From Flavobacterium palustre (GTDB taxonomy: Bacteria; Bacteroidota; Bacteroidia; Flavobacteriales; Flavobacteriaceae): 64,000 nucleotides of DNA. Under the pieces are notes generated by a model. The model was not told where the DNA came from and searched no databases. It saw nothing but the letters and a program-made list of their open reading frames with translations. The stretch spans positions 682,001-746,000 of the forward strand of contig NZ_BMGA01000001.1 of the NCBI RefSeq assembly GCF_014639535.1, in the 5' to 3' direction. A program made the position numbers and the translations under genes. Below, in pieces: positions 1 to 64,000 of this stretch (position 1 is the first letter of the stretch; the number at the start of each line of letters is the position of its first letter).

Positions 1-132
1 ATTATTTGCCGGAGCAATTAAAGTTGGAATTGAAGGGGCTTTATTTTTTTTAGTAACATCCGAACTATCATCTCCTCCTCCACAAGAAATAAGTAATAAT
101 CCAATAAACAAGGTCAGTATATACTTTTTCAT
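1..132 (-). CDS. Lipoprotein, 3'-truncated by window edge
   Basis: The first 44 codons of a gene that runs off the left edge. The start is the ATG at 132-130, only 5 bases after the stop of the upstream 1522-residue CE8 gene, so the two are almost certainly co-transcribed. The N-terminus is a lipoprotein signal peptide: a short basic start (MKKY), a hydrophobic core, and a lipobox ending LLISC with the Cys at residue 17. Gly/Asp/Ser residues follow (CGGGDDSSD), as is typical of Bacteroidota surface lipoproteins. The remaining visible stretch (KAPSIPTLIAPANN) resembles the start of a fibronectin III or other Ig-like domain. No function can be assigned from this fragment. Confidence 0.8.
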   Translation of the reverse strand, partial: MKKYILTLFIGLLLISCGGGDDSSDVTKKNKAPSIPTLIAPANN

Positions 133-137
133 TTTTA

Positions 138-3100
138 TTATTGTTTTATAATTTTTAAAATCACTAGCTCATCCAAATACACTTTTACAAAATACCCCCC
201 TGTAGCTCTATTTTCAAGATTCATTTGTACTTTTCCATTATTTACTTTGTAAACATCAGAAGAAATCAGTTGAGAATTAACGTCGAAAACTTCCACTTTT
301 ACTTTATCCAGGATAACCGGAACAGCTATCTCAAAAAGTCCTTTAGTCGGATTTGGAAATGCAATTACTCCTGATACATCAATTTTTGAATTGATTATTC
401 CCTCGCAAGCGATAGCTGTTTGTAACTGAACTACATCACCGGGATTTACATCTACAGAAAAAGAAGAAGCAGTGGTTTCCAGAACATTTTTCCCGTTTAC
501 CAAAACTGTATATGGAGCCGTACCCTGCTCGATATCTACCGAAAGTTTATCTGAAACCATTGTAGTTTTGGCTGAAACATTCGTTCCGCTTTCCACTACA
601 ACATTAAAACACTGCTTATAAGAATCAGAAGCAACATCAATACAAAAATCATAAATTCCAGGGGGTACATTTTCAATTGTTTTGGCAGTAGTAAAACTAT
701 ACGTTACTCCGTTAATCACTGTAGTATAATTCAATGCTTTTTTAGCTGTTATGATTATTTTACCGTTCTTTTTACCAGCACAGGTTTCTCCGACAGTTTC
801 AATGGTAAAATTATCGGAAGGCAATGTAAAACAACCATTAATATCAACTGTTGCACCAGATGTTGTATTTAGACATAGATCTTTATTATTTTTAACTCCA
901 TCATTGTCATCATCTAACTGACTAGAAGAACAACCAGAAGTAGTAACAGTTTCTCCTGTTGGCGTATTAGGACAAGTATCTAAGTTGTTTTTCACGCCAT
1001 CATTATCATCGTCTAATTGACTTTGAGCACATCCTGAAACATTTACAGTTTGACCTGTTGGAGTATTAGAACAAGTATCTAAGTTGTTTTTCACACCGTC
1101 ATTATCATCGTCTAATTGACTTTGAGCACATCCTGAAGCATTTACAGTTTGACCTGTTGGAGTATTAGGACAAGTATCTAAGTTATTTTTCACCCCGTCA
1201 TTATCATCATCCAACTGACCTGAAGAACAACCCGAGGCATTAACTGATGCTCCTGTTGGTGTATTCGAACATAAATCTAAATTGTTTTTCACTCCGTCAT
1301 TATCATCGTCTAATTGACTTTGAGCACATCCTGAAGCATTAACTGATGCTCCTGTTGGTGTATTCGAACATAAATCTAAATTGTTTTTCACTCCGTCATT
1401 ATCATCGTCTAACTGACTCGCAGAACAACCCGATGCATTAACTGTTTCTCCTGCCGGAGTATTCGGACATAAATCCAAACTATTATTCACCCCGTCATTA
1501 TCATTATCTAAGTTTTGTGCTATAACAACAATCTCTTTTGTTACTGAATTATTACATAATGTATACGTAATTGTAGTAGTTCCTATAGCCAGCCCGCTAA
1601 CTAAACCATTTGCATCTATAGTCGCTTTATCAGTTGCACTACTTGTCCATGACCCACCGGTAATTTCATGTGATAATTGAAGTGTACTGCCCACATTAAC
1701 TTCTGTGCTATTTGCCGCTGAACTGATAGGGTTGGCTGAAGCACCAAAACAGTTAACATTTATTTCATTTGATGCAGTTCCAAGTCCTCCCATGGAATTG
1801 GCAGCTCTAACTTTATAAGTTCCCGTTGCAGTAAAATTATAACTATTGGTAGTCAAGAAATCAACAAAAATATCATTCTTAAAAATTGCCCAACCTAAAA
1901 CGTAGTTATTGTCTGCCCATGTTAATGATGTTGCAGTCTTGGTTACAACTGGTGCCGTGATTTGATCCGTATAAAGATTAGGTTGCCATCCGTCACTCCC
2001 CAAAACATTTTCAACAGTATAATTAGCTGCTTCTGTTGGTGTAAGTACTGGATTAAGAGTTACTGAACCACCATCGTAATTAGTATAATAAGATTTTCTG
2101 TTGGTCAAGTCGACAAGACCGCCTGTGGCAGTCATACTATTGTATTCTGCATAAACTTTGGGTAAAGTTCCCCATGCAGACCAACCTTCAGCCTTGGGCA
2201 ATACATTCATTTTAGTATTGATAAAAACCACTTGTGGAGCATCATGCCAAGGACGACCCAAGCTATATGTTCCTTTGTTAATATCAGCTCCATCTATGGT
2301 ACAGTCACTAAAAACAAATCCCCTACCAGTTGCAGGAGTTGATGCAGCTGTAATAACATTACCGCCTCTGTTTTCTAAATAGAGTAAACATCCTTTGAAA
2401 TAAGCATCGCTGCTTCCGTATATAAAATCTACCGTACCGTGGATTTCACCGTTTTCAAGATAAATCTTTTGGCCAGCCGTAAAAAAGGTGTCCTGATTTC
2501 CCAACAGCGCCACATTCTTCAAAATATTTTTATTTCCAATATTTTCAAGAGCAAGCCCACGTCCACCAAATTCACCTGTACCATAACTTAAGTTATTCAT
2601 AAGAGTCAAATCCTGCATGTAAATATTATTTGCAGTTTCTGTTAAATTAATTGTTGAAACGTCAAAACCTTCATCGGCCAATAGAGGCTTATTAAAAAGG
2701 ATTGTTTTATCCATACTTTGTCCAATGAGAGATATATTTGGAGTTGAAATCTTGGTTTCTTTTTTGGCATCTCCAGTCAAAAGGCCTAAATCATAATTTC
2801 CATTTGGCAAAAAGATAAAAAACCTGTTTCCGCTTGGAGCTGCTGCGATAGCCGCTGCCTTTGCTGCAGCAAAATCGCCATCAACACCCACTATAAAATC
2901 GTATCTTTTTTTAGTTACTGTTGGTTTATTCAAAGTACTGAAACTAAAAGAAATAGGCGTAGTCAAGGTGTTTCCTGACAAATCAGACACCTTGCTTCCA
3001 GTAAGCGTAAAAGTATAATTGGTATTGTAATCCAAGCCCACGTAAGGAAAACTAATTGTTTTTCCCACAACTTCAGGAGTCAGGGTTTTACTTCCCAATG

Positions 3101-4706
3101 TAGCCGTAGTCCCTGGGGCAATTTGAACTTTCTCATCAAAAGCCAAAATAATTTTTCCAAAAGTACCAACCGTAGTTGAAGCTGCCGCAGGAAGAGTAGA
3201 TTGAAGAATTGGAGCAATGGTGTCAATAACTAAAACCTCATCAGCTTTTACAATAACGTTAGATAAAACCGTCGCTGTAACGTCAAATGTGATTCCGTCT
3301 GCGGGTAATCCATGTTTTGGACCCGCAACATTAGGAAACCATCGGAGATACACTTTTGCTTTTCCTTCTGCCTCAACCGGCAATGTTCCGCCAATTGGTG
3401 TGATTGTATTTTTATTTATGGTAGTTAAGCTAGAAATATCTATAAAGTTCACGCCATCCAGCGAATATTGGAAAGTCCACTCGTCGCAGCCATAATAGAG
3501 ACCAATAAGTCCAGACGAGACATTAATATTTTTATATCCAACCGTTGAAAATGAAGTCATGAAATAGAAAAAATTCCCTCTATCAGTATTCCAAACGCAA
3601 AACCCATTTTTTCCACCCCTGTTTTGAAGTCTCACGTTGGGAGCAAAAACATTGTCTGCAACATTATAAGCGGATATTTGTGGTCTATTATCAACATTAG
3701 AATACAACTCGGCCACCCTAGGATTAGCATATTGGTCATTCTTGAAGGTCCAGCCTGCGATAAATGTTGCATTATCATAAGTTCCTGTGATACTTCTGTT
3801 TTCAGTCATGGGTACCGAAGCACTTAAAGCTGTTGAGCCATCAGACCAGTTGTTGAATTTAATAATATCATTTTCAACAGCTGTTATGGTAACATTAGTT
3901 CCTGTTTCGTAAACAGAAAACGCGCCATCTTTACCGGCCGGGGAAACTGTATATTCACCTAAACCGAAAGCGCCTGCTACGTTTACGCTTAAGGTATAGG
4001 TATTCACTGCAGCATATTCTGCAACAAGAGTTGAATTTGAAGTGATTGTAAAAGTATATGGATTTGCTGTTGAAACAGGATTTCCGTTACCATCTGTCCA
4101 TCTAACAAAATTATATCCGAAGTTTTTATTTGCGGTTACCGTAATTGCCGTTCCATCAACAAAATTACCTCCTCCGGGATTCGAAGAAACTGTGCCCGAT
4201 GCAACAGGGCTCACATTAGTTGCCAGCGTATAAGTAATAGCACCCGGAATAGTCGTTACTTTTTCTAAATAATCTAAATTGAATAAGTAACCCGTATTTG
4301 TTGGATGCTTAAAGACCAAAAATAAATCATGTGTTCCGGTTGTAGGAATGATTGTTGTCGAAAACATTTTGTAATCGCTAAATGATGTCGATCCGGATAC
4401 TGTGACTGTCCCAATTAAAGTTCCTGTGGATGAACCCAATCGCAACTCAATAGTTCCTCCGGTTGCTCCGGCTGCCGCTATATTAAAACTAGTGTCGTAT
4501 TGATTAAATACATGCCCGGTGAAACTAATCCAGGTATTGTTTTTAATATACCCAACATTTTTTCCTCCGGAAAGTGCAGCATTATTTTCGGCTTTTGCGC
4601 CTGAAGCTGTATTAAAACTTTCTGCTTCAATTTTTTGAATGGTCTGCGAAAATCCCATTGCTGAAAAGAGTATCAGCAACAAGAACATAAAGTATTGTTT
4701 TTTCAT
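138..4706 (-). CDS. Giant secreted pectinesterase (CE8) with CBM6 head, thrombospondin type 3 repeats and T9SS type A sorting domain
   Basis: 1522 residues, predicted to demethylate pectin outside the cell. Visible order: signal peptide (1-20); CBM6-like carbohydrate-binding module (about 22-150); two InlB/Bacteroides-type beta repeats (about 155-315); a discoidin-like sandwich (about 317-495); an SbsA-like Ig domain (about 500-595); a CE8 right-handed beta-helix (about 600-905) with motifs NQDTFF, DFIYG and LGRPW, which hold the two catalytic Asp residues and the Arg of the family; a fibronectin-like domain; a bacterial Ig domain; seven Asp-rich thrombospondin type 3 repeats (about 1064-1293); Ig-like sequence; and a C-terminal T9SS type A sorting domain (about 1448-1522, FPNPTKG near its start). 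The head is shared with the genes at 15264-20717 and 21699-28748. CE8 enzymes are usually 300-400 residues, so most of this protein is binding and display architecture. The family call is secure. The pectin specificity of the CBM6 is inferred from context. Confidence 0.93.
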   Translation of the reverse strand: MKKQYFMFLLLILFSAMGFSQTIQKIEAESFNTASGAKAENNAALSGGKNVGYIKNNTWISFTGHVFNQYDTSFNIAAAGATGGTIELRLGSSTGTLIGTVTVSGSTSFSDYKMFSTTIIPTTGTHDLFLVFKHPTNTGYLFNLDYLEKVTTIPGAITYTLATNVSPVASGTVSSNPGGGNFVDGTAITVTANKNFGYNFVRWTDGNGNPVSTANPYTFTITSNSTLVAEYAAVNTYTLSVNVAGAFGLGEYTVSPAGKDGAFSVYETGTNVTITAVENDIIKFNNWSDGSTALSASVPMTENRSITGTYDNATFIAGWTFKNDQYANPRVAELYSNVDNRPQISAYNVADNVFAPNVRLQNRGGKNGFCVWNTDRGNFFYFMTSFSTVGYKNINVSSGLIGLYYGCDEWTFQYSLDGVNFIDISSLTTINKNTITPIGGTLPVEAEGKAKVYLRWFPNVAGPKHGLPADGITFDVTATVLSNVIVKADEVLVIDTIAPILQSTLPAAASTTVGTFGKIILAFDEKVQIAPGTTATLGSKTLTPEVVGKTISFPYVGLDYNTNYTFTLTGSKVSDLSGNTLTTPISFSFSTLNKPTVTKKRYDFIVGVDGDFAAAKAAAIAAAPSGNRFFIFLPNGNYDLGLLTGDAKKETKISTPNISLIGQSMDKTILFNKPLLADEGFDVSTINLTETANNIYMQDLTLMNNLSYGTGEFGGRGLALENIGNKNILKNVALLGNQDTFFTAGQKIYLENGEIHGTVDFIYGSSDAYFKGCLLYLENRGGNVITAASTPATGRGFVFSDCTIDGADINKGTYSLGRPWHDAPQVVFINTKMNVLPKAEGWSAWGTLPKVYAEYNSMTATGGLVDLTNRKSYYTNYDGGSVTLNPVLTPTEAANYTVENVLGSDGWQPNLYTDQITAPVVTKTATSLTWADNNYVLGWAIFKNDIFVDFLTTNSYNFTATGTYKVRAANSMGGLGTASNEINVNCFGASANPISSAANSTEVNVGSTLQLSHEITGGSWTSSATDKATIDANGLVSGLAIGTTTITYTLCNNSVTKEIVVIAQNLDNDNDGVNNSLDLCPNTPAGETVNASGCSASQLDDDNDGVKNNLDLCSNTPTGASVNASGCAQSQLDDDNDGVKNNLDLCSNTPTGASVNASGCSSGQLDDDNDGVKNNLDTCPNTPTGQTVNASGCAQSQLDDDNDGVKNNLDTCSNTPTGQTVNVSGCAQSQLDDDNDGVKNNLDTCPNTPTGETVTTSGCSSSQLDDDNDGVKNNKDLCLNTTSGATVDINGCFTLPSDNFTIETVGETCAGKKNGKIIITAKKALNYTTVINGVTYSFTTAKTIENVPPGIYDFCIDVASDSYKQCFNVVVESGTNVSAKTTMVSDKLSVDIEQGTAPYTVLVNGKNVLETTASSFSVDVNPGDVVQLQTAIACEGIINSKIDVSGVIAFPNPTKGLFEIAVPVILDKVKVEVFDVNSQLISSDVYKVNNGKVQMNLENRATGGYFVKVYLDELVILKIIKQ
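827..1515 (-). repeat. Seven tandem 99-bp thrombospondin type 3 repeats inside the CE8 gene
   Basis: Each unit is 33 residues with the core DDDNDGVKNN, then a Cys, NTPTG, and a second Cys. The Asp/Asn spacing is that of calcium-binding thrombospondin type 3 repeats. The five central units are nearly identical at DNA level, while the outer two have diverged. In Bacteroidota such calcium-rich linkers often separate catalytic domains from the T9SS sorting domain. Confidence 0.9.
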
Positions 4707-5200
4707 TATTTTTTTGGTTTTTTTTGGTTTTGCTAAATAGTTTATATTTTGTCCTGCGTATAAATTTTAACAAATTAAAATCCATACTGGAGGCCTATTA
4801 GTTCAATTTAAGAGTCTTTTTTCTTCATATATTTAAAGTTTAAATGTTAATTACTCATGTTACGCAAAAAAAGTTGTCATATATCCAGTTTTAGCATTTG
4901 CATTGTTGACAACTTATGTGGTATAAAACTATATTTACGCCGCTGTTCTAGGTTGTTGACAACAACAATAATCTGCTTGCATTTGCAGAAATATCTTGCC
5001 ATTGTAAAAAAATTAACAACCCTGTTACCATTTGCTGTCGTATTTACAATTGTTCCTTCTTCATATTTACCATTTGTTGGTTGTTAGTTAAAATGATATA
5101 TAAACATGCTTTAAAACAAAATCAAGTTTGGGGTTACTTGTAAAGGATCCTACACAGAAACTTTGAAATCAACATCTGTACAGGATTTTTAAGAATAATT
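4707..5200. other. 494-bp intergenic region upstream of the CE8 gene
   Basis: No convincing gene. The 150 bases next to the CE8 start resemble the leader of the paralogous 2349-residue gene (28749-28890). Both contain related stretches such as CTAAATAGTTT and a conserved block around 4802-4856. Farther upstream lie three copies of a GTTGACAAC-like motif (4873-4966). A 12-bp stem with two G-U pairs, 5147-5158 with 5175-5186, sits just after the PL1 stop, but no U-tract follows it on the minus strand. The small plus-strand ORF at 4857-5087 has no recognisable features. Confidence 0.5.
4873..4966. promoter_or_regulatory. Cluster of GTTGACAAC palindromes, possible operator
   Basis: GTTGTTGACAACAAC at 4952-4966 is a perfect palindrome around a central A. 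GTTGACAAC at 4905-4913 is its 9-base core again. A half-site, GTTGTCA, lies at 4873-4879. The sites lie about 170-260 bases upstream of the CE8 start. This layout suits a dimeric repressor or activator, but no candidate regulator is encoded beside it. Confidence 0.3.
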
Positions 5201-6700
5201 CTATCCTTTTTGCTGTAAAACTTGATCTGAAACAATACTGTTAATATAAACTTCTATATTGTCATAAGCAGTACTCAAATTTCTACCTCTAGCATCATTT
5301 TTTTCAGGATTTAATCCTTTTTTATTTTCCCATTCATCAGGCATACCATCATTATCAGTGTCTTTCAATGCTGTACCGGATGCTAATACAGGCCATCCAC
5401 CAACGGCAGTTTGAGTATCAATAATTCCGTTCGTACTACCTTTACCACCGTCCATTATTGTTGCAATACCTTTACGAACATCATTAATTATTCGCTCATC
5501 TACAGCGTCACGAACTAATGAAGCACCAGCAAAATCTAATACTAAAGAATATGCTTTATCGGCAGAGTGAGTTGTTACCGGAGGAGCATTATGAGGAATA
5601 CTTAATTTCATAGCGGCTTTATCTGCATCCGAAACTATACCATATTTGCCATGAAATTGATTATAAACTCCGTAAGTCCAATTGTCTTGTGTTGCTAATG
5701 TTGAGCCTTCAACAATATTTCCGTTAATATAAAATTTACCCCAAATGTTATATACAGGATTTGGAGAAACATCAGTATTAGTATTTTTATCTATTGATAT
5801 AATACGATCCTTTCTGGATGTTGCCGGACCTGGTTTATAATAACAGTTTACGATATTTACATTCGTCGCTTCTCCTCCATAACAGCTGTTTCCTCCCCAA
5901 TTATAAATTACATTATTTCTTAAGTCAATCAAATCCGTAAGAGCAAAAGCATCATTAGCATATTCTCCTAATCGAGGATTTCGACTATCATTAGAAGACA
6001 TCAAATTATGATGAAATGAAGCATTCTTTCCACCCCAAATACCTCCAAATCCGTGGGAACCTTTATCATGAACTGAATTTTTTAACGCTTCGGATATAAT
6101 ACTCCACTGCAACGTAAAATTTTCATTTTGATAAAAAGAAACACATTCATCAGTGGACCAACTCATCGAACAGTGATCTACAATAATATTTTTATGAAAT
6201 CTCCCCCCTAAAGCATCATCCTCTAATGCTTTAGTATCACCCATTCGAATTCTTAGATATCTCAAAATAACATTATCAGCATTAATACTTACCGGATAAT
6301 AAGCCAAACAAATACCTCCTCCAGGTGCCGTTTGTCCTGCAATTGTAATATCATTATTAGAAATAGTTAATTTAGAATTTAGATAAATCGTACCTGAAAC
6401 ATCAAACACCACTATTCTAGGACCTGTCTTATTTACAGCATATCTCAATGTACCTGGTGCATTAGTATCTTCCAAAGATGTTACTTTATATACAGTACCT
6501 CCTCTACCTCCGGTTGCATTCATACCACCACCTTCTGCTCCTGGAAAAGCAAAAGGATCTTCAACTACAGGACTATTTGAATTGTTATTGTTATCGTTTT
6601 CAACAGGATTATCATCCGACTTATCTGACGATGTGCATGCAGGAAAACTGAATAGGCAAATACTAGCGAAAAAAAGAATACCTAAAACACACTTTTTCAT
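5201..6700 (-). CDS. Pectate lyase family 1 lipoprotein
   Basis: 499 residues from the ATG at 6700, chosen over the longer in-frame start at 6751 because it places a clean lipoprotein signal directly at the N-terminus. The lipobox is FPAC with Cys at residue 22, so the enzyme is probably tethered to the outer membrane. After an Asp/Asn-rich linker, the PL1 parallel beta-helix begins at AFPGAEGGG and runs to about residue 440, with the hallmark blocks TGGRGG, TIAGQTAPGGG, DHCSMSWSTDEC and SRNPRLGEY. The C-terminus contains DTDNDGMPDEWE, an EF-hand/dockerin-like calcium motif common in these lyases. Expected activity is calcium-dependent beta-elimination of demethylated homogalacturonan. The catalytic domain closely resembles the PL1 domain within the 2349-residue fusion at 21699-28748. 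The gene stands alone, with about 670 bases of non-coding or decayed sequence upstream. Confidence 0.92.
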   Translation of the reverse strand: MKKCVLGILFFASICLFSFPACTSSDKSDDNPVENDNNNNSNSPVVEDPFAFPGAEGGGMNATGGRGGTVYKVTSLEDTNAPGTLRYAVNKTGPRIVVFDVSGTIYLNSKLTISNNDITIAGQTAPGGGICLAYYPVSINADNVILRYLRIRMGDTKALEDDALGGRFHKNIIVDHCSMSWSTDECVSFYQNENFTLQWSIISEALKNSVHDKGSHGFGGIWGGKNASFHHNLMSSNDSRNPRLGEYANDAFALTDLIDLRNNVIYNWGGNSCYGGEATNVNIVNCYYKPGPATSRKDRIISIDKNTNTDVSPNPVYNIWGKFYINGNIVEGSTLATQDNWTYGVYNQFHGKYGIVSDADKAAMKLSIPHNAPPVTTHSADKAYSLVLDFAGASLVRDAVDERIINDVRKGIATIMDGGKGSTNGIIDTQTAVGGWPVLASGTALKDTDNDGMPDEWENKKGLNPEKNDARGRNLSTAYDNIEVYINSIVSDQVLQQKG

Positions 6701-7370
6701 GGTTCTATTTTTATTTAATAATTTTATTTGATTTAATGATTGTAAACCCAAAAAGAATTCAGTTGTCCTTTTGGAACATAACCGAAACTAAAAAAATGTA
6801 GGTAACGAAATTTTTCTAACAGATAAACATTGCCAAAAAATATCATCTTAATAACTACTAAATACTTTCTTTCTAAAAATATTACCGACACCATTTTATT
6901 TCCTTGACAAGATATTATTCATGGTTTTTGGTTTAATTAACTTAAATCAATAAGATGTAATTATTTATCTCAATATCTATTAATTCTCTACCCAACAAAA
7001 GAGTTATATTCGAAACTCATTCATAATATAATTGTCTAAAAAATTGAACATAAAAACATATATTTAAAAATAAAAAGAGATAAAAAACAGATACGTCAAA
7101 AAAATCAATTTTTAATCCATTTCTATCTTAGCAAATGTATTTATGCAGATTGAAACAATATGGGGATAAAACGCTGAACAATGGAGGTCATATCGCTAAA
7201 ACTCATGTTTTATATACCTTTACAAAAAAAACAGTAGGCTAAAACATAAAAATTCTTGAACTTGAAAAATGAATTTCTTATTTTAATAAATTTAAAAAAA
7301 TCAAAATCAAAAAAGCATCTTTGTACCCAGTCTTATCTTAAAATATCACTTAAAAACAAAGGGAACAAAG
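6701..7370. other. 670-bp AT-rich intergenic region
   Basis: No gene with recognisable features. The PL1 promoter must lie here. A minus-strand TACATTTG at 7139-7132 matches the Bacteroidota -7 consensus exactly, but the -33 element upstream is only ATTG at 16-base spacing, so I do not call it. The right edge holds the hairpin at 7319-7370. Confidence 0.5.
7319..7370 (-). terminator. Possible terminator of the PorV-like pseudogene
   Basis: On the minus strand CTTTGTTCCC begins immediately after the restored TAG stop (7373-7371). It pairs 9 of 10 with GGGTACAAAG across a 32-base loop. T-rich sequence follows (ATGCTTTTTTGATTTTG). The long loop makes this a moderate call. Confidence 0.4.
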
Positions 7371-8520
7371 CTATTTATCACCAAAGTTAAAACTAAGTGA
7401 AAATTGAAGAGTATTCTCTAAAGGATTAGCAACTTTTGAGGCAGAAACCAAATAGGAAACATCAATTTTTAATACATTTATATTTAAAACCTGTTCCTAG
7501 TGAAAAAAATTGTCTAGCCCCTTTTATTATAATTTCATGAAAATACCCTAAACGCATATCAAAAGCATCTTTAAAAGAGTACTCACTACCGATTGCATAA
7601 GTAATCTCTTTAAACTCTTCACTAAATCCATTTGGAGCATCTCCAAATGAATTAAAAACTCCCGAAAACAAACCAGTGGAACGATAATCATCAGTAGCTA
7701 TTTCATCATCATTAACAATAGTATCTCCATTTAAATCAACTCCATACTTAGGGGTCGGAACTAATAATTTATTAAATTCAACATTTACAGACAAAGTATT
7801 ACTTTCATCAAAAATAAAATCAAAGCCTCCCCCTAATTTTAAATTTGCCGGAAGAAAATTGGCACTAATTTCATCATTATCATAACTCCTTTTAGGTCCT
7901 AAATTTTGCACATTAAAACCTGCTCTCCACCTCCCGTTAAATTTATTAAATGTAATTTCTTGAGACTGATAAAATCCCCCTATATCAATTGCAAATGAAT
8001 TCGCCGAAGTAGCGTCACTGTTATCAATTGCAACTTTTAAATTTGAATGAATATATCTACCCGCAATAGCCATTGAAAATTTTTCACTGAGTTGTAATGA
8101 ATAAGAACCGTCCAAAGCAAACTCGCTAGGTTTAATAACAGAAACAACCTCACCCGGATCTCTAGTTTGACGCAATTCAATCTCTCCAAACCAAAATACC
8201 TAGAACTTACTGCAAAAGCACTTCTTTCATTTATATGATTATAATAAGTCAATTGCCCTAGAGCAACATCATTAACAAGATTTGTAAGGTATGGAGTGAA
8301 CTTAATGAAACTCCATTCTTTTCTTTTGCAAAAGCATATTGAGCAGGATTCCACTGCTGAGAATACACATCCGGAGATGAAGCTACTCCTATGTCAGCCA
8401 TACCAGCTGCACGAGCATCAGCTGAAACTGACAAAAAAGGGACTGCCGGGCTGATTACTCTGTCTTGAGCTTTGGCCAAATACATCGAAAGTACACAAAT
8501 AATTACTAATTTTTTTTCAT
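7371..8520 (-). pseudogene. porV-like: PorV/LptO-family T9SS outer-membrane protein, disrupted by four single-base indels
   Basis: The conceptual product is a complete PorV-family beta-barrel split over three frames. Reading from 8520: ATG followed by an A8 run needs one more A to join MKKKLVIICVLSMYLAKAQD, a perfect signal peptide. SPAVPFLSVSADARAAGM and QQWNPAQYAF are PorV hallmarks. At 8299-8300 one base is missing, after which FTPYLTNLVNDVALG continues. At 8186-8187 one G is missing between YFGL and GEIELRQT. At 7476-7478 one extra base precedes VLKIDVSYLVSASKV, ending FNFGDK at the TAG 7371-7373. PorV shuttles folded T9SS cargo to the attachment complex and is normally encoded beside porU, which is absent here. 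All four lesions lie in short base runs and the rest of the protein is intact, so recent decay and sequencing or assembly error are both possible. Confidence 0.85.
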
Positions 8521-8589
8521 TTTTGGTTGATAATTTTGATTTAAAAAAGTTAATAGAGAATTATTCTTAATAAAAAAACTAAACGATTT

Positions 8590-9507
8590 TTATTTATGTA
8601 AAAAGCCCATTTCTCTTAGCCAGGCTTCACACAAACTCGTCCAAAGTTCTGTAGATCCGGGATTGTTTCTTAGAGCAATTGAATGCCCTCCCTGTGGAAA
8701 AATATGCAAAGCCGATTTTACATTGGCTTTTAAAAGCGCTTCATAATAGGAAATACTATTCAATGAATTAACTACCGGATCATTGGCTGCACAAACTACA
8801 AAAGCAGGACAAGTTGTACTGTTTACATTTAGTTCTCCCGAAAAAAGAATCTCGGTATCCGGAGAAGGATTCTTACCTAACAAAGCGTCATGACTTCCTT
8901 TATGTGCATTTTGCCTCATACTGATAGCTCCTGAAACTACAATTTGAAAATCAGGTCTATATTGAATTGTATCTAAAGCATCGTTTATCTTTGTGTAATC
9001 TGTATTTATGGTTGCAAGATTTACAGCCAGACCTCCACCTGCTGAACAGCCCATCACTCCAATCTTATTTTTATCAATTCCCCATTTTTCAGCATTTTCA
9101 CGAACTAATTTAACCGCTCTTTGTCCATCCATTATAGGTCCGAAAGCCGGATTTTTCAAATCGGGCGATGTAGGCATTCTGTACATCACCACGAAAGCAT
9201 TAACACCAAATGTATTGAACCATTTGGCCAATTGAATTCCTGCAATATTATACGTTAATTTTTGATAGCCTCCGGGTGGAAAAATTAAAACTGCCGTTCT
9301 TGTATTTTCTTCTTTTGAAGTAAAAAAAGCATACATTCCAGGTACATCAACCTGCGTAACACGTTCACGCTTCTCTATCCGTGGCAGCTCCATACCATTA
9401 GAATTAGGCATCTTTCCCTCAGGCCAAAGCGGTATATACTCCTGTCCCAATACCGTGAATGATACCAATACAAATAATAAATTCAGTACGATATATTTAG
9501 TGTTCAT
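8590..9507 (-). CDS. Secreted alpha/beta-hydrolase esterase, probably a pectin or xylan acetylesterase
   Basis: 305 residues with a signal peptide (1-21, ending FTVLGQ). The alpha/beta-hydrolase fold is clear: the oxyanion-region motif FPPGGY, a nucleophile elbow GCSAGG with Ser155, a late acidic residue in AANDPVV, and the catalytic His in GGHS. Proteins of this type in Bacteroidota are annotated as acetylxylan esterases or xylanase-like hydrolases. Position as the last gene of a transporter-CE8-GH28-esterase cluster (11 bases after GH28) suggests it removes acetyl groups from pectin fragments before GH28 or PL1 acts. The fold and the Ser-Asp-His set are visible. The substrate is inferred. 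Confidence 0.8.
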   Translation of the reverse strand: MNTKYIVLNLLFVLVSFTVLGQEYIPLWPEGKMPNSNGMELPRIEKRERVTQVDVPGMYAFFTSKEENTRTAVLIFPPGGYQKLTYNIAGIQLAKWFNTFGVNAFVVMYRMPTSPDLKNPAFGPIMDGQRAVKLVRENAEKWGIDKNKIGVMGCSAGGGLAVNLATINTDYTKINDALDTIQYRPDFQIVVSGAISMRQNAHKGSHDALLGKNPSPDTEILFSGELNVNSTTCPAFVVCAANDPVVNSLNSISYYEALLKANVKSALHIFPQGGHSIALRNNPGSTELWTSLCEAWLREMGFLHK

Positions 9508-9518
9508 TCTTTTTACTA

Positions 9519-11084
9519 TTATTGGATTTTTCTAATTGGTTCTTTTACTTTAGAAAGAAAATTATTTCCTTCTATGATTTCTGAATTTTTAAACTCTAAA
9601 AAAACATCAACTGGCTCTTTTTGAAAACAATTATTTAACAAAACATTTTTAGAATTACTTACTTTTATTACTGGCTGATTTACGATAGGTTTTTTAGCCC
9701 ATATAGCATTCAAAACCAAACCATCACAATTTTTAAATTCAAAAGAAGATCCTTTTTCAGTACTGATATCAACATTATTAAAAGTTAAATTTTTCGCTAA
9801 ATCCGAACTGAAACCCTGCTGAGCTTCCAAGTTAATATTAGTAAAAGACAACTCACTAATAGGCATTTCTTCAATACCTTTTATCTCCCCTGCTTTATTT
9901 ATACCAACACCTGAAACATCACTTATATGAATATTTCGAAATATTGGGGTACGATCGGAAACCGGTTCCGGTTTGGATGCGCGGTCATAAAACAAATCAA
10001 AAGTGAATGCATTCCGACTAATATTCCTCATTACAACATTAGAAACCCTGATATTTTCAACCACGCCTCCTCTTCCTCTGGATGCTTTCATGCGAATTCC
10101 GGCATCTGTTCCGTCAAAAACACAATTAGAAATAACTACATTTTTCACACCTCCGGACATCTCACTACCAATCACAACCCCACCATGACCGGCTAGCATT
10201 ACACAATTAGTTATCGTGATATTTTCGCAGGCCTTCCCATAATTTCTACCATTTGAATCCCGTCCTGATTTTATGGTGATACAATCATCGCCTACACTTA
10301 TAAAACAATCTGAAATTCTAACATTACTGCATGACGAAGGATTGATCCCATCAGTATTAGGACCATGCGGGTCTTTTGCAGGATTAAAAATCGTAACACT
10401 ATGTACCACAATATCATTACAGCCTTCAGGATTAATCGTCCAAAAAGGAGAGTTTTGAATACGTATTCCTTCAATTCTTATTTTATTACACTCTAAAAAC
10501 TGGATAAACGGAGGACGAAAAAATTGCTTCTTAAATATTCCTTGGTAATAAGGTTCTACTTTTAAATCTTTATTGGCAGCAGTCCACATTTTTTGCAAAT
10601 CATTTGGTTTTTCGATACCGTTTTTCAATTTAATTTCCTGAAAAATTCTCATTTCTTCCTTCCACCAATCAAAGCCATTACCATCAAGAGTACCTTCCCC
10701 TTTTATAGTAATATTGTCCGCTTTATATGCATTAATCAAAGGGGCGAATGTATTCATAAATACTCCTTCATAACGCACATTTTGAAAAGGCAAATAATCT
10801 TTAAAATCAGAAGAAAATTTTAACGTAGCTCCTGCTTCAAGATAAATTGTAATATTACTTTTTAAGGTAATTGCCCCAGTTAGATAAGTTCCTGAAGAGA
10901 AATACAAAGTTCCTCCTCCTTCCTTTGCTGCCTGATTAATAGTTTTATTGATTAAATCAGTACATTTTATTTTTGCTGTATTATCTGCCCCCAATGCTCT
11001 GATATCATAATTTTTACAATTTGCTGTAATAGACGAAAACAGTATAATTACGGAACAGAGATTTTGAATCAAGGTCTTTTTCAT
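9519..11084 (-). CDS. GH28 polygalacturonase-like enzyme
   Basis: 521 residues with an N-terminal signal peptide (about 1-24). The right-handed beta-helix carries the four GH28 signature blocks in order: NTDG (about residue 248), GDD (about 268), GHGG (about 300) and RMK in place of the usual RIK (about 330). These hold the catalytic Asp residues, the His and the substrate-binding Arg/Lys. Predicted to hydrolyse alpha-1,4 galacturonosyl linkages with inversion, probably periplasmic or exported. It lies 49 bases downstream of the CE8 gene, so de-esterification and hydrolysis appear to be coupled. Endo versus exo mode, and polygalacturonan versus rhamnogalacturonan, cannot be decided from the sequence alone. 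Confidence 0.92.
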   Translation of the reverse strand: MKKTLIQNLCSVIILFSSITANCKNYDIRALGADNTAKIKCTDLINKTINQAAKEGGGTLYFSSGTYLTGAITLKSNITIYLEAGATLKFSSDFKDYLPFQNVRYEGVFMNTFAPLINAYKADNITIKGEGTLDGNGFDWWKEEMRIFQEIKLKNGIEKPNDLQKMWTAANKDLKVEPYYQGIFKKQFFRPPFIQFLECNKIRIEGIRIQNSPFWTINPEGCNDIVVHSVTIFNPAKDPHGPNTDGINPSSCSNVRISDCFISVGDDCITIKSGRDSNGRNYGKACENITITNCVMLAGHGGVVIGSEMSGGVKNVVISNCVFDGTDAGIRMKASRGRGGVVENIRVSNVVMRNISRNAFTFDLFYDRASKPEPVSDRTPIFRNIHISDVSGVGINKAGEIKGIEEMPISELSFTNINLEAQQGFSSDLAKNLTFNNVDISTEKGSSFEFKNCDGLVLNAIWAKKPIVNQPVIKVSNSKNVLLNNCFQKEPVDVFLEFKNSEIIEGNNFLSKVKEPIRKIQ

Positions 11085-11133
11085 TATTATATTTTTTATT
11101 ATTTATTTTAACCCAAAAAGATTTTAGAATAAC

Positions 11134-12105
11134 CTACAACTTCGTTGCATCCAGTGACCATTCACTTTCAACTTTAAAAATTTCATTTAATTGAAATTTT
11201 GCTAGTTGGCTTTTTTTCAAACGGTGAGCCCATTTAACTCGTTTTGAAGTATCGGATCCTGGTCCTTTATTTCCATATTCAGCATAAAAAACAGTCTTCT
11301 CCTGTTCTGTTTTTTCCCAATTATGCCAGCCTTCTGGAAGAATATGCTTTCCCAGAAAACAATCAATAAAAACCACCTTAGCATACTCCCTCCAAGGTCT
11401 TCCTAAATACACTTTATCAACTTCTGGATCAGCAGTTAAGTTGCATTTAAAAAAGACAAAACCAAATTGAGATTCCTTGGGGGTATTCGCTGCTGTAATA
11501 AAGGAATTCAATTTACTATGAATCTCACATGAATCAAAAATAGCTGTGGCAGATCCAAAAATATAATCGGTTGTACCAGCTATATAACAATCTTTAAAAT
11601 ACTGTCGACTATTTTGACCTGCAGCATATAAAGTATCCTGATTTCCCAACAAACTGCAATTCTTGGCAACAAAATAATCGCCTTCAACATGAAGCGCTAC
11701 AGCCTGACCAACTCTTCCTGCTGTATTTTCAACAGTTAAATTTTTTATTCTTATATGATCGCCTGAAATTTTTAAAGTATAACTTGTAAAAGTTCCAATA
11801 GAAGGCTGTCCTGCATAATTATCATAGGTCAAAATCGTTTTTTCTTTGCTCTCTCCTATCAAACTAATATTAGTATGAAAAGAATCTATTAGTACTTTCT
11901 CTTTATAGACTCCGTTTTTAATAAATATCTTTTTCTGAGTGGAAGAAAAAGCTCCACAAGCGGTGATCGCTTGCTGAATTGATTTATAATCTCCTGAGCC
12001 ATCTAAAGCAACTACTAAATTATTTTTGTCATTTTTTGCAAAAACAGAACTACCCGTAATCAGCATTGCTATAACAACCAAATAAAAAAATTTAACTATT
12101 TTCAT
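11134..12105 (-). CDS. Pectinesterase (CE8), single-domain
   Basis: 323 residues with a signal peptide (about 1-23), the normal size for a bacterial pectin methylesterase. The mature protein begins with the family opening VALDGSGDYKSIQQAI. Catalytic motifs are complete: NQDTLYA with Asp157, TDYIFG with Asp180 (Tyr in place of the usual Phe), and LGRPWR with Arg236. It hydrolyses galacturonate methyl esters, giving the demethylated substrate required by PL1 and by the GH28 encoded next. Unlike the two giant CE8 proteins of this window, it has no binding modules and no T9SS domain, so it probably acts in the periplasm on imported oligomers. Confidence 0.95.
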   Translation of the reverse strand: MKIVKFFYLVVIAMLITGSSVFAKNDKNNLVVALDGSGDYKSIQQAITACGAFSSTQKKIFIKNGVYKEKVLIDSFHTNISLIGESKEKTILTYDNYAGQPSIGTFTSYTLKISGDHIRIKNLTVENTAGRVGQAVALHVEGDYFVAKNCSLLGNQDTLYAAGQNSRQYFKDCYIAGTTDYIFGSATAIFDSCEIHSKLNSFITAANTPKESQFGFVFFKCNLTADPEVDKVYLGRPWREYAKVVFIDCFLGKHILPEGWHNWEKTEQEKTVFYAEYGNKGPGSDTSKRVKWAHRLKKSQLAKFQLNEIFKVESEWSLDATKL

Positions 12106-12220
12106 TGTTCGCTTAAATAAAAAGAAAGAATAAAAAATTTAGAATCTATTATTACTTTTGTTTTTAATTTTCAAACTAGCAACTTGAAAGATTCAATTAT
12201 TTGCACTGGATTACAATTTT

Positions 12221-13909
12221 CTACCAAAACGCTGAATATAAAGCTACTAATATACCCCCAATAATCATTGCTCCTACTGCAAAGCCTCTGCTGACATTAA
12301 ACATGTTTGTATCGATTTCTAAACCTTTTGCTTTCTTTCCATTTTTTTCATCTATTAGACTTATCAAAATCATGAGTAATACACAGATTACGAATACAAA
12401 TCCCATTCTGTCCAAAAATGGAATTTCATAAACCATAGATTTGTCCTCCTGTTCTACTAATGTTGCAAATCCAGTACTACTCAAAAATTCCAAATTCATA
12501 ATATTAGGTAGGAATTTAAAAATTACCGATAATACAAATCCTCCAATTGTTGCAAACATTGCCGCATTAGAACTTGTTTTTTTCCAGAAGAAACCTAAAA
12601 TAAACATGGCAAAAATTCCAGGGCTCACAAAACCGGTATATTCCTGAATAAATTCAAAACCTCCTTTTTTATCAATTCCTAACATTGGTGCAATAATTAC
12701 AGCAATAAGCATTGAAACCAAAACTGTAGTTTTACCCACCTGAACTAATTTCTTTTCGGTAGCATCAACATTCAACTTATTTTTATAAATATCCAATGTA
12801 AAAATGGTAGAAATACTATTCACCTTACCTGCCAATGAAGCAACTACAGCTGCTGTTAAAGCTGCAAATGACAAACCTTTTAAACCTACTGGTAATAAAT
12901 TTAATAGTACAGGATAAGATCTATCCGGATTCATTACTCCGTCAGGACCTAACATTTCAGTTTGCAATCCTCCTTTTGAATAAATTACATAAGCAGCGAT
13001 ACCCGGCAATACTACAATAACAGGCATTAATAATTTCAAAAAGGCTGCAAATAAAATTCCGGTTCGGGCTGTTTTCAAATCAGCTCCTAAAGCTCTCTGT
13101 GTGATGTATTGGTTACAACCCCAATAATTTAAATTTACAATCCACATTCCTCCTAATAAAACTGTTAAGCCTGGTAAACTTGGAAAATTAGGATTGTCTT
13201 TTTTGAAAATCATATGAAAATGATCTCCAGATTGATTCATCATATAATTGAATCCTTGTACTATTCCGTGTTGTCCATTCAATTCAGCCACTTTGTCTAA
13301 GGCTAAATAAGTGGTTACTAATCCTCCGAAAATTAGGAAAACCACCTGAACCACATCGGTATAACCAATAACTTTCATACCCCCTAATGCAATAACAATA
13401 GCAAAAAATGCTAATGCATACATACAAAGTGTCAAGTCAATTCCTGAAATACCATTGATAGCCAAGGCACCCAAATATAGGATTGAGGTCAAATTCACTA
13501 TTACGTACAGCAACAACCAAAAAACCGCCATAATCATGGCCACATTTTCATTGTATCTTTCACTTAAAAATTGTGGCATGGTATAAATTTTATTCTTTAA
13601 ATAAACCGGAATAAAAAATACTGCTACAATGATTAATGTCAAGGCTGCCATCCATTCGTAAGTAGCAATGGCTAATCCCATTTTAAAACCATTACCAGAC
13701 ATAGCAATAAATTGTTCTGATGAAATATTAGAAGCAATTAATGATGTACCAATTGCCCACCAGGTCAAAGAACCTTCTGCTAAGAAGTAATCATGGGATG
13801 CCGAAATTGATTGCGTTTTTTTACGTATATAAACCGAATAACCATATCCTGCTACAATAAAAAAATAGACAAGAAAAACCATATAATCGGCTAATTGAAG
13901 TGAGTTCAT
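12221..13909 (-). CDS. Sodium:solute symporter (SSS family), probable sugar or uronate uptake
   Basis: 562 residues with about 14 hydrophobic segments spread over the whole length, as in SGLT-type carriers. Family features include an early unwound helix region (GTSLIASNISSEQFIAMSG), a long helix after YTMPQFLSERYN, and the conserved WGCNQYITQRALGA segment typical of sugar members of the SSS family. It should couple sodium entry to solute uptake across the inner membrane. It heads the cluster transporter-CE8-GH28-esterase, so galacturonate or a short galacturonide is the likely substrate. The family is certain and the substrate inferred. Confidence 0.9.
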   Translation of the reverse strand: MNSLQLADYMVFLVYFFIVAGYGYSVYIRKKTQSISASHDYFLAEGSLTWWAIGTSLIASNISSEQFIAMSGNGFKMGLAIATYEWMAALTLIIVAVFFIPVYLKNKIYTMPQFLSERYNENVAMIMAVFWLLLYVIVNLTSILYLGALAINGISGIDLTLCMYALAFFAIVIALGGMKVIGYTDVVQVVFLIFGGLVTTYLALDKVAELNGQHGIVQGFNYMMNQSGDHFHMIFKKDNPNFPSLPGLTVLLGGMWIVNLNYWGCNQYITQRALGADLKTARTGILFAAFLKLLMPVIVVLPGIAAYVIYSKGGLQTEMLGPDGVMNPDRSYPVLLNLLPVGLKGLSFAALTAAVVASLAGKVNSISTIFTLDIYKNKLNVDATEKKLVQVGKTTVLVSMLIAVIIAPMLGIDKKGGFEFIQEYTGFVSPGIFAMFILGFFWKKTSSNAAMFATIGGFVLSVIFKFLPNIMNLEFLSSTGFATLVEQEDKSMVYEIPFLDRMGFVFVICVLLMILISLIDEKNGKKAKGLEIDTNMFNVSRGFAVGAMIIGGILVALYSAFW

Positions 13910-14349
13910 AAATTTGTTGTTTAATTATTTTAAGTTAATATTAATGTTCACGAATAAAAAAAGCAGCAAATAACAAACATTATTATATTGAAAAATTCTT
14001 GCCCCTTTATTGATTAAAAATATTGATTGATTTTTCTAAAAGTTAATATTACAGCTACGCAATTACAATCCTTCTTATTGAAAACAATTTTGTTTAGGTC
14101 TCCTAATCATTATTTCCTTTTTTAATTTCTTCCTTTTACAAAACAGAATAAGACATTATCTATAAGCTAATTATACCCTACTATACTATTTGTATACATA
14201 ATTTTATTTTTGATTGCAACAGAATAAACATAGTAACTATTACAATTTTTGAGAGCCCCATTTTTCATCTAATCCCTCTATTTTTTGCCTAATTAGAAAC
14301 CTTATCTTTTGTATGAACTTTATTAATTTCATATTAGAAATACACTTTC
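13910..14349. other. 440-bp intergenic region upstream of the symporter
   Basis: AT-rich, no gene recognised. It must contain the promoter of the symporter-CE8-GH28-esterase cluster and the end of the adhesin-PorP transcript. A minus-strand TTTG followed 17 bases later by TATTCGTG (13960-13988) is a weak promoter candidate with two mismatches in the -7 box. No strong terminator hairpin was found after the PorP stop. Confidence 0.4.
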
Positions 14350-15240
14350 TTAAAACTTATATTGCAACAAGATTTCATTTGTGTTTTTGGCACTTGCCAG
14401 CTGAGGCATCGTACTTATCTCAAACGAATAACCTAGCAGAAAATGTTTTCCAAGTAGTACTGATGCAAGTGATCCATAAGAATTAGATGTTCTATACATT
14501 ACACCAATATTAAAATTATTTTCAATTTCTAACATAGTTGTAAAATCTGCTATAACAGAACTATCTTTCGAATAACGCATCATTACTGATGGTTTTAAAA
14601 TTAAATCAGTACTGTAACTATTAAGCTTAATATCATATCCTCCACTCAAATAAAATTGTGGACTCTGTGAAACAACCATTGCATAATCTGATTTATTAGC
14701 TGCCCTATTTGTTTTTAAAAACATCGGAACTGATAAAGACACATACATCGATTCGTTTTTGTAAACCGCTCCAACACCAACATTTGGATTAAAATTACTG
14801 ATTGATGCTAAAGCTTGATCTGATTCTACTCCGTAATTTTGTAAACCAGCCGTATTTACATTATAAAAATTACCTCCTGCTTTAATCCCTAAATAGATAG
14901 ACTGATTTGTTCCTAAATCTAATTTATACGATAAATCAAGAGCTAAGTAAGTTTGCTTTTCAATAAACGTTTTATCGTTGAGTACATCAAGACCTATTCC
15001 TAAGTTATGACCCAAAGGAGTTGAAAAAAATACGGTTTGTGTCTCTGGGGCATCTTCGATACCAGACCATTGACTTCTAAGTGTACCACTAACTATTGTC
15101 TCATTGTCGACACCGGCATAAGCTGGATTAACAATGTTCATATTATAACGATAAAAAGCCGAGACACTTTCTTTCTGAGCAAATGCTGCACTACTCATTA
15201 CGAGTAGTGCGCATATTACCATTTTATTAATTGTATTCAT
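14350..15240 (-). CDS. PorP/SprF-family type IX secretion outer-membrane protein
   Basis: 296 residues with a signal peptide ending AAFAQ. The mature protein has the family signature near its N-terminus: YRYNMNIVNPAYAG, then LRSQWSGIEDAPETQ, followed by amphipathic beta-strands and a C-terminal aromatic residue (QYKF) as in an outer-membrane barrel. PorP/SprF proteins pair with T9SS cargo that has type B (CHU_C) sorting domains. SprF is required for surface display of the SprB gliding adhesin in Flavobacterium johnsoniae. Here the gene starts 23 bases after the stop of the 1817-residue adhesin, which has exactly that type B domain, so it is almost certainly its dedicated partner. Confidence 0.93.
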   Translation of the reverse strand: MNTINKMVICALLVMSSAAFAQKESVSAFYRYNMNIVNPAYAGVDNETIVSGTLRSQWSGIEDAPETQTVFFSTPLGHNLGIGLDVLNDKTFIEKQTYLALDLSYKLDLGTNQSIYLGIKAGGNFYNVNTAGLQNYGVESDQALASISNFNPNVGVGAVYKNESMYVSLSVPMFLKTNRAANKSDYAMVVSQSPQFYLSGGYDIKLNSYSTDLILKPSVMMRYSKDSSVIADFTTMLEIENNFNIGVMYRTSNSYGSLASVLLGKHFLLGYSFEISTMPQLASAKNTNEILLQYKF

Positions 15241-15263
15241 TAATTAATTTCCTTTTAAGCATA

Positions 15264-18200
15264 TTATTTAGCAATGTACAACCAACCTTGTGAGTCGATA
15301 TTTCCATCTCCCCCTAAATCAATTTGATAAAAATAAGTTCCAACTGGCACAAACTGATTGTTTCGTTGGTTTCTTCCATCCCATTGATTTTGGTAATTAT
15401 TCGAAGAAAATATCTGAACTCCTTTAGTATTAAAGACCCTAACAACTGTATTTGGATATTCCTCTATATTTTGGATTACCCAATAATCATTAATTCCATC
15501 ACCATTTGGTGTAATTGCCTGAGGTACTTGTAATGAAGAATCAAGAATTTCAAACGTAAAAGTAGTACTAACACTTCCTCCTGAATTAGTAGCTGTAATA
15601 ACATAATCTGCTTCTGGAGTAATATACTTAGGTTTACCACTTATTTCACCTGTATTTGTATTCAAATTTAGACCTGGAGGCAAACTTGGTGTTACAGAAT
15701 AACTTACTACCGCACCTCCAGCTACTGTAGGGAAAAAAGCCATAACTACTTTATCCTTTTTAAAAGTAATTGAATCTGAATAATATAACCCAACAGGAGG
15801 AATATCGTTAACAGTAATGGATACATATGTAACAATACTACCTGACAATAAAGTCGCTGTAACGGTATAATCAGTCGCAGCTGTAACTGTAGTTGGTGTT
15901 CCAGATATAATTCCTGTTGTTGTGTCTAAACTCAATCCTGCTGGTAAAGCTGGACTTACACTATAACTTACCACTGTTCCACCGCTTACTGTTGGGTTCA
16001 AGGCTGTAATAGCTGTTCCTTTAGTAAATACATTTGGAGTTGAATAACTCAAAGAACTTAGCGCAACATCATTTACTGCAATAGATACTGTTGCCGTTGT
16101 ACTTCCTCCTGTATTGGTTGCAGTAACTACATAATTCGCTGCTGTTGCAATCGCTGTTGGCGTTCCTGAAATTACTCCGGTTGTAGTATTCAAACTCAAT
16201 CCTGCTGGTAAAGCTGGATTTACACTATAACTTACCACTGCTCCTCCACTTACTGTTGGATTCAAAGCTGTAATAGCTGTTCCCTTAGTAAATACGTTTG
16301 GTGTAGAATAACTCAATTCACTCGGTACAACATCATTTACAGTAATAGATACTGTTGCCGTTGTACTTCCTCCTATATTGGTTGCGGTAACTGTATAATT
16401 CGCTGCAGCTGCAATCGCTGTTGGTGTTCCTGAAATTACTCCTGTTGTAGTATTCAAACTCAAACCTGTTGGTAAAGCTGGATTTACACTATAACTTACC
16501 ACTGCTCCTCCGCTTACTGTCGGATTCAAGGCTGTAATAGCTGTTCCTTTAGTAAATACATTTGGAGTTGAATAAATAAATGCACTTGGTGCTACATCAT
16601 TTACTGCAATAGATACTGTAAAATTGGTACTTCCACCTGTATTGGTAGCGGTAACTACATAATTCGCTGCAGCTGCAATCGCTGTTGGTGTTCCACTAAT
16701 TACCCCTGTTGTTGTATTCAAACTCAATCCAGATGGTAAAGCTGGATTTACGCTATAACTCATTACTGTTCCGCCGCTTACTGTCGGGTTCAAGGCTGTG
16801 ATTGCTGTTCCTTTAGTAAACACGTTTGGAGTTGAATAACTCAATGCACTTGGTGCAATATCATTTACTGCAATAGATACTGTAAAACTAGTACTTCCTC
16901 CTGTATTGGTTGCAGTAACTACATAATTAGCAGCTGAAATAACTACTGTTGGCGTTCCAGAAATTACCCCTGTTGTAGTATTTAAACTCAAACCTGCTGG
17001 TAAAGCAGGATTCACAGCATAACTTACTACTGCTCCTCCACTTACTGTTGGAATTAAGGCTATTATAGCTGTCCCCTTAGTAAATACGTTTGGAGTTGAA
17101 TAACTCAATGCGCTTGGTGCTACATCATTTACGGCAATAGATACTGTAAAATTGGTACTTCCTCCTGTATTGGTTGCTGTAACTACATAATTCGCTGCTG
17201 CTGCAATCGCTGTTGGCGTTCCTGAAATTACCCCTGTTGTTGTATTCAAACTCAATCCTGATGGTAAAGCTGGATTTACACTATAACTTAACACTGCTCC
17301 TCCGCTTACTGTTGGGTTCAAGGCTGTGATAACTGTTCCTTTAGTAAATACATTTGGAGTTGAATAACTCAATGCACTTGGCGCAACATCATTTACGGCA
17401 ATAGATACTGTGAAATTGGTACTTCCTCCTGTATTCGTTGCTGTAACTACATAATCTGCTGCTGCAATCACTGTTGGTGTTCCTGAAATTACTCCGGTTG
17501 TAGTATCCAAGCTTAGTCCTGCTGGTAAAGCTGGACTTACGCTATAACTTACAACTGCTCCTCCACTTACTGTTGGGTTCAAGACTGTAATAGCTGTTCC
17601 TTTTGTAAACACGTTTGGAGTTGAATAACTCAATGCACTTGGCGCAACATCATTTACTGCAATAGATACTGTAGCTATTGTACTTCCTCCTGTATTGGTT
17701 GCGGTAACTGTATAATCGGTAGCTGTAAGTAATTCAGATGGTGTTCCTGAAATTACTCCGGTTGTAGCATCCAAGCTTAGTCCTGCCGGTAAAGCTGGAT
17801 TTACGCTATAACTTACAACTGCTCCTCCGCTTACTGTTGGGTTCAAAGTTGCAATAGCTGTTCCCTTTGTAAATACGTTTGGAGTTGAATAACTTAAATT
17901 AGTTGGTGCTACATCGTTTACTGCAATAGATACTGTGAAGCTAGAGTTTCCTCCAGTAGTAGAAGCGGTAACTACATAATTAGCAGCTGAAATAACTACT
18001 GTTGGCGTACCAGAAATTACCCCTGTTGTAGTATCCAAGCTTAGTCCTGCTGGTAAAGCTGGACTTACACTATAACTTACTACAGCTCCACCGCTTACTG
18101 TTGGATTCAAGGCTGTAATAGCTGTTCCTTTTGTGAATACGTTTGGAGTTGAATAACTCAATGCACTTGGTGCAATATCATTTACTGCAATAGATACTGT

Positions 18201-20717
18201 AAAATTGGTACTTCCTCCTGTATTCGTTGCTGTAACTACATAATCTGCTGCTGCTGCAATCACTGTTGGTGTTCCTGAAATTACTCCGGTTGTAGTATTC
18301 AAACTCAATCCTGATGGTAAAGCTGGATTTACGCTATAACTCATTACTGCTCCGCCGCTTACTGTCGGGTTCAAGGCTGTGATTGCTGTTCCTTTAGTAA
18401 ATACATTTGGAGTTGAATAACTCAATTCACTTGGTGCTACATCGTTTACTGCAATAGATACTGTAAAACTAGTGCTTCCTCCTGTATTGGTTGCGGTAAC
18501 TATATAATTCGCTGCTGCTGCAATCGCAGTTGGCGTTCCAGAAATTACCCCTGTTGTAGTATCCAAGCTTAGTCCAGCCGGTAAAGCTGGATTTACAACA
18601 TAACTTACTACTGCTCCTCCACTTACTGTTGGGTTCAAGGCTGTGATTGCTGTTCCCTTTGTAAACACGTTTGGAGTTGAATAACTCAATGCACTTGGTG
18701 CAATATCATTTACTGCAATAGATACTGTAAAGCTAGAGTTTCCTCCAGTAGTAGAAGCGGTAACTACATAATTAGCAGCTGAAATAACTACTGTTGGCGT
18801 TCCAGAAATTACCCCTGTTGTAGTATCCAAGCTTAATCCTGCCGGCAAAGCTGGATTTACGCTATAACTTACTACTTCTCCTCCGCTTACTGTTGGGTTC
18901 AAAGCTGTGATTGCTGTTCCCTTAGTAAACACATTTGGTGTAGAATAGCTCAATGCACTTGGTGCAATATCATTTACAGTAATCGATACTGTAGCTATTA
19001 TACTTCCACCTGTATTGGTTGCGGTAACTGTATAATCTGTAGCTGTAAGTAATTCAGATGGTGTTCCTGAAATTACTCCGGTTGTAGTATCCAAGCTTAG
19101 TCCTGTCGGTAAAGCTGGACTTACGCTATAACTCACTACTGCTCCTCCACTTACTGTTGGAGTCAAAGCTGTGATAGCTGTTCCTTTTGTAAATACATTT
19201 GGTGTGGTATAACTCAACCCAGATGGAGCCTCAATAGTAGCTTTATCTGCTTTGACCATAACATTCGATAAAACTGTGGCTGTTACATCAGCAGGATCAT
19301 TATGTTTTGGACCATTTACATTAGGAAACCAACGTAAATAAACCGTATCTTTTCCTTCTGCTTCGGCAGGAAGAACTCCACCTATTGAAGTGATAGAATT
19401 TATATTAATAGTTGTCAAAGCTGAAACATTGACAAAGTTCACACCATCTAAAGAATATTGAAAAGTCCATTCATCACATCCATAATAGTATCCTATTAAA
19501 CCAGAAGACACATTAATATTTTTATAACCCACCGTAGATAAAGTTGTCATAAAATAGAAAAATTCTCCCCTATCGTTATTCCAGACACAAAAACCATTTG
19601 TCCCAGCTCTGTTTTGAAGTCTAACGTTTGGCGCTACAGAATTGTCCGTAACATGATAAGCAGCAAGAGTAGGTCTATTAGAAGCCTCAGCATACAATTC
19701 TGCCACTCTAGGATTAGCATATTGATCATTTTTAAATGTCCAAGCTGCAATAAAAGGTTCATTAGTAAATGTACCAGTAACGTTTGTGTTAGAATTTATA
19801 GTAACGGATTTACTTAAATCCGTAGAGAAATCAGACCAATTACTAAATTTAATAATTGGATTTTGCAGAGCAGTAACCGTTACATTTGTACCGTTTTCAT
19901 AGATCGAGAAGCCCCCATCTTTTCCAGGAGGCGCAATTGAAAACTCTCCAAATCCTAATGCTCCCAGAGAAGTAGTTGTTAACGTATACGTTGGGATTGC
20001 TGCAAATTCTGCAATCAAAATAGTATTGGCATTAATAGTAAATGTATAAGGATTTGCTGTTGAAATTGTGGTACCGTTTCCATCAGTCCATCTCGAAAAT
20101 GCATATCCGAAATTTTTAGTAGCTGTAAGAGTTATTGAACTTCCAGCGGTGTATGATGCCGCTGACGGATTAGCATCAATATTTCCAGAATTTGATGGAG
20201 TCACAGAATTTGATAATGTATATAATACTGCACTAGCATCATTAGTAACTTTTTCAAAATAATCGACATTACATACATACGTATATCCTACCGCAGGCCT
20301 AAAAACCAGATATAAATCATGAGTTCCTGTAGTTTGCGTGATAGCTGCTGAAAAAATCTGATAAGTAGTCCAAGAACCTGTTGCTTTTATATTTGCAGTA
20401 CCTATTAAAGTACCGTCAACAGCATCAATTCTAAATTCAATGGTACCCACTGCAGTACCCACTGTTGTAGAAGCTCTACTTGCTGCTGCCACATCAAATC
20501 GGGTATCATATTGACTAAATTCAAGCCCTGCAAATTTAACCCAATATCCATTTTTTAGATTTCCAATATTTTTACCTCCTGATGCAGTTGCTGTGTTTTC
20601 AATAGACACACCATTAAAAGCACTATAATTTTCGGCTTCATATCTGGTAATGGTTTCCGAGTACCCCATCACTGTAAAAAACAACAGCAACAAGGTAATT
20701 AATAATTTATTTTTCAT
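15264..20717 (-). CDS. Giant surface adhesin: CBM6 head, fourteen Ig-like repeats, T9SS type B (CHU_C) sorting domain
   Basis: 1817 residues. Order: signal peptide (1-20); CBM6-like module (about 22-160); two InlB/Bacteroides-type beta repeats (about 165-320); discoidin-like sandwich (about 322-494); fourteen He_PIG-type Ig-like repeats of 88 residues (about 496-1727); C-terminal CHU_C type B sorting domain (about 1730-1817) starting PQAITPNGDGINDYW. No catalytic domain is visible. The first 490 residues are homologous to those of the two CE8-containing giants in this window, so the pectin-enzyme head has been joined to an adhesin stalk. The PorP/SprF gene 23 bases downstream fits export and anchoring by T9SS. 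By analogy with SprB and RemA it may bind pectin at the cell surface or support gliding on plant material. That role is inference. Confidence 0.92.
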   Translation of the reverse strand: MKNKLLITLLLLFFTVMGYSETITRYEAENYSAFNGVSIENTATASGGKNIGNLKNGYWVKFAGLEFSQYDTRFDVAAASRASTTVGTAVGTIEFRIDAVDGTLIGTANIKATGSWTTYQIFSAAITQTTGTHDLYLVFRPAVGYTYVCNVDYFEKVTNDASAVLYTLSNSVTPSNSGNIDANPSAASYTAGSSITLTATKNFGYAFSRWTDGNGTTISTANPYTFTINANTILIAEFAAIPTYTLTTTSLGALGFGEFSIAPPGKDGGFSIYENGTNVTVTALQNPIIKFSNWSDFSTDLSKSVTINSNTNVTGTFTNEPFIAAWTFKNDQYANPRVAELYAEASNRPTLAAYHVTDNSVAPNVRLQNRAGTNGFCVWNNDRGEFFYFMTTLSTVGYKNINVSSGLIGYYYGCDEWTFQYSLDGVNFVNVSALTTININSITSIGGVLPAEAEGKDTVYLRWFPNVNGPKHNDPADVTATVLSNVMVKADKATIEAPSGLSYTTPNVFTKGTAITALTPTVSGGAVVSYSVSPALPTGLSLDTTTGVISGTPSELLTATDYTVTATNTGGSIIATVSITVNDIAPSALSYSTPNVFTKGTAITALNPTVSGGEVVSYSVNPALPAGLSLDTTTGVISGTPTVVISAANYVVTASTTGGNSSFTVSIAVNDIAPSALSYSTPNVFTKGTAITALNPTVSGGAVVSYVVNPALPAGLSLDTTTGVISGTPTAIAAAANYIVTATNTGGSTSFTVSIAVNDVAPSELSYSTPNVFTKGTAITALNPTVSGGAVMSYSVNPALPSGLSLNTTTGVISGTPTVIAAAADYVVTATNTGGSTNFTVSIAVNDIAPSALSYSTPNVFTKGTAITALNPTVSGGAVVSYSVSPALPAGLSLDTTTGVISGTPTVVISAANYVVTASTTGGNSSFTVSIAVNDVAPTNLSYSTPNVFTKGTAIATLNPTVSGGAVVSYSVNPALPAGLSLDATTGVISGTPSELLTATDYTVTATNTGGSTIATVSIAVNDVAPSALSYSTPNVFTKGTAITVLNPTVSGGAVVSYSVSPALPAGLSLDTTTGVISGTPTVIAAADYVVTATNTGGSTNFTVSIAVNDVAPSALSYSTPNVFTKGTVITALNPTVSGGAVLSYSVNPALPSGLSLNTTTGVISGTPTAIAAAANYVVTATNTGGSTNFTVSIAVNDVAPSALSYSTPNVFTKGTAIIALIPTVSGGAVVSYAVNPALPAGLSLNTTTGVISGTPTVVISAANYVVTATNTGGSTSFTVSIAVNDIAPSALSYSTPNVFTKGTAITALNPTVSGGTVMSYSVNPALPSGLSLNTTTGVISGTPTAIAAAANYVVTATNTGGSTNFTVSIAVNDVAPSAFIYSTPNVFTKGTAITALNPTVSGGAVVSYSVNPALPTGLSLNTTTGVISGTPTAIAAAANYTVTATNIGGSTTATVSITVNDVVPSELSYSTPNVFTKGTAITALNPTVSGGAVVSYSVNPALPAGLSLNTTTGVISGTPTAIATAANYVVTATNTGGSTTATVSIAVNDVALSSLSYSTPNVFTKGTAITALNPTVSGGTVVSYSVSPALPAGLSLDTTTGIISGTPTTVTAATDYTVTATLLSGSIVTYVSITVNDIPPVGLYYSDSITFKKDKVVMAFFPTVAGGAVVSYSVTPSLPPGLNLNTNTGEISGKPKYITPEADYVITATNSGGSVSTTFTFEILDSSLQVPQAITPNGDGINDYWVIQNIEEYPNTVVRVFNTKGVQIFSSNNYQNQWDGRNQRNNQFVPVGTYFYQIDLGGDGNIDSQGWLYIAK
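15537..19229 (-). repeat. Fourteen tandem 264-bp repeats (88-residue Ig-like units)
   Basis: Thirteen units are nearly identical, each with the core YSTPNVFTKGTAITALNPTV, then GLSLDTTTGVISGTP, ending VSIAVND. The last unit (nearest 15537) is divergent. Unit 7 is one residue short. Variable patches recur in non-adjacent units: TVVISAANYVV in units 2, 5 and 9, and SELLTATDYTV in units 1 and 6. This mosaic points to gene conversion or unequal crossing-over within the array. Confidence 0.93.
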
Positions 20718-20748
20718 CTTGGTTGGTTAGTTTAATTGTTAGTTATAA

Positions 20749-20782
20749 AAACTCCGGAGATTCTTATGAAAATCCGAAGTTT
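20749..20782 (-). terminator. Terminator-like hairpin 31 bp upstream of the adhesin start
   Basis: On the minus strand AAACTTCGGA pairs with TCCGGAGTTT (one G-U) around a 14-base loop, followed by TTTAT. It could end the transcript of the CE8-PL1 and lipoprotein genes. Because it sits so close to the adhesin ATG, it could also act as a partial terminator or leader structure that lowers adhesin expression. Confidence 0.5.
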
Positions 20783-20977
20783 AGTAGTTTGTCATAGATT
20801 TATTATTTTTTAGTTATTATAAAATTTGTATTTTTTTATTGTACTTCTCTCAATATTTATAGCAAGACAATACTTGTTGTTTTTTTCAAAAAACGGTTTT
20901 AATAAAGCATAGGTATCCCATACATTTTAAATCATTTTTAAAATGCCTTACTAATCAATATTTTAAGAAAATGTTTT

Positions 20978-21622
20978 TTAAAAAAGAATCTGATGTTTTT
21001 TTTGGATACGTTCCTTTGACTTCACTGTTCTAGCAGTAAATTCTGTACTTGTATATGATTTTACCGCACCACTATATTCAAAAGTAAAATCGATATCTTC
21101 CTCAGTAGAAACCAATTTACTATTTGTATAATGACTAGCTACACCTTTACCTACGAAATTTACTTCATAGTTATTGCTATTTTCAACAACAGTAAAAACA
21201 CCACTAGTTGGTTTTATACTAACGCCATTAGCTACCATTAAACCCTTATCAGTAGATGTAATATTCAATCCTAAAATAGATTCACTCCATGATGTAAAAG
21301 TAAAGGGAGTTCCTTCTGAAAACTCACCTAAATTGTAAGTCCCAACAGCTAATTTTTTATCAGTTGATGTTAATAATTCAAAATAAACAACAGCAGAAGT
21401 TTCCCCTGCTCCCGAAAGCGTTTCAGAACGTACCGTAAAGTCAATATTATAAGCATTACCTACCTTACCATAATTTTCTATGTAGCCTTGAGTAAGATTA
21501 ACAGTTTGATCACCCATGGTGAGAGCCCCCTGATTATTTGTGTTTTGATTACTATCATCACTAGAACAAGCGATAAAAAAAGTAACTAAAACCAATGAAA
21601 ATAATTTGATTAAAGATTTCAT
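20978..21622 (-). CDS. Lipoprotein of unknown function
   Basis: 214 residues with a lipoprotein signal peptide: lipobox FIAC, Cys19, followed by SSDDSNQN. The mature part is predicted to be rich in beta-strands and has no motif I recognise. It ends in a basic tail (VKSKERIQKKHQ). The gene begins 76 bases after the giant CE8-PL1 gene and is probably co-transcribed with it. The other CE8 giant, at 138-4706, is likewise followed directly by a lipoprotein gene, which suggests that a small surface lipoprotein accompanies each. The two lipoproteins share no obvious similarity over the part that can be compared. Confidence 0.8.
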   Translation of the reverse strand: MKSLIKLFSLVLVTFFIACSSDDSNQNTNNQGALTMGDQTVNLTQGYIENYGKVGNAYNIDFTVRSETLSGAGETSAVVYFELLTSTDKKLAVGTYNLGEFSEGTPFTFTSWSESILGLNITSTDKGLMVANGVSIKPTSGVFTVVENSNNYEVNFVGKGVASHYTNSKLVSTEEDIDFTFEYSGAVKSYTSTEFTARTVKSKERIQKKHQILF

Positions 21623-21698
21623 AATTGAATTAGATTTTAAAAATGCATTCTAAAATACAGGAGGCAAAACCATACGTTTTACCTCCTTATTTTAAAAT

Positions 21699-24600
21699 TT
21701 ATTTTATGATAATTTTAGTAGACATTCCTGTTTTAGCACTTTGAATAAGATAATATCCTGAAGGCAAATCACTCACAGAAATCTCAGTTTCAACATCTTT
21801 AGTTTCTACTTGTTTAACCAATTTACCAGTTATAGAAACTATATTCACAGTATCATTTTCAACAGAAGATTTTAATGTAACATTACTTTTAGCAACAGTT
21901 GGATAAGCATAAAATTCTTTTAATTTTTTCCAACGTGCATATACAGAAACATTTTCTGTTTGATTTGCATCAAATCCAGTTACTGGATTTGAATGGTTCT
22001 CATCTAAAAACCAACCCATAAAACGATACCCTCTACACTCAGCATCTAACAACTCGTAAGTTGATCCGATTTCTATTGTTTTCAAATTAGAATTGATTGC
22101 CAATTTAGGCATGTTTAAGTATGAAACCGTATAAGTTGTTGGCGCCGCATTGATTGGTCTATTATTACCCCCATCGCCCCAAAAAGCGTACAATGTTTGT
22201 GTTCCTGTAGCGGTTGCTGCGATAGACTTTATTACTCCAGGTACTGTTGGCGAATTTGACCAACCAAAGAAAGTATATCCTTCTAAGACCGGAGTTGGTA
22301 ATAATGTTACACCACCTTGTCTGTATTCTACCGGCGCAAGACCTGTTATAGGTTGTCCGTCAATTGAATTTAGATAAGTAATTGGAGAAAATGTAGCCGT
22401 TGTTTTTAACCATCTTGGATCTCCAATAGCTCCAGCGGTTGAAGAAGCGGTTGCCAAAGGCGAATTTTGAGAAAAACTAAAATCTCCTAGAGCTGGATTT
22501 GGGAACACCAATGCAGTAAGACCCAATCCACTAACTGTTTTCACATTAGTTTCCGTTTTAGTAACAGTTCCTTTTACAAGAATAGAAGTAACCCCATCCA
22601 CTAAATTATTATCTAAAGTAGCTGCTCCTGCACCACTAGCATGGTTTGAATAGAACATGTAAGTTGCTTTTGGACTATCCAATTTTTGTTGCATCACATT
22701 ATTCTTGAAACTATAGACAGAAGCCGAAGCATAAGGATTATTCACATATACTAAAGCATTCGTATCCATACTACCTACATTATAAATGGTATTACTTTCT
22801 ATCTGAACATTGATTGCTTGAGCAGTGTTGGCACTGTTTTGCAATGCAATGAAGTTCAACGCTTTGTCGAAATTGTAAATCGTCGAATTTTTCACAGTGA
22901 TTGCTTTTAGCAAATGTGCGTCCGGTTGGATAAAATTATAGCCTAATGCAGCCGAACCATCTACAATACAATTATCTAAAGTGATTGCATCAATCGCATT
23001 TGCACTACTACCTTCCGTTAATAACAAACTTTGTTTGATTCCTTTGATAGTAGCATTTTTGATTTCTAATGAAGACAAACTAGCTCCATTTTTTAATTGA
23101 ATAAAGTTTGAATTAGCATTAGTTAAATCAATAGCCACTCCATCGAAACTGAAACCAGCTGTTACAATTGTAGCATTATCAGTATAGAAAGTAGTTGCTA
23201 AAATTGGCTTAGCACTTCCATCCGGAACAAAACGATATTTGTTATTTGTAATAGCTAATGGAGTTGTCGAAGTATAGGTACCAGCAGCCATAATAAATTT
23301 ACTACCATCTTCGGCTTTATTGTATTTCTCAACAAAATCAGTTGGATTAACATAAACATCTAAACTCCCGTTTTGATTATCTGTGATGTTTTTAACTATT
23401 CCGTATAAATACACTTCAACGTTTGTATATTGACCATCAAGAGTAGTTAAATTACCATCAATCGGATTATTAGGATTCAAACCTTTTTCCGTTTCCCAAT
23501 CATCAGGCATCCCATCACCATCAGTATCTACAGGCGCAGGTGCAGTAGGTAAAACAGGCCATCCACCTGTAGCAGAAGGAGTATCAATATACCCATTAGT
23601 ACTACCGTTACCTCCATTCATAATAGTTGCATTTCCATTACGAGTATCATTAACGGCTCTTTGATCCACCTCATCTCTATATAAGCTTGCCCCGACATAA
23701 TCTAAAACTAATTCATACGCTTTGGTTGCGCTATGAGTTGTAATTTCACCTGGTGCATGCGGAGTAGCAGTACGCATAGCCGCTTTATCAGCATCACTTA
23801 CTGGTAATTGGCTGTAGTGAAACTGGTCATATACTCCATAAGTCCAGTTGTCCTGAGTAGCACGTGTAGATCCTACAACATAATTACCATCTATATAAAA
23901 TTTACCCCAAATACCATAGAGAGCATGTGTTGGGTCTAAACTTCTACCTGTGGACAGTATTCTTTCCTTGGTAGAATTAGAAGTTCCCGGCCCTGGTTTC
24001 CAATAATTATTTACCAAGTTCACGTTCATGGCATCACCACCGTAACAGCTATTCGATCCCCAGTTGTAAATCACATTGTTACGAATATCTAACAAGCCTT
24101 CTAAAGGTACTGTACGACCTGCGTACTCCCCTAAACGCGGATTACGGCTATCATGATGCGCTATCAAATTATGATGAAAAGATGCTTTTAAACCACCCCA
24201 AATTCCACCAAAACCATGGCCACCTTTAGCATGAACCGAATTACGAAGACTCTCCGAAATTACAGACCATTGCATGGTGAAATTTTTATTTTCATAAAAA
24301 GAAGCACATTCATCGGTTGACCAACTCACAGAACAATGGTCAATCATAATATTCTCTTGGAAACGTCCTCCTAAAGCATCATTTTCTATATCATGAGTAT
24401 CCCCCATTCTAAAGCGCATATAACGCACAATGACATTGTTACCACGAATTTTAGCATTGTAATCCTGTAAACAAATACCTCCACCCGGAGCTGATTGTCC
24501 TGCAATGGTAATATTATCTGTAATATTCAATTCACTTTGTAACTTAATGTTACCAGAGACTTTAAACAATACAATTCTAGGACCACTTGTATTAATCGCT

Positions 24601-27600
24601 GCACGTAAAGAACCAGCACCAGAGTCATTCAAATTAGTCACATAAATCACTTTACCACCACGACCTCCGGTTACATATTTACCATAACCTTCGGCACCCG
24701 GGAAGGCAGGAACTCCGGTTGGACTACCCCCCCCTCCAGTATTGCTACTGCTTACATCAATCTTACCAAAACCTGTAAAAAATTGTGGATGGGTTGTACT
24801 ATCATAGGATCCTTCAGCTAATTCAACGCCATTAAGTGTAAATGTTTTAACCTTAACAATCGTATTTAAAACAGCTTTTCCTGTCTCTGTAAAATTAATG
24901 TTCAGGTTTTCTCCGGCTGCCTGCTCATGGCTAAAAATAACCTGATTATCCTGACCTACATTAATAGTTCCGGAACCAAATGCATTAGCTGAAGATCCTT
25001 CTAATGCAGTGATATAATTAAGCCCATCATATTTAGTACTTTTCTGTGTTAAATCCCAAGTACCGTTAAACTCTGTATTATCTCCTTTTATAAGTAATAC
25101 TCCTGTATTTACTACACTACCCTGACCTATATTGAGTGGAATTATATTTCCGTTACCTGAAATTGGCCCTGACAATGTCATTGTAGTTTGATCAGCATTG
25201 GTAGATTGCATATCAAATCTCACATTCCCTGAAATCACCAGTGGTGCTTCCAGTGACATTCCGGCTGCGCCGGTATAATAATACATACTAGTACCTTCTT
25301 TTAAGATTAAACTTCCTGTTGCTTTATGAGCACCTCTTAAACGTAATTTTCCACTGCCTGAAAAAGTAAGATCAGCAGCAAAAATAGTAGCGGTTGTTTC
25401 AATTTCCTTTGTCACGGAAACTTGTTTACCCGCTTCAGGGAAAACTGCTGGGTCAAAGTTTGTTGCAACATCCCAACTTTTGTTTGTAGCTCCTGTAAAT
25501 ACATAATCAAAATTAGTTGGTGGAATTACCGAATCAGGCTGATTATTTCCATTTTCACCCCAAAAAGCATAATATATCTGGTTTCCTGTAGCAGTAGTTG
25601 CTATTGCAGTAATTGTATTAGGCGTTGTTGCTGAAGTTGACCATCCGTAAAATGTATAACCTTCTAATGCAGGTGTTGGCAATGTTACCGCTGTACCTTC
25701 TGTATAAGTTATTGGAGTTAAATTAGCTATTGCAACATTCCCAATTGAATTCATATAATTAATTGAAGATGTCACTACTCCACCAACTGTAACCTTACTT
25801 AAAGCACTTAAACCTCCATAAGCATTGGCTGCCTGAACAGTATATTCATGAGAACCTGTAAGTGTTTCAGTATCTGTATAAGTAGCATCTGTTGTAATAG
25901 CTAAGAATTTTCCATCTCTACAAACCACATAACAAATAGCGTACTGATTAGCATTCCAAGAAAGAGCATTATTCTGTCCCATTACTAAATTGGCTGGAGC
26001 AGCAATTTGCTCAACAATTTCTAACGGATTCCATTTATCAGCACCACTTAATACATTTTCAATGGTATAAGCGTCTGCTTGCTCTTTAGTCAATACTGGA
26101 TTATAATTTCCAGTTGTAGGAACACCATTTAATAAAAACACATTGGTTCTGTTGTCTAAATTTACTTTTACTCCACTTCCATTCACACTATTATATTCTG
26201 CAAAAAGAGCCGGTAATGTTCCCATACTCGCCCAACCAGTGGCATTTGGTTCCACCAACATTTTAGTATTCAAATAAACTGCTCTTGGTGAATTTTGCCA
26301 AGGACGGCCTAAATAATAACTTGTTGCAGCCGAAATAGTACAGTTATTGAAAATATACCCATATTGTACATTAGCATCATGGTTTGGAGCCACGATATAA
26401 CCTGGAGCTACTGAAACTAAATTACATTGCTCGTACCAATGTGTTCCTCCTCCACAAATAAAATCAACATCTCCTTCAATGGTCGAATTATAATAGAACG
26501 TTCTGTTACCACCTGTAACTTCTGTATCCTGCTTACTTCTTAATCGTACACCATTATAAACATTACGGTCACCGGCAGGATTTATTGCAGGACGTTGTCC
26601 TGATGTAGTAATTCCATCTTTATGTTCAACGGTTACATTTTCCATATATAAGTCATTGGCTTCAATGGCCAAAACTGCATTCTTAATCCCCCATCCTGGA
26701 TTACCTTGAAGGATAACACCATCTTTAGATTGAGCAATCAAAGAGACATTATTTTTTCCGGCAGGAAGCGTTAACAATACTGATTGTGGATTGGTTCCAT
26801 CACCACCTAAATTATAAGTTCCATTGGTAATAAACACCAAATATCTGGATGCTGAATTACTCGGAGCTTTAGTAAAAGCTTCTGCAATTGTTTTTACATA
26901 TTTACCTGAAGCTATCTGATCATCAGTTGCATTAGCATCAACAATTAAATCAAAATTACGCTTAGCAGGAATTGGTTTCTGCATCGTTGTAAAAGATAGA
27001 TTTACAGCTGCTGCATTGTTAGCTGATAAATCTTTAACAAATCCTGCAGGCAAACTAAAAGTATATTGTTTGTTATATTCTAATCCAAAATAACTAAACT
27101 TTACCGTTTTGTTTACAAATTCTGCAGTCAGATTTTTTCCGTTTAAAGTTGCCTGACCTGCACCTAATTGTACTGATTCGTCATAATTTAAAATAATCGT
27201 TCCGCTGGCACTAGCTGTTGTAGCACCTTCAACAGGGATACTGGTTTGTAATACCGGAGCAGTAGTATCCACTACTAAAACCTCATCGGCTTTTACAATA
27301 ACGTTTGAAATAATTGTAGCTGTAACATCTTGTGGGTCTTGAGCTAGAACCCCATGTTTTGGACCATCCACATTAGGGAACCATCTCAAATAAATTTTTT
27401 CTTTCCCTTCAGCTTCAGCTGGTAATACCCCACCTATTGAGGTTATCGAATTTGTATTTATTGTTGTTAATGCAGACACATTTACAAAATTCACCCCATC
27501 CAAAGAATATTGAAAAGTCCATTGATCTGCACCATAATAATAACCTATTAAACCAGAAGACACATTAATATTTTTATAACCTACCGTAGATAAAGTAGTC

Positions 27601-28748
27601 ATAAAATAAAAGAATTGTCCACGGTCAGAATTCCAAACACAAAAACCATTTTTACCTCCTCTGTTTTGCAATCTCACATTGGCTGCTAAGGTGTTGTCTG
27701 AAACATGGTAACCAAAAAGTTGTGGTCTGTTTTCAACCTTAGAATACAATTCAGCAACCCTAGGATGTGCATATTGGTCATTTTTAAAAGTCCAACCTGC
27801 AATAAAAGGTACATTAGCATAATTAGCAGTGACTGTAGTATTTGAATTTAAAGAAACCACTTTACTCACTGTAGTTGATCCATCATCCCAATTACTGAAT
27901 TTTATAAGGTCATTTTCAACCGCTGTTATTGTCACATCGGTTCCTTTTTCATAAATAGAAAAAGCTCCATCTTTTCCGGCAGGACTAATAGTATAATCTC
28001 CTAAGCCGAATGCTCCGGCAACATTTACTGTCAAAGTAAAAGTTTCTAAAGTTTCATATTCAGCTACCAAGCTAGTATTTGCCGTGATAGTAAAAGTATA
28101 TGGATTGGCTGTAGAAACCGTAGTTCCATTTCCATCTGTCCATCTTGTGAATTTATAACCGAAATTTTTATTGGCTGTCAAGGTTACTGCTGTACCCTGA
28201 TTAATTTGAGTTCCCCCTGGGTTTGCTGTAATTGAACCTCCCGCAGTTGGACTCACTGATGTTGTAAGAGTATAAAGTACCGCACTAGGATCGTTAGTTA
28301 CCTTTTCAAAATAATCTACGTTAAATAAATATCCTGTATTTGTAGGATGTTTAAAAACAAGATACAAATCATGTGTACCTGTGGTAGAAGTGATACTGGT
28401 TGAAAAAGTTTTATAATCTGACCAACCTGTACTTCCCGACACTATTGCTGTACCTATCAAAGTTCCATCTGCAGCATCCAGTCTAAACTCGACTGTTCCT
28501 CCTGTAGCACCGGCAGCTCTTACATCAAAACGACTATCATATTGATTAAAAACATGTCCGGTAAATTTAATCCAGGTGTTATTTTTAATGTAACCTACAT
28601 TCCCTCCTCCTGAGAGAGCTGTATTCGTTTCAGCCCTTGCTCCTGAAGCCTGATTGAAAGTTTCTGCTTCAATCCGCTGAACGGTCTGCGAAAATCCCAT
28701 TACTGAAAAAAGCATCAGCAATAAGAACATAACGTATTTTTTTTTCAT
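21699..28748 (-). CDS. Giant secreted pectinesterase-pectate lyase fusion (CE8 + PL1) with T9SS type A sorting domain
   Basis: 2349 residues. Order: signal peptide (1-20); CBM6-like module (about 22-150); two InlB-type repeats (about 155-312); discoidin-like sandwich (about 313-495); SbsA-like Ig domain (about 500-590); CE8 beta-helix (about 595-905) with KQDTEV, DFICGGG and LGRPW; fibronectin-like domain; a Listeria-Bacteroides repeat (about 1000-1060); a beta-rich stretch (about 1080-1335); PL1 beta-helix (about 1346-1780) with TIAGQSAPGGG, DHCSVSWSTDEC and SRNPRLGEY; a DUF4957/DUF5123-like beta-helix (about 1790-2110); two more Listeria-Bacteroides repeats; and a type A sorting domain (last 70 or so residues). 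Both catalytic domains keep their signature residues. One chain therefore combines demethylation with the eliminative cleavage that needs demethylated pectin, plus binding modules on both sides. The DUF4957/DUF5123 part resembles the PUL lipoprotein at 33825-35474. Confidence 0.93.
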   Translation of the reverse strand: MKKKYVMFLLLMLFSVMGFSQTVQRIEAETFNQASGARAETNTALSGGGNVGYIKNNTWIKFTGHVFNQYDSRFDVRAAGATGGTVEFRLDAADGTLIGTAIVSGSTGWSDYKTFSTSITSTTGTHDLYLVFKHPTNTGYLFNVDYFEKVTNDPSAVLYTLTTSVSPTAGGSITANPGGTQINQGTAVTLTANKNFGYKFTRWTDGNGTTVSTANPYTFTITANTSLVAEYETLETFTLTVNVAGAFGLGDYTISPAGKDGAFSIYEKGTDVTITAVENDLIKFSNWDDGSTTVSKVVSLNSNTTVTANYANVPFIAGWTFKNDQYAHPRVAELYSKVENRPQLFGYHVSDNTLAANVRLQNRGGKNGFCVWNSDRGQFFYFMTTLSTVGYKNINVSSGLIGYYYGADQWTFQYSLDGVNFVNVSALTTINTNSITSIGGVLPAEAEGKEKIYLRWFPNVDGPKHGVLAQDPQDVTATIISNVIVKADEVLVVDTTAPVLQTSIPVEGATTASASGTIILNYDESVQLGAGQATLNGKNLTAEFVNKTVKFSYFGLEYNKQYTFSLPAGFVKDLSANNAAAVNLSFTTMQKPIPAKRNFDLIVDANATDDQIASGKYVKTIAEAFTKAPSNSASRYLVFITNGTYNLGGDGTNPQSVLLTLPAGKNNVSLIAQSKDGVILQGNPGWGIKNAVLAIEANDLYMENVTVEHKDGITTSGQRPAINPAGDRNVYNGVRLRSKQDTEVTGGNRTFYYNSTIEGDVDFICGGGTHWYEQCNLVSVAPGYIVAPNHDANVQYGYIFNNCTISAATSYYLGRPWQNSPRAVYLNTKMLVEPNATGWASMGTLPALFAEYNSVNGSGVKVNLDNRTNVFLLNGVPTTGNYNPVLTKEQADAYTIENVLSGADKWNPLEIVEQIAAPANLVMGQNNALSWNANQYAICYVVCRDGKFLAITTDATYTDTETLTGSHEYTVQAANAYGGLSALSKVTVGGVVTSSINYMNSIGNVAIANLTPITYTEGTAVTLPTPALEGYTFYGWSTSATTPNTITAIATTATGNQIYYAFWGENGNNQPDSVIPPTNFDYVFTGATNKSWDVATNFDPAVFPEAGKQVSVTKEIETTATIFAADLTFSGSGKLRLRGAHKATGSLILKEGTSMYYYTGAAGMSLEAPLVISGNVRFDMQSTNADQTTMTLSGPISGNGNIIPLNIGQGSVVNTGVLLIKGDNTEFNGTWDLTQKSTKYDGLNYITALEGSSANAFGSGTINVGQDNQVIFSHEQAAGENLNINFTETGKAVLNTIVKVKTFTLNGVELAEGSYDSTTHPQFFTGFGKIDVSSSNTGGGGSPTGVPAFPGAEGYGKYVTGGRGGKVIYVTNLNDSGAGSLRAAINTSGPRIVLFKVSGNIKLQSELNITDNITIAGQSAPGGGICLQDYNAKIRGNNVIVRYMRFRMGDTHDIENDALGGRFQENIMIDHCSVSWSTDECASFYENKNFTMQWSVISESLRNSVHAKGGHGFGGIWGGLKASFHHNLIAHHDSRNPRLGEYAGRTVPLEGLLDIRNNVIYNWGSNSCYGGDAMNVNLVNNYWKPGPGTSNSTKERILSTGRSLDPTHALYGIWGKFYIDGNYVVGSTRATQDNWTYGVYDQFHYSQLPVSDADKAAMRTATPHAPGEITTHSATKAYELVLDYVGASLYRDEVDQRAVNDTRNGNATIMNGGNGSTNGYIDTPSATGGWPVLPTAPAPVDTDGDGMPDDWETEKGLNPNNPIDGNLTTLDGQYTNVEVYLYGIVKNITDNQNGSLDVYVNPTDFVEKYNKAEDGSKFIMAAGTYTSTTPLAITNNKYRFVPDGSAKPILATTFYTDNATIVTAGFSFDGVAIDLTNANSNFIQLKNGASLSSLEIKNATIKGIKQSLLLTEGSSANAIDAITLDNCIVDGSAALGYNFIQPDAHLLKAITVKNSTIYNFDKALNFIALQNSANTAQAINVQIESNTIYNVGSMDTNALVYVNNPYASASVYSFKNNVMQQKLDSPKATYMFYSNHASGAGAATLDNNLVDGVTSILVKGTVTKTETNVKTVSGLGLTALVFPNPALGDFSFSQNSPLATASSTAGAIGDPRWLKTTATFSPITYLNSIDGQPITGLAPVEYRQGGVTLLPTPVLEGYTFFGWSNSPTVPGVIKSIAATATGTQTLYAFWGDGGNNRPINAAPTTYTVSYLNMPKLAINSNLKTIEIGSTYELLDAECRGYRFMGWFLDENHSNPVTGFDANQTENVSVYARWKKLKEFYAYPTVAKSNVTLKSSVENDTVNIVSITGKLVKQVETKDVETEISVSDLPSGYYLIQSAKTGMSTKIIIK

Positions 28749-28925
28749 TTTTTGGTTTAGTTTAGTTAAATAGTTTTTATTTCCTCCTTAATTCTAAATT
28801 TCAATAATTTCAAATTGATAAGGTTTATTAACTTGATTCAAGAGTTTTTTTAATTCATATTTTTAAGATTTAAGTGTTAGTAATTGCTTATTTTAATTAG
28901 GCAAAAGCAATACAGCTGGATTGTT
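28749..28925 (-). promoter_or_regulatory. Leader of the CE8-PL1 gene, similar to the leader of the 1522-residue CE8 gene
   Basis: The sequence from the ATG out to about 28890 aligns with 4707-4856. Shared elements include AAATAGTTT about 20 bases from the start and a longer block (28833-28890 against 4800-4856). The duplication that produced the two genes therefore included regulatory sequence. I could not identify a -33/-7 pair with confidence. Confidence 0.4.
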
Positions 28926-30602
28926 TCACTGGATTATTTTTACCTGATTTTTAACTGCTTCTTCTAATTTCACTTTATCGAAAGCGATTTTATTAGTAGT
29001 TGATTGCAACGAAATGGCTTTGGTTTCAGCACCACCCACCCAGAATAATTGGTTTTCTCCTGTGGCTTTAAAACTTTTAATTTTTACATTTTGACTATTA
29101 GAAATACTCGCTGCAATTCCCGGTTTGTCGAGTCTTAAATCGATATTTTCAAAATCAATTTTGCCGGCATAATTCATTTGGATACCAATATCAGAGCGGA
29201 TAATCATGTTTTTGAATTGCAGATTTTCAACAGGCATTTCGGGAATTCCCATAATTTTCAATGCTTGTTTAGCTCCGTTGACATAAATGTTTTTGAAGTA
29301 CATATTTCTGAATGCCGGAGTGGTTTCTGAAACTGGCATTTTATCAACAATTACTTCGCCTGTTTGCGGATCTTCTTTAATCGATTTTTCAAAATAGTAC
29401 AGGTTAAAATTGATGGCATCGGTTGGAATATTATTCATTCGGATATCTTCCATCCAAATATTCTCAACCACACCACCTCTGCCTCTGACAGACTTAAAAC
29501 GCAAACCACAATCGGTACCGTTAAAGGTTAAGTTTTTAACAAATATATTTTTAACTCCTCCTGACATTTCACTGCCAATCACAAAACCACCATGAGCATG
29601 ATAGACTACACAATCGGTAATTACAAATAATTCGGTTGGTTTTCCACGGTCTCTTCCTTCTTTATCTTTTCCTGATTTGATACAAATGGCATCATCACCC
29701 ACATCAAAGCGACAATTGGTTACTGTTCCTATTCTACAGGATTCTATATCCAGTCCATCACCATTTTGAGAATACCAGGGATTGCGAATTGTTAGATTGC
29801 TTAAAGTTAAATGTTCGCACATCAGCGGATTGACATTCCAGGCTGGAGAATTTTGAAAAGTTACACCGTCTAGCAACAGCTTTTTGCAATTAACAAGGCT
29901 TACCATTACAGGGCGAAGTGCCTGTTTGTAAGGAGACATATTTTCAACCGTAGGTGTTTTAGGTAGCTTATCTTTTTCTTCGTTCCCTATATATGCACCT
30001 TCTGACGGATACCAAATTCTACCATCCTTAGACAAAACGCCTCCTGATTTCACCAATTCGCCCCATTGACCTGCGGTCATTTTACCAATTTTAACCGGAC
30101 GCCAGGCTGAACCATTTCCGTCAAAAATACCCTGACCGGTAATGGCAATATTTTCCAAGCCCACTCCCATAATAGGAGATTCGCAACGAAGCACCTTATT
30201 TCCCTCAAAATAAGATTCAATCAGTTGGTACTGATTCAAATCGCTGGTAAAAGATATGAAAGCACCATTTTTAGTGTGCAAATTCACATTGCTTTTCATT
30301 TTTATAGGGCCGGTAGTCCATAAACCAGCAGGAATAACAACTACTCCTCCACCTGATTCAGAGCATTTTGTGATTGCAGCATTAATCGCTTTAGTGCAAA
30401 GTTCTTCGGTGTTTGGAACGGCACCAAAATCAACAATATTCAAAGTATCCGCTTTAAACCTTGGAATCTGTACCGCAGGCATTTCAAAAGGAAGATTACT
30501 TTTTACAGCTGGCTTATTTTGAGCAAAAATTGTATTACTATAAGAAATAGCTGAAAACATTAGCACAGCAATAAAGAAGTTGGTTTTAATTTTTATCATC
30601 AT
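28926..30602 (-). CDS. GH28 family enzyme, exo-polygalacturonase-like
   Basis: 558 residues with a signal peptide (cleavage near TIFAQN, about residue 27). GH28 motifs: NGDGLD in place of NTDG (about residue 281), GDDAICIK (about 302), AHGGFVIG in place of GHG (about 338) and RFK in place of RIK (about 365). The NGDGLD variant and a long insertion before the helix core (about residues 165-240) occur in exo-acting members, so release of galacturonate from chain ends is plausible. It is separated from the preceding GH105 gene by a 195-bp gap containing a repeat element, so it may have its own transcript or be a distal operon member. Confidence 0.88.
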   Translation of the reverse strand: MMIKIKTNFFIAVLMFSAISYSNTIFAQNKPAVKSNLPFEMPAVQIPRFKADTLNIVDFGAVPNTEELCTKAINAAITKCSESGGGVVVIPAGLWTTGPIKMKSNVNLHTKNGAFISFTSDLNQYQLIESYFEGNKVLRCESPIMGVGLENIAITGQGIFDGNGSAWRPVKIGKMTAGQWGELVKSGGVLSKDGRIWYPSEGAYIGNEEKDKLPKTPTVENMSPYKQALRPVMVSLVNCKKLLLDGVTFQNSPAWNVNPLMCEHLTLSNLTIRNPWYSQNGDGLDIESCRIGTVTNCRFDVGDDAICIKSGKDKEGRDRGKPTELFVITDCVVYHAHGGFVIGSEMSGGVKNIFVKNLTFNGTDCGLRFKSVRGRGGVVENIWMEDIRMNNIPTDAINFNLYYFEKSIKEDPQTGEVIVDKMPVSETTPAFRNMYFKNIYVNGAKQALKIMGIPEMPVENLQFKNMIIRSDIGIQMNYAGKIDFENIDLRLDKPGIAASISNSQNVKIKSFKATGENQLFWVGGAETKAISLQSTTNKIAFDKVKLEEAVKNQVKIIQ

Positions 30603-30657
30603 TAATCTCTATTTTATTTTTTATGACTATCCGTTTCTTTTACCAATTATTGTGAAT

Positions 30658-30761
30658 GGCACACAGATGAAACGGATTTTAATGGATTATCGCAGATTGT
30701 GATTTACCAAAGAGCTATGAAAAATCCGTTTTTATCTGTTCAATCAGTGTCATCTGTGGCC
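30658..30761. repeat. Imperfect inverted repeat of the 'ATCTGTGGC' intergenic type
   Basis: The left arm GGCACACAGATGAAACGG and the right arm, which ends in ATCAGTGTCATCTGTGGCC, are imperfect reverse complements. Inner segments AACGGATTTTAATGG and AAAAATCCGTTTTTATC also pair. It sits between the GH105 and GH28 genes. From memory, similar CAGAT/ATCTGTG inverted repeats are scattered through flavobacterial genomes. A genome-wide copy count would confirm this. Next to it, GTCCGAAGCGGAC (30777-30789) forms a short hairpin just after the GH105 stop. Confidence 0.55.
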
Positions 30762-30797
30762 TATTTTTTTTATTTAGTCCGAAGCGGACAGTCATTT

Positions 30798-32024
30798 TTA
30801 TTTTTTGTCTAAAATCTTTTGCAATTCAATCCCTGCCATAATAAATGGTCCAACCGCTTTAGCATCGTTATCTCTGATAGGTTCTGAGATATAGTATTCG
30901 AATGAACCGTCTCTATCCTGAGGATTTTTACCCCCTAATCCGGCAACGGCGCAGCATTTTGTAATAGAAATTGTTCCATCAGGATTTTCTTTGATGAACT
31001 GTTTTAAAACTCCTTCAAAACCAGTCCTCGCAGCATTTAGGTATTTTAATCCAACATATCCTTTGTTATAGGCTTTGGCAAACGAATAAATAAACATGGT
31101 TGAACAGGTTGATTCTAAATAATTACCTTGCTTACGAGGCTGATCCATTACCTGCCACCAAACTCCGGAATCTTTATCCTGAGCTTTTAAAACAGCTGCA
31201 AATACTTTTTGAACAATTTGTACCAACTCTTTTCGTTTCGGATGATTTTGAGGTACAAAATCTAAAATATCGACCAAGGCCATACAGTACCAGCCTTGCG
31301 CTCTACCCCAAACATGAGAAGAGGTTCCGGTTGTTTTATTGGCCCAAAACTGTTCACGCTTTTCATCATAACCATGAAAATTCAGACCTGTTTTAGGTTC
31401 AAACGTATGTTTTTGGATTAATTCTGCTTGTAAAATAGCATCATCAATTGCTTTTGGAACATTAAAAACAGCTCCATATTCTGCCGAAAACGGATCGGCC
31501 ATATAAACCCCGTCAAGCCACATTTGCCACGGATAACTTTTCTTGTGCCAATAACCTCCATCAGAATTTCTTGGATGTGTTTCCAATTGTTTATGGAGTA
31601 CATCCATTGCTGTTTTGTAACGTTCAGCTCCTGTTTTCTTATAAATTTCAAAAAGTATTTTTCCGGAGTTTACAAAATCAAGATTGTACTTCTCTAGTGC
31701 ATAACCTCCAAGAATTTTTCCATCCTTATCTATCAATTGGTCCGCATAACTAAGTCCGTAATCCCAATACTTTTGTTCTTTGGTGTAATCAAATAATTTC
31801 TGATTAGCAAGACACACTAAACCGTTAGTATAATTCCACTTCGGAAATTTCACACCATCCAGATATACCGGATTAGGGACTCTTTTTTGATCAGCATCGG
31901 CCATTTTTTTAGACCACTCAATGGGTGGAATTCCCTGAAAACTAACTTTCTGATTTGATTGCCCTGATGAAATCAAATGGCAAAAGAGTAAAGAAAAAAG
32001 GCAATATTTAATTTTACTTTTCAT
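30798..32024 (-). CDS. GH105 unsaturated rhamnogalacturonyl/galacturonyl hydrolase
   Basis: 408 residues with a signal peptide (about 1-22). The (alpha/alpha)6-barrel family is recognisable from PKWNYTNGLVCLA near the N-terminus, GGYWHKKSYPWQMWLDGVYM with the likely catalytic Asp171, SSHVWGRAQGWYCMALVDIL, and CCAVAGLGGK toward the end. GH105 enzymes hydrate and release the 4,5-unsaturated uronic acid left at the non-reducing end by pectate or rhamnogalacturonan lyases. The enzyme therefore complements the two PL1 domains of this region, probably in the periplasm. The gene starts 15 bases after the GH43 gene, in the same operon. Confidence 0.92.
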   Translation of the reverse strand: MKSKIKYCLFSLLFCHLISSGQSNQKVSFQGIPPIEWSKKMADADQKRVPNPVYLDGVKFPKWNYTNGLVCLANQKLFDYTKEQKYWDYGLSYADQLIDKDGKILGGYALEKYNLDFVNSGKILFEIYKKTGAERYKTAMDVLHKQLETHPRNSDGGYWHKKSYPWQMWLDGVYMADPFSAEYGAVFNVPKAIDDAILQAELIQKHTFEPKTGLNFHGYDEKREQFWANKTTGTSSHVWGRAQGWYCMALVDILDFVPQNHPKRKELVQIVQKVFAAVLKAQDKDSGVWWQVMDQPRKQGNYLESTCSTMFIYSFAKAYNKGYVGLKYLNAARTGFEGVLKQFIKENPDGTISITKCCAVAGLGGKNPQDRDGSFEYYISEPIRDNDAKAVGPFIMAGIELQKILDKK

Positions 32025-32039
32025 AATTACAAAATGTAT

Positions 32040-33728
32040 TTACTCCTGTAAACTAATTGATAATGACGATTTTTTAACATCATTATTACTCACTACTTCG
32101 AACCAATCATAATTAGCATAACTACTATCATTTACAGTCTTGGTTCCAGTTGCAAAAAGTCCTATTTTGGCTCCAACCCAACGACCGGCAGCCGGCTTAA
32201 AAGATTTTCCAAGTACATTAAATTTTTTACCATCCAAGCTGTAATAGAACGTAACCTTAGCATCAAAAGGCTCTTTGTCCTGAATCATTTCTACTTTTGT
32301 TCTAAAAAAGACTTCTTTTTGTTGAATAGGCAGTGAGGCTAATTCAATTTCGGTTTCTTTAGAAGTACGGGCATTTTTCATCGAACGTTGTACTAATTTG
32401 AGCTTTCCTTCATTGTCTTGCTCAATAGCGATATAGGCATAATCTTCACCAAATATGATAAGTCCCGTACTGCATTTTTTGGCATCTGGATTATTCTCAA
32501 AAGTTACTTTAGTTGTTGCCGTAAAATTATCAGACGGAAATTTTTGTAAAAACAAATTTGGCATCATCCACATGGTTTTCATTTCTTCAGGACGTGGAAT
32601 ACAGTTCAGTCTTAAAAAACCTAAATTAGCAGAAGACCATCCCCATTGTTCACTAGGATTTTGATTAGCTTGCCACTGCCATTGTAAACCATACTGATGC
32701 GAATTGAACTGGTCTGAAGATTCTAAAGGAGTTATGGGATAATTGCGCCCTACATTAGGTTTTTTCCATTCTTCAACAGGTTCACCTATACCATCATTAT
32801 TGGTATCAACGCCTATAATTGGCCAGGCATTCTTCCAAGTTACCGGTTGCAGATGAAGAATTCGTCCATAAGCCCAACGATCCTGAAAGTGGATAAACCA
32901 GCCCTCTCCGTTTGCTGTTTCAACATAGGCTCCTTGATGAGGTCCATTTACGGCTGAATTCCCTTGATTTAAAACAATTTTCACTTCATAAGGCCCCCAT
33001 ATATTCTTGGAACGCATAGCCAATTGCCAACCCGGTTTTACCCCTCCTGCAGGAGACCAAATCCAATAATAACCTTCTTTTTTATAAATTTTAGTTCCTT
33101 CTGCAGTTGTATGACCATCATGACCATCAAAAACCAAAGCCGGATTTCCAATTAATTTAGTTCCATCTGCAGCCATTTCAGACAACATCAAAACGGTTTT
33201 TACATTGGCGCGACTGCCTGCAAAAGCATAAGACAAATAGGCTTTACCGTCTTCATCCCAAAACGGACAAGTATCAATGATTCCTTTTGCTTCTTTTACC
33301 AATACCGGCTCATCCCAAATACCTGCGGGATTTTTGGTTTTCACCATATAAATTCCAAAATCCGGATCACCCCAATAGATATAATACTCTCCGTTATGGT
33401 ATCTAATAGATGGAGCCCAAACCCCATCGCCATGACGAACGGTGCGATAATGATCAACAGGAACCTGTTCTTGTAAAGCATACCCAATTAATTTCCAATT
33501 GACCAAATCCTTTGAATGAAGAATAGGCAGCCCAGGAGAACTATTAAAACTCGAAGCAGTCATATAATAGCCATCCTCGCCTGCGCATACATCCGGATCT
33601 GAATAATCAACATGGATAATTGGATTCTTGTACTTCCCATTGCCTAAATCGGCATTCCATACCTGAGCATTTGTCTCTAGCGCACAAACTGTCAAACTTA
33701 ATGACAGTAGTAAGTGTCTTAATCTCAT
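32040..33728 (-). CDS. GH43 family glycosidase (beta-xylosidase/alpha-L-arabinofuranosidase) with C-terminal beta-sandwich
   Basis: 562 residues with a signal peptide (1-21, ending ETNAQ). The five-bladed propeller shows the GH43 carboxylates: Asp44 in DYSDPD, the Asp of IIDTCPFWDED, and the Glu of HTTAEGTK. A C-terminal concanavalin-like sandwich follows (about 355-550, DNFTATTKVTF onward), as in bifunctional xylosidase/arabinofuranosidase members. In a pectin locus the likely job is trimming arabinose or xylose side chains. The family is certain, the specificity not. It lies 96 bases after the glycan-binding lipoprotein gene. Confidence 0.9.
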   Translation of the reverse strand: MRLRHLLLSLSLTVCALETNAQVWNADLGNGKYKNPIIHVDYSDPDVCAGEDGYYMTASSFNSSPGLPILHSKDLVNWKLIGYALQEQVPVDHYRTVRHGDGVWAPSIRYHNGEYYIYWGDPDFGIYMVKTKNPAGIWDEPVLVKEAKGIIDTCPFWDEDGKAYLSYAFAGSRANVKTVLMLSEMAADGTKLIGNPALVFDGHDGHTTAEGTKIYKKEGYYWIWSPAGGVKPGWQLAMRSKNIWGPYEVKIVLNQGNSAVNGPHQGAYVETANGEGWFIHFQDRWAYGRILHLQPVTWKNAWPIIGVDTNNDGIGEPVEEWKKPNVGRNYPITPLESSDQFNSHQYGLQWQWQANQNPSEQWGWSSANLGFLRLNCIPRPEEMKTMWMMPNLFLQKFPSDNFTATTKVTFENNPDAKKCSTGLIIFGEDYAYIAIEQDNEGKLKLVQRSMKNARTSKETEIELASLPIQQKEVFFRTKVEMIQDKEPFDAKVTFYYSLDGKKFNVLGKSFKPAAGRWVGAKIGLFATGTKTVNDSSYANYDWFEVVSNNDVKKSSLSISLQE

Positions 33729-33824
33729 TTTAAATGTTTTTTAATCAAATAGGTATAAAGAAGTATCCATTGCGGATACTCCTTTTTAAACCTATTTTAT
33801 TTAGAAATTGTTAATAGTACATAT

Positions 33825-35474
33825 TTAAGGCAGCCATCTGGTATCTCCTACTCTGTTTGTAACAATTGGAGAATTAGAATCCTTAATCATTAGATTTCCT
33901 TGTGTAGGATTCACAAATAAATCCTGTGCACTAATACCTAACTCAGTTCCCTGAATAGCCGAAGCACCAAGCAAATAATTAGTGGTAGTATAATTATTTC
34001 CATAAGTGGTAGTTGTATTGGCAGCAATGGCCTGAATTACTTTACCGCTGGCAGAGGCTAACAATACATTTTTAAATATTAATGTAGAACCAACTGCCGA
34101 AGGAATATTGATTAAAGATCTGTTATAAGCATAATCATACAAAGTGATGTTTTGGTACTCCAAATGAATTGGATAGGCAGAAGTACCATAATCAAATAAG
34201 TTTTTGAAATTTCGATTCAAATCGGTCGTTTGATAATGATCTCTCATGAAAGTACAATTAGAGAATACAGCACTTTTAATATTATCAGCACCACCAGAAC
34301 CACAAACAAAAGTACCGTAAGGACCGGTATGACCTCCTACTTCGTCTAATGTAGAATAGCTCATGTCAAAACTTCCAATTTCCTTGTATTTTCCACTACC
34401 CTGATGTCTCCAGAAACCTCTTTTGAAATAATTGAAAACACAATTGTAAATAGAAATTTCATCCACTGTCCATGAATTTCCACTATTAAAGAAATAACTG
34501 GCATCAATGGTTTGATAAAAACGAATATTTTCAAAGGAAATACTTGATATCACGGATCCTTGGGCAATATTCCATGCTCCATTAAGTTCAATTTGTGGTC
34601 TTTCCCCCTGAGTACCTCCTGTTAATTTAAAACCTTTAAGAATTTCAAAAGGTGTTACTTTAAACAAAGTACCTGCTTCTAGAAAATATTCTGTTCCTTC
34701 CGGAATAGCTGGATCTGCATTATTTTGACGCAATAATGCATCTAAATCCATACCTGCCGTTACAATAATTGTTTCTGCCGAAGGACCTGCTGTACGGAAA
34801 CTTACCTGATTATAAGGTTTATCATAACGTCTTGGTTTATTGTTATCAAAGACATTCAGATTATATAAGGTATTTTTTTCCAAACCTGTTAATATTGCCT
34901 CTCCTTTTAAAATTTCTTCGGCTGTTAAATAACGCCCAACTGCCGGAACATCTTTATTAATTGCAGGTTCAACCGAAATACTGTCTACCGGATTTTGTGC
35001 ATCAATAATCCAACTAACCTTTACTTCATTCTCACCAATATTAATTTTTTCAACCTTATTAAGTATCGATGCATAAGGAGGACGCTCTTCTGTTAAAGCA
35101 CTGGTATAAGCCCATTGCGAATTGTGAACAGCATCAGCATGATTCGCTCTAAGACGAATATAAAACTGTGTTTTATATGGAATGTCATCCATAAAAATTT
35201 GCGTATCAGTGACAGTAAATGATTTATACAAACTTTTATAATAATTATCAGTATGTAATTCTACCGTATAAGATTCTGCATCATTTATTTTATACCAAAC
35301 TAGAGCAATGGAGTTACTTTCAACCAATGGAGCTGCTAATACAAATTTTGGTGAAAATAAATCGTCTTGTCGGTTGTAAATCAAATTGTCAGCCTGACAG
35401 GATTTTAACATTACCCCCATTAGCAATAAGCTAATGAAGGATAAAATTTTAGTTACTATTTTTGAACTTTTCAT
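33825..35474 (-). CDS. Surface glycan-binding lipoprotein (fibronectin-like + DUF4957/DUF5123-like beta-helix)
   Basis: 549 residues. Lipoprotein signal peptide with Cys26 after MLKS. Two fibronectin III-like domains follow (about 40-135 and 140-230), then a parallel beta-helix (about 240-549) of the DUF4957/DUF5123 type, ending GDTRWLP. The position directly after SusD (12 bases) is the classical place for a SusE/F-like surface glycan-binding protein. The same type of helix, with a comparable GDPRWL ending, lies between the PL1 domain and the sorting domain of the secreted fusion at 21699-28748, which supports a pectin-binding role. Binding has not been shown from sequence. Confidence 0.85.
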   Translation of the reverse strand: MKSSKIVTKILSFISLLLMGVMLKSCQADNLIYNRQDDLFSPKFVLAAPLVESNSIALVWYKINDAESYTVELHTDNYYKSLYKSFTVTDTQIFMDDIPYKTQFYIRLRANHADAVHNSQWAYTSALTEERPPYASILNKVEKINIGENEVKVSWIIDAQNPVDSISVEPAINKDVPAVGRYLTAEEILKGEAILTGLEKNTLYNLNVFDNNKPRRYDKPYNQVSFRTAGPSAETIIVTAGMDLDALLRQNNADPAIPEGTEYFLEAGTLFKVTPFEILKGFKLTGGTQGERPQIELNGAWNIAQGSVISSISFENIRFYQTIDASYFFNSGNSWTVDEISIYNCVFNYFKRGFWRHQGSGKYKEIGSFDMSYSTLDEVGGHTGPYGTFVCGSGGADNIKSAVFSNCTFMRDHYQTTDLNRNFKNLFDYGTSAYPIHLEYQNITLYDYAYNRSLINIPSAVGSTLIFKNVLLASASGKVIQAIAANTTTTYGNNYTTTNYLLGASAIQGTELGISAQDLFVNPTQGNLMIKDSNSPIVTNRVGDTRWLP

Positions 35475-35486
35475 AATCTATTGGAT

Positions 35487-37403
35487 TTAATAGTTAAAAC
35501 CATAATAATTCTTAATGGCACCACGGTGATCCGTAATCACTTTTGATGGATATGGACATAAATAACGAAGTGGCTCATTAGGAGATACACTCGAAGCGTT
35601 ATTGAAGTTTATAAAACCTCTAAAACTCCATTTAATATCATTTCGAGGTTCATAGGATGCAGTTTCGTTATTGAGTGAATACCAGCTTGTAGCAAAAACC
35701 TGCTCGGTATAACCTGCCGGACGGGCCTGCAAAATTTCGTCAATACCCTGAATATCTAAAATGGTTCTGGCTGCATTATTAGGGTCTGGTATATTTTTCC
35801 AATAAACACTTCCCGGAACCTGATCGATTCCTGGAACAAAAGCACCATTGGCTACTTTACCCCAATTAATTAATTTGTGGTATTGATTGTAGATTACTTC
35901 ACCAAATTTATTCCAGCGAGCCAAATCAAATTTACGTTTGCTCTCCCCTCCAAACTCCCAGGCACGTTCGTCCATAATAGCCTGAAAGAAACTTTCTTTA
36001 GTAGTTTTGGAATTCACATAATTTTCTACTTTTTCTCCCCAATTAACTTCTGCAAATGCTCTTCTTCTTACGCGTTTTAAACATTCCTGTGCATCATTAC
36101 GAGGTCCAAAACGCTCATTTACTGCTTCTGCATACATCAATAAAACATCAGCAAAACGCATCCATGGAAAATTGACACCTGTACCACTACTACTAGTACT
36201 TCCAAGAGGATCATTCATATACAACTTTGACCATTTAGCAACAGCCAAACGAGCCAAATCCAAACGAATTACTTGATTTAGATTCTCGTTGTAAGAAAAA
36301 GGAGCGCAAGTCATATCACGTCTTACATCCTGTTTGTCAAACGAGTATAAATAGGTTCCACACAAACTTAAATTTCCAGAAGCCCCCCCATATGGATGAT
36401 TTCCCTCGGTAATAGGAATACCCAAATAATAAGCATATTGACCTGCAGAGTTTTTCAATAACGGCAATGAAAACATTACATCATCATCAACTGGTGTTTC
36501 CCAATTATTTTGTTTCACCCAAAAATCACGGAAACTTAACTTTAAATCATGATGCTGATCCTGGATTACTTTTCCTAAATACTCAATCGCAGTATCATAA
36601 TACATTTCGTAATTATCACCTCTTACCATCTGACCAATACTTGCAGGATTATTTTCATCAGGACGTAAAGTCCATCCACCACGTGTAAGCGCCAGTAATC
36701 CAATTAATCCCTGGTTGAAACTTCTTGAAGCTCTTTCTACACCATAATCCAATTGATTAGCATATTGCATCAATGGCTCCACCGATTTCAAATCATCAAT
36801 CAAAAATTCAAGAATATCATTTCTATCTGTTACTCCTACATAAAAGTTTTCATCACCGGAAGACGATTTCGTTCTAAATACAACATCCCCCCAAATACGG
36901 ATCATATCTAAATACACCATTGCACGAAGCGTTTTTACTTCTCCATAAAGTTGGGTAACAGCAGAAGGTGTATCTTTACTGGCCGACTTATAAAGATCTG
37001 ATTGTTCTATTCCTTCAATTACATCATTAGATAGATTGATAATCTTATACATGGCATTCCATGTGGAATTTAATGTTGTCCAATATGGTTTTGGATCATA
37101 ACAAGCAAGGTCAGAACCATTTACATTGACCGTGTTTGTGGTTACTCCTGACATTTCAACATCAGTATTCATGTTGAACACAAAAGCAAGACGGCTTGAG
37201 TAAGCATCATCAGTAAGCATTAGTGTGTAAACCCCAGCAACGGCAGATTGTATATCTTTCTCTGATTTAAAAACTTCTGCTGTCGAAAAACCTGTATCCG
37301 GTTGTACCTCTAAATAGTTTTCGCATGATGTAAAAAACATTGCAAAACTTAACAGAAGACTATATAATATCTTTTTGTTCATCTTTTTATAATTTAATTT
37401 CAT
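35487..37403 (-). CDS. susD-like: SusD/RagB-family outer-membrane glycan-binding lipoprotein
   Basis: 638 residues. The ATG overlaps the SusC stop by one base (TAATG), suggesting translational coupling. An internal ATG at 37382 (MNKKILYS) also gives a good signal peptide and may be the true start. The lipobox is FTSC followed by ENYLEVQPDTGFS, typical of SusD. Later hallmarks include the repeated tetratricopeptide-like helices and the C-terminal RRRAFAEVNWG and ERAWEFGGESKRKFDLARWNKFG segments. SusD caps the SusC barrel and delivers oligosaccharide. In this operon the ligand is probably a pectin oligomer. Confidence 0.95.
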   Translation of the reverse strand: MKLNYKKMNKKILYSLLLSFAMFFTSCENYLEVQPDTGFSTAEVFKSEKDIQSAVAGVYTLMLTDDAYSSRLAFVFNMNTDVEMSGVTTNTVNVNGSDLACYDPKPYWTTLNSTWNAMYKIINLSNDVIEGIEQSDLYKSASKDTPSAVTQLYGEVKTLRAMVYLDMIRIWGDVVFRTKSSSGDENFYVGVTDRNDILEFLIDDLKSVEPLMQYANQLDYGVERASRSFNQGLIGLLALTRGGWTLRPDENNPASIGQMVRGDNYEMYYDTAIEYLGKVIQDQHHDLKLSFRDFWVKQNNWETPVDDDVMFSLPLLKNSAGQYAYYLGIPITEGNHPYGGASGNLSLCGTYLYSFDKQDVRRDMTCAPFSYNENLNQVIRLDLARLAVAKWSKLYMNDPLGSTSSSGTGVNFPWMRFADVLLMYAEAVNERFGPRNDAQECLKRVRRRAFAEVNWGEKVENYVNSKTTKESFFQAIMDERAWEFGGESKRKFDLARWNKFGEVIYNQYHKLINWGKVANGAFVPGIDQVPGSVYWKNIPDPNNAARTILDIQGIDEILQARPAGYTEQVFATSWYSLNNETASYEPRNDIKWSFRGFINFNNASSVSPNEPLRYLCPYPSKVITDHRGAIKNYYGFNY

Positions 37404-40400
37404 TAAAATGATAACTGTGCTCCAAAAGTGTAATTTCTAGTTCTTGGATAGGCGTTATAATCGATATTAGGTGTTAAACCGGTTTCTAAATTAACTTCCG
37501 GATCATACCCTGAATAATTAGTCCAAACAAATAAATTTGAACCTGTAGCGTAAAAACGAGCTCTGCTGATTCCAATTTTTTTAGTCCAATTTTGAGGAAT
37601 TGTATAACCAATTGTAAGTGTGTTCAGTCGTAAGAAAGTACCTTTTTCAATAGCATAAGACATCGCAATAGGTCGCCCAATCGAAGTTGGATTCCACATG
37701 GTTGCATTTTCATTGAACTTGGCCAAAACTTCCGGTTGATAACGAATTTCATTACCCATATCATCATAGTTTCTCCAACGTTTATCTAATCCCACTTCCA
37801 TTCCTAAATTGTTTTGGTTGTTTTGATACCAGGAAGTCATCATAATTTTGTTAGCATTATATACATCAAAGCCAACAATGAAATTGAAAAAAGTTGAAAA
37901 ATCGAAGTTTTTCCAAGTGGCATTTAACCCAAAACCACCTGAATATTTTGGATTTGTATTTCCAATTACTTTTCTGTCCTGATCACCAATTACGAAAGTA
38001 TTAGGGTCTGTTAAATCAATTGGAGTTAATTTTTTGAACTTCGCATTTCCAGGTCTTGGATCTCCTGAAAGGTTTTTAGAATTAACTACCCCTTCTTTTA
38101 ATTTCCAGCTTCTGGTAAGCGGATCAAAAGATTCAAAATCATCCATAGTATAGAAACCATCATTGACAAAACCATAGATTAAGCCTTTTTGTCCACCTAC
38201 ATAAGCACGGTAATCATCATCATTTAACAATTGCGCTCCGGCCCATCCTGAACTTAATATCCATTCTTCTTCACCACTAGCCAGTTTGTCAATTTTATTT
38301 TTGTTAAATCCAATATTGAAATTCACATCTAACTGAAAATCTTTCTTCTGAATTACGTTTGCATTTACAGCAAACTCAATACCTTTATTAGATGTTTGAC
38401 CTACGTTTTTCATGATTTTTGTAAATCCTGCAGTTCCCGGGATATCAGAAGGCACTAACAAATCTTTTACTGTATTTTTATACAATTCTAAATTTCCACT
38501 AATACGTCCTTTAAAAAATCCGAAATCAAAACCTAAGTTTCGCGTATAGGTAGTTTCCCATTTTACATCAGGATTATTTAAGAAATTGGTATTATAAAAA
38601 TTATAGTAGTAATGATTCTCTTCACCCCAACCTACAGAACGATTACGAGATACCCCATAATATTTAGCATATAAATCACCATTAATTCTATCATTACCGG
38701 ACACCCCATAACTTAAACGAACTTTTAGGTTTGAGATCACATTGCTGTCCTTCAGGAAATCCTCGTTAGACATTCTCCAGGCTAATGCTGCAGCTGGGAA
38801 AACTCCCCAACGATTACCCGGACCAAACTTAGTTGAGCCATCAGTACGAGCCGTAAAGGTGGCTAAATATTTATCATCATAACCATAATTTACACGACCA
38901 AAAAATGAGGATATACGATTTGGAGATCCTGCTGACGAACCATTTTCATAAGGCGTTCCTAATGCTAAATTATTTAAAGCTTTAGCTCCTGTAATGTCTT
39001 CTGGAAAATATCGGCTACGATAGTACTTACCAAAGCTTTCCTGATTTTTCATCTCCTGTCCTAACATCATTTGGAAATCATGAGCATCTTTCCATTTGAA
39101 AGTATAATTTAAAACATTACTTAATTGCCATCTTGGGCTTTGGTTTGTTCCATAATATACCACCGGCTGATTGTTATTATCATTAGCTGTTCTTGTATCA
39201 GTTCCCCAAAAACGACCTTCTTCATTGTATTTATATTCATACCCGAACATACTACGAAGACTCAAACCACTAATAATATTCCAAGTAAGAGCTCCAACAG
39301 TATTAAATGTACGGCTGTTACGATTTCTATAATTTTTTTCTGCTTCTTGTTTAGGGTTAAAACGCACTGTAGGCTGATATTCTTCAGGGTCAAAATAAGT
39401 ATCATCTTCAGGTAAAGTCATGTATTCTTCTAAACCTAATGTTGGTGCCTGACGTATAGCATCTAACAAACTAACCCCTTCAGTACCTGAACCATTTATA
39501 GTTTGATTAATTAAACGGCTTTGTAATTCAAAAGAAAATTTATCCGATAACTTAGTAGTCATCATGAAGTTCAAATTAGTTTGTCTCATTCCACTGCCAA
39601 TTAATACTCCAGGCTGATCCTGATTCACAAGAGCAAATTTATATTTAGTACTCTCGTTTCCTCCAATAACACTTAGATCAGTATATTTTGCAACAGGATT
39701 AGTTCCAAAAATTTCATCCTGCCAATCTATTCCTTTATTTCCCTGATAAATGTATAATTCATTAGCACGACCATAACGATTAAAGAAAGCTGTTGGATTA
39801 GAATTACGTTGACGCTCATATTCATATTGCATCATTACGAATTCATAAGGATCCATCACATCCAAACGATTTGCCAGCGTTTTCATTTGCATATAACTAT
39901 TAACATTAACCGAAACTCTACCTGCTTTCGGTTTTTTTGTAGTCACTAAAACTACCCCGTTAGCTCCACGGGCTCCATAAATTGCTGTTGATGCAGCATC
40001 TTTCAATACCTCAACAGATTCAATGTCAGTTGGTGGAATATCATTCAAGTTGGCAACCTCAAATCCATCTACTAAAATTAATGGTGAATTATCCTGAGTA
40101 ACCGAGCCTCCACCACGAATACGAATCATTATTTCAGCCCCAGGAGAACCATCTGCTGAAGTAACTTGCACCCCCGGTAACTTCCCTACTAAAGCTTCTG
40201 CTACTGAAGCTGTAGGAACTTTAGCCAATTCAGAACCTTTAATACTGGAAATAGCTCCAGTAAGATTTCCTCTTTTTTGTGTTCCATACCCAATTACAAC
40301 TACTTCATTTAATTCGCTGGTAGATTCTTTCATTTGAATATCTATATTTGAAGTACGTCCTTTTAAAGGCACTGTAACATCATTCATCCCTATAAATCTA

Positions 40401-40624
40401 ACTAACAAAACTGCTGTTTTGGGATCATTTACCTTTACAGTAAATTTCCCATCTATATCTGTGGTTGTATTGGTATTTTGATTTACTACAATAACTGTGG
40501 CAGAAGGTATCGATCCTGTTTGGTCTCTTACAATTCCTGTTACAGTTACTTTTTCCTGAGCATAACTATTAAATGCAAAAAGCAAAACAGCTAAAACACT
40601 CACGATATGTTTTTTTATCGTCAT
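37403..40624 (-). CDS. susC-like: SusC/RagA-family TonB-dependent oligosaccharide transporter
   Basis: 1073 residues. Signal peptide (1-22, ending NSYAQ), carboxypeptidase-regulatory-like domain (about 25-105), the SusC box LNEVVVIGYGTQKRGNLTGA (about 112-131), plug domain with IRIRGGGS and IYGARGANGVVLVTTKK (about 130-240), then the 22-strand barrel ending GAQLSF. It lacks the N-terminal STN signalling domain found in the second SusC of this window, which agrees with control by the HTCS rather than by a sigma/anti-sigma pair. Imports glycans across the outer membrane with the SusD encoded next. Confidence 0.96.
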   Translation of the reverse strand: MTIKKHIVSVLAVLLFAFNSYAQEKVTVTGIVRDQTGSIPSATVIVVNQNTNTTTDIDGKFTVKVNDPKTAVLLVRFIGMNDVTVPLKGRTSNIDIQMKESTSELNEVVVIGYGTQKRGNLTGAISSIKGSELAKVPTASVAEALVGKLPGVQVTSADGSPGAEIMIRIRGGGSVTQDNSPLILVDGFEVANLNDIPPTDIESVEVLKDAASTAIYGARGANGVVLVTTKKPKAGRVSVNVNSYMQMKTLANRLDVMDPYEFVMMQYEYERQRNSNPTAFFNRYGRANELYIYQGNKGIDWQDEIFGTNPVAKYTDLSVIGGNESTKYKFALVNQDQPGVLIGSGMRQTNLNFMMTTKLSDKFSFELQSRLINQTINGSGTEGVSLLDAIRQAPTLGLEEYMTLPEDDTYFDPEEYQPTVRFNPKQEAEKNYRNRNSRTFNTVGALTWNIISGLSLRSMFGYEYKYNEEGRFWGTDTRTANDNNNQPVVYYGTNQSPRWQLSNVLNYTFKWKDAHDFQMMLGQEMKNQESFGKYYRSRYFPEDITGAKALNNLALGTPYENGSSAGSPNRISSFFGRVNYGYDDKYLATFTARTDGSTKFGPGNRWGVFPAAALAWRMSNEDFLKDSNVISNLKVRLSYGVSGNDRINGDLYAKYYGVSRNRSVGWGEENHYYYNFYNTNFLNNPDVKWETTYTRNLGFDFGFFKGRISGNLELYKNTVKDLLVPSDIPGTAGFTKIMKNVGQTSNKGIEFAVNANVIQKKDFQLDVNFNIGFNKNKIDKLASGEEEWILSSGWAGAQLLNDDDYRAYVGGQKGLIYGFVNDGFYTMDDFESFDPLTRSWKLKEGVVNSKNLSGDPRPGNAKFKKLTPIDLTDPNTFVIGDQDRKVIGNTNPKYSGGFGLNATWKNFDFSTFFNFIVGFDVYNANKIMMTSWYQNNQNNLGMEVGLDKRWRNYDDMGNEIRYQPEVLAKFNENATMWNPTSIGRPIAMSYAIEKGTFLRLNTLTIGYTIPQNWTKKIGISRARFYATGSNLFVWTNYSGYDPEVNLETGLTPNIDYNAYPRTRNYTFGAQLSF

Positions 40625-40665
40625 AACTACAATATTTTATTTAAAGTTATTTTTAAGTCTGTTTA

Positions 40666-41505
40666 TTATTTCTGATTGATCTTCTTTGCTGTCGTATAGA
40701 CTTCTCCATTTACAGTTACCTCATAGTTTTCAATAACTGGAGTATCAGCTTCATTCAGATTGAAATTAATTTGGGTGACTGCATTTGCTACAATTGGAAA
40801 AGAACCTGAAATTTCTTTTGTACTAACAACCTCCATATCATTATTCATAAACTCAATACGAATACTTACGTTATTAGCCGCTTCATCTGTTTGGAAAACT
40901 ATAAAATCATCGGTATAATTGATTCCCCCTGTGGTAGTTTTTTTAGTCCTTGAAACCTCCATATCTTCCTGAATAAAAGTTTCGTCAGCCACTTTGTAAC
41001 CGCTTCGTTTGACCTCAACAGTTGTTTTAATATTAGTATAAGCCGGATCAGCCGTTTTATCCAATGCCTTTAAACGTAATGTTCCAGTTCTGGTTAGAAT
41101 ATTCATTGTAAGCAAATCTTCGAAAGGAGACTTATAAGGCATAGCTGCCGAAATATTTACTTTTTGATCTGCATGAATAGCCTGTGGAATAATCAAATCG
41201 TTTAAATTCACCGGCGAAGGAACCATTTGCTCCGGAAGATCGGTAGCGAGAAATTTGTACGCTCCATTTTCAAGAGCAAAACGAAAATGAGAACTGTAAT
41301 TCGCAAAAAAATCGCCATCATTTTTATAAATAAAAATAAATTTTGTTGAGATCCCAGTATTTAAAACATAAGGCTCATCATTTATCTGAATTTCAAAATT
41401 ACGGACAACTGAAGTATTGTATTTTTCTTCATCATTATTGCAAGCGGCAATAAACATAAGGAGTACCCCGTATCCCAAAATCTTATTTAGTATCTTTTTC
41501 ATCAT
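40666..41505 (-). CDS. PUL-leading lipoprotein of unknown function
   Basis: 279 residues. Lipoprotein signal peptide with lipobox IAAC and Cys22 followed by NNDEEK. The mature part is beta-rich, apparently with two or three sandwich domains, and I do not recognise a named family with confidence. Encoded 41 bases upstream of susC and downstream of the PUL promoter, it is the first full-size gene of the operon. Small lipoproteins in this position often serve as additional surface glycan-binding proteins. That role is inferred from position only. Confidence 0.8.
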   Translation of the reverse strand: MMKKILNKILGYGVLLMFIAACNNDEEKYNTSVVRNFEIQINDEPYVLNTGISTKFIFIYKNDGDFFANYSSHFRFALENGAYKFLATDLPEQMVPSPVNLNDLIIPQAIHADQKVNISAAMPYKSPFEDLLTMNILTRTGTLRLKALDKTADPAYTNIKTTVEVKRSGYKVADETFIQEDMEVSRTKKTTTGGINYTDDFIVFQTDEAANNVSIRIEFMNNDMEVVSTKEISGSFPIVANAVTQINFNLNEADTPVIENYEVTVNGEVYTTAKKINQK

Positions 41506-41513
41506 AATACAAT

Positions 41514-41657
41514 TTAAAATTGAAAGTTTCTAAAGTGTTGAGCTGTCCTTTTTTTTATCAGAGATAATTTGGTTATCAGCATGCGACTTTTGATGTAAGA
41601 CACTAATAACATCCCGAGCAGAAACAGCAGCAGTATGCAAGTGTTTGTTTGTTCCAT
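41514..41657 (-). CDS. Small ORF, single membrane-spanning segment (47 residues)
   Basis: ATG at 41657-41655, stop TAA at 41516-41514, 8 bases before the PUL lipoprotein start. The product starts MEQTNTC, has one strongly hydrophobic stretch (CILLLFLLGMLLVSYI, residues 7-22) and then a basic C-terminal half. It lies in the roughly 380-base leader between the predicted promoter and the first full-size gene. It could be a membrane peptide or a leader ORF that couples translation to expression of the operon, or simply a chance ORF. No homolog is recalled. Confidence 0.35.
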   Translation of the reverse strand: MEQTNTCILLLFLLGMLLVSYIKSRMLITKLSLIKKRTAQHFRNFQF

Positions 41658-41887
41658 AAGTTTAATTATTTATTAATGATTAGTTAAAAAAACTGTCTCG
41701 AAAGACTTTTTGGTTCGATGTAAAACTAAAAAGAGTCTATCCGAATCAGGTAGAAAAATTGCTTTTCGATACGGGTGATTTTACTAAGAGGATTTGCAAA
41801 TCCCAAAAACTAAAAAAAAGGGGAGTCGAATTGATAAATAACAAGGGGTAATTATCTAAATATAATGGTTTTAGATAGTATTTCTTA

Positions 41888-41918
41888 CAAATAAATTCCA
41901 AATAAAATCAACCACAAA
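41888..41918 (-). promoter_or_regulatory. Predicted promoter of the pectin PUL operon
   Basis: On the minus strand TTTG (41918-41915), a spacer of exactly 19 bases, then TTTATTTG (41895-41888). This matches the Bacteroidota housekeeping consensus TTTG-N19-TAnnTTTG in all but one position. Transcription would start near 41882 and give a leader of about 225 bases before the small ORF and about 375 before the lipoprotein gene. Confidence 0.5.
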
Positions 41919-42087
41919 CTTAAAAAAACAATCAATTAACAATAAAACCTTAAAAATAATTCAGTTTAAAAACGAATAACAAAAAAATACCCCAAAAAAA
42001 TAACTGATAACAAATCTACTGAGTAACTAATAAGACTATTTAGTGACTTATTAATTAAAAAACAGGAAATAAGTTAGGCTATAAAAA

Positions 42088-42123
42088 AGATCCATAAACA
42101 ATTATTACATTGCTTATGGATCT
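42088..42123 (-). terminator. Rho-independent terminator of the HTCS gene
   Basis: On the minus strand AGATCCATAAGCAAT pairs with ATTGTTTATGGATCT over 15 bases (one G-U) around the 6-base loop GTAATA, followed by TTTTTATAG. It begins 26 bases after the HTCS stop and insulates the regulator from the PUL promoter. Confidence 0.85.
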
Positions 42124-42149
42124 CACAAAAAACTAATAACTAAAACTAT

Positions 42150-45100
42150 TTATTTATAAAGCTTTCGATATTCAGCAGGAGTATAATTGAATTTCGCTTT
42201 AAAACATTTTCCAAAATATTTCAGGTCACTAAAACCAACCTCAAAACAAATTTCTTTTATAAGCATGTCTTCATTCTTAAGCATCTCGGCAGCTTCATTC
42301 AGGCGAATATCCCGAATGAAAACCACAGGTGATACTCCGGTTAAATCCTTTAATTTATTGAAAAAACTGGCACGCGACATGTACATTAGCCTTCCTAATT
42401 CTTCCACTGAAAAATCGGTTTTAGACACATTATCCTTGACTAATTTAATGACCTGAAACATAAATTTATGGTCCTGATTTGAAATTTGCAAAGGCTCTTC
42501 AACTGAAATCTCAGCTATATTTCCACTGGAATACAGAAGTTGCAGTCGTTTGCGCTGTTCCAAAACATTTTTCACACGCGCTCTTAAATAACTCACATTA
42601 AAAGGCTTAACCATATACTCATCGGCACCATATTCCATTCCTTCTAATTTGTTTTCTATTGCGGTTTTAGCGCTGAGCAGGATTACCGGAATGTGGCTTG
42701 TTGCAATGTTTTTGCGGATTAACTTAAGCATTTCTATCCCATCCATTTGGGGCATCATAATATCGCTAATTATAAAATCAGGACACAATCTGGCGGTTTT
42801 TAAATGACCTTCAATACCATTCTCAGCAACATGAATAGTATAATCTTCTTCTAAAACCGATACTATAAAATCCCTTAATTCAGGATCATCCTCCACGACT
42901 AAACCTACCGGTTTCCCTTTGCCCTCCGTTTCCGATTTTTCCATAACAGATTCATTTTCAAATTCTGTACCTCCTGTTTCCTCTTCATCAGTTACCTCAA
43001 ATAAAATATCCACATCTTCATTAAAATGGTGAAAACCTTTTAAGAAACATAGCTGGAAACTGCTCCCTTTACCCGCCACACTATCCACTAAAATGGTTGC
43101 TCCGTGTTTATCGGCTAAATCCTTAACTATCGAAAGACCAATTCCCGTACTGGGATTATTTGGATTTTCGTTGTAATTAGTAAAACGCACAAACAACCGC
43201 TTTTGAATCACCGGATTGATTCCCGGTCCATTATCGCTCACTTTTATCAGAACTTGTTTTTCAGTTTCCTCTACAACTACTTCCACTGTATCGCCTTTAT
43301 GGCAATACTTAAAAGCATTTGAAATTAGATTGACCAAAATTTTATCCATACTATCGGCATCGGCCCAAACAATAGGAGTTGCAGCATTTACTTTTAGCTC
43401 TAAACGTATCTTGCTCTGTAAACTTATTTCTCTGAAATTTTCACATACTTTAGCCGCAAATTCGCCCAAATGAATAGCTCTGACTTCTAATTTTCTATTT
43501 TGAATTTTCCTTAAATCTAAAATCTGATTCACCAAATTCAATAAACGATTACTGTTTCGCTCAATTCCCTGAAGTTGCATTTTTACTGATTCGGGTATAT
43601 TATTATCCGATAACATTTTCTCAACCGGAGCGGTGATCATGGTAAGCGGCGTTCGAATTTCATGTGAAATATCAGTAAAAAATTTCATCTTTAATTCAGA
43701 TACCTGTTTCTCAATCTGAACATCGTTTCGCAATTTCAGGATGGTAGAAAAAGTACGTCTGATAAAACTAAAAAGAGCGATTGCCAGCAAAATATAACAC
43801 ATTATTGCCAAATTAGTCCACCAAATCGAAGGCAGAATCGTAATTTTAATTTTTCGCTCATTATTCACCCACAAATTATGATCGTTTGTAGATGCTATCA
43901 ATAGCGTATATTTTCCCCGACTCAAATTAGTATAATTAATAGACTGCCCTCCTTTGACATAATTCCACTGATTATCAATACCTTCTAGTTTATATTGATA
44001 CATTATATTTTCGTTATTCACATAATCCAATGCCGAAAATTGAACCCTGAAAAAATTCTGGTCGTGCTCCAATCTGACTTCCTCTAATAAATCAGGATTA
44101 GCTGGTGTTTCAGGATTTATTTCATGCAACTCCTTATTATTAACGGTGAAATTACTAATTGCTAAATATGGTCTGAATCTAAAAGGTTTAATATTTTCGG
44201 GTTTAAAAACCACGGCACCGCTGGAATAACCGGATACAATCTCTCCATTAGGAAGACGACATTTAGTTGCTTCGGAGAATATTTCGTTGCCAATAAGGGA
44301 TTTTATTTCAGGAAAAGTTTCCGAAGAATTGTTCGTAGGATCAAATCGTACAATCTGATTACTTCCCATAAGCCATATTTTCCCCAATCGATCTTCCTGC
44401 ATAGCCACAACACCATCAATTGGAAAACCAATGGTTTCTTCGCCAAAAGATTGTACTTTTAATTCCTTTTTTTGATTCAAATCAACCAATAACATCCCTT
44501 TTCCATTAGTTGCCAAGGCTAATTTATTTTCTGATGTTACCAGCATATCCAGAATATCATTACCTGAAACCTGCGGATATTCCTTAAATTGTAATGTATT
44601 GGGAGATTGTTTTTTTCCGGAAAAAGAAAATAACTTATAAGAGGAAATAAAAAACAGTTGCTTATTTTTACTTTCAACAATAGAACGAACCCTGTCAGCC
44701 GATTTTATCGGGTAATTTTTCAATTCATTTCTATAATTAACAAAATAAATTTTAGAATTGGACTCTCTGATTAAATTGACACCCCCACCCCAGGTAGCCA
44801 GATAAATCTGCCCTGAACCAGCCTGAAAAATTCTATAAATATCATCCGAACTAATGCTGTATCGATTCGCCTCATTGTACTTATAATGAATTACTTTATA
44901 ATTAAAAGCCTTTGCTGTTGGCAGCAAACAATACAATCCGTTACCTCTGGTACCAACCCAAACTCGTCCTTTATTATCCTCCATCATGTGATAAATATCA
45001 GCACCCCAGCCAGGACTTCCCGCAGACATAGTTCCATCTGATCCTAATACACCTATCTTTCTTTTTTTAGTATCAAATAATGTGATTTTATCCGTACGAC

Positions 45101-46499
45101 TGGCTACCCAAAGATTACCTTTTCTGTCAGCCATTAAACTTCTGACATTATTTTTTTTTCTGCCAGACGATACATCTAATTTTAAAGTTGAAAAATGTTT
45201 GTTATCAAAAGTCATTAAATTCAAACCTTGTCGATAAGAACAAAACCATAAATTCCCCAGCCTGTCAAATGTGGCTGCGTGCATCACATCAGAAACAAGC
45301 TCAGCAGTTTCATCCATCGCATGTGATATCGACAACAACTTATCTCTCTTTTTATCCCAATAAGCTAATGCTCCGCCATTGGGCTGAACCCAAATACTTC
45401 CATCAGGAGCCTTAATCAGAAATGTTTTTCTTGTTACATTTACTTGTGCAGGATCACTGGAATCAACTTGTAAATGTTTTAATTTTCTGCTAATTAAATC
45501 AAATCGATATACTCCTGAAGCCGAGGTTTCAAACCAAAAGTATCTGGAATGGGTCAATCCCAAATACTTAATATTGGCATCAGGGAAACCTGATGCCGTT
45601 TTACTGTTATATAAATCCAGTTTAGCCGTTTTTATATCATAATAACCAATTCCCTGTGTCTTAGTTACGATAATTACCTTACTTCCAGGCACGTACTTTA
45701 TTTTATCAATATCGGCCTTTATTCCTAGTGGAACATCAAAAAAAGCACTGGACTGTTTAGAATAACGGGTTAGTTTACCGGCAGTTCCGGCAAACCATAA
45801 TTCGTCTTTAGTTTCCAAAACCGAATTATAGGAGTATGATTTGCCCGAAGGTCTCATCATATTAAAAAAGAAATATTCAGGAACCTCAGCTGTTTTTTTT
45901 AACCTGCAAATACCTTTATTAGTTAAAAACCAGGTTGTCCCCATACTATCCTCATAGATTTCCTGAATTCCTTCCCCTTTCAATTTAGTCCGGTCAAAAT
46001 AAACCAGTCTGGTTCCCTTATTTCTTTCAAAAGCAACAGCTTCGTTTTTATTATCTGAAAACAACCATACTCTACCCGAAGACATCAGCCTGAATTGCTT
46101 AAATGAATTATTAGAATATTTTTTAGAATAGGCTTCTAAAGGGGAATGATAACTTAAGTTTTGAGTGTCAAAATAATAAATTTCATCCTGTTCTGACTTA
46201 ATCCAAATTCGCCCGTTTTTATCAAATTTAAAACTCGAAACGCGATTGGATAATAAATTTAACTTGCCTCTTTGATTTACTTCAAAATTTTGAAAAGTAT
46301 TGCCATCATATCTTATTAAACCAATATATGTTCCTAACCAAATAAATCCTTTTTCATCTTGTTGAATTTCTAAAATACGCGACTGACTTAACTTGGCATC
46401 AGCAATAAAACGTTTCAAAACCCCAAATGGCTGAGCCAAAGAGAATCCTGAAATCAGAAAGCAAAGGATAAAAATTATATTTCTTTTTAAAATCTTCAT
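42150..46499 (-). CDS. Hybrid two-component system sensor/regulator (HTCS)
   Basis: 1449 residues in one chain. Signal peptide (1-22); two seven-bladed propellers built from Reg_prop repeats (about 30-730, e.g. DEKGFIWLGTYIGLIRYDG); Y_Y_Y domain (about 790-870); one membrane helix (about 872-895); HisKA with His946 in DISHEIRTPL; HATPase with SNAFKYC, DNGPGI and GIGLSIVK; receiver with Asp1246 in ISDIMMPQMDG; AraC-type HTH at the C-terminus (about 1340-1449). HTCS proteins bind a PUL-specific oligosaccharide in the periplasm and activate the adjacent susCD operon. The gene lies directly upstream of the pectin PUL in the same direction, separated by a terminator, so a pectic oligosaccharide is the likely signal. 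All catalytic residues look intact. Confidence 0.96.
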   Translation of the reverse strand: MKILKRNIIFILCFLISGFSLAQPFGVLKRFIADAKLSQSRILEIQQDEKGFIWLGTYIGLIRYDGNTFQNFEVNQRGKLNLLSNRVSSFKFDKNGRIWIKSEQDEIYYFDTQNLSYHSPLEAYSKKYSNNSFKQFRLMSSGRVWLFSDNKNEAVAFERNKGTRLVYFDRTKLKGEGIQEIYEDSMGTTWFLTNKGICRLKKTAEVPEYFFFNMMRPSGKSYSYNSVLETKDELWFAGTAGKLTRYSKQSSAFFDVPLGIKADIDKIKYVPGSKVIIVTKTQGIGYYDIKTAKLDLYNSKTASGFPDANIKYLGLTHSRYFWFETSASGVYRFDLISRKLKHLQVDSSDPAQVNVTRKTFLIKAPDGSIWVQPNGGALAYWDKKRDKLLSISHAMDETAELVSDVMHAATFDRLGNLWFCSYRQGLNLMTFDNKHFSTLKLDVSSGRKKNNVRSLMADRKGNLWVASRTDKITLFDTKKRKIGVLGSDGTMSAGSPGWGADIYHMMEDNKGRVWVGTRGNGLYCLLPTAKAFNYKVIHYKYNEANRYSISSDDIYRIFQAGSGQIYLATWGGGVNLIRESNSKIYFVNYRNELKNYPIKSADRVRSIVESKNKQLFFISSYKLFSFSGKKQSPNTLQFKEYPQVSGNDILDMLVTSENKLALATNGKGMLLVDLNQKKELKVQSFGEETIGFPIDGVVAMQEDRLGKIWLMGSNQIVRFDPTNNSSETFPEIKSLIGNEIFSEATKCRLPNGEIVSGYSSGAVVFKPENIKPFRFRPYLAISNFTVNNKELHEINPETPANPDLLEEVRLEHDQNFFRVQFSALDYVNNENIMYQYKLEGIDNQWNYVKGGQSINYTNLSRGKYTLLIASTNDHNLWVNNERKIKITILPSIWWTNLAIMCYILLAIALFSFIRRTFSTILKLRNDVQIEKQVSELKMKFFTDISHEIRTPLTMITAPVEKMLSDNNIPESVKMQLQGIERNSNRLLNLVNQILDLRKIQNRKLEVRAIHLGEFAAKVCENFREISLQSKIRLELKVNAATPIVWADADSMDKILVNLISNAFKYCHKGDTVEVVVEETEKQVLIKVSDNGPGINPVIQKRLFVRFTNYNENPNNPSTGIGLSIVKDLADKHGATILVDSVAGKGSSFQLCFLKGFHHFNEDVDILFEVTDEEETGGTEFENESVMEKSETEGKGKPVGLVVEDDPELRDFIVSVLEEDYTIHVAENGIEGHLKTARLCPDFIISDIMMPQMDGIEMLKLIRKNIATSHIPVILLSAKTAIENKLEGMEYGADEYMVKPFNVSYLRARVKNVLEQRKRLQLLYSSGNIAEISVEEPLQISNQDHKFMFQVIKLVKDNVSKTDFSVEELGRLMYMSRASFFNKLKDLTGVSPVVFIRDIRLNEAAEMLKNEDMLIKEICFEVGFSDLKYFGKCFKAKFNYTPAEYRKLYK

Positions 46500-46504
46500 A
46501 ATTA

Positions 46505-46537
46505 CAAAAGTATCAAAATTCCTGTCCGAACCTGAAA
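46505..46537 (-). promoter_or_regulatory. Possible HTCS promoter close to the start codon
   Basis: On the minus strand TACTTTTG (46512-46505) fits the -7 consensus TAnnTTTG exactly, with TTTC (one mismatch to TTTG) 21 bases upstream. The box ends only 5 bases before the ATG, so the transcript would have almost no leader. Confidence 0.3.
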
Positions 46538-46597
46538 CAACTGCTTTTCCTAGCTAAATACACCTACTTAAATAGCAATTTGACTACCGTTCGGACA
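46523..46597. promoter_or_regulatory. Inverted TGTCCGAAC / GTTCGGACA pair between HTCS and GH3
   Basis: TGTCCGAAC at 46523-46531 and its exact reverse complement GTTCGGACA at 46589-46597 stand 57 bases apart, in the only intergenic region of the window with divergent genes. They could be two half-sites of an operator controlling HTCS, GH3 or both. Confidence 0.3.
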
Positions 46598-46779
46598 ACC
46601 TAAAAATCAAAAAAAACAACTTCAAGCTTTACAACATCCCTCAAATAGCGATTTACCCCAACACAATGAAACGCAATCACCTAATTTTGTTTTGCCTATA
46701 TTTAAGTAAGTCAAATCTTTACTAAATTAGAAACCATTATTAATATAAATCAACCTAAATATTAATCTCAAAAAATGAT

Positions 46780-49395
46780 ATGAAAAAAATAAACTCATTA
46801 GTGTTTATTATTAGTCTTACAACAATAACCACATTTGCACAGCAGGATTTTAAGTTTACCAATACTGCCTTGCCTGTTGAACAACGTGTCAATGATTTAG
46901 TCTCAAGAATGACTGTTGACGAAAAAATCAGCCAATTGATGGATTCTTCACCTGCCATAGAACGTCTCGGTATTCCGGAATACAACTGGTGGAACGAATC
47001 ACTTCATGGAGTGGCAAGAGCGGGATATGCAACAGTGTTTCCACAGTCTATTTCCATTGCATCTTCCTGGGATCGTCAATTAATTTTTGATGTTGCCAGT
47101 GCCATTTCGGATGAAGCAAGAGCAAAGCATCACGAATATTTAAGAAGAGGCCAACATGGCATCTATCAGGGATTGACGTTTTGGTCTCCAAATGTTAATA
47201 TATTTCGTGATCCTCGATGGGGACGCGGACACGAAACCTATGGAGAAGACCCTTTTCTTACCTCGCAATTAGGTCTCAATTATGTGAATGGCCTTCAGGG
47301 TACTGATAAAAAATACCTGAAAGTTATTGCTACCGCTAAACATTATGCAGTACATTCAGGTCCGGAACCATCGCGTCACCAATTTAATGCTGAAACCAGT
47401 GACAGGGATCTTTACGAAACTTATCTTCCTGCTTTCCGAACTTTGGTCAAAGAAGGTCAGGTTTACTCGGTAATGGGAGCTTATAACCGTTTCAGAGGAG
47501 AATCGGCCAGCGCCAGTCCGTTTTTATTTGATATCCTTAGAAACAAATGGGGATTTAATGGTTATATCGTCTCCGATTGCGGAGCTGTCACCGATATTTG
47601 GAAATGGCACAAAATTACTCCCGATGCTGCAACAGCCTCAGCTTTGGCTGTAAAAACAGGTTTGGATTTAGAATGCGGCAGCAGTTATAAATCATTAAAA
47701 GAAGCTCTTGACCGCAAATTGCTGACAGAAGCCGACATTGACATTACCTTAAAACGTTTGTTTACAGCCCGTTTTAAACTGGGAATGTTTGATCCGGAAG
47801 CAATTGTTCCTTATGCGCAGATTCCTTTTTCGGTAAACAACAACGATGCGCACAACTATCTGGCCCGGGTAGCTTCGCAAAAAAGTATCGTTCTTTTAAA
47901 AAACCAAAATCAGACACTTCCACTTTCAAAAAACATCAAAACTGTAGCTGTAATTGGGCCTAATGCCAATGATGTACAATCCTTATGGGGGAATTACAGC
48001 GGTATTCCAAGCAATCCAATCACGGTATTAAAAGGAATCCAAAACAAATTAGAGCCAAATGCAAAAGTATTGTATGCCAAAGGTACCGATCTTGCTAAAG
48101 GAGTTCCTGAAATGAATGTTATTCCGTCCGTTTATTTTCAAAATGAAAACGGTATACAGGGCTTAACAGCAGAATACTTTGATAATAGCAAATGGGAAGG
48201 AAAACCTTTATTTACAAGAACAGATGACAATATCGATTTTCATTGGGACATTGACACTCCTGATTCCCGTTTAAAAATGGGTAATTACAGTGTGCGATGG
48301 ACGGGTTATCTAATCGCTCCAAAAACGGGAACCTACTCCATTTCGGAATGGTCAAAACCCTTTATGACTGTTGAAATTGAAGGTGGAAAAAGTACCGGCG
48401 GAAAAAACAACCATAGTCCTCGTATTCGTTCACAAAAAATTGAATTACAAGCAGGAAAAAAATACAAAATAGAGGTAAAATACCAAAACTTCTATGGCGA
48501 TGCTATAGCTCAACTTTTATGGGCAGAACCCCAAGAGAATGTATTACAGCAAGCGGTTCAGGTGGCTAATCAGGCGGATGCTGTAGTTCTTGTATTGGGA
48601 TTAAATGAGCGCTTGGAAGGCGAAGAAATGAAAGTAGAAGCCGATGGTTTTGATGGCGGAGACCGTACCAGTCTTGATTTGCCGTCCAATCAGGAAGAAT
48701 TGATGAAAGCTATTGTAGCCACAGGAAAACCTGTTATCTTGGTTTTAATCAACGGAAGCGCACTTTCCATTAATTGGGCAAATGATAATGTTCCGGCGAT
48801 TTTAACGGCTGGTTATCCTGGTCAGCAAGGTGGAAACGCCATTGCCGATGTTCTTTTTGGCGATTACAATCCTGCCGGTCGATTGCCGGTTACTTATTAC
48901 AAATCAGTAAACCAGCTTCCTGATTTTGAAAATTATGATATGAAAGGCCGTACGTATCGTTATTTTGATAAAAAACCGCTATATCCTTTTGGATTTGGTT
49001 TGAGTTATACCCAATTCAAATACAATAATCTTCAAATTCCAAGTAATATTAATGCTGAAAAAGATTTTGAAATATCGGTTGATGTAACTAATACCGGTAA
49101 CTATGACGGAGATGAAGTAGTTGAGTTGTATTTAAAAGATGAAAAAGCCTCTACTCCACGACCTATTGTACAATTAGAAGGTTTTGAACGCATTCATCTT
49201 AAAAAAGGGGAAACTAAAACGGTGCGTTTTACAATTACACCAAGGCAACTCTCTTTAATCAATAACAAAGACCAACGTGTTGTAGAACCGGGATGGTTTA
49301 CAGTATCTGTAGGAGGTAAACTTCCGGATGGATCAAATGACAATCAGATTACTAGATTTAAAATAAATGACAAATTAATTCTTGCGGAAAAATAG
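46780..49395 (+). CDS. GH3 family beta-glycosidase with inserted PA14 domain
   Basis: 871 residues, on the opposite strand to all other clear genes. Signal peptide (1-20). GH3 N-terminal barrel with KHYAVHSGPEPSRH and nucleophile Asp266 in VSDCGAV. The alpha/beta sandwich domain is interrupted by a PA14 module (about 455-590, GLTAEYFDNSKWEG to AQLLWAEPQ). A C-terminal fibronectin III-like domain (about 755-865) completes the usual architecture. Such GH3-PA14 proteins in Bacteroidota are commonly annotated as beta-xylosidases or beta-glucosidases. Next to a pectin PUL, a beta-xylosidase acting on xylogalacturonan or associated hemicellulose is possible. The specificity is not readable. It is divergent from the HTCS gene and ends at a terminator region shared with the next gene. 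Confidence 0.93.
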   Translation: MKKINSLVFIISLTTITTFAQQDFKFTNTALPVEQRVNDLVSRMTVDEKISQLMDSSPAIERLGIPEYNWWNESLHGVARAGYATVFPQSISIASSWDRQLIFDVASAISDEARAKHHEYLRRGQHGIYQGLTFWSPNVNIFRDPRWGRGHETYGEDPFLTSQLGLNYVNGLQGTDKKYLKVIATAKHYAVHSGPEPSRHQFNAETSDRDLYETYLPAFRTLVKEGQVYSVMGAYNRFRGESASASPFLFDILRNKWGFNGYIVSDCGAVTDIWKWHKITPDAATASALAVKTGLDLECGSSYKSLKEALDRKLLTEADIDITLKRLFTARFKLGMFDPEAIVPYAQIPFSVNNNDAHNYLARVASQKSIVLLKNQNQTLPLSKNIKTVAVIGPNANDVQSLWGNYSGIPSNPITVLKGIQNKLEPNAKVLYAKGTDLAKGVPEMNVIPSVYFQNENGIQGLTAEYFDNSKWEGKPLFTRTDDNIDFHWDIDTPDSRLKMGNYSVRWTGYLIAPKTGTYSISEWSKPFMTVEIEGGKSTGGKNNHSPRIRSQKIELQAGKKYKIEVKYQNFYGDAIAQLLWAEPQENVLQQAVQVANQADAVVLVLGLNERLEGEEMKVEADGFDGGDRTSLDLPSNQEELMKAIVATGKPVILVLINGSALSINWANDNVPAILTAGYPGQQGGNAIADVLFGDYNPAGRLPVTYYKSVNQLPDFENYDMKGRTYRYFDKKPLYPFGFGLSYTQFKYNNLQIPSNINAEKDFEISVDVTNTGNYDGDEVVELYLKDEKASTPRPIVQLEGFERIHLKKGETKTVRFTITPRQLSLINNKDQRVVEPGWFTVSVGGKLPDGSNDNQITRFKINDKLILAEK

Positions 49396-49535
49396 ACTTT
49401 TTTAAGCCTACACTTTATCAGGAGTCTTTTACTAATAATTACCAGTCGTTATATTCAACACTCAAAACATACAACCTCTCAAAATCATCCATAAATCGGT
49501 TCGAAAAAACAATATTTTGGGGAGCTTTTTTAGAA

Positions 49536-49569
49536 AAATCCAGTTTATTCATTTAGACTGGATTTTTTG
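49536..49569 (+). terminator. Rho-independent terminator after GH3
   Basis: AAATCCAGT pairs with ACTGGATTT around a 12-base loop, followed by TTTTG on the plus strand. It lies about 140 bases after the GH3 stop. Confidence 0.65.
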
Positions 49570-49626
49570 TTTTAGATATATTTGGACTTGCTTCATTTTT
49601 CACCTTGACCATTTTAAAAACAGAAA

Positions 49627-49650
49627 AGCCTCTACATTACTGCAAAGGCT
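49627..49650. terminator. Bidirectional terminator between the convergent GH3 and beta-propeller genes
   Basis: AGCCTCTACA (49627-49636) and TGCAAAGGCT (49641-49650) form a 10-base stem around a 4-base loop. On the minus-strand transcript two positions are G-U pairs. ATTTTTTG follows on the plus strand and TTTTCTGTTTTT on the minus strand, 27 bases after the stop of the 275-residue gene. Confidence 0.65.
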
Positions 49651-49677
49651 ATTTTTTGTTATAAAGCTCTCTAATTT

Positions 49678-50505
49678 CTAATCCATCAACAATTTATAAG
49701 CAATTACACTGTTATGGTTAAACGTTGGGATATACAAGAGGTTTTCCTTTGCATTATAACCCAAATCAGCAGTATTCATTTGTCCTTGTACATCCTGTAA
49801 TTTATTGATTACGCCATTGGCTTTTACATAATAAATTAAACCTGCCCAACATGTAACTATAAAATCGCCATTTTTAAGTTGCTCCACACCATCTCCGGGC
49901 TTTTCAAAACCTTTGGCAATAACAGTTTTGTTTTTATTTTCGTCAATTTTCCAAAGCTCAGTTCCAGCCAAAACATAGAGGTTTTTATTAATCCATTTTA
50001 AACCATTGGCATTGGTTACATTTTCCAGGTAAAGTTCACTTTGTCCATTTTTTATGCGGTGTATTTTATTCGTACGCGTATCGGATACATAAACCACTCC
50101 TTTATTATCTACTGTTACATCATTCAGGAAAACAGCATTTTCAATTTCCAGTTTATTAATAATTTTTCCAGTTACAATATCAATACTTATTACAGCGGTT
50201 ATATCTGCCACAAAAAGCGTTTTTTTATAAAGTGCCAGACCTTTGGGTGCGTTTAAGCCTTCCACCCAGTTGGCTTTTTTCACACTACCGTCTATATTAA
50301 GAATTGCAATGCCTCCTTTTCCGTCTTTTACGTTGCCCGCTCCGTCAATCAGACTTACATATAAACTTTTTTCAGTTGCGCTATACAACACCGATTCGGG
50401 TACAGCCAGATTTTGACTCTCCCAAATTGGTTTTGAAAGCTGCTGGGCTTTTGTGGTTAAACTTAGCACCATAAAGGCGGATAGGATTAAAAATTTGTAT
50501 TTCAT
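49678..50505 (-). CDS. SMP-30/gluconolactonase-like or NHL-type beta-propeller protein, exported
   Basis: 275 residues with a signal peptide (1-20, ending TTKAQ). The rest is six repeating propeller blades, visible as PESVLYSATEKSLYVS, LNAPKGLALYKKTLFVAD, FLNDVTVDNKGVVYVSDT and NANGLKWINKNLYVLAG, similar to SMP-30/Gluconolactonase/LRE and NHL proteins. A lactonase role on sugar-acid lactones would fit the context, but the metal-binding residues cannot be assigned reliably by eye. It may instead be a non-catalytic binding propeller. It follows the GH127 gene but is separated from it by a strong terminator, so it is probably a separate transcript. Confidence 0.75.
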   Translation of the reverse strand: MKYKFLILSAFMVLSLTTKAQQLSKPIWESQNLAVPESVLYSATEKSLYVSLIDGAGNVKDGKGGIAILNIDGSVKKANWVEGLNAPKGLALYKKTLFVADITAVISIDIVTGKIINKLEIENAVFLNDVTVDNKGVVYVSDTRTNKIHRIKNGQSELYLENVTNANGLKWINKNLYVLAGTELWKIDENKNKTVIAKGFEKPGDGVEQLKNGDFIVTCWAGLIYYVKANGVINKLQDVQGQMNTADLGYNAKENLLYIPTFNHNSVIAYKLLMD

Positions 50506-50581
50506 AATATTATAATCTTTAGTTTTTAAATGAGCTGACTCTGCATTAATAACAAAAATAAAATTTATTCAATTACTTCCA

Positions 50582-50615
50582 TAAAAAAAGCCTGTCGGAA
50601 ACCACACCGACAGGC
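50582..50615 (-). terminator. Strong Rho-independent terminator of the GH127 PUL
   Basis: On the minus strand GCCTGTCGG pairs perfectly with CCGACAGGC around an 8-base loop, immediately followed by TTTTTTTAT. It lies 119 bases after the GH127 stop. Confidence 0.9.
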
Positions 50616-50733
50616 ATTATGTGTAAACAATTCGATTCTAACCAAACGAATCTGCTGTTTAACACCATCTAACCAACCTTTTTATAATTAAAATTACTTT
50701 AACAATACCTGACTAGTTTCTAAATATTTAAAC

Positions 50734-52731
50734 TTATTCCTTTTTCGGAAGCCAAACTTTCATTTTGCCAATACCTCTGTTACTCCAACTGTAATATGGG
50801 ATTGCAGTAAATTTCTTTTCATCATTTGAACCCTGAATTACATGAACTCCGTGTAGCAAATCAGGTTGTACCGTAACTTTTAACGAAGTTTTGCTGTTTA
50901 CCGTTATACCGTCAACATCAGCATTATCAGCCTCTTCAACCGCATAAACAAGCGGTCCGTATTCTAAAGCTATTTTATTTTGATCTTCTGCAATTTTTTC
51001 ACTCGCTATCACCTCACGAATACCCATCGGAAAATTAACTTCAATCTTATCTCCCTTATTCCATTTACGGTTAATTACAAAATAACCATTCGTAATTACG
51101 GCATCCTGCTTTTTCCCATTAATGATCAATGTTGGCAAAGCAGTCGATTTGTCTTTATAACTGTACAAACCTCCGGGCATCACCTCATTTCTGGCCCATC
51201 CGGGAACTCGTAATTTTATAGTAAACACGGATGCTTTTTCAGGGTTAATGTCGAGTTTTACCTTTCCGTCCCAAGGATAATTAGTTTCCTGACTTATTTT
51301 CAATTTGTTATTGGCAAGGGATATATCAGCATTATTACTCATATACAGATTTACAAAAAGCGTTTCTTTTTCCTGCGCATAAATAAGACCAGGTATAGCA
51401 GGTATAAAACGGATTAAGTTAGTTGGACAACATGAACAATCAAACCAGCCTGAGCGCGTACATGCCCCCATATTAAATTTGTATTTACCATCAGATTCAA
51501 GAGGGTTAGGATAAAAAAATTCTGTCCCCTTTAATGACATACCCGATATCACTGCATTGTACATCGTTCGTTCCAGTAAATCATTGTATTTTACATCACC
51601 GGTAAAATTAAAAAGGCGATTATTCCAATATACACTTCCAATAGCTGCACAAGTTTCGTTGTAAGCGGTAAGATTAGGCAACTCATAATTTGCACCAAAA
51701 GCTTCACCATCGTGTTTGGCTCCAATACCGCCGGTAACATATATTTTTTTCTCCACCATATTATTCCAAAGCTTATCTACTGCCTCACGATAACTTTTGT
51801 GTTTATATATAGCGGCAATATCAGTCATACCTGCATACATATATACGGCTCTGACAGCGTGACCTACCACCTCATCCTGTTGCACTACAGGCTTATGATC
51901 CTGTGCATATTCTTTATAGTTTTCCTTTTTATTAGAATCCCCTCTATGGTCTAAAAAGAATTTGGCTAGTTTTAAATAGTCTTTCTTTCCGGTAATTTCG
52001 TATAATTTTACTAATCCGGTTTCAATAATCTGGTGTCCCGGTACTGCTAAAATCTGTCCGTTACCCTCTCCAAAGGTTTTTACAAAAAAATCGGCATTTT
52101 TAAGGGCAATATCTAAAAAATTACGCTTTCCTGTTGCCTTGAAATGCACAGCAGCCGCTTCATACATATGTCCCGCATTATATTCTTCATGGCTCATATT
52201 CATATATTCCCAACGTACCCCCTTATCAACCTTAACCCAGTCAGCAGGTGGTTTAGCAGGATTTATAGTGCGCCAGGTAGTAAGATAACCGTCTTTTTCC
52301 TGAGCTATTTTTATAATAGCTATCAGAGAATCCAATAATACTTCAAGTTTTGGATCCGGGGAACTTATCAACGAATTTGATGCTCCCTCAATAATTTTAT
52401 AAACATCTGAATCATCAAATGGCATCTTACCTTTTACTGTACCTTTTTTTACGCCACCTGCAATCAGAAAGTTTTCAAAACGACCTTCTTCTGTACATTT
52501 CTGAATAGCATATTCTATTGTTTTTTCCTGTACTTTTTTTATAATTGGCAGCCAGAAATTATCTGTGATTTTTACTTTACTAATTGCTACCGGCTTAATG
52601 GGATAACCCGAAATTAATATCGTTTTATCTGCCGTTTTTTCAGTCCGGGCTTCAGTTTTATTTTTTATTTGCGAATAGGCTATTACGAGCGTGGCTAAAA
52701 ACGTAATCCCTAAATATTTATAATTTATCAT
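50734..52731 (-). CDS. GH127 family beta-L-arabinofuranosidase
   Basis: 665 residues from the ATG at 52731 (MINYKYLG), preferred to the longer start at 52758 because the hydrophobic signal segment then sits at the N-terminus. The (alpha/alpha)6 barrel belongs to the former DUF1680 family. The zinc-cysteine site of GH127 is present: Glu and Cys in AYNETCAAIG and the adjacent Cys pair in FDCSCCPTN, one of which is the nucleophile in characterised members. GH127 enzymes release beta-L-arabinofuranose, known from hydroxyproline-rich glycoproteins and from rhamnogalacturonan II-type side chains. It follows SusD by 124 bases and is the only enzyme of this small PUL, so it largely defines the PUL's likely target. 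Confidence 0.92.
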   Translation of the reverse strand: MINYKYLGITFLATLVIAYSQIKNKTEARTEKTADKTILISGYPIKPVAISKVKITDNFWLPIIKKVQEKTIEYAIQKCTEEGRFENFLIAGGVKKGTVKGKMPFDDSDVYKIIEGASNSLISSPDPKLEVLLDSLIAIIKIAQEKDGYLTTWRTINPAKPPADWVKVDKGVRWEYMNMSHEEYNAGHMYEAAAVHFKATGKRNFLDIALKNADFFVKTFGEGNGQILAVPGHQIIETGLVKLYEITGKKDYLKLAKFFLDHRGDSNKKENYKEYAQDHKPVVQQDEVVGHAVRAVYMYAGMTDIAAIYKHKSYREAVDKLWNNMVEKKIYVTGGIGAKHDGEAFGANYELPNLTAYNETCAAIGSVYWNNRLFNFTGDVKYNDLLERTMYNAVISGMSLKGTEFFYPNPLESDGKYKFNMGACTRSGWFDCSCCPTNLIRFIPAIPGLIYAQEKETLFVNLYMSNNADISLANNKLKISQETNYPWDGKVKLDINPEKASVFTIKLRVPGWARNEVMPGGLYSYKDKSTALPTLIINGKKQDAVITNGYFVINRKWNKGDKIEVNFPMGIREVIASEKIAEDQNKIALEYGPLVYAVEEADNADVDGITVNSKTSLKVTVQPDLLHGVHVIQGSNDEKKFTAIPYYSWSNRGIGKMKVWLPKKE

Positions 52732-52855
52732 TATTGTTGCGTTTATTAAATAGCACAATTTCTATCTAATGATTCGATAGTCTATTGAATTCTACTCCTG
52801 ATTTCAAAATGAGTTAATTAATAATTATGGCGGACAAAAGTCCGCCATTTGATAT

Positions 52856-54454
52856 TTATTTTATATAACCCGGATTTTGATCCAAATTAGAATTTGTCAA
52901 CAATACATTATTAGGAATCGGAAATAAATTAAAATCACTATTTTTAGTTGCATTATGTGAAAACCATGATTTTGTTGAAAACACACCAAATCTGATAAGA
53001 TCCTGACGGCGGCGTCCTTCTTGTGTAAACTCCCAACCTAACTCATCAAGAAATCTTCCCATAACAATATCAGCGCCACCTTCAAAAGTCTGAGAATTTT
53101 TATCACGTCTTCCATAATCATAATTACTTCCCAGCATCAATTGCGCATCGGTTACTACAGCCAATGCAGGATTACTTGTAAATGCTCTTGCACGAACTTC
53201 TGTTACCAAAGTACCTGCTCCCGGCTGACCAGATCTTAGTAAAGCCTCGGCCTTCATAAGTAATATATCTGCATAACGAAACATTGGCCAATCATTACTT
53301 AAACGATTTGTAGCGCCAATAGCATATTCAAATTTGCCCCAACGAAGTCCATCATCTTTATCTGATTCATCTATTGATGGAACTGCATTTGTATAATTAA
53401 TTGACAATGGCTCGCCAGTAATAGCATATTGTTGTCCAGCAATAAAATTCTCTTTTAAACGAGCATCATTTGGATTATATGAATTTATAAATTGTGGAGT
53501 TGCACAAACTCCACCCCATGGAGAATTTGTAAATTGATAGGTCTTTTGATTTTCACTTGCCAAGGTATACATATGAAAGTCAAATGCATTCCAATCTTTT
53601 ACATATTTCTCATCAAAAGGAAGTGCAAAAATTATTTCATTTGAATTTTCATTCTCAGTTATAAATACATTTTTTTGATTTGCTTCTAAAGAATAATGAC
53701 CCGAATTTATTACGTTATCACAAGCAGTTATACATTCAGCCCACATAGCTTGTCCACGCCATACCTGAGCATTGAGATACATCTTAGCCAATAAAGTATT
53801 TGCTACCCATTTGTTGATACGTCCATAATAAAGACCTCTTGGGGTTTCTGATAAGATTCCTATGTTATCTTTAATTTCTTTTACTATAAAATCAAAAACT
53901 TCAGCTCTTGTAGCCTGTTTTGGCAAACTTGTATCACTAAAATCAGTAACAATTGGTACATTACCATATAAATCCACAAGTATGTAATAATAAGAAGCAC
54001 GAAGTACTTTAAGTTCAGCTAAAAGAGCTGTTTTTCTCTCATCTTCAACAGCAATTTTGCCAGTTTCAATTTGGTATATTATTCGATTACAAGTATTAAC
54101 GCCTTCAAAAGTACGGCTCCATGGCTGCAAAACACCATCATCACTTGAAGTCCATGTATGTTCATGCATTCTTTTATAAACATATCCATCTACCCAACCT
54201 ATACCTGTACGTGCAGGAAGTACATCCTGATCAGCGGGAAGTTCCTGAGCCCTTACAACTCCATTCCATAAAAGCATTGTTTTTCTCCAAGGTATGTATG
54301 CTGCATTTACTAATGCACTGATGTCTGTTTCTGTACTTGGGGTATAATTTTCTGAAATAACAGATCCATAACTATCGTCAACTAACTCAGTACACGAAAA
54401 GGTACTAAATAACATGATAGTACTTATTGCTAAAAATATATATTTTGTTTTCAT
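52856..54454 (-). CDS. susD-like: SusD/RagB-family lipoprotein of the second PUL
   Basis: 532 residues. Lipoprotein signal peptide with lipobox TFSC and Cys21, then TELVDDSYG. SusD features include ARAFTSNPALAVVTD, the C-terminal LDELGWEFTQEGRRRQDLIRFG segment and a final FPIPNNVLLTNSNLDQNPGY, which is close to the standard SusD ending. Encoded 16 bases after the paired SusC. Its ligand is probably an arabinose-containing oligosaccharide, judging from the GH127 gene that follows. Confidence 0.95.
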   Translation of the reverse strand: MKTKYIFLAISTIMLFSTFSCTELVDDSYGSVISENYTPSTETDISALVNAAYIPWRKTMLLWNGVVRAQELPADQDVLPARTGIGWVDGYVYKRMHEHTWTSSDDGVLQPWSRTFEGVNTCNRIIYQIETGKIAVEDERKTALLAELKVLRASYYYILVDLYGNVPIVTDFSDTSLPKQATRAEVFDFIVKEIKDNIGILSETPRGLYYGRINKWVANTLLAKMYLNAQVWRGQAMWAECITACDNVINSGHYSLEANQKNVFITENENSNEIIFALPFDEKYVKDWNAFDFHMYTLASENQKTYQFTNSPWGGVCATPQFINSYNPNDARLKENFIAGQQYAITGEPLSINYTNAVPSIDESDKDDGLRWGKFEYAIGATNRLSNDWPMFRYADILLMKAEALLRSGQPGAGTLVTEVRARAFTSNPALAVVTDAQLMLGSNYDYGRRDKNSQTFEGGADIVMGRFLDELGWEFTQEGRRRQDLIRFGVFSTKSWFSHNATKNSDFNLFPIPNNVLLTNSNLDQNPGYIK

Positions 54455-54470
54455 TATATCTCTTTTTGAA

Positions 54471-57400
54471 TTAAAATTGAGCTTGCACTCCTAAAGTAAA
54501 TGATCTTATAGTAGGATATCTACTCCTGCTGTCTACACCCGGATTCAAACCTGATGTATTAACCTCAGGGTCAATTCCTTTATAGCCTGTAATTGTTAAT
54601 ACATTCATTACTGTACTATAAAGTCTTATTGATTTAAAAACAGAAGATTTCATTTCTTTGAATGAGTAACCAAGCGTAATGTTATCAATTTTAACATAAT
54701 CTCCATCCTCGACATAATAACTATTAAATTGAGGTGCTATCGTATTATTCAATAATGCTTTTCCAAAAACCAAATCATTTACTGAAGAAAGACGATTATC
54801 AGCATATCCATTTTGAGTTCCTTCATAGTTCATACGAGCCTCATTAACTACCTGGAAACCAAAGGCACCGCGAACATTCATATTTAAATCAAAATTTTTG
54901 TATCTAAATGTATTAATCCAACTGGCATACCATTTTGGTAATCCGTTACCTATTACACGTCTGTCTGTAGGACTCTGAGCAAAATCATCATAATTTACTC
55001 TTTCATTTGCAGCATTTAAATATACCCACTTACCTTCTTCATCTACATCTACCACTTTAAAGCCATAAAAATTACCTACTGGCTGACCAACCTGTACTCT
55101 GTGGGATGAAGTTGTCATTCCTTCAAAATTTACATTTCCAGTATCAAAATAATCAAACTGCGTCTTAAAGGCTCCATCCAAACTTTTAAGTTCATTTCTG
55201 TTAGTCGAGTAGGTTCCTGTAGTTGTCCACTCAAAATCATTAGTTTTCACTGGTATTCCAGATACTAAAACTTCTAAACCTCTATTTTGCATCGTACCAC
55301 CATTAGCAACAATTGTAGGATATAAATTAGGAGGTGTAGGCACATTATAAGAATACAACAATCCATCTACATTACGGTTGTAAGCATCAATAGATCCTGA
55401 AAGACGACCACCAAACATTGAAAAATCAACCCCAATATTCGTTTCTTTCTTTTCTTCCCATCTTAAATCGGGATTAGGATTTGAAGCAGGCGTAATTGTT
55501 CTAACCCATTGTCCGTTTACCAAAGTAAAATCTCCATATTGTAATAATGCTACACCCAGAAATGAATTTGCGGGTTGCGAACCAGTAACACCATAACCGG
55601 CACGAAGCTTTATTTCGTCAAACAAAGTCTGATTTTTCATAAAATTTTCACTGGTTATTTTCCATCCTAAAGATACCGCTGGAAATGTACCCCAGGCATT
55701 ATTGGTACCATAAAGCTGACTGGCTCCTTCATGACGTAAACTCGCCATTAAAAGGTATTTATCATCATAGGCATAAGTCAAACGACCAAATAAACTGATA
55801 AGATTAGCATGATTTTTAGAACTATTCATTGTTGCAAGACCTAATGGAAGTGCTGATCCCGCTCCTATATTATGCCATCCACCAAAATAATCATCCTGAA
55901 AACCGTAATTAGACATATTAGATCTTTCAATATCAGATTCAATATAACTATAACCACCTAATACGCTGAATTTATTCTTATCGATTGTTTTATCATATTT
56001 AGCAGTAAGTTCAGTTTGTTTTTCCATTCGATTTAATCCTGAAATAGACGAATATCCTGGAAAACCATATACTGTTGCTGATGAATGCTGAAGTGTTTCT
56101 GAATAACCGGTTGCTCTATTTTCTTTCACATAGGAGAAAAGGGCATTAAGAGTTAAATCCTTAATTGGATTGTATGTCAATGTACTATTATATCTGATTT
56201 CTGATGTCTTAACATTCCCATCAGCTTCATTTAATAAAGCTATAGGATTCAAATAATCCAATTTATCTTTATTTTGATAATAAGTACCATCTGCGTTATA
56301 AATAGGATCGGTAGGATTTCTACGTAATGCCTGCCAATAAGCCCCACCGTTAAAGCTGCCTGCGTCTGTTGTTGAAGCAAATTTATTTTCATTTCCTAAA
56401 ATAGAAAATCTAACCAACAACTTATCATCAAACATACGATGGTTAATATCAATACGACCTCTAAAAGTATTATTATCAGACTTAAGCATAATACCTTGCT
56501 GACTATTGTAATTAAGATTAGCTGAATAATTAGTTTTAGAACTTCCTCCTCTCATAGAAAGGTTATGCACATTCGTAATAGGCTTACGGCTAATTTGATC
56601 AAGCCAGTCTACATTACTCCCTTTGTCATACTGTGGATAAAGTTCTCTAAATTGCTGACTGGAAAGCATATCTAATTTACTTGCAATACTAGATGTACTT
56701 ACATAACCTGTATATTGAACATCATCAATTTCGCCTCCTTTTGCTTTTCTCGTGGTAATTAAAACTACACCATTAGTACCACGTGTTCCATAAATTGCAG
56801 CGGCAGATCCATCCTTAAGTACATCAATACTTTCTATATCTTCTGGAGCAACAGTATTTAGAGCACCCGGAATTCCATCAATAAGTACCAACGGATCTGT
56901 GTAAGCACCAGAAAGTGTATTATTTCCTCTAAGTTTAATAGATGTTACTGCTGTAGGATCACCACTATTATTAGTGATTGCAAGACCAGCTACTTTACCT
57001 TGTATCAACTGACCAGCATCTTTTACCTGACCTTGATTAAAATCTTTTGCCTTTACGCTTGCCACAGCACTGGTTACGTCTCCCTTTTTCTGAGTTCCGT
57101 AACCTACAACCACAACTTCTTTTAGATCAGCTATGTCTTCCTGTAAGCTTACATTAATTGTTTTTTGGCTTGAAACTGTAATTTCTTTTGTAGTATATCC
57201 AATGTAAGAAAACGATAAAACATCAGTTCCCGAAGCTTCAATAGTATAATTTCCGTCTAAATCTGTAGTAGTGCTTTTATTAGTTCGTTTTACCAGAATG
57301 GTAGCTCCTGGTAATGGAAATCCTTGCTGATCAGTAATTTTACCTTTGACTACATTTTGCTGTACTAAAAACAAATTAGCAGATTCTTTTAGTCTTTCAG

Positions 57401-57755
57401 TTTTAGGAATGAACGAAATTGTTTTCCCTTCAATTATCCAGGTAATGGGTGTTTCTGCAACAGCTTGTTCCAGCACTTTCTCAATGGGAGCACCTACAAC
57501 ATTAATAGAAATTGGCTTAACATTTTTTAAAATAGCCATGTCATAGAAAAAAACATAATTAGTTTGATTTTTTATGACCGATATTACTTTTTTAAACGGA
57601 ACATTTTTTCCGGAGAAAGTAATGGTTTGTGAGGATACTGCTGCCGAAACTTGAAAAGTTAATGCAACAACTAAAATGGAGGTTAACTTCATAACTTTCC
57701 AGGCGTTAGTAATTGGCCAATGGTTTATCGGCTTGGTTTTTGGTAATAATTTCAT
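54471..57755 (-). CDS. susC-like: SusC-family TonB-dependent transporter with N-terminal STN signalling domain
   Basis: 1094 residues. An extended N-terminus leads to a signal segment ending VSAAVSSQ (about 44). An STN domain follows (about 48-110, ISVIKNQTNYVFFYDMAIL), then a carboxypeptidase-regulatory-like domain (about 132-210), the SusC box LKEVVVVGYGTQKKGDVTSA (about 212-231), the plug with IYGTRGTNGVVLITTRK, and the barrel ending LGVQAQF. An STN domain marks FecA-type transducers that contact a FecR anti-sigma factor. The genes for exactly such a FecR and its sigma factor lie immediately upstream. Substrate import therefore probably triggers transcription of this PUL. Confidence 0.96.
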   Translation of the reverse strand: MKLLPKTKPINHWPITNAWKVMKLTSILVVALTFQVSAAVSSQTITFSGKNVPFKKVISVIKNQTNYVFFYDMAILKNVKPISINVVGAPIEKVLEQAVAETPITWIIEGKTISFIPKTERLKESANLFLVQQNVVKGKITDQQGFPLPGATILVKRTNKSTTTDLDGNYTIEASGTDVLSFSYIGYTTKEITVSSQKTINVSLQEDIADLKEVVVVGYGTQKKGDVTSAVASVKAKDFNQGQVKDAGQLIQGKVAGLAITNNSGDPTAVTSIKLRGNNTLSGAYTDPLVLIDGIPGALNTVAPEDIESIDVLKDGSAAAIYGTRGTNGVVLITTRKAKGGEIDDVQYTGYVSTSSIASKLDMLSSQQFRELYPQYDKGSNVDWLDQISRKPITNVHNLSMRGGSSKTNYSANLNYNSQQGIMLKSDNNTFRGRIDINHRMFDDKLLVRFSILGNENKFASTTDAGSFNGGAYWQALRRNPTDPIYNADGTYYQNKDKLDYLNPIALLNEADGNVKTSEIRYNSTLTYNPIKDLTLNALFSYVKENRATGYSETLQHSSATVYGFPGYSSISGLNRMEKQTELTAKYDKTIDKNKFSVLGGYSYIESDIERSNMSNYGFQDDYFGGWHNIGAGSALPLGLATMNSSKNHANLISLFGRLTYAYDDKYLLMASLRHEGASQLYGTNNAWGTFPAVSLGWKITSENFMKNQTLFDEIKLRAGYGVTGSQPANSFLGVALLQYGDFTLVNGQWVRTITPASNPNPDLRWEEKKETNIGVDFSMFGGRLSGSIDAYNRNVDGLLYSYNVPTPPNLYPTIVANGGTMQNRGLEVLVSGIPVKTNDFEWTTTGTYSTNRNELKSLDGAFKTQFDYFDTGNVNFEGMTTSSHRVQVGQPVGNFYGFKVVDVDEEGKWVYLNAANERVNYDDFAQSPTDRRVIGNGLPKWYASWINTFRYKNFDLNMNVRGAFGFQVVNEARMNYEGTQNGYADNRLSSVNDLVFGKALLNNTIAPQFNSYYVEDGDYVKIDNITLGYSFKEMKSSVFKSIRLYSTVMNVLTITGYKGIDPEVNTSGLNPGVDSRSRYPTIRSFTLGVQAQF

Positions 57756-57827
57756 ACTTTTGGTAATGGTTTTTGGTTAATAATAAATTCTCCTTGCTTG
57801 GTTTATCTATCTGTTTTTCCATTAACT

Positions 57828-57882
57828 GTTCCTTTTTAATTTTAGGAACAAGCCAGCAAATGCTACCAACATCTGCTGGCTT
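57828..57882 (-). ncRNA. Two tandem hairpins between fecR and susC (intercistronic RNA structure)
   Basis: On the minus strand a 13-base stem (AAGCCAGCAGATG with CATTTGCTGGCTT, one G-U) closes a 7-base loop at 57882-57850. It is followed without a gap by a second hairpin, GTTCCT with AGGAAC, at 57849-57828. Neither is followed by a U-tract on this strand, so they look like mRNA stabilising or processing elements rather than terminators. On the plus strand the first hairpin is followed by TTTTT and could stop antisense transcription. Confidence 0.5.
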
Positions 57883-57939
57883 TTTTTATGGATAACAAAT
57901 ACATATTTATAAAAAAGGGTTTCCCCGTTTTAATCTAAA

Positions 57940-59133
57940 TTATGGCATCACTCTTAAAACATTTCCATCAATTTTAAAATGAACCTTATTCTTTTCTAAA
58001 ATTTTTAATACCTGTGATAATTGTAAATTTCTTTGTATTTCTCCTTCAAAAGTTCTTGCAGGTATTCCTTTTTCAAATACTACATCTACATCATACCAGC
58101 GACTTAGTTGTCTCAAAACAGTTTGGAGATTAGCATTTTCAAAATAGAACACACCGTTTTTCCATCCCATCACTTCTTCTAAATTCACATTATCATTTAC
58201 AGTAATAGCACCCGATTTTTGTTTCTGGGCTTGCTGCCCTGGTTTCAACAGTACTTTTTTGGCTTTCTCAGTAATTAACACACTTCCTTCTAAAAGAGTA
58301 GTATTTACGCTGGCCTCATCATCATATGCATTTATGTTAAAATGAGTTCCCAATACATTTACCTGCATATCATTAACAGCAACTCTAAAAGGTCTCTTTT
58401 TATCTTTGGCTACTTCAAAATAAGCTTCTCCAGTTAGGGTTACTTTTCTTTCGTTTGCCGCAAAAGAAGTTGGGAAAGTAATTGACGAAGATGCGTTTAG
58501 CCAGACTTTTGTACCATCTGATAATTCCAAATTATATTGTCGCGCTCTGGGAGTGGTCATCGTATTGAATACCACTTGAGCATCCTTGCCTGCTTTATAT
58601 ACCAGTCTGCCATTCTTTTTTGAAACAGTCGTATTGTTTTGATTAGCTAACACCCCATTCCCTACGCTATCCAAAACAATTTTAGAACCATTAGAAAGAG
58701 TTAATATTGCTCCGGTTTTTCCAGGTTCTTTATCCTGAGTTGGTTTTACTGCTACCATTACAGGAGATGAATCCTTCTTTTGAAAAAAAACAAGAGACCC
58801 AATACCAATGGCTATTAAAACACTGGCAGCTACAGCTATTTTTCTCCAATTGAATAAACCTATAACAGACGGCTCTTTTACTTTTGAAGAATTCATTTTA
58901 CTCTTAAGTTCGTCCATGAATTTTTTAGTTGATTCAGGACTAACAACAGGAATTTCTACTGAGTCATAATTTTCTTGAAGAATCGCATTCACTTCCTCCG
59001 AATATTGGGGATTATCCAACATCGAGAGTAGCATTGTTTTACCTTCAGGAGTGATTTCTCCTGAAATAAACTGCTCCATAAGTTCTTTAAATACTTCTTT
59101 TTGATACATAAAATAGAGATTTTGGGACGACAT
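57940..59133 (-). CDS. FecR-type anti-sigma factor
   Basis: 397 residues (an internal start at 59109, MYQKEVF, is also possible). Cytoplasmic N-terminal sigma-binding part (about 1-95), one membrane helix (about 98-117, KIAVAASVLIAIGIGSLVFF), periplasmic FecR domain (about 190-290, with RQYNLELSDGTKVWLNASS and VTLTGEAYFEVAKDKKRPF), and a C-terminal DUF4974-like domain (about 325-397) ending IDGNVLRVMP. It should hold the ECF sigma factor inactive until the STN-containing SusC signals substrate. Encoded 36 bases after the sigma gene and 184 before susC. Confidence 0.95.
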   Translation of the reverse strand: MSSQNLYFMYQKEVFKELMEQFISGEITPEGKTMLLSMLDNPQYSEEVNAILQENYDSVEIPVVSPESTKKFMDELKSKMNSSKVKEPSVIGLFNWRKIAVAASVLIAIGIGSLVFFQKKDSSPVMVAVKPTQDKEPGKTGAILTLSNGSKIVLDSVGNGVLANQNNTTVSKKNGRLVYKAGKDAQVVFNTMTTPRARQYNLELSDGTKVWLNASSSITFPTSFAANERKVTLTGEAYFEVAKDKKRPFRVAVNDMQVNVLGTHFNINAYDDEASVNTTLLEGSVLITEKAKKVLLKPGQQAQKQKSGAITVNDNVNLEEVMGWKNGVFYFENANLQTVLRQLSRWYDVDVVFEKGIPARTFEGEIQRNLQLSQVLKILEKNKVHFKIDGNVLRVMP

Positions 59134-59169
59134 TAAAAGCCGTTCAATTATAAAGACGAGGTTTGGCCA

Positions 59170-59784
59170 CTAAAGTGGCAATGAAAAATAAAAAAAATTA
59201 TTAAAAAAAAATAACCCTAATAAAATTAGGGCTAAAAGACTGATGATATAATGATTGTGTAAGTAATTCCTAAGAAAATTTAAAGCCTGTAGTAAATGCC
59301 AGCGAACAGTTCTTGTTGCTATACCTAATTTTTTACTGATGTAGTCGGCATCCCTTCCTTCCATGCGGCTTAACAGGAAAACAGAGCGTCTGGGTTCCGG
59401 CAAAAGTGCAGCTCCTTCGTTTAAAATTTTAACTAATTCCTCAAACTCATATTGTTCATCCGGTTTAAAAAATAACTCTTGTAGTTTTTGATCTTTCAGC
59501 GAATCTGTTTCTACCAATTTTTTTCTAATATGACTAATAATTAAATTGCGGCTCACTATAAAAAGGTAGTTTTCAAAACTATTTACTTCAGCTAATTTGT
59601 GTCGTTTTTCCCAAATCTGAATAAAAACATCTTGGGTTAATTCCTCAGCAATCGGATATGATTTCACAAAACTCAAAGCATGCTGTAACACCTTTTGCCA
59701 GTATCTTTCAACCAGCCGGGTATAGGATAGTTCATCGCCAGATGCAATACGCAATAAAAGTGCAGATTCATTTGAAAGGTTCAT
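59170..59784 (-). CDS. ECF RNA polymerase sigma factor, Bacteroides expansion type
   Basis: 204 residues from the ATG at 59784 (MNLSNESALL). An in-frame ATG at 59835 lies inside the predicted -7 box and is therefore rejected. Region 2 is clear: YTRLVERYWQKVLQHAL, YPIAEELTQDVFIQIWEKR and NYLFIVSRNL. Region 4 follows: LPEPRRSVFLLSRMEGRDAD and SKKLGIATRTVRWHLLQAL. After the helix-turn-helix there is a strongly hydrophobic C-terminal tail (ISLLALILLGLFFF onward), possibly a membrane anchor. It should direct polymerase to the susCD-GH127 genes under control of the adjacent FecR. Confidence 0.95.
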   Translation of the reverse strand: MNLSNESALLLRIASGDELSYTRLVERYWQKVLQHALSFVKSYPIAEELTQDVFIQIWEKRHKLAEVNSFENYLFIVSRNLIISHIRKKLVETDSLKDQKLQELFFKPDEQYEFEELVKILNEGAALLPEPRRSVFLLSRMEGRDADYISKKLGIATRTVRWHLLQALNFLRNYLHNHYIISLLALILLGLFFFNNFFYFSLPL

Positions 59785-59828
59785 TTTTATATGATTGGCA
59801 ATTAATTTTGGTGTAAATAAGATTGAAG

Positions 59829-59861
59829 CAAACATAATTAAAATACCTCAGCTTACACAAA
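59829..59861 (-). promoter_or_regulatory. Predicted promoter of the sigma-fecR operon
   Basis: On the minus strand TTTG (59861-59858), a 21-base spacer, then TATGTTTG (59836-59829), an exact match to the Bacteroidota -7 box TAnnTTTG. Transcription would begin near 59823, about 40 bases upstream of the chosen sigma start. Confidence 0.55.
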
Positions 59862-60000
59862 AATAAATTATAAGGATAAAAATTTTACCGTTTGCACATA
59901 AGCAAGTTTTGGCGAAATCCCTTTGAAAAGTTTGGAATACCACCTATAAAACATCAAAAAAGCAACTAAAAATAAATTGCAAATTGTATTCATTTAAAAT

Positions 60001-60432
60001 CTAAAGATAATCCGGAAAATGGGTTTTAATAATATCGGCAAAGGCTTCGCGAGAGAGTGGTTTGTTTTTAAAATCAGAAACCTCAGAGATGCCTTCGGCT
60101 CTGGTTTTATCATCAGGATTTAATGAAGTGGTGAGCATAACAATAATGATTTTTCCTTTTTGATGCTCCTCCAACGCATGATAAGCTTCTAAAAATTCCC
60201 AACCGTCCATTACCGGCATATTAATATCAAGCAAGGTCAGCATAGGCTGCGGAAACACATCTCCCGCGGCTTCATATTTTCCTTTATTGGTAATAAAATC
60301 AAGTGCTTCTTTGCCGTTCAATACGGTTTGAATCCTCTCGGCTATACCTGATTTTTTTATAATCATCTCGTTGATAAAATTAGTCCCTTTGTCATCATCC
60401 ACCAATAATACGCAATTGAGTTTCTTTTTCAT
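60001..60432 (-). CDS. Single-domain response regulator
   Basis: 143 residues, receiver domain only, no output domain. Acidic pocket VDDD at 11-14, phosphoacceptor Asp69 in LLDINMPVMDG, Thr in MLTTS and Lys in NKPLS. The insertion after the second strand (ITNKGKYEAAG) resembles Rcp1-type regulators that partner phytochrome-like kinases. The ATG overlaps the stop of the kinase gene by 4 bases (ATGA), so the two are translationally coupled. Output is probably by protein-protein contact. No link to pectin use can be seen beyond position. Confidence 0.92.
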   Translation of the reverse strand: MKKKLNCVLLVDDDKGTNFINEMIIKKSGIAERIQTVLNGKEALDFITNKGKYEAAGDVFPQPMLTLLDINMPVMDGWEFLEAYHALEEHQKGKIIIVMLTTSLNPDDKTRAEGISEVSDFKNKPLSREAFADIIKTHFPDYL

Positions 60433-61712
60433 AGTTCTTTAAGTTTTGGAATTGTAAAATTAAATGTACTCCCTTCGCCCCACTTTGAATCGGCCCAAAT
60501 CGTGCCACCGTGTAGTTCCACGATTTTTTTACAATGTGCCAGACCAATACCAGTTCCTTCATATTCATCGCGATCGTGTAATCTTTTAAAAATGACAAAA
60601 AGTTTGTGCATGTCTTTTTCCTCAATTCCTATCGCATTATCCTGAATCGAAAAAAGCCAATCGTTATCCTGCTCCTGAGCAAAAATTTGGATTTCGGGCA
60701 ATACCTCTTTTTTTCGGAATTTTACAGCATTACTGATAAGATTTTGAAAAAGCTGTCTTAATTCTGTTGAATAGCCTTTTAATTGTGGTAAATTGCCAAC
60801 GGTTATTTTGGCTTTACTTTCTGTAACAGTTATGGTTATGTCTAAAAGTACCTCATTCACAATTTGATTACAATCTACCTCAACCAACTCTTTTTTTCGG
60901 CCTATTCTGGAGTAATCTAACAGTCCTTTGACCAATGTCTGCATACGTCGGGAAGACTGAGAAATAAAATCAATATAGAGATTGCCATTTCCGTCTAATG
61001 TTCCTGCAAATTCTTTTTCGAGCAACTCGGTAAAACTGACCAATGAACGCAAAGGTTCCTGTAAATCATGAGAAGTGATGTAGGTAAATTGTTCCAGTTC
61101 CTTATTTTGTTCTTTCAGTTTTCTGTTTTGTTCAGCAAGGAGCGCTTCTCTTTTCAACAAAGTTTCTGTTCGTTCTTTTACCTTTTGTTCCAATTCGAAA
61201 TTCAATTTTTGAATTTCTCTGGAACGCTTGATAATTTCAACCTCCATCTCATCTACCTTTTTTTGTAAGTCGAGAGTAATATTTTCGCTTTTGGATTTCT
61301 CACTCTTTAACGTCATAAATTCTGTTACGTCTTCCACCCGGTGGACAATACAATCCATCTCATTTTCAGCATTCAATATCGGAATGTTTATCGGACTCCA
61401 ATACCGCTCTTCAAAAATTCCGTCAGGTCCCTGTACATCATATCGTTGTACGGCCATAACATGTCGTTTTTTTTCTTTTAATACAGCATGAAGTGACCGG
61501 GATAAATTAGAAACTCCGTCTGCCAACTTATCATCAGGATTGTCAGGAAAGACTTCGAATAAGTTGCGACCAATCATTTCCTCTCTTTTCTTCATTGTTG
61601 CCTTTTCATAGGAGTCATTCAGGTCTAAGATGGTAAAATCAGTAGATAAAATTAAAAACAAGCTCGGAGCAGATAAAAATATTTTCTGGAAATCAACTGT
61701 TTGTGTTTTCAT
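60429..61712 (-). CDS. Soluble PAS-domain sensor histidine kinase
   Basis: 427 residues without signal peptide or membrane helix, so cytoplasmic. N-terminal PAS domain (about 8-135), long coiled coil (about 135-205, rich in Glu/Lys heptads), HisKA with His215 in TYITSHDLQEPLRS, and HATPase with NLISNAVKFRKK, QDNAIGI (Ala in place of the usual Gly) and GTGIGLAHCKKIVELHGG. The phosphotransfer region resembles phytochrome-type kinases. It is coupled to the single-domain regulator encoded next. The signal is unknown and may be intracellular. Confidence 0.93.
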   Translation of the reverse strand: MKTQTVDFQKIFLSAPSLFLILSTDFTILDLNDSYEKATMKKREEMIGRNLFEVFPDNPDDKLADGVSNLSRSLHAVLKEKKRHVMAVQRYDVQGPDGIFEERYWSPINIPILNAENEMDCIVHRVEDVTEFMTLKSEKSKSENITLDLQKKVDEMEVEIIKRSREIQKLNFELEQKVKERTETLLKREALLAEQNRKLKEQNKELEQFTYITSHDLQEPLRSLVSFTELLEKEFAGTLDGNGNLYIDFISQSSRRMQTLVKGLLDYSRIGRKKELVEVDCNQIVNEVLLDITITVTESKAKITVGNLPQLKGYSTELRQLFQNLISNAVKFRKKEVLPEIQIFAQEQDNDWLFSIQDNAIGIEEKDMHKLFVIFKRLHDRDEYEGTGIGLAHCKKIVELHGGTIWADSKWGEGSTFNFTIPKLKEL

Positions 61713-62059
61713 AACCTATCATTATTAATTCCTTTTGTCTTACAATAGTAGGTGTCAAAATAAAGATTCTTGCTGCAAATCCTTATTGAAATACAATTCT
61801 TATTTTCTGCATTCCAATCTCTAATCATTGAAATACAAATACAAAACTGTTGCTTCTGTTAAGTTTTGGGGTACTTGAGAAGTCTTGTGCTAATATAACA
61901 ATATTTTTGTAAATAATAAATTACTTTTTCTAACAAATAGCGGTTTTTTTAAAATTTATCAATAACTCTTAGCGTTCCAAAAGCAAAAGGGTTGTAAGAA
62001 TGCGACTAAACCACATTTCTTACAACCCTAATAGGTTTGAAAAAAATCTTTCTATTTTC
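61713..62059. other. 347-bp intergenic region between GH97 and the kinase
   Basis: Holds the GH97 terminator (61987-62028) and about 270 AT-rich bases with no recognisable gene. The kinase promoter should lie here, but no -33/-7 pair with good spacing was found. Confidence 0.5.
61987..62028 (-). terminator. Rho-independent terminator of the GH97 gene
   Basis: On the minus strand AGGGTTGTAAGAA and TTCTTACAACCCT form a perfect 13-base stem around a 16-base loop, followed by TTTGCTTTTGG. It lies 31 bases after the GH97 stop. Confidence 0.8.
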
Positions 62060-64000
62060 CTAATTCACCAAAACTACAGCACCATTACAAGGAATTGTTA
62101 CTTCCATTTCCTGATTCTTATTCAGTTTTGCAGTTGTTACTTTTCCGTTCAATTGTGCATCATCACTGTATTGCTTCAATTCAGTTCCTAACTTAATCAT
62201 TGGCAATTTTACTTTAATTTTAACGGTTTCTTTCTGAGCGTTAATTCCGGCTACATACCATTTATCTCCATGACGACGAGCCAACACAGCATATTTACCC
62301 GGATAACCGTCAATAAATTTAACTTCATCCCAGGTAGTAGGCACTTCTTTCATAAAATCGATTGCCCATTTTGGTGCATCGGTTAAATTATTTGGTGCCA
62401 AAGCAAAATGTTGCACACTACTTTGAAACAAAACTGCCGTTGCCAAAGCATATACATCAGAAGTCATGCGTTTAGAACCTTTGTTTAGCGTATTGTTTTC
62501 ATTATAAAATTTATTCAAAGCACTCCCACCAAAATCCATACTTCCTACCGTATTACGTATAAAAGTATGCAAGCAAGCGTTGAATGCTTCTGCATCGCAA
62601 TATTTTTGACCAAAATAAAGATTCTCGCTCGCTAACACTGCTTCGCTGGAAACATAGTTAGGAAACATTCTTTCCCAACCACGAGGCAAAGTCGTTCCAT
62701 GAAAAATAACCGCAATTCCGTAATCATTGGCATCAAATAAAATATCTTCGTACAACTTCATCGTTTCCTGCTTGTCTCCACCAAAGAAATCGACTTTAAT
62801 TCCGGTCACACCTATGCTTTTCATCCAAGCCATTTCTTTACGGCGAAGAATAGCATTATTCATAATTCCTCTTGGCGTTTGCGGCGCATCATTCCAATGT
62901 CCGTTAGAATTATACCACAAGTAAAAACTAACTCCTTTAGTCGCGGCATATTTAGCTAGTTCTTCAATCTTATCACGTCCCACCTGAGTATCCCAAAGCG
63001 CATCCACTAAAAGTGTTTTGTACCCTAAGTCAGCACTAAAATCAATATATCTTTTTTGCTCATCGTAGTTCATACTTTTTTCCATACCAATGATCCAACT
63101 CCAGGTTCCCTTAGTATATTGGTATTTTTGAGAAGCCTCATATTTTTGTTTTACTAAATCAAAAGGAACAGTGGTTTCTACAATAGGTGCTAAAGTTTCG
63201 CCTACAGTAATCGTTCGCCAAGGTGTTTCACCAGGAAGTGCAATTGCCGGAGCCGATGTTCCATTTCCATTATTTTCACCTTCCATTGGAAAACCAATGG
63301 TATATAAACCTTTTTCATGACCAATTAATCTGCTGGCACAATACTGACTGTCCACTCCTGTTTCAGAAATTAAAACCCAGCCGTCATTTTTAACTTTAAA
63401 AAGACATGGGAAAGTATAGCCTTCTCCGTCGCCATTTTTCCCCAAAGCCGCATCTACAACATACGGGATTTCGTAACTGGGCATCGTTCTTTTCCAACCC
63501 GCCATCGCTTTGCTTTGAGCCGACAAGAAACTAGTTGTTCCCTGTGGAAATAAAAAGCCTGAAACTTCTTCTTTAACAACAGTAGTAAGTGCTTCTTTTT
63601 GTGGATACACTTTGTATTTAAAAGCTACATCATGATTACTTATTCTAAAAATAATATCAATCGCTGCATTGTTGTCTTTGGTCAAAGAAAAAACCGCTTC
63701 ATTAGCTACATAATGAACCTTACTTTGTTTGATATTTGGCAACTCATAAGTTTCATCTATTTTATTTTGGATTACTTTATCGCTTAATGCTAATCCCGTG
63801 CTAAAATCACCTACATTGGTTTTTAAACCTACAGACGATGGTTCTAAAAACAATTTTCCATTGTAAGAAACACTATAAGTGGGTGTTCCGCTATTTACAA
63901 CTAAATTGACGGTCAATTTTCCGTCAGGACTGCTTAGTTGTTGTGTTTGCGCATTAGTTACAAAAAAACCGAATAAAAAGAGGTACAAAAAGAATTTGAA
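62060..64000 (-). CDS. GH97 family alpha-glycosidase, 5'-truncated by window edge
   Basis: The reading frame is open to the right edge (646 codons visible). The first visible residues, FKFFLYLFLFGFFVTNAQ, are the body of a signal peptide, so only one to a few codons including the start are missing. The GH97 order is clear: N-terminal beta-supersandwich (LSSPDGKLTVNLVV, about 20-290), a catalytic barrel with YLWYNSNGHWNDAP and GIKVDFFGGDKQ, and a C-terminal beta-sandwich ending NGAVVLVN. GH97 contains inverting alpha-glucosidases and retaining alpha-galactosidases. The Asp of KVDF fits the retaining group, but this cannot be settled by eye. It is a separate transcript ending at its own terminator, and its link with pectin is only by neighbourhood. 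Confidence 0.9.
   Translation of the reverse strand, partial: FKFFLYLFLFGFFVTNAQTQQLSSPDGKLTVNLVVNSGTPTYSVSYNGKLFLEPSSVGLKTNVGDFSTGLALSDKVIQNKIDETYELPNIKQSKVHYVANEAVFSLTKDNNAAIDIIFRISNHDVAFKYKVYPQKEALTTVVKEEVSGFLFPQGTTSFLSAQSKAMAGWKRTMPSYEIPYVVDAALGKNGDGEGYTFPCLFKVKNDGWVLISETGVDSQYCASRLIGHEKGLYTIGFPMEGENNGNGTSAPAIALPGETPWRTITVGETLAPIVETTVPFDLVKQKYEASQKYQYTKGTWSWIIGMEKSMNYDEQKRYIDFSADLGYKTLLVDALWDTQVGRDKIEELAKYAATKGVSFYLWYNSNGHWNDAPQTPRGIMNNAILRRKEMAWMKSIGVTGIKVDFFGGDKQETMKLYEDILFDANDYGIAVIFHGTTLPRGWERMFPNYVSSEAVLASENLYFGQKYCDAEAFNACLHTFIRNTVGSMDFGGSALNKFYNENNTLNKGSKRMTSDVYALATAVLFQSSVQHFALAPNNLTDAPKWAIDFMKEVPTTWDEVKFIDGYPGKYAVLARRHGDKWYVAGINAQKETVKIKVKLPMIKLGTELKQYSDDAQLNGKVTTAKLNKNQEMEVTIPCNGAVVLVN

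What the first reader, a model, noticed from the sequence alone, without database searches (positions are those of the whole stretch)
14350..20717. A pectin-locus adhesin with an enzyme-type binding head, 14 repeats, a type B sorting domain and a dedicated PorP/SprF partner
The 1817-residue protein shares its first 490 residues (CBM6, InlB repeats, discoidin-like sandwich) with two CE8 enzymes in the same region. It replaces the catalytic part with an Ig-like stalk and a CHU_C domain, and a PorP/SprF gene follows after 23 bases. Established: type B T9SS proteins such as SprB need a SprF-type partner, and RemA is a polysaccharide-binding gliding adhesin. Inference: this is a pectin-tethering or pectin-gliding adhesin encoded within the degradation locus, so attachment and digestion share one recognition module.
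Basis: partly seen in the sequence, partly recalled or inferred. Interest (0 to 1): 0.78.

Follow-up and report, generated by a model that had tools for sequence, protein, structure and literature searches.

The report
Pectin-binding surface tether with barrel anchor
A soil bacterium's pectin-eating gene cluster encodes a very long cell-surface protein that carries the same sugar-binding head as two pectin-cutting enzymes, and a partner membrane barrel that lacks both known attachment tails, so it probably tethers pectin to the cell rather than driving gliding.

Summary
The anatomy is confirmed. The 1817-aa protein has a CBM6 + two InlB-type + β-sandwich head, 14 repeats of about 88 aa, a type B T9SS sorting domain, and a PorP/SprF gene 23 bases downstream, in a pectin locus. 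The head is 62-66% identical to those of two CE8 proteins with type A sorting domains.

Gliding is disfavoured. In five Flavobacterium genomes, carriers beside a PorE gene end in PR[FY]F (26 of 26; 0 of 15 others), and the F. johnsoniae carriers of cargo published as moving end in Cys tails. This carrier and 45 relatives have neither end and no detected PorE gene: a third anchoring class I found no experiment on.

A second case supports the design. In four Flavobacterium starch PULs a He_PIG + type B protein, with a SusF_SusE head in three, precedes a carrier of this class; in two a type A neighbour has a SusF_SusE head too.

The shared-recognition claim is qualified. The adhesin was found in 2 of 399 genus genomes; its CBM6 has Asn where related modules have an aromatic ligand contact (role recalled), and CBM6 was swapped between adhesin and enzyme in F. 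pokkalii. The sandwich changed least. Pectin binding is untested.

The parts
15264..20717 (-). Type B T9SS protein, 1817 aa, with glycan-binding head
20253..20639 (-). CBM6 domain (aa 27-155); the position matching 1gmm Tyr34 is Asn53
19764..20243 (-). Two InlB-type (Flg_new_2) repeats, about aa 159-318
   Evidence: boundaries approximate
19245..19763 (-). Beta-sandwich-like domain (aa 319-491), no Pfam match, 83% and 79% identical to the two CE8 copies
   Evidence: strands in the AF2 model
15564..19244 (-). Stalk of 14 He_PIG Ig-like repeats, about 88 aa each
15273..15530 (-). CHU_C / TIGR04131 type B sorting domain (aa 1730-1815)
14350..15240 (-). PorP/SprF carrier without C-terminal tail
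21699..28748 (-). CE8 plus pectate-lyase-like (PelZ profile, below cut-off) protein with the same head, type A sorting domain
138..4706 (-). CE8 protein with the same head, TSP3 repeats, type A sorting domain
20978..21622 (-). 214-aa protein, lipobox-like start by eye, no family found; follows the CE8-PL1 gene
35487..40624 (-). SusD (PF07980) and SusC-type TonB receptor (PF07715) genes
28926..33728 (-). GH28, Glyco_hydro_88 and GH43 genes
9519..13909 (-). GH28, CE8 and sodium:solute symporter genes downstream of the pair

Best explanation
It is a locus-specific surface glycan-binding tether. A pectin-enzyme head was duplicated onto a long Ig-like stalk with a type B sorting domain (shown by sequence and trees). 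The T9SS exports it, and its dedicated barrel collects and keeps it at the outer membrane (inferred from published type B pairs). Because the barrel has neither the Cys tail that couples SprF to the gliding track nor the PR[FY]F end seen on PorE-linked carriers, it is probably neither propelled nor fixed to the cell wall, but held by the barrel alone and free to move in the membrane (inferred). It would hold pectin, or pectin-rich wall, near the SusCD importer while type A enzymes with the same head cut it (inferred).
For: Type B domain and PorP/SprF pair over curated cut-offs; one match to the carrier-class profile in this genome; its sorting domain is 24-37% identical to the 7 other carrier-adjacent ones of the genome, below the 43% pair that did not cross-talk in PMC12618676. 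Tail ends: 41 carriers of 5 Flavobacterium genomes, PR[FY]F with PorE 26 of 26, others 0 of 15; residues beyond this carrier's end: median 13 (28 PR[FY]F), 16 (27 Cys), 0 (this clade of 45, range 0-10). Full or near-full heads in 399 genus genomes: 31 enzyme-length frames, 2 adhesins; CE8 checked in 29 of 30 loci. Starch PULs repeat the design. SprA and GldK genes are present.
Against: No binding, localisation or expression data. Asn53 replaces the aromatic of the ligand site of a xylan-binding CBM6 (role recalled), so CBM6 may bind something else or little. The carrier model failed (pLDDT 30), so the tailless end rests on sequence alone. The tail rule is a Flavobacterium rule: in the wider sample 39 carriers of normal length have other ends, median 17 residues, with no detected PorE, so tails do not sort all carriers into three classes. 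PMC9143113 postulated that pairs without PorE are mobile, the opposite forecast. Clade passengers are varied, metallopeptidases among them. Tail statistics are not corrected for relatedness.
Confidence: 0.55

Rival explanations
1. It is a gliding adhesin that moves on the SprB track and lets cells crawl on pectin, using a track contact other than the Cys tail.
For: No PorE gene beside it, which PMC9143113 took as the mark of mobile type B proteins; cysteine-substituted SprF still made short track contacts (PMC12635249); F. johnsoniae expands on pectin and needs GldJ for it (PMC8056085).
Against: No Cys in the mature carrier and no C-tail; the three F. johnsoniae carriers (identified by gene order) whose cargo was reported to move, one of them in 3% of cells only, have Cys tails; sorting domain 26% identical to SprB's and 28% to Fjoh_4750's.
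Confidence: 0.13
2. It is a static adhesin fixed to peptidoglycan through a PorE protein encoded elsewhere.
For: Nearest F. johnsoniae carriers by sequence are PorE-linked ones (30% identity); Fjoh_3952 is static (PMC12618676).
Against: It lacks the PR[FY]F end present on the 26 PorE-linked carriers of the 5 genomes; no PorE detected in 44 of 44 clade loci with room.
Confidence: 0.13
3. The head no longer recognises pectin; it is a recent lineage-specific adhesin for another glycan, and its place in the pectin locus reflects where the head was copied from.
For: Found in 2 of 399 genus genomes; CBM6 diverged to 55% identity with Tyr to Asn and Phe to Cys/Gly changes; solved CBM6 relatives bind xylan, beta-glucan or agarose by their titles.
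Confidence: 0.17

Closest known systems
SprB-SprF and the type B pairs of F. johnsoniae (PMC12618676, PMC12635249, PMC9143113)
   Same: Type B sorting domain with a cognate PorP/SprF carrier encoded directly downstream.
   Different: Carrier lacks both the Cys tail and the PR[FY]F end; head is an enzyme-type glycan-binding module; gene sits in a pectin locus. None of 11 carriers of the F. johnsoniae-type genome G136 reaches the scores of this class.
Surface glycan-binding proteins of PULs (SusE/SusF, SGBP-B, CHU_1279 in PMC12016534)
   Same: PUL-encoded non-catalytic glycan-binding domains at the cell surface.
   Different: No lipobox; type B T9SS export with its own barrel (inferred); 14-repeat stalk.
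RemA of F. johnsoniae
   Different: Type A domain handled by PorV, and a lectin domain (PMC12618676); not PUL-encoded as far as recalled.
CBM6 modules of xylanases and other hydrolases (1gmm, 2v4v, 1w9s)
   Different: Asn in place of the aromatic at the Tyr34 position; carried by a protein without a catalytic domain found.

Membership tests
T9SS type B substrate | CHU_C / TIGR04131 C-terminal domain | tested here: met
T9SS type B substrate | Secretion and surface exposure | not testable with these tools
   N-terminus looks like a Sec signal by eye; no experiment
PorP/SprF carrier | PF11751 / TIGR03519 over cut-off | tested here: met
SprF-type gliding carrier | Cys-X-Cys (or Cys-XX-Cys) in a C-terminal tail | tested here: not met
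   only Cys is residue 10, in the signal region; no tail
SprB-type gliding adhesin | Helical movement on the cell surface | not testable with these tools
   needs microscopy
PorE-linked static pair | porE-like gene directly downstream | tested here: not met
   next gene is a sodium:solute symporter (PF00474) after 440 bases
PorE-linked static pair | PR[FY]F carrier end (rule derived here, Flavobacterium only) | tested here: not met
Surface glycan-binding protein of a PUL | Encoded with SusC/SusD | tested here: met
   SusD 14.8 kb away on the same strand
Surface glycan-binding protein of a PUL | Lipoprotein anchor | tested here: not met
   no Cys in the first 26 residues, read from the sequence
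Surface glycan-binding protein of a PUL | Binds the glycan | not testable with these tools
   needs binding assay
CBM6 | Sequence family and fold | tested here: met
CBM6 | Ligand-contact residues (Tyr34, Trp92, Asn120 of 1gmm; roles recalled) | tested here: inconclusive
   Trp and Asn present, Tyr replaced by Asn
RemA-type adhesin | Type A sorting domain | tested here: not met

The most novel reading that the evidence does not exclude
PULs use a one-head, two-exits rule: a glycan-binding head is placed both on type A proteins (released or LPS-linked) and on type B proteins held by a third, tailless class of PorP/SprF barrel that is coupled neither to the gliding track nor to the cell wall, giving a T9SS-built surface glycan-binding protein. 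In Flavobacterium the carrier ends form a readable code for the fate of type B proteins: Cys tail to track, PR[FY]F to PorE, none to membrane only.
Probability: 0.33. Interest if true: 0.8.

Novelty: new variant of a known kind. Interest (0 to 1): 0.62.

Why it matters
If true, it joins glycan digestion and surface attachment in one gene neighbourhood, and it offers a concrete candidate for the unexplained link between pectin loci and pectin-driven spreading reported for Flavobacterium (PMC8056085), at least in the two species found to carry it. The carrier-end code would let readers of Flavobacterium genomes predict whether a type B adhesin moves, is fixed, or floats. It also names a carrier class, present in 48 of 299 sampled family genomes at the threshold used, that was not seen in the F. 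johnsoniae-type genome and that I found no experiment on.

Tried and rejected
Rejected: that the 45 close carriers are mainly for PULs. Only 4 of 45 fetched genus loci (783 kb) hold a SusD gene, 2 of 40 family loci (733 kb, E about 1e-26), and 0 of 24 PorE-class loci (412 kb) (the loci are cut at different lengths).

Rejected: that the class carries lectins only. Genus passengers include SUEL lectin (8 of 32), L-type lectin (2) and SusF_SusE (3), with 25 of 48 families shown, and a reprolysin-type peptidase in 1. Family passengers include reprolysin-type peptidases (5 of 35) and none of those lectins among 25 of 36 families shown. PorE-class controls (19 scanned of 22) show none of those lectins among 25 of 28 families shown, but do show one galactose-binding-like domain and NPCBM-associated domains in 2.

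Led nowhere: AF2 of the carrier alone (pLDDT 30). The sandwich profile's only PDB match was at chance level (E 0.5), and the sandwich was not tested as a fold by itself; the structure comparison was filled by CBM6-like rows. A search for a Bacteroidota-type promoter (motif recalled) upstream of the adhesin found none. Carrier against PDB: no match to E 0.1.

Limits. The PorE profile was made from 4 sequences of this genome and can miss distant PorE genes, so 'no PorE' outside the genus is weak. The five genomes of the tail table have 50 listed carriers: 41 were counted; left out are the window carrier itself, 5 fused ones over 420 aa (two held, three not fetched) and 3 of normal length that I did not fetch. 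In the wider survey 108 carriers were read and 14 fused or long ones set apart. Nine further carriers have PRF-type ends (one PRFF, eight PRFL) without a detected PorE, outside the genus. In one search L276 and L278 resolved to the same carrier, so 39 distinct carriers were read, for the last 14 residues only; several have short acidic tails. 13 of 45 genus passengers were not scanned, being truncated or without an ORF. In one search one partial match (G347, 199 bits) lies between the class and the rest and was not used. The 12 weak sandwich matches were not examined. Orphan type B proteins of this genome were not searched for.
Full report
What is there. The window is a 64-kb piece of a 3.97-Mb genome whose named relatives in a head search are Flavobacterium (23 of 24 titles; one says Flavobacteriaceae). 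The two genes are real: a 1817-aa ORF at 15264-20717(-) and a 296-aa ORF at 14350-15240(-), 23 bases apart. The large protein has CBM6 (27-155), two InlB-type repeats, a β-sandwich-like region without a Pfam match (319-491), 14 He_PIG repeats and a CHU_C domain. NCBIfam calls its end a type B sorting domain and the small protein PorP/SprF family, both over cut-off. Repeat landmarks lie 88 residues apart, one step 87. The locus holds SusC- and SusD-type genes and pectin-type enzymes by Pfam.

Shared head. Residues 1-495 align with the N-termini of the CE8-PL1 protein (21699-28748) and a CE8 protein (138-4706); head identities are 66% and 62%. Both end in type A sorting domains. So one head type is used on type A and on type B proteins of one locus.

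Distribution. A scan for two conserved head peptides returned 24 loci; in 23 the matched head is on a CE8 protein and in one, F. pokkalii (L009), on the same adhesin, cut off by the contig end. In 399 genus genomes there are 33 full or near-full heads (one covers positions 160-488 only); two are adhesins (this genome and G342), 31 have enzyme-length frames. Of 30 loci held from that scan 29 carry CE8; the exception is the G342 adhesin. G342 is F. pokkalii by matching contig position (base 85527); its carrier end of the gene lies on another contig end (L063), so the gene cannot be seen whole there. Half-heads (CBM6 + one InlB) occur in seven of the 24 loci: in three on GH28 proteins with type A domains and in four on proteins that match the window's PL1 part. 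The adhesin is thus rare, and in what I examined the head keeps company with pectin enzymes. Twelve weak sandwich matches in other long proteins were not followed.

Origin and exchange. By domain the adhesin head is 55% (CBM6), 60% (InlB) and 83% (sandwich) identical to the CE8-PL1 head. In the InlB + sandwich tree the two adhesins and the two CE8-PL1 heads of this lineage form one group (99/95), which fits duplication from that enzyme. In the CBM6 tree the F. pokkalii CE8-PL1 groups with the adhesins (100/100). Forcing it together with the window CE8-PL1 is rejected for CBM6 (p 2e-66); for InlB + sandwich, forcing it with the adhesins is rejected more weakly (p 0.024) (groups named after the trees were seen). 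So CBM6 has moved between adhesin and enzyme.

Carrier ends. PMC12635249 (sections 6 and 13 part 1, and passages) shows that a Cys-X-Cys tail on SprF bonds to GldK and is needed for gliding but not for export. PMC12618676 (sections 5 and 12) shows SprB and Fjoh_4750 moving, an Fjoh_1123 sorting domain moving in 3% of cells and otherwise static, and Fjoh_3952 static with a PorE gene beside its carrier gene. I compared carriers of this genome and of G136, taken to be F. johnsoniae UW101 from its 6,096,872-base contig (length recalled), from gene order and from sorting-domain identities that resemble the paper's (68, 44 and 23% here; 68, 43 and 26% there). The carriers matched to moving cargo end in Cys tails; the PorE-linked ones end in PRFF. 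Across 41 carriers of five Flavobacterium genomes a PR[FY]F end coincides with a PorE gene in 26 of 26 and no other end does (0 of 15) (not corrected for relatedness). In the wider order sample the picture is less tidy: 39 carriers of normal length have other ends, median 17 residues past the window carrier's end, and no detected PorE. The window carrier stops where its last strand should end, has no Cys after the signal region and no PorE gene next to it.

A class, not an oddity. In the genus scan 45 other carriers score at least 242 bits before a gap. None has a detected PorE gene (44 with room to see one), and they run 0-10 residues beyond the window carrier's end, median 0. A profile finds the class in 48 of 299 family genomes at E 1e-75; 39 distinct carriers read there show no detected PorE and no Cys in the last 14 residues, though some have short acidic tails. 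In G136 none of 11 carriers reaches the class's scores.

Second PUL case. Four genus loci (L076, L084, L087, L091) have SusC-like and SusD genes, a GH13-type amylase and GH97 followed by a He_PIG + CHU_C protein and a carrier of this class (SusC by similarity to the window's). SusF_SusE domains are found in the type B proteins of L084, L087 and L091 and not at threshold in L076. In L084 and L087 a type A neighbour also has SusF_SusE; in L084 the two heads are 70% identical over 326 residues. L084 and L087 look like close relatives, so these are not four independent events.

Mechanism. My reading: SprA exports the protein (SprA and GldK genes are present), its own barrel keeps it in the outer membrane, and with no handle for track or wall it floats as a long glycan tether beside SusCD. 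Anchoring by the barrel follows PMC9143113 (passages) and PMC12618676; floating is inference. PMC9143113 postulated mobility for pairs without PorE, the opposite forecast. PMC8056085 (abstract and passages) reports pectin-driven expansion that needs GldJ, without induction of known gliding proteins; this protein could be part of such a link only in species that have it.

Literature. Searches (20 of 35 papers listed) listed no paper whose title or start of abstract describes a PUL-encoded type B glycan-binding protein or a tailless carrier class; I read five papers in part (named above, with passages of PMC12016534). That is the extent of the novelty check.

Noticed in passing
window 7462-8560 (-): A PorV-type (PF19572) gene inside the pectin locus is broken across frames; a full-length PorV match lies elsewhere in the genome. 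PorV is the carrier for type A proteins.
   Followed up: partly
window 21659-21687 (-) and about 20752-20779 (-): A terminator-like hairpin after the CE8-PL1 gene and, by eye only, another shortly before the adhesin start (sequence; not listed), so the adhesin may be a separate transcription unit.
   Followed up: no
L009 1930-9015: The F. pokkalii CE8-PL1 protein carries an adhesin-type CBM6 on an otherwise orthologous head: a domain swap.
   Followed up: yes
L084 13493-14734; L087 13526-14743: Type A proteins next to the starch-PUL type B proteins have SusF_SusE heads too.
   Followed up: partly
L011 13507-15768, L016 13232-15520, L032 13377-15635: GH28 proteins of pectin loci carry CBM6 + one InlB repeat of the same kind and a type A sorting domain.
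   Followed up: partly
L074, L080, L083, L086, L088, L090: Several tailless-class pairs sit in a recurring neighbourhood of genes of similar lengths; its genes were not identified.
   Followed up: no
L276, L277, L278, L281, L304, L310: One genome of another genus (G612) holds six matches to the tailless carrier class.
   Followed up: no
L114, L126: PorP/SprF domains in long frames with repetitive C-terminal extensions (993 aa, and a 1589-codon frame).
   Followed up: no
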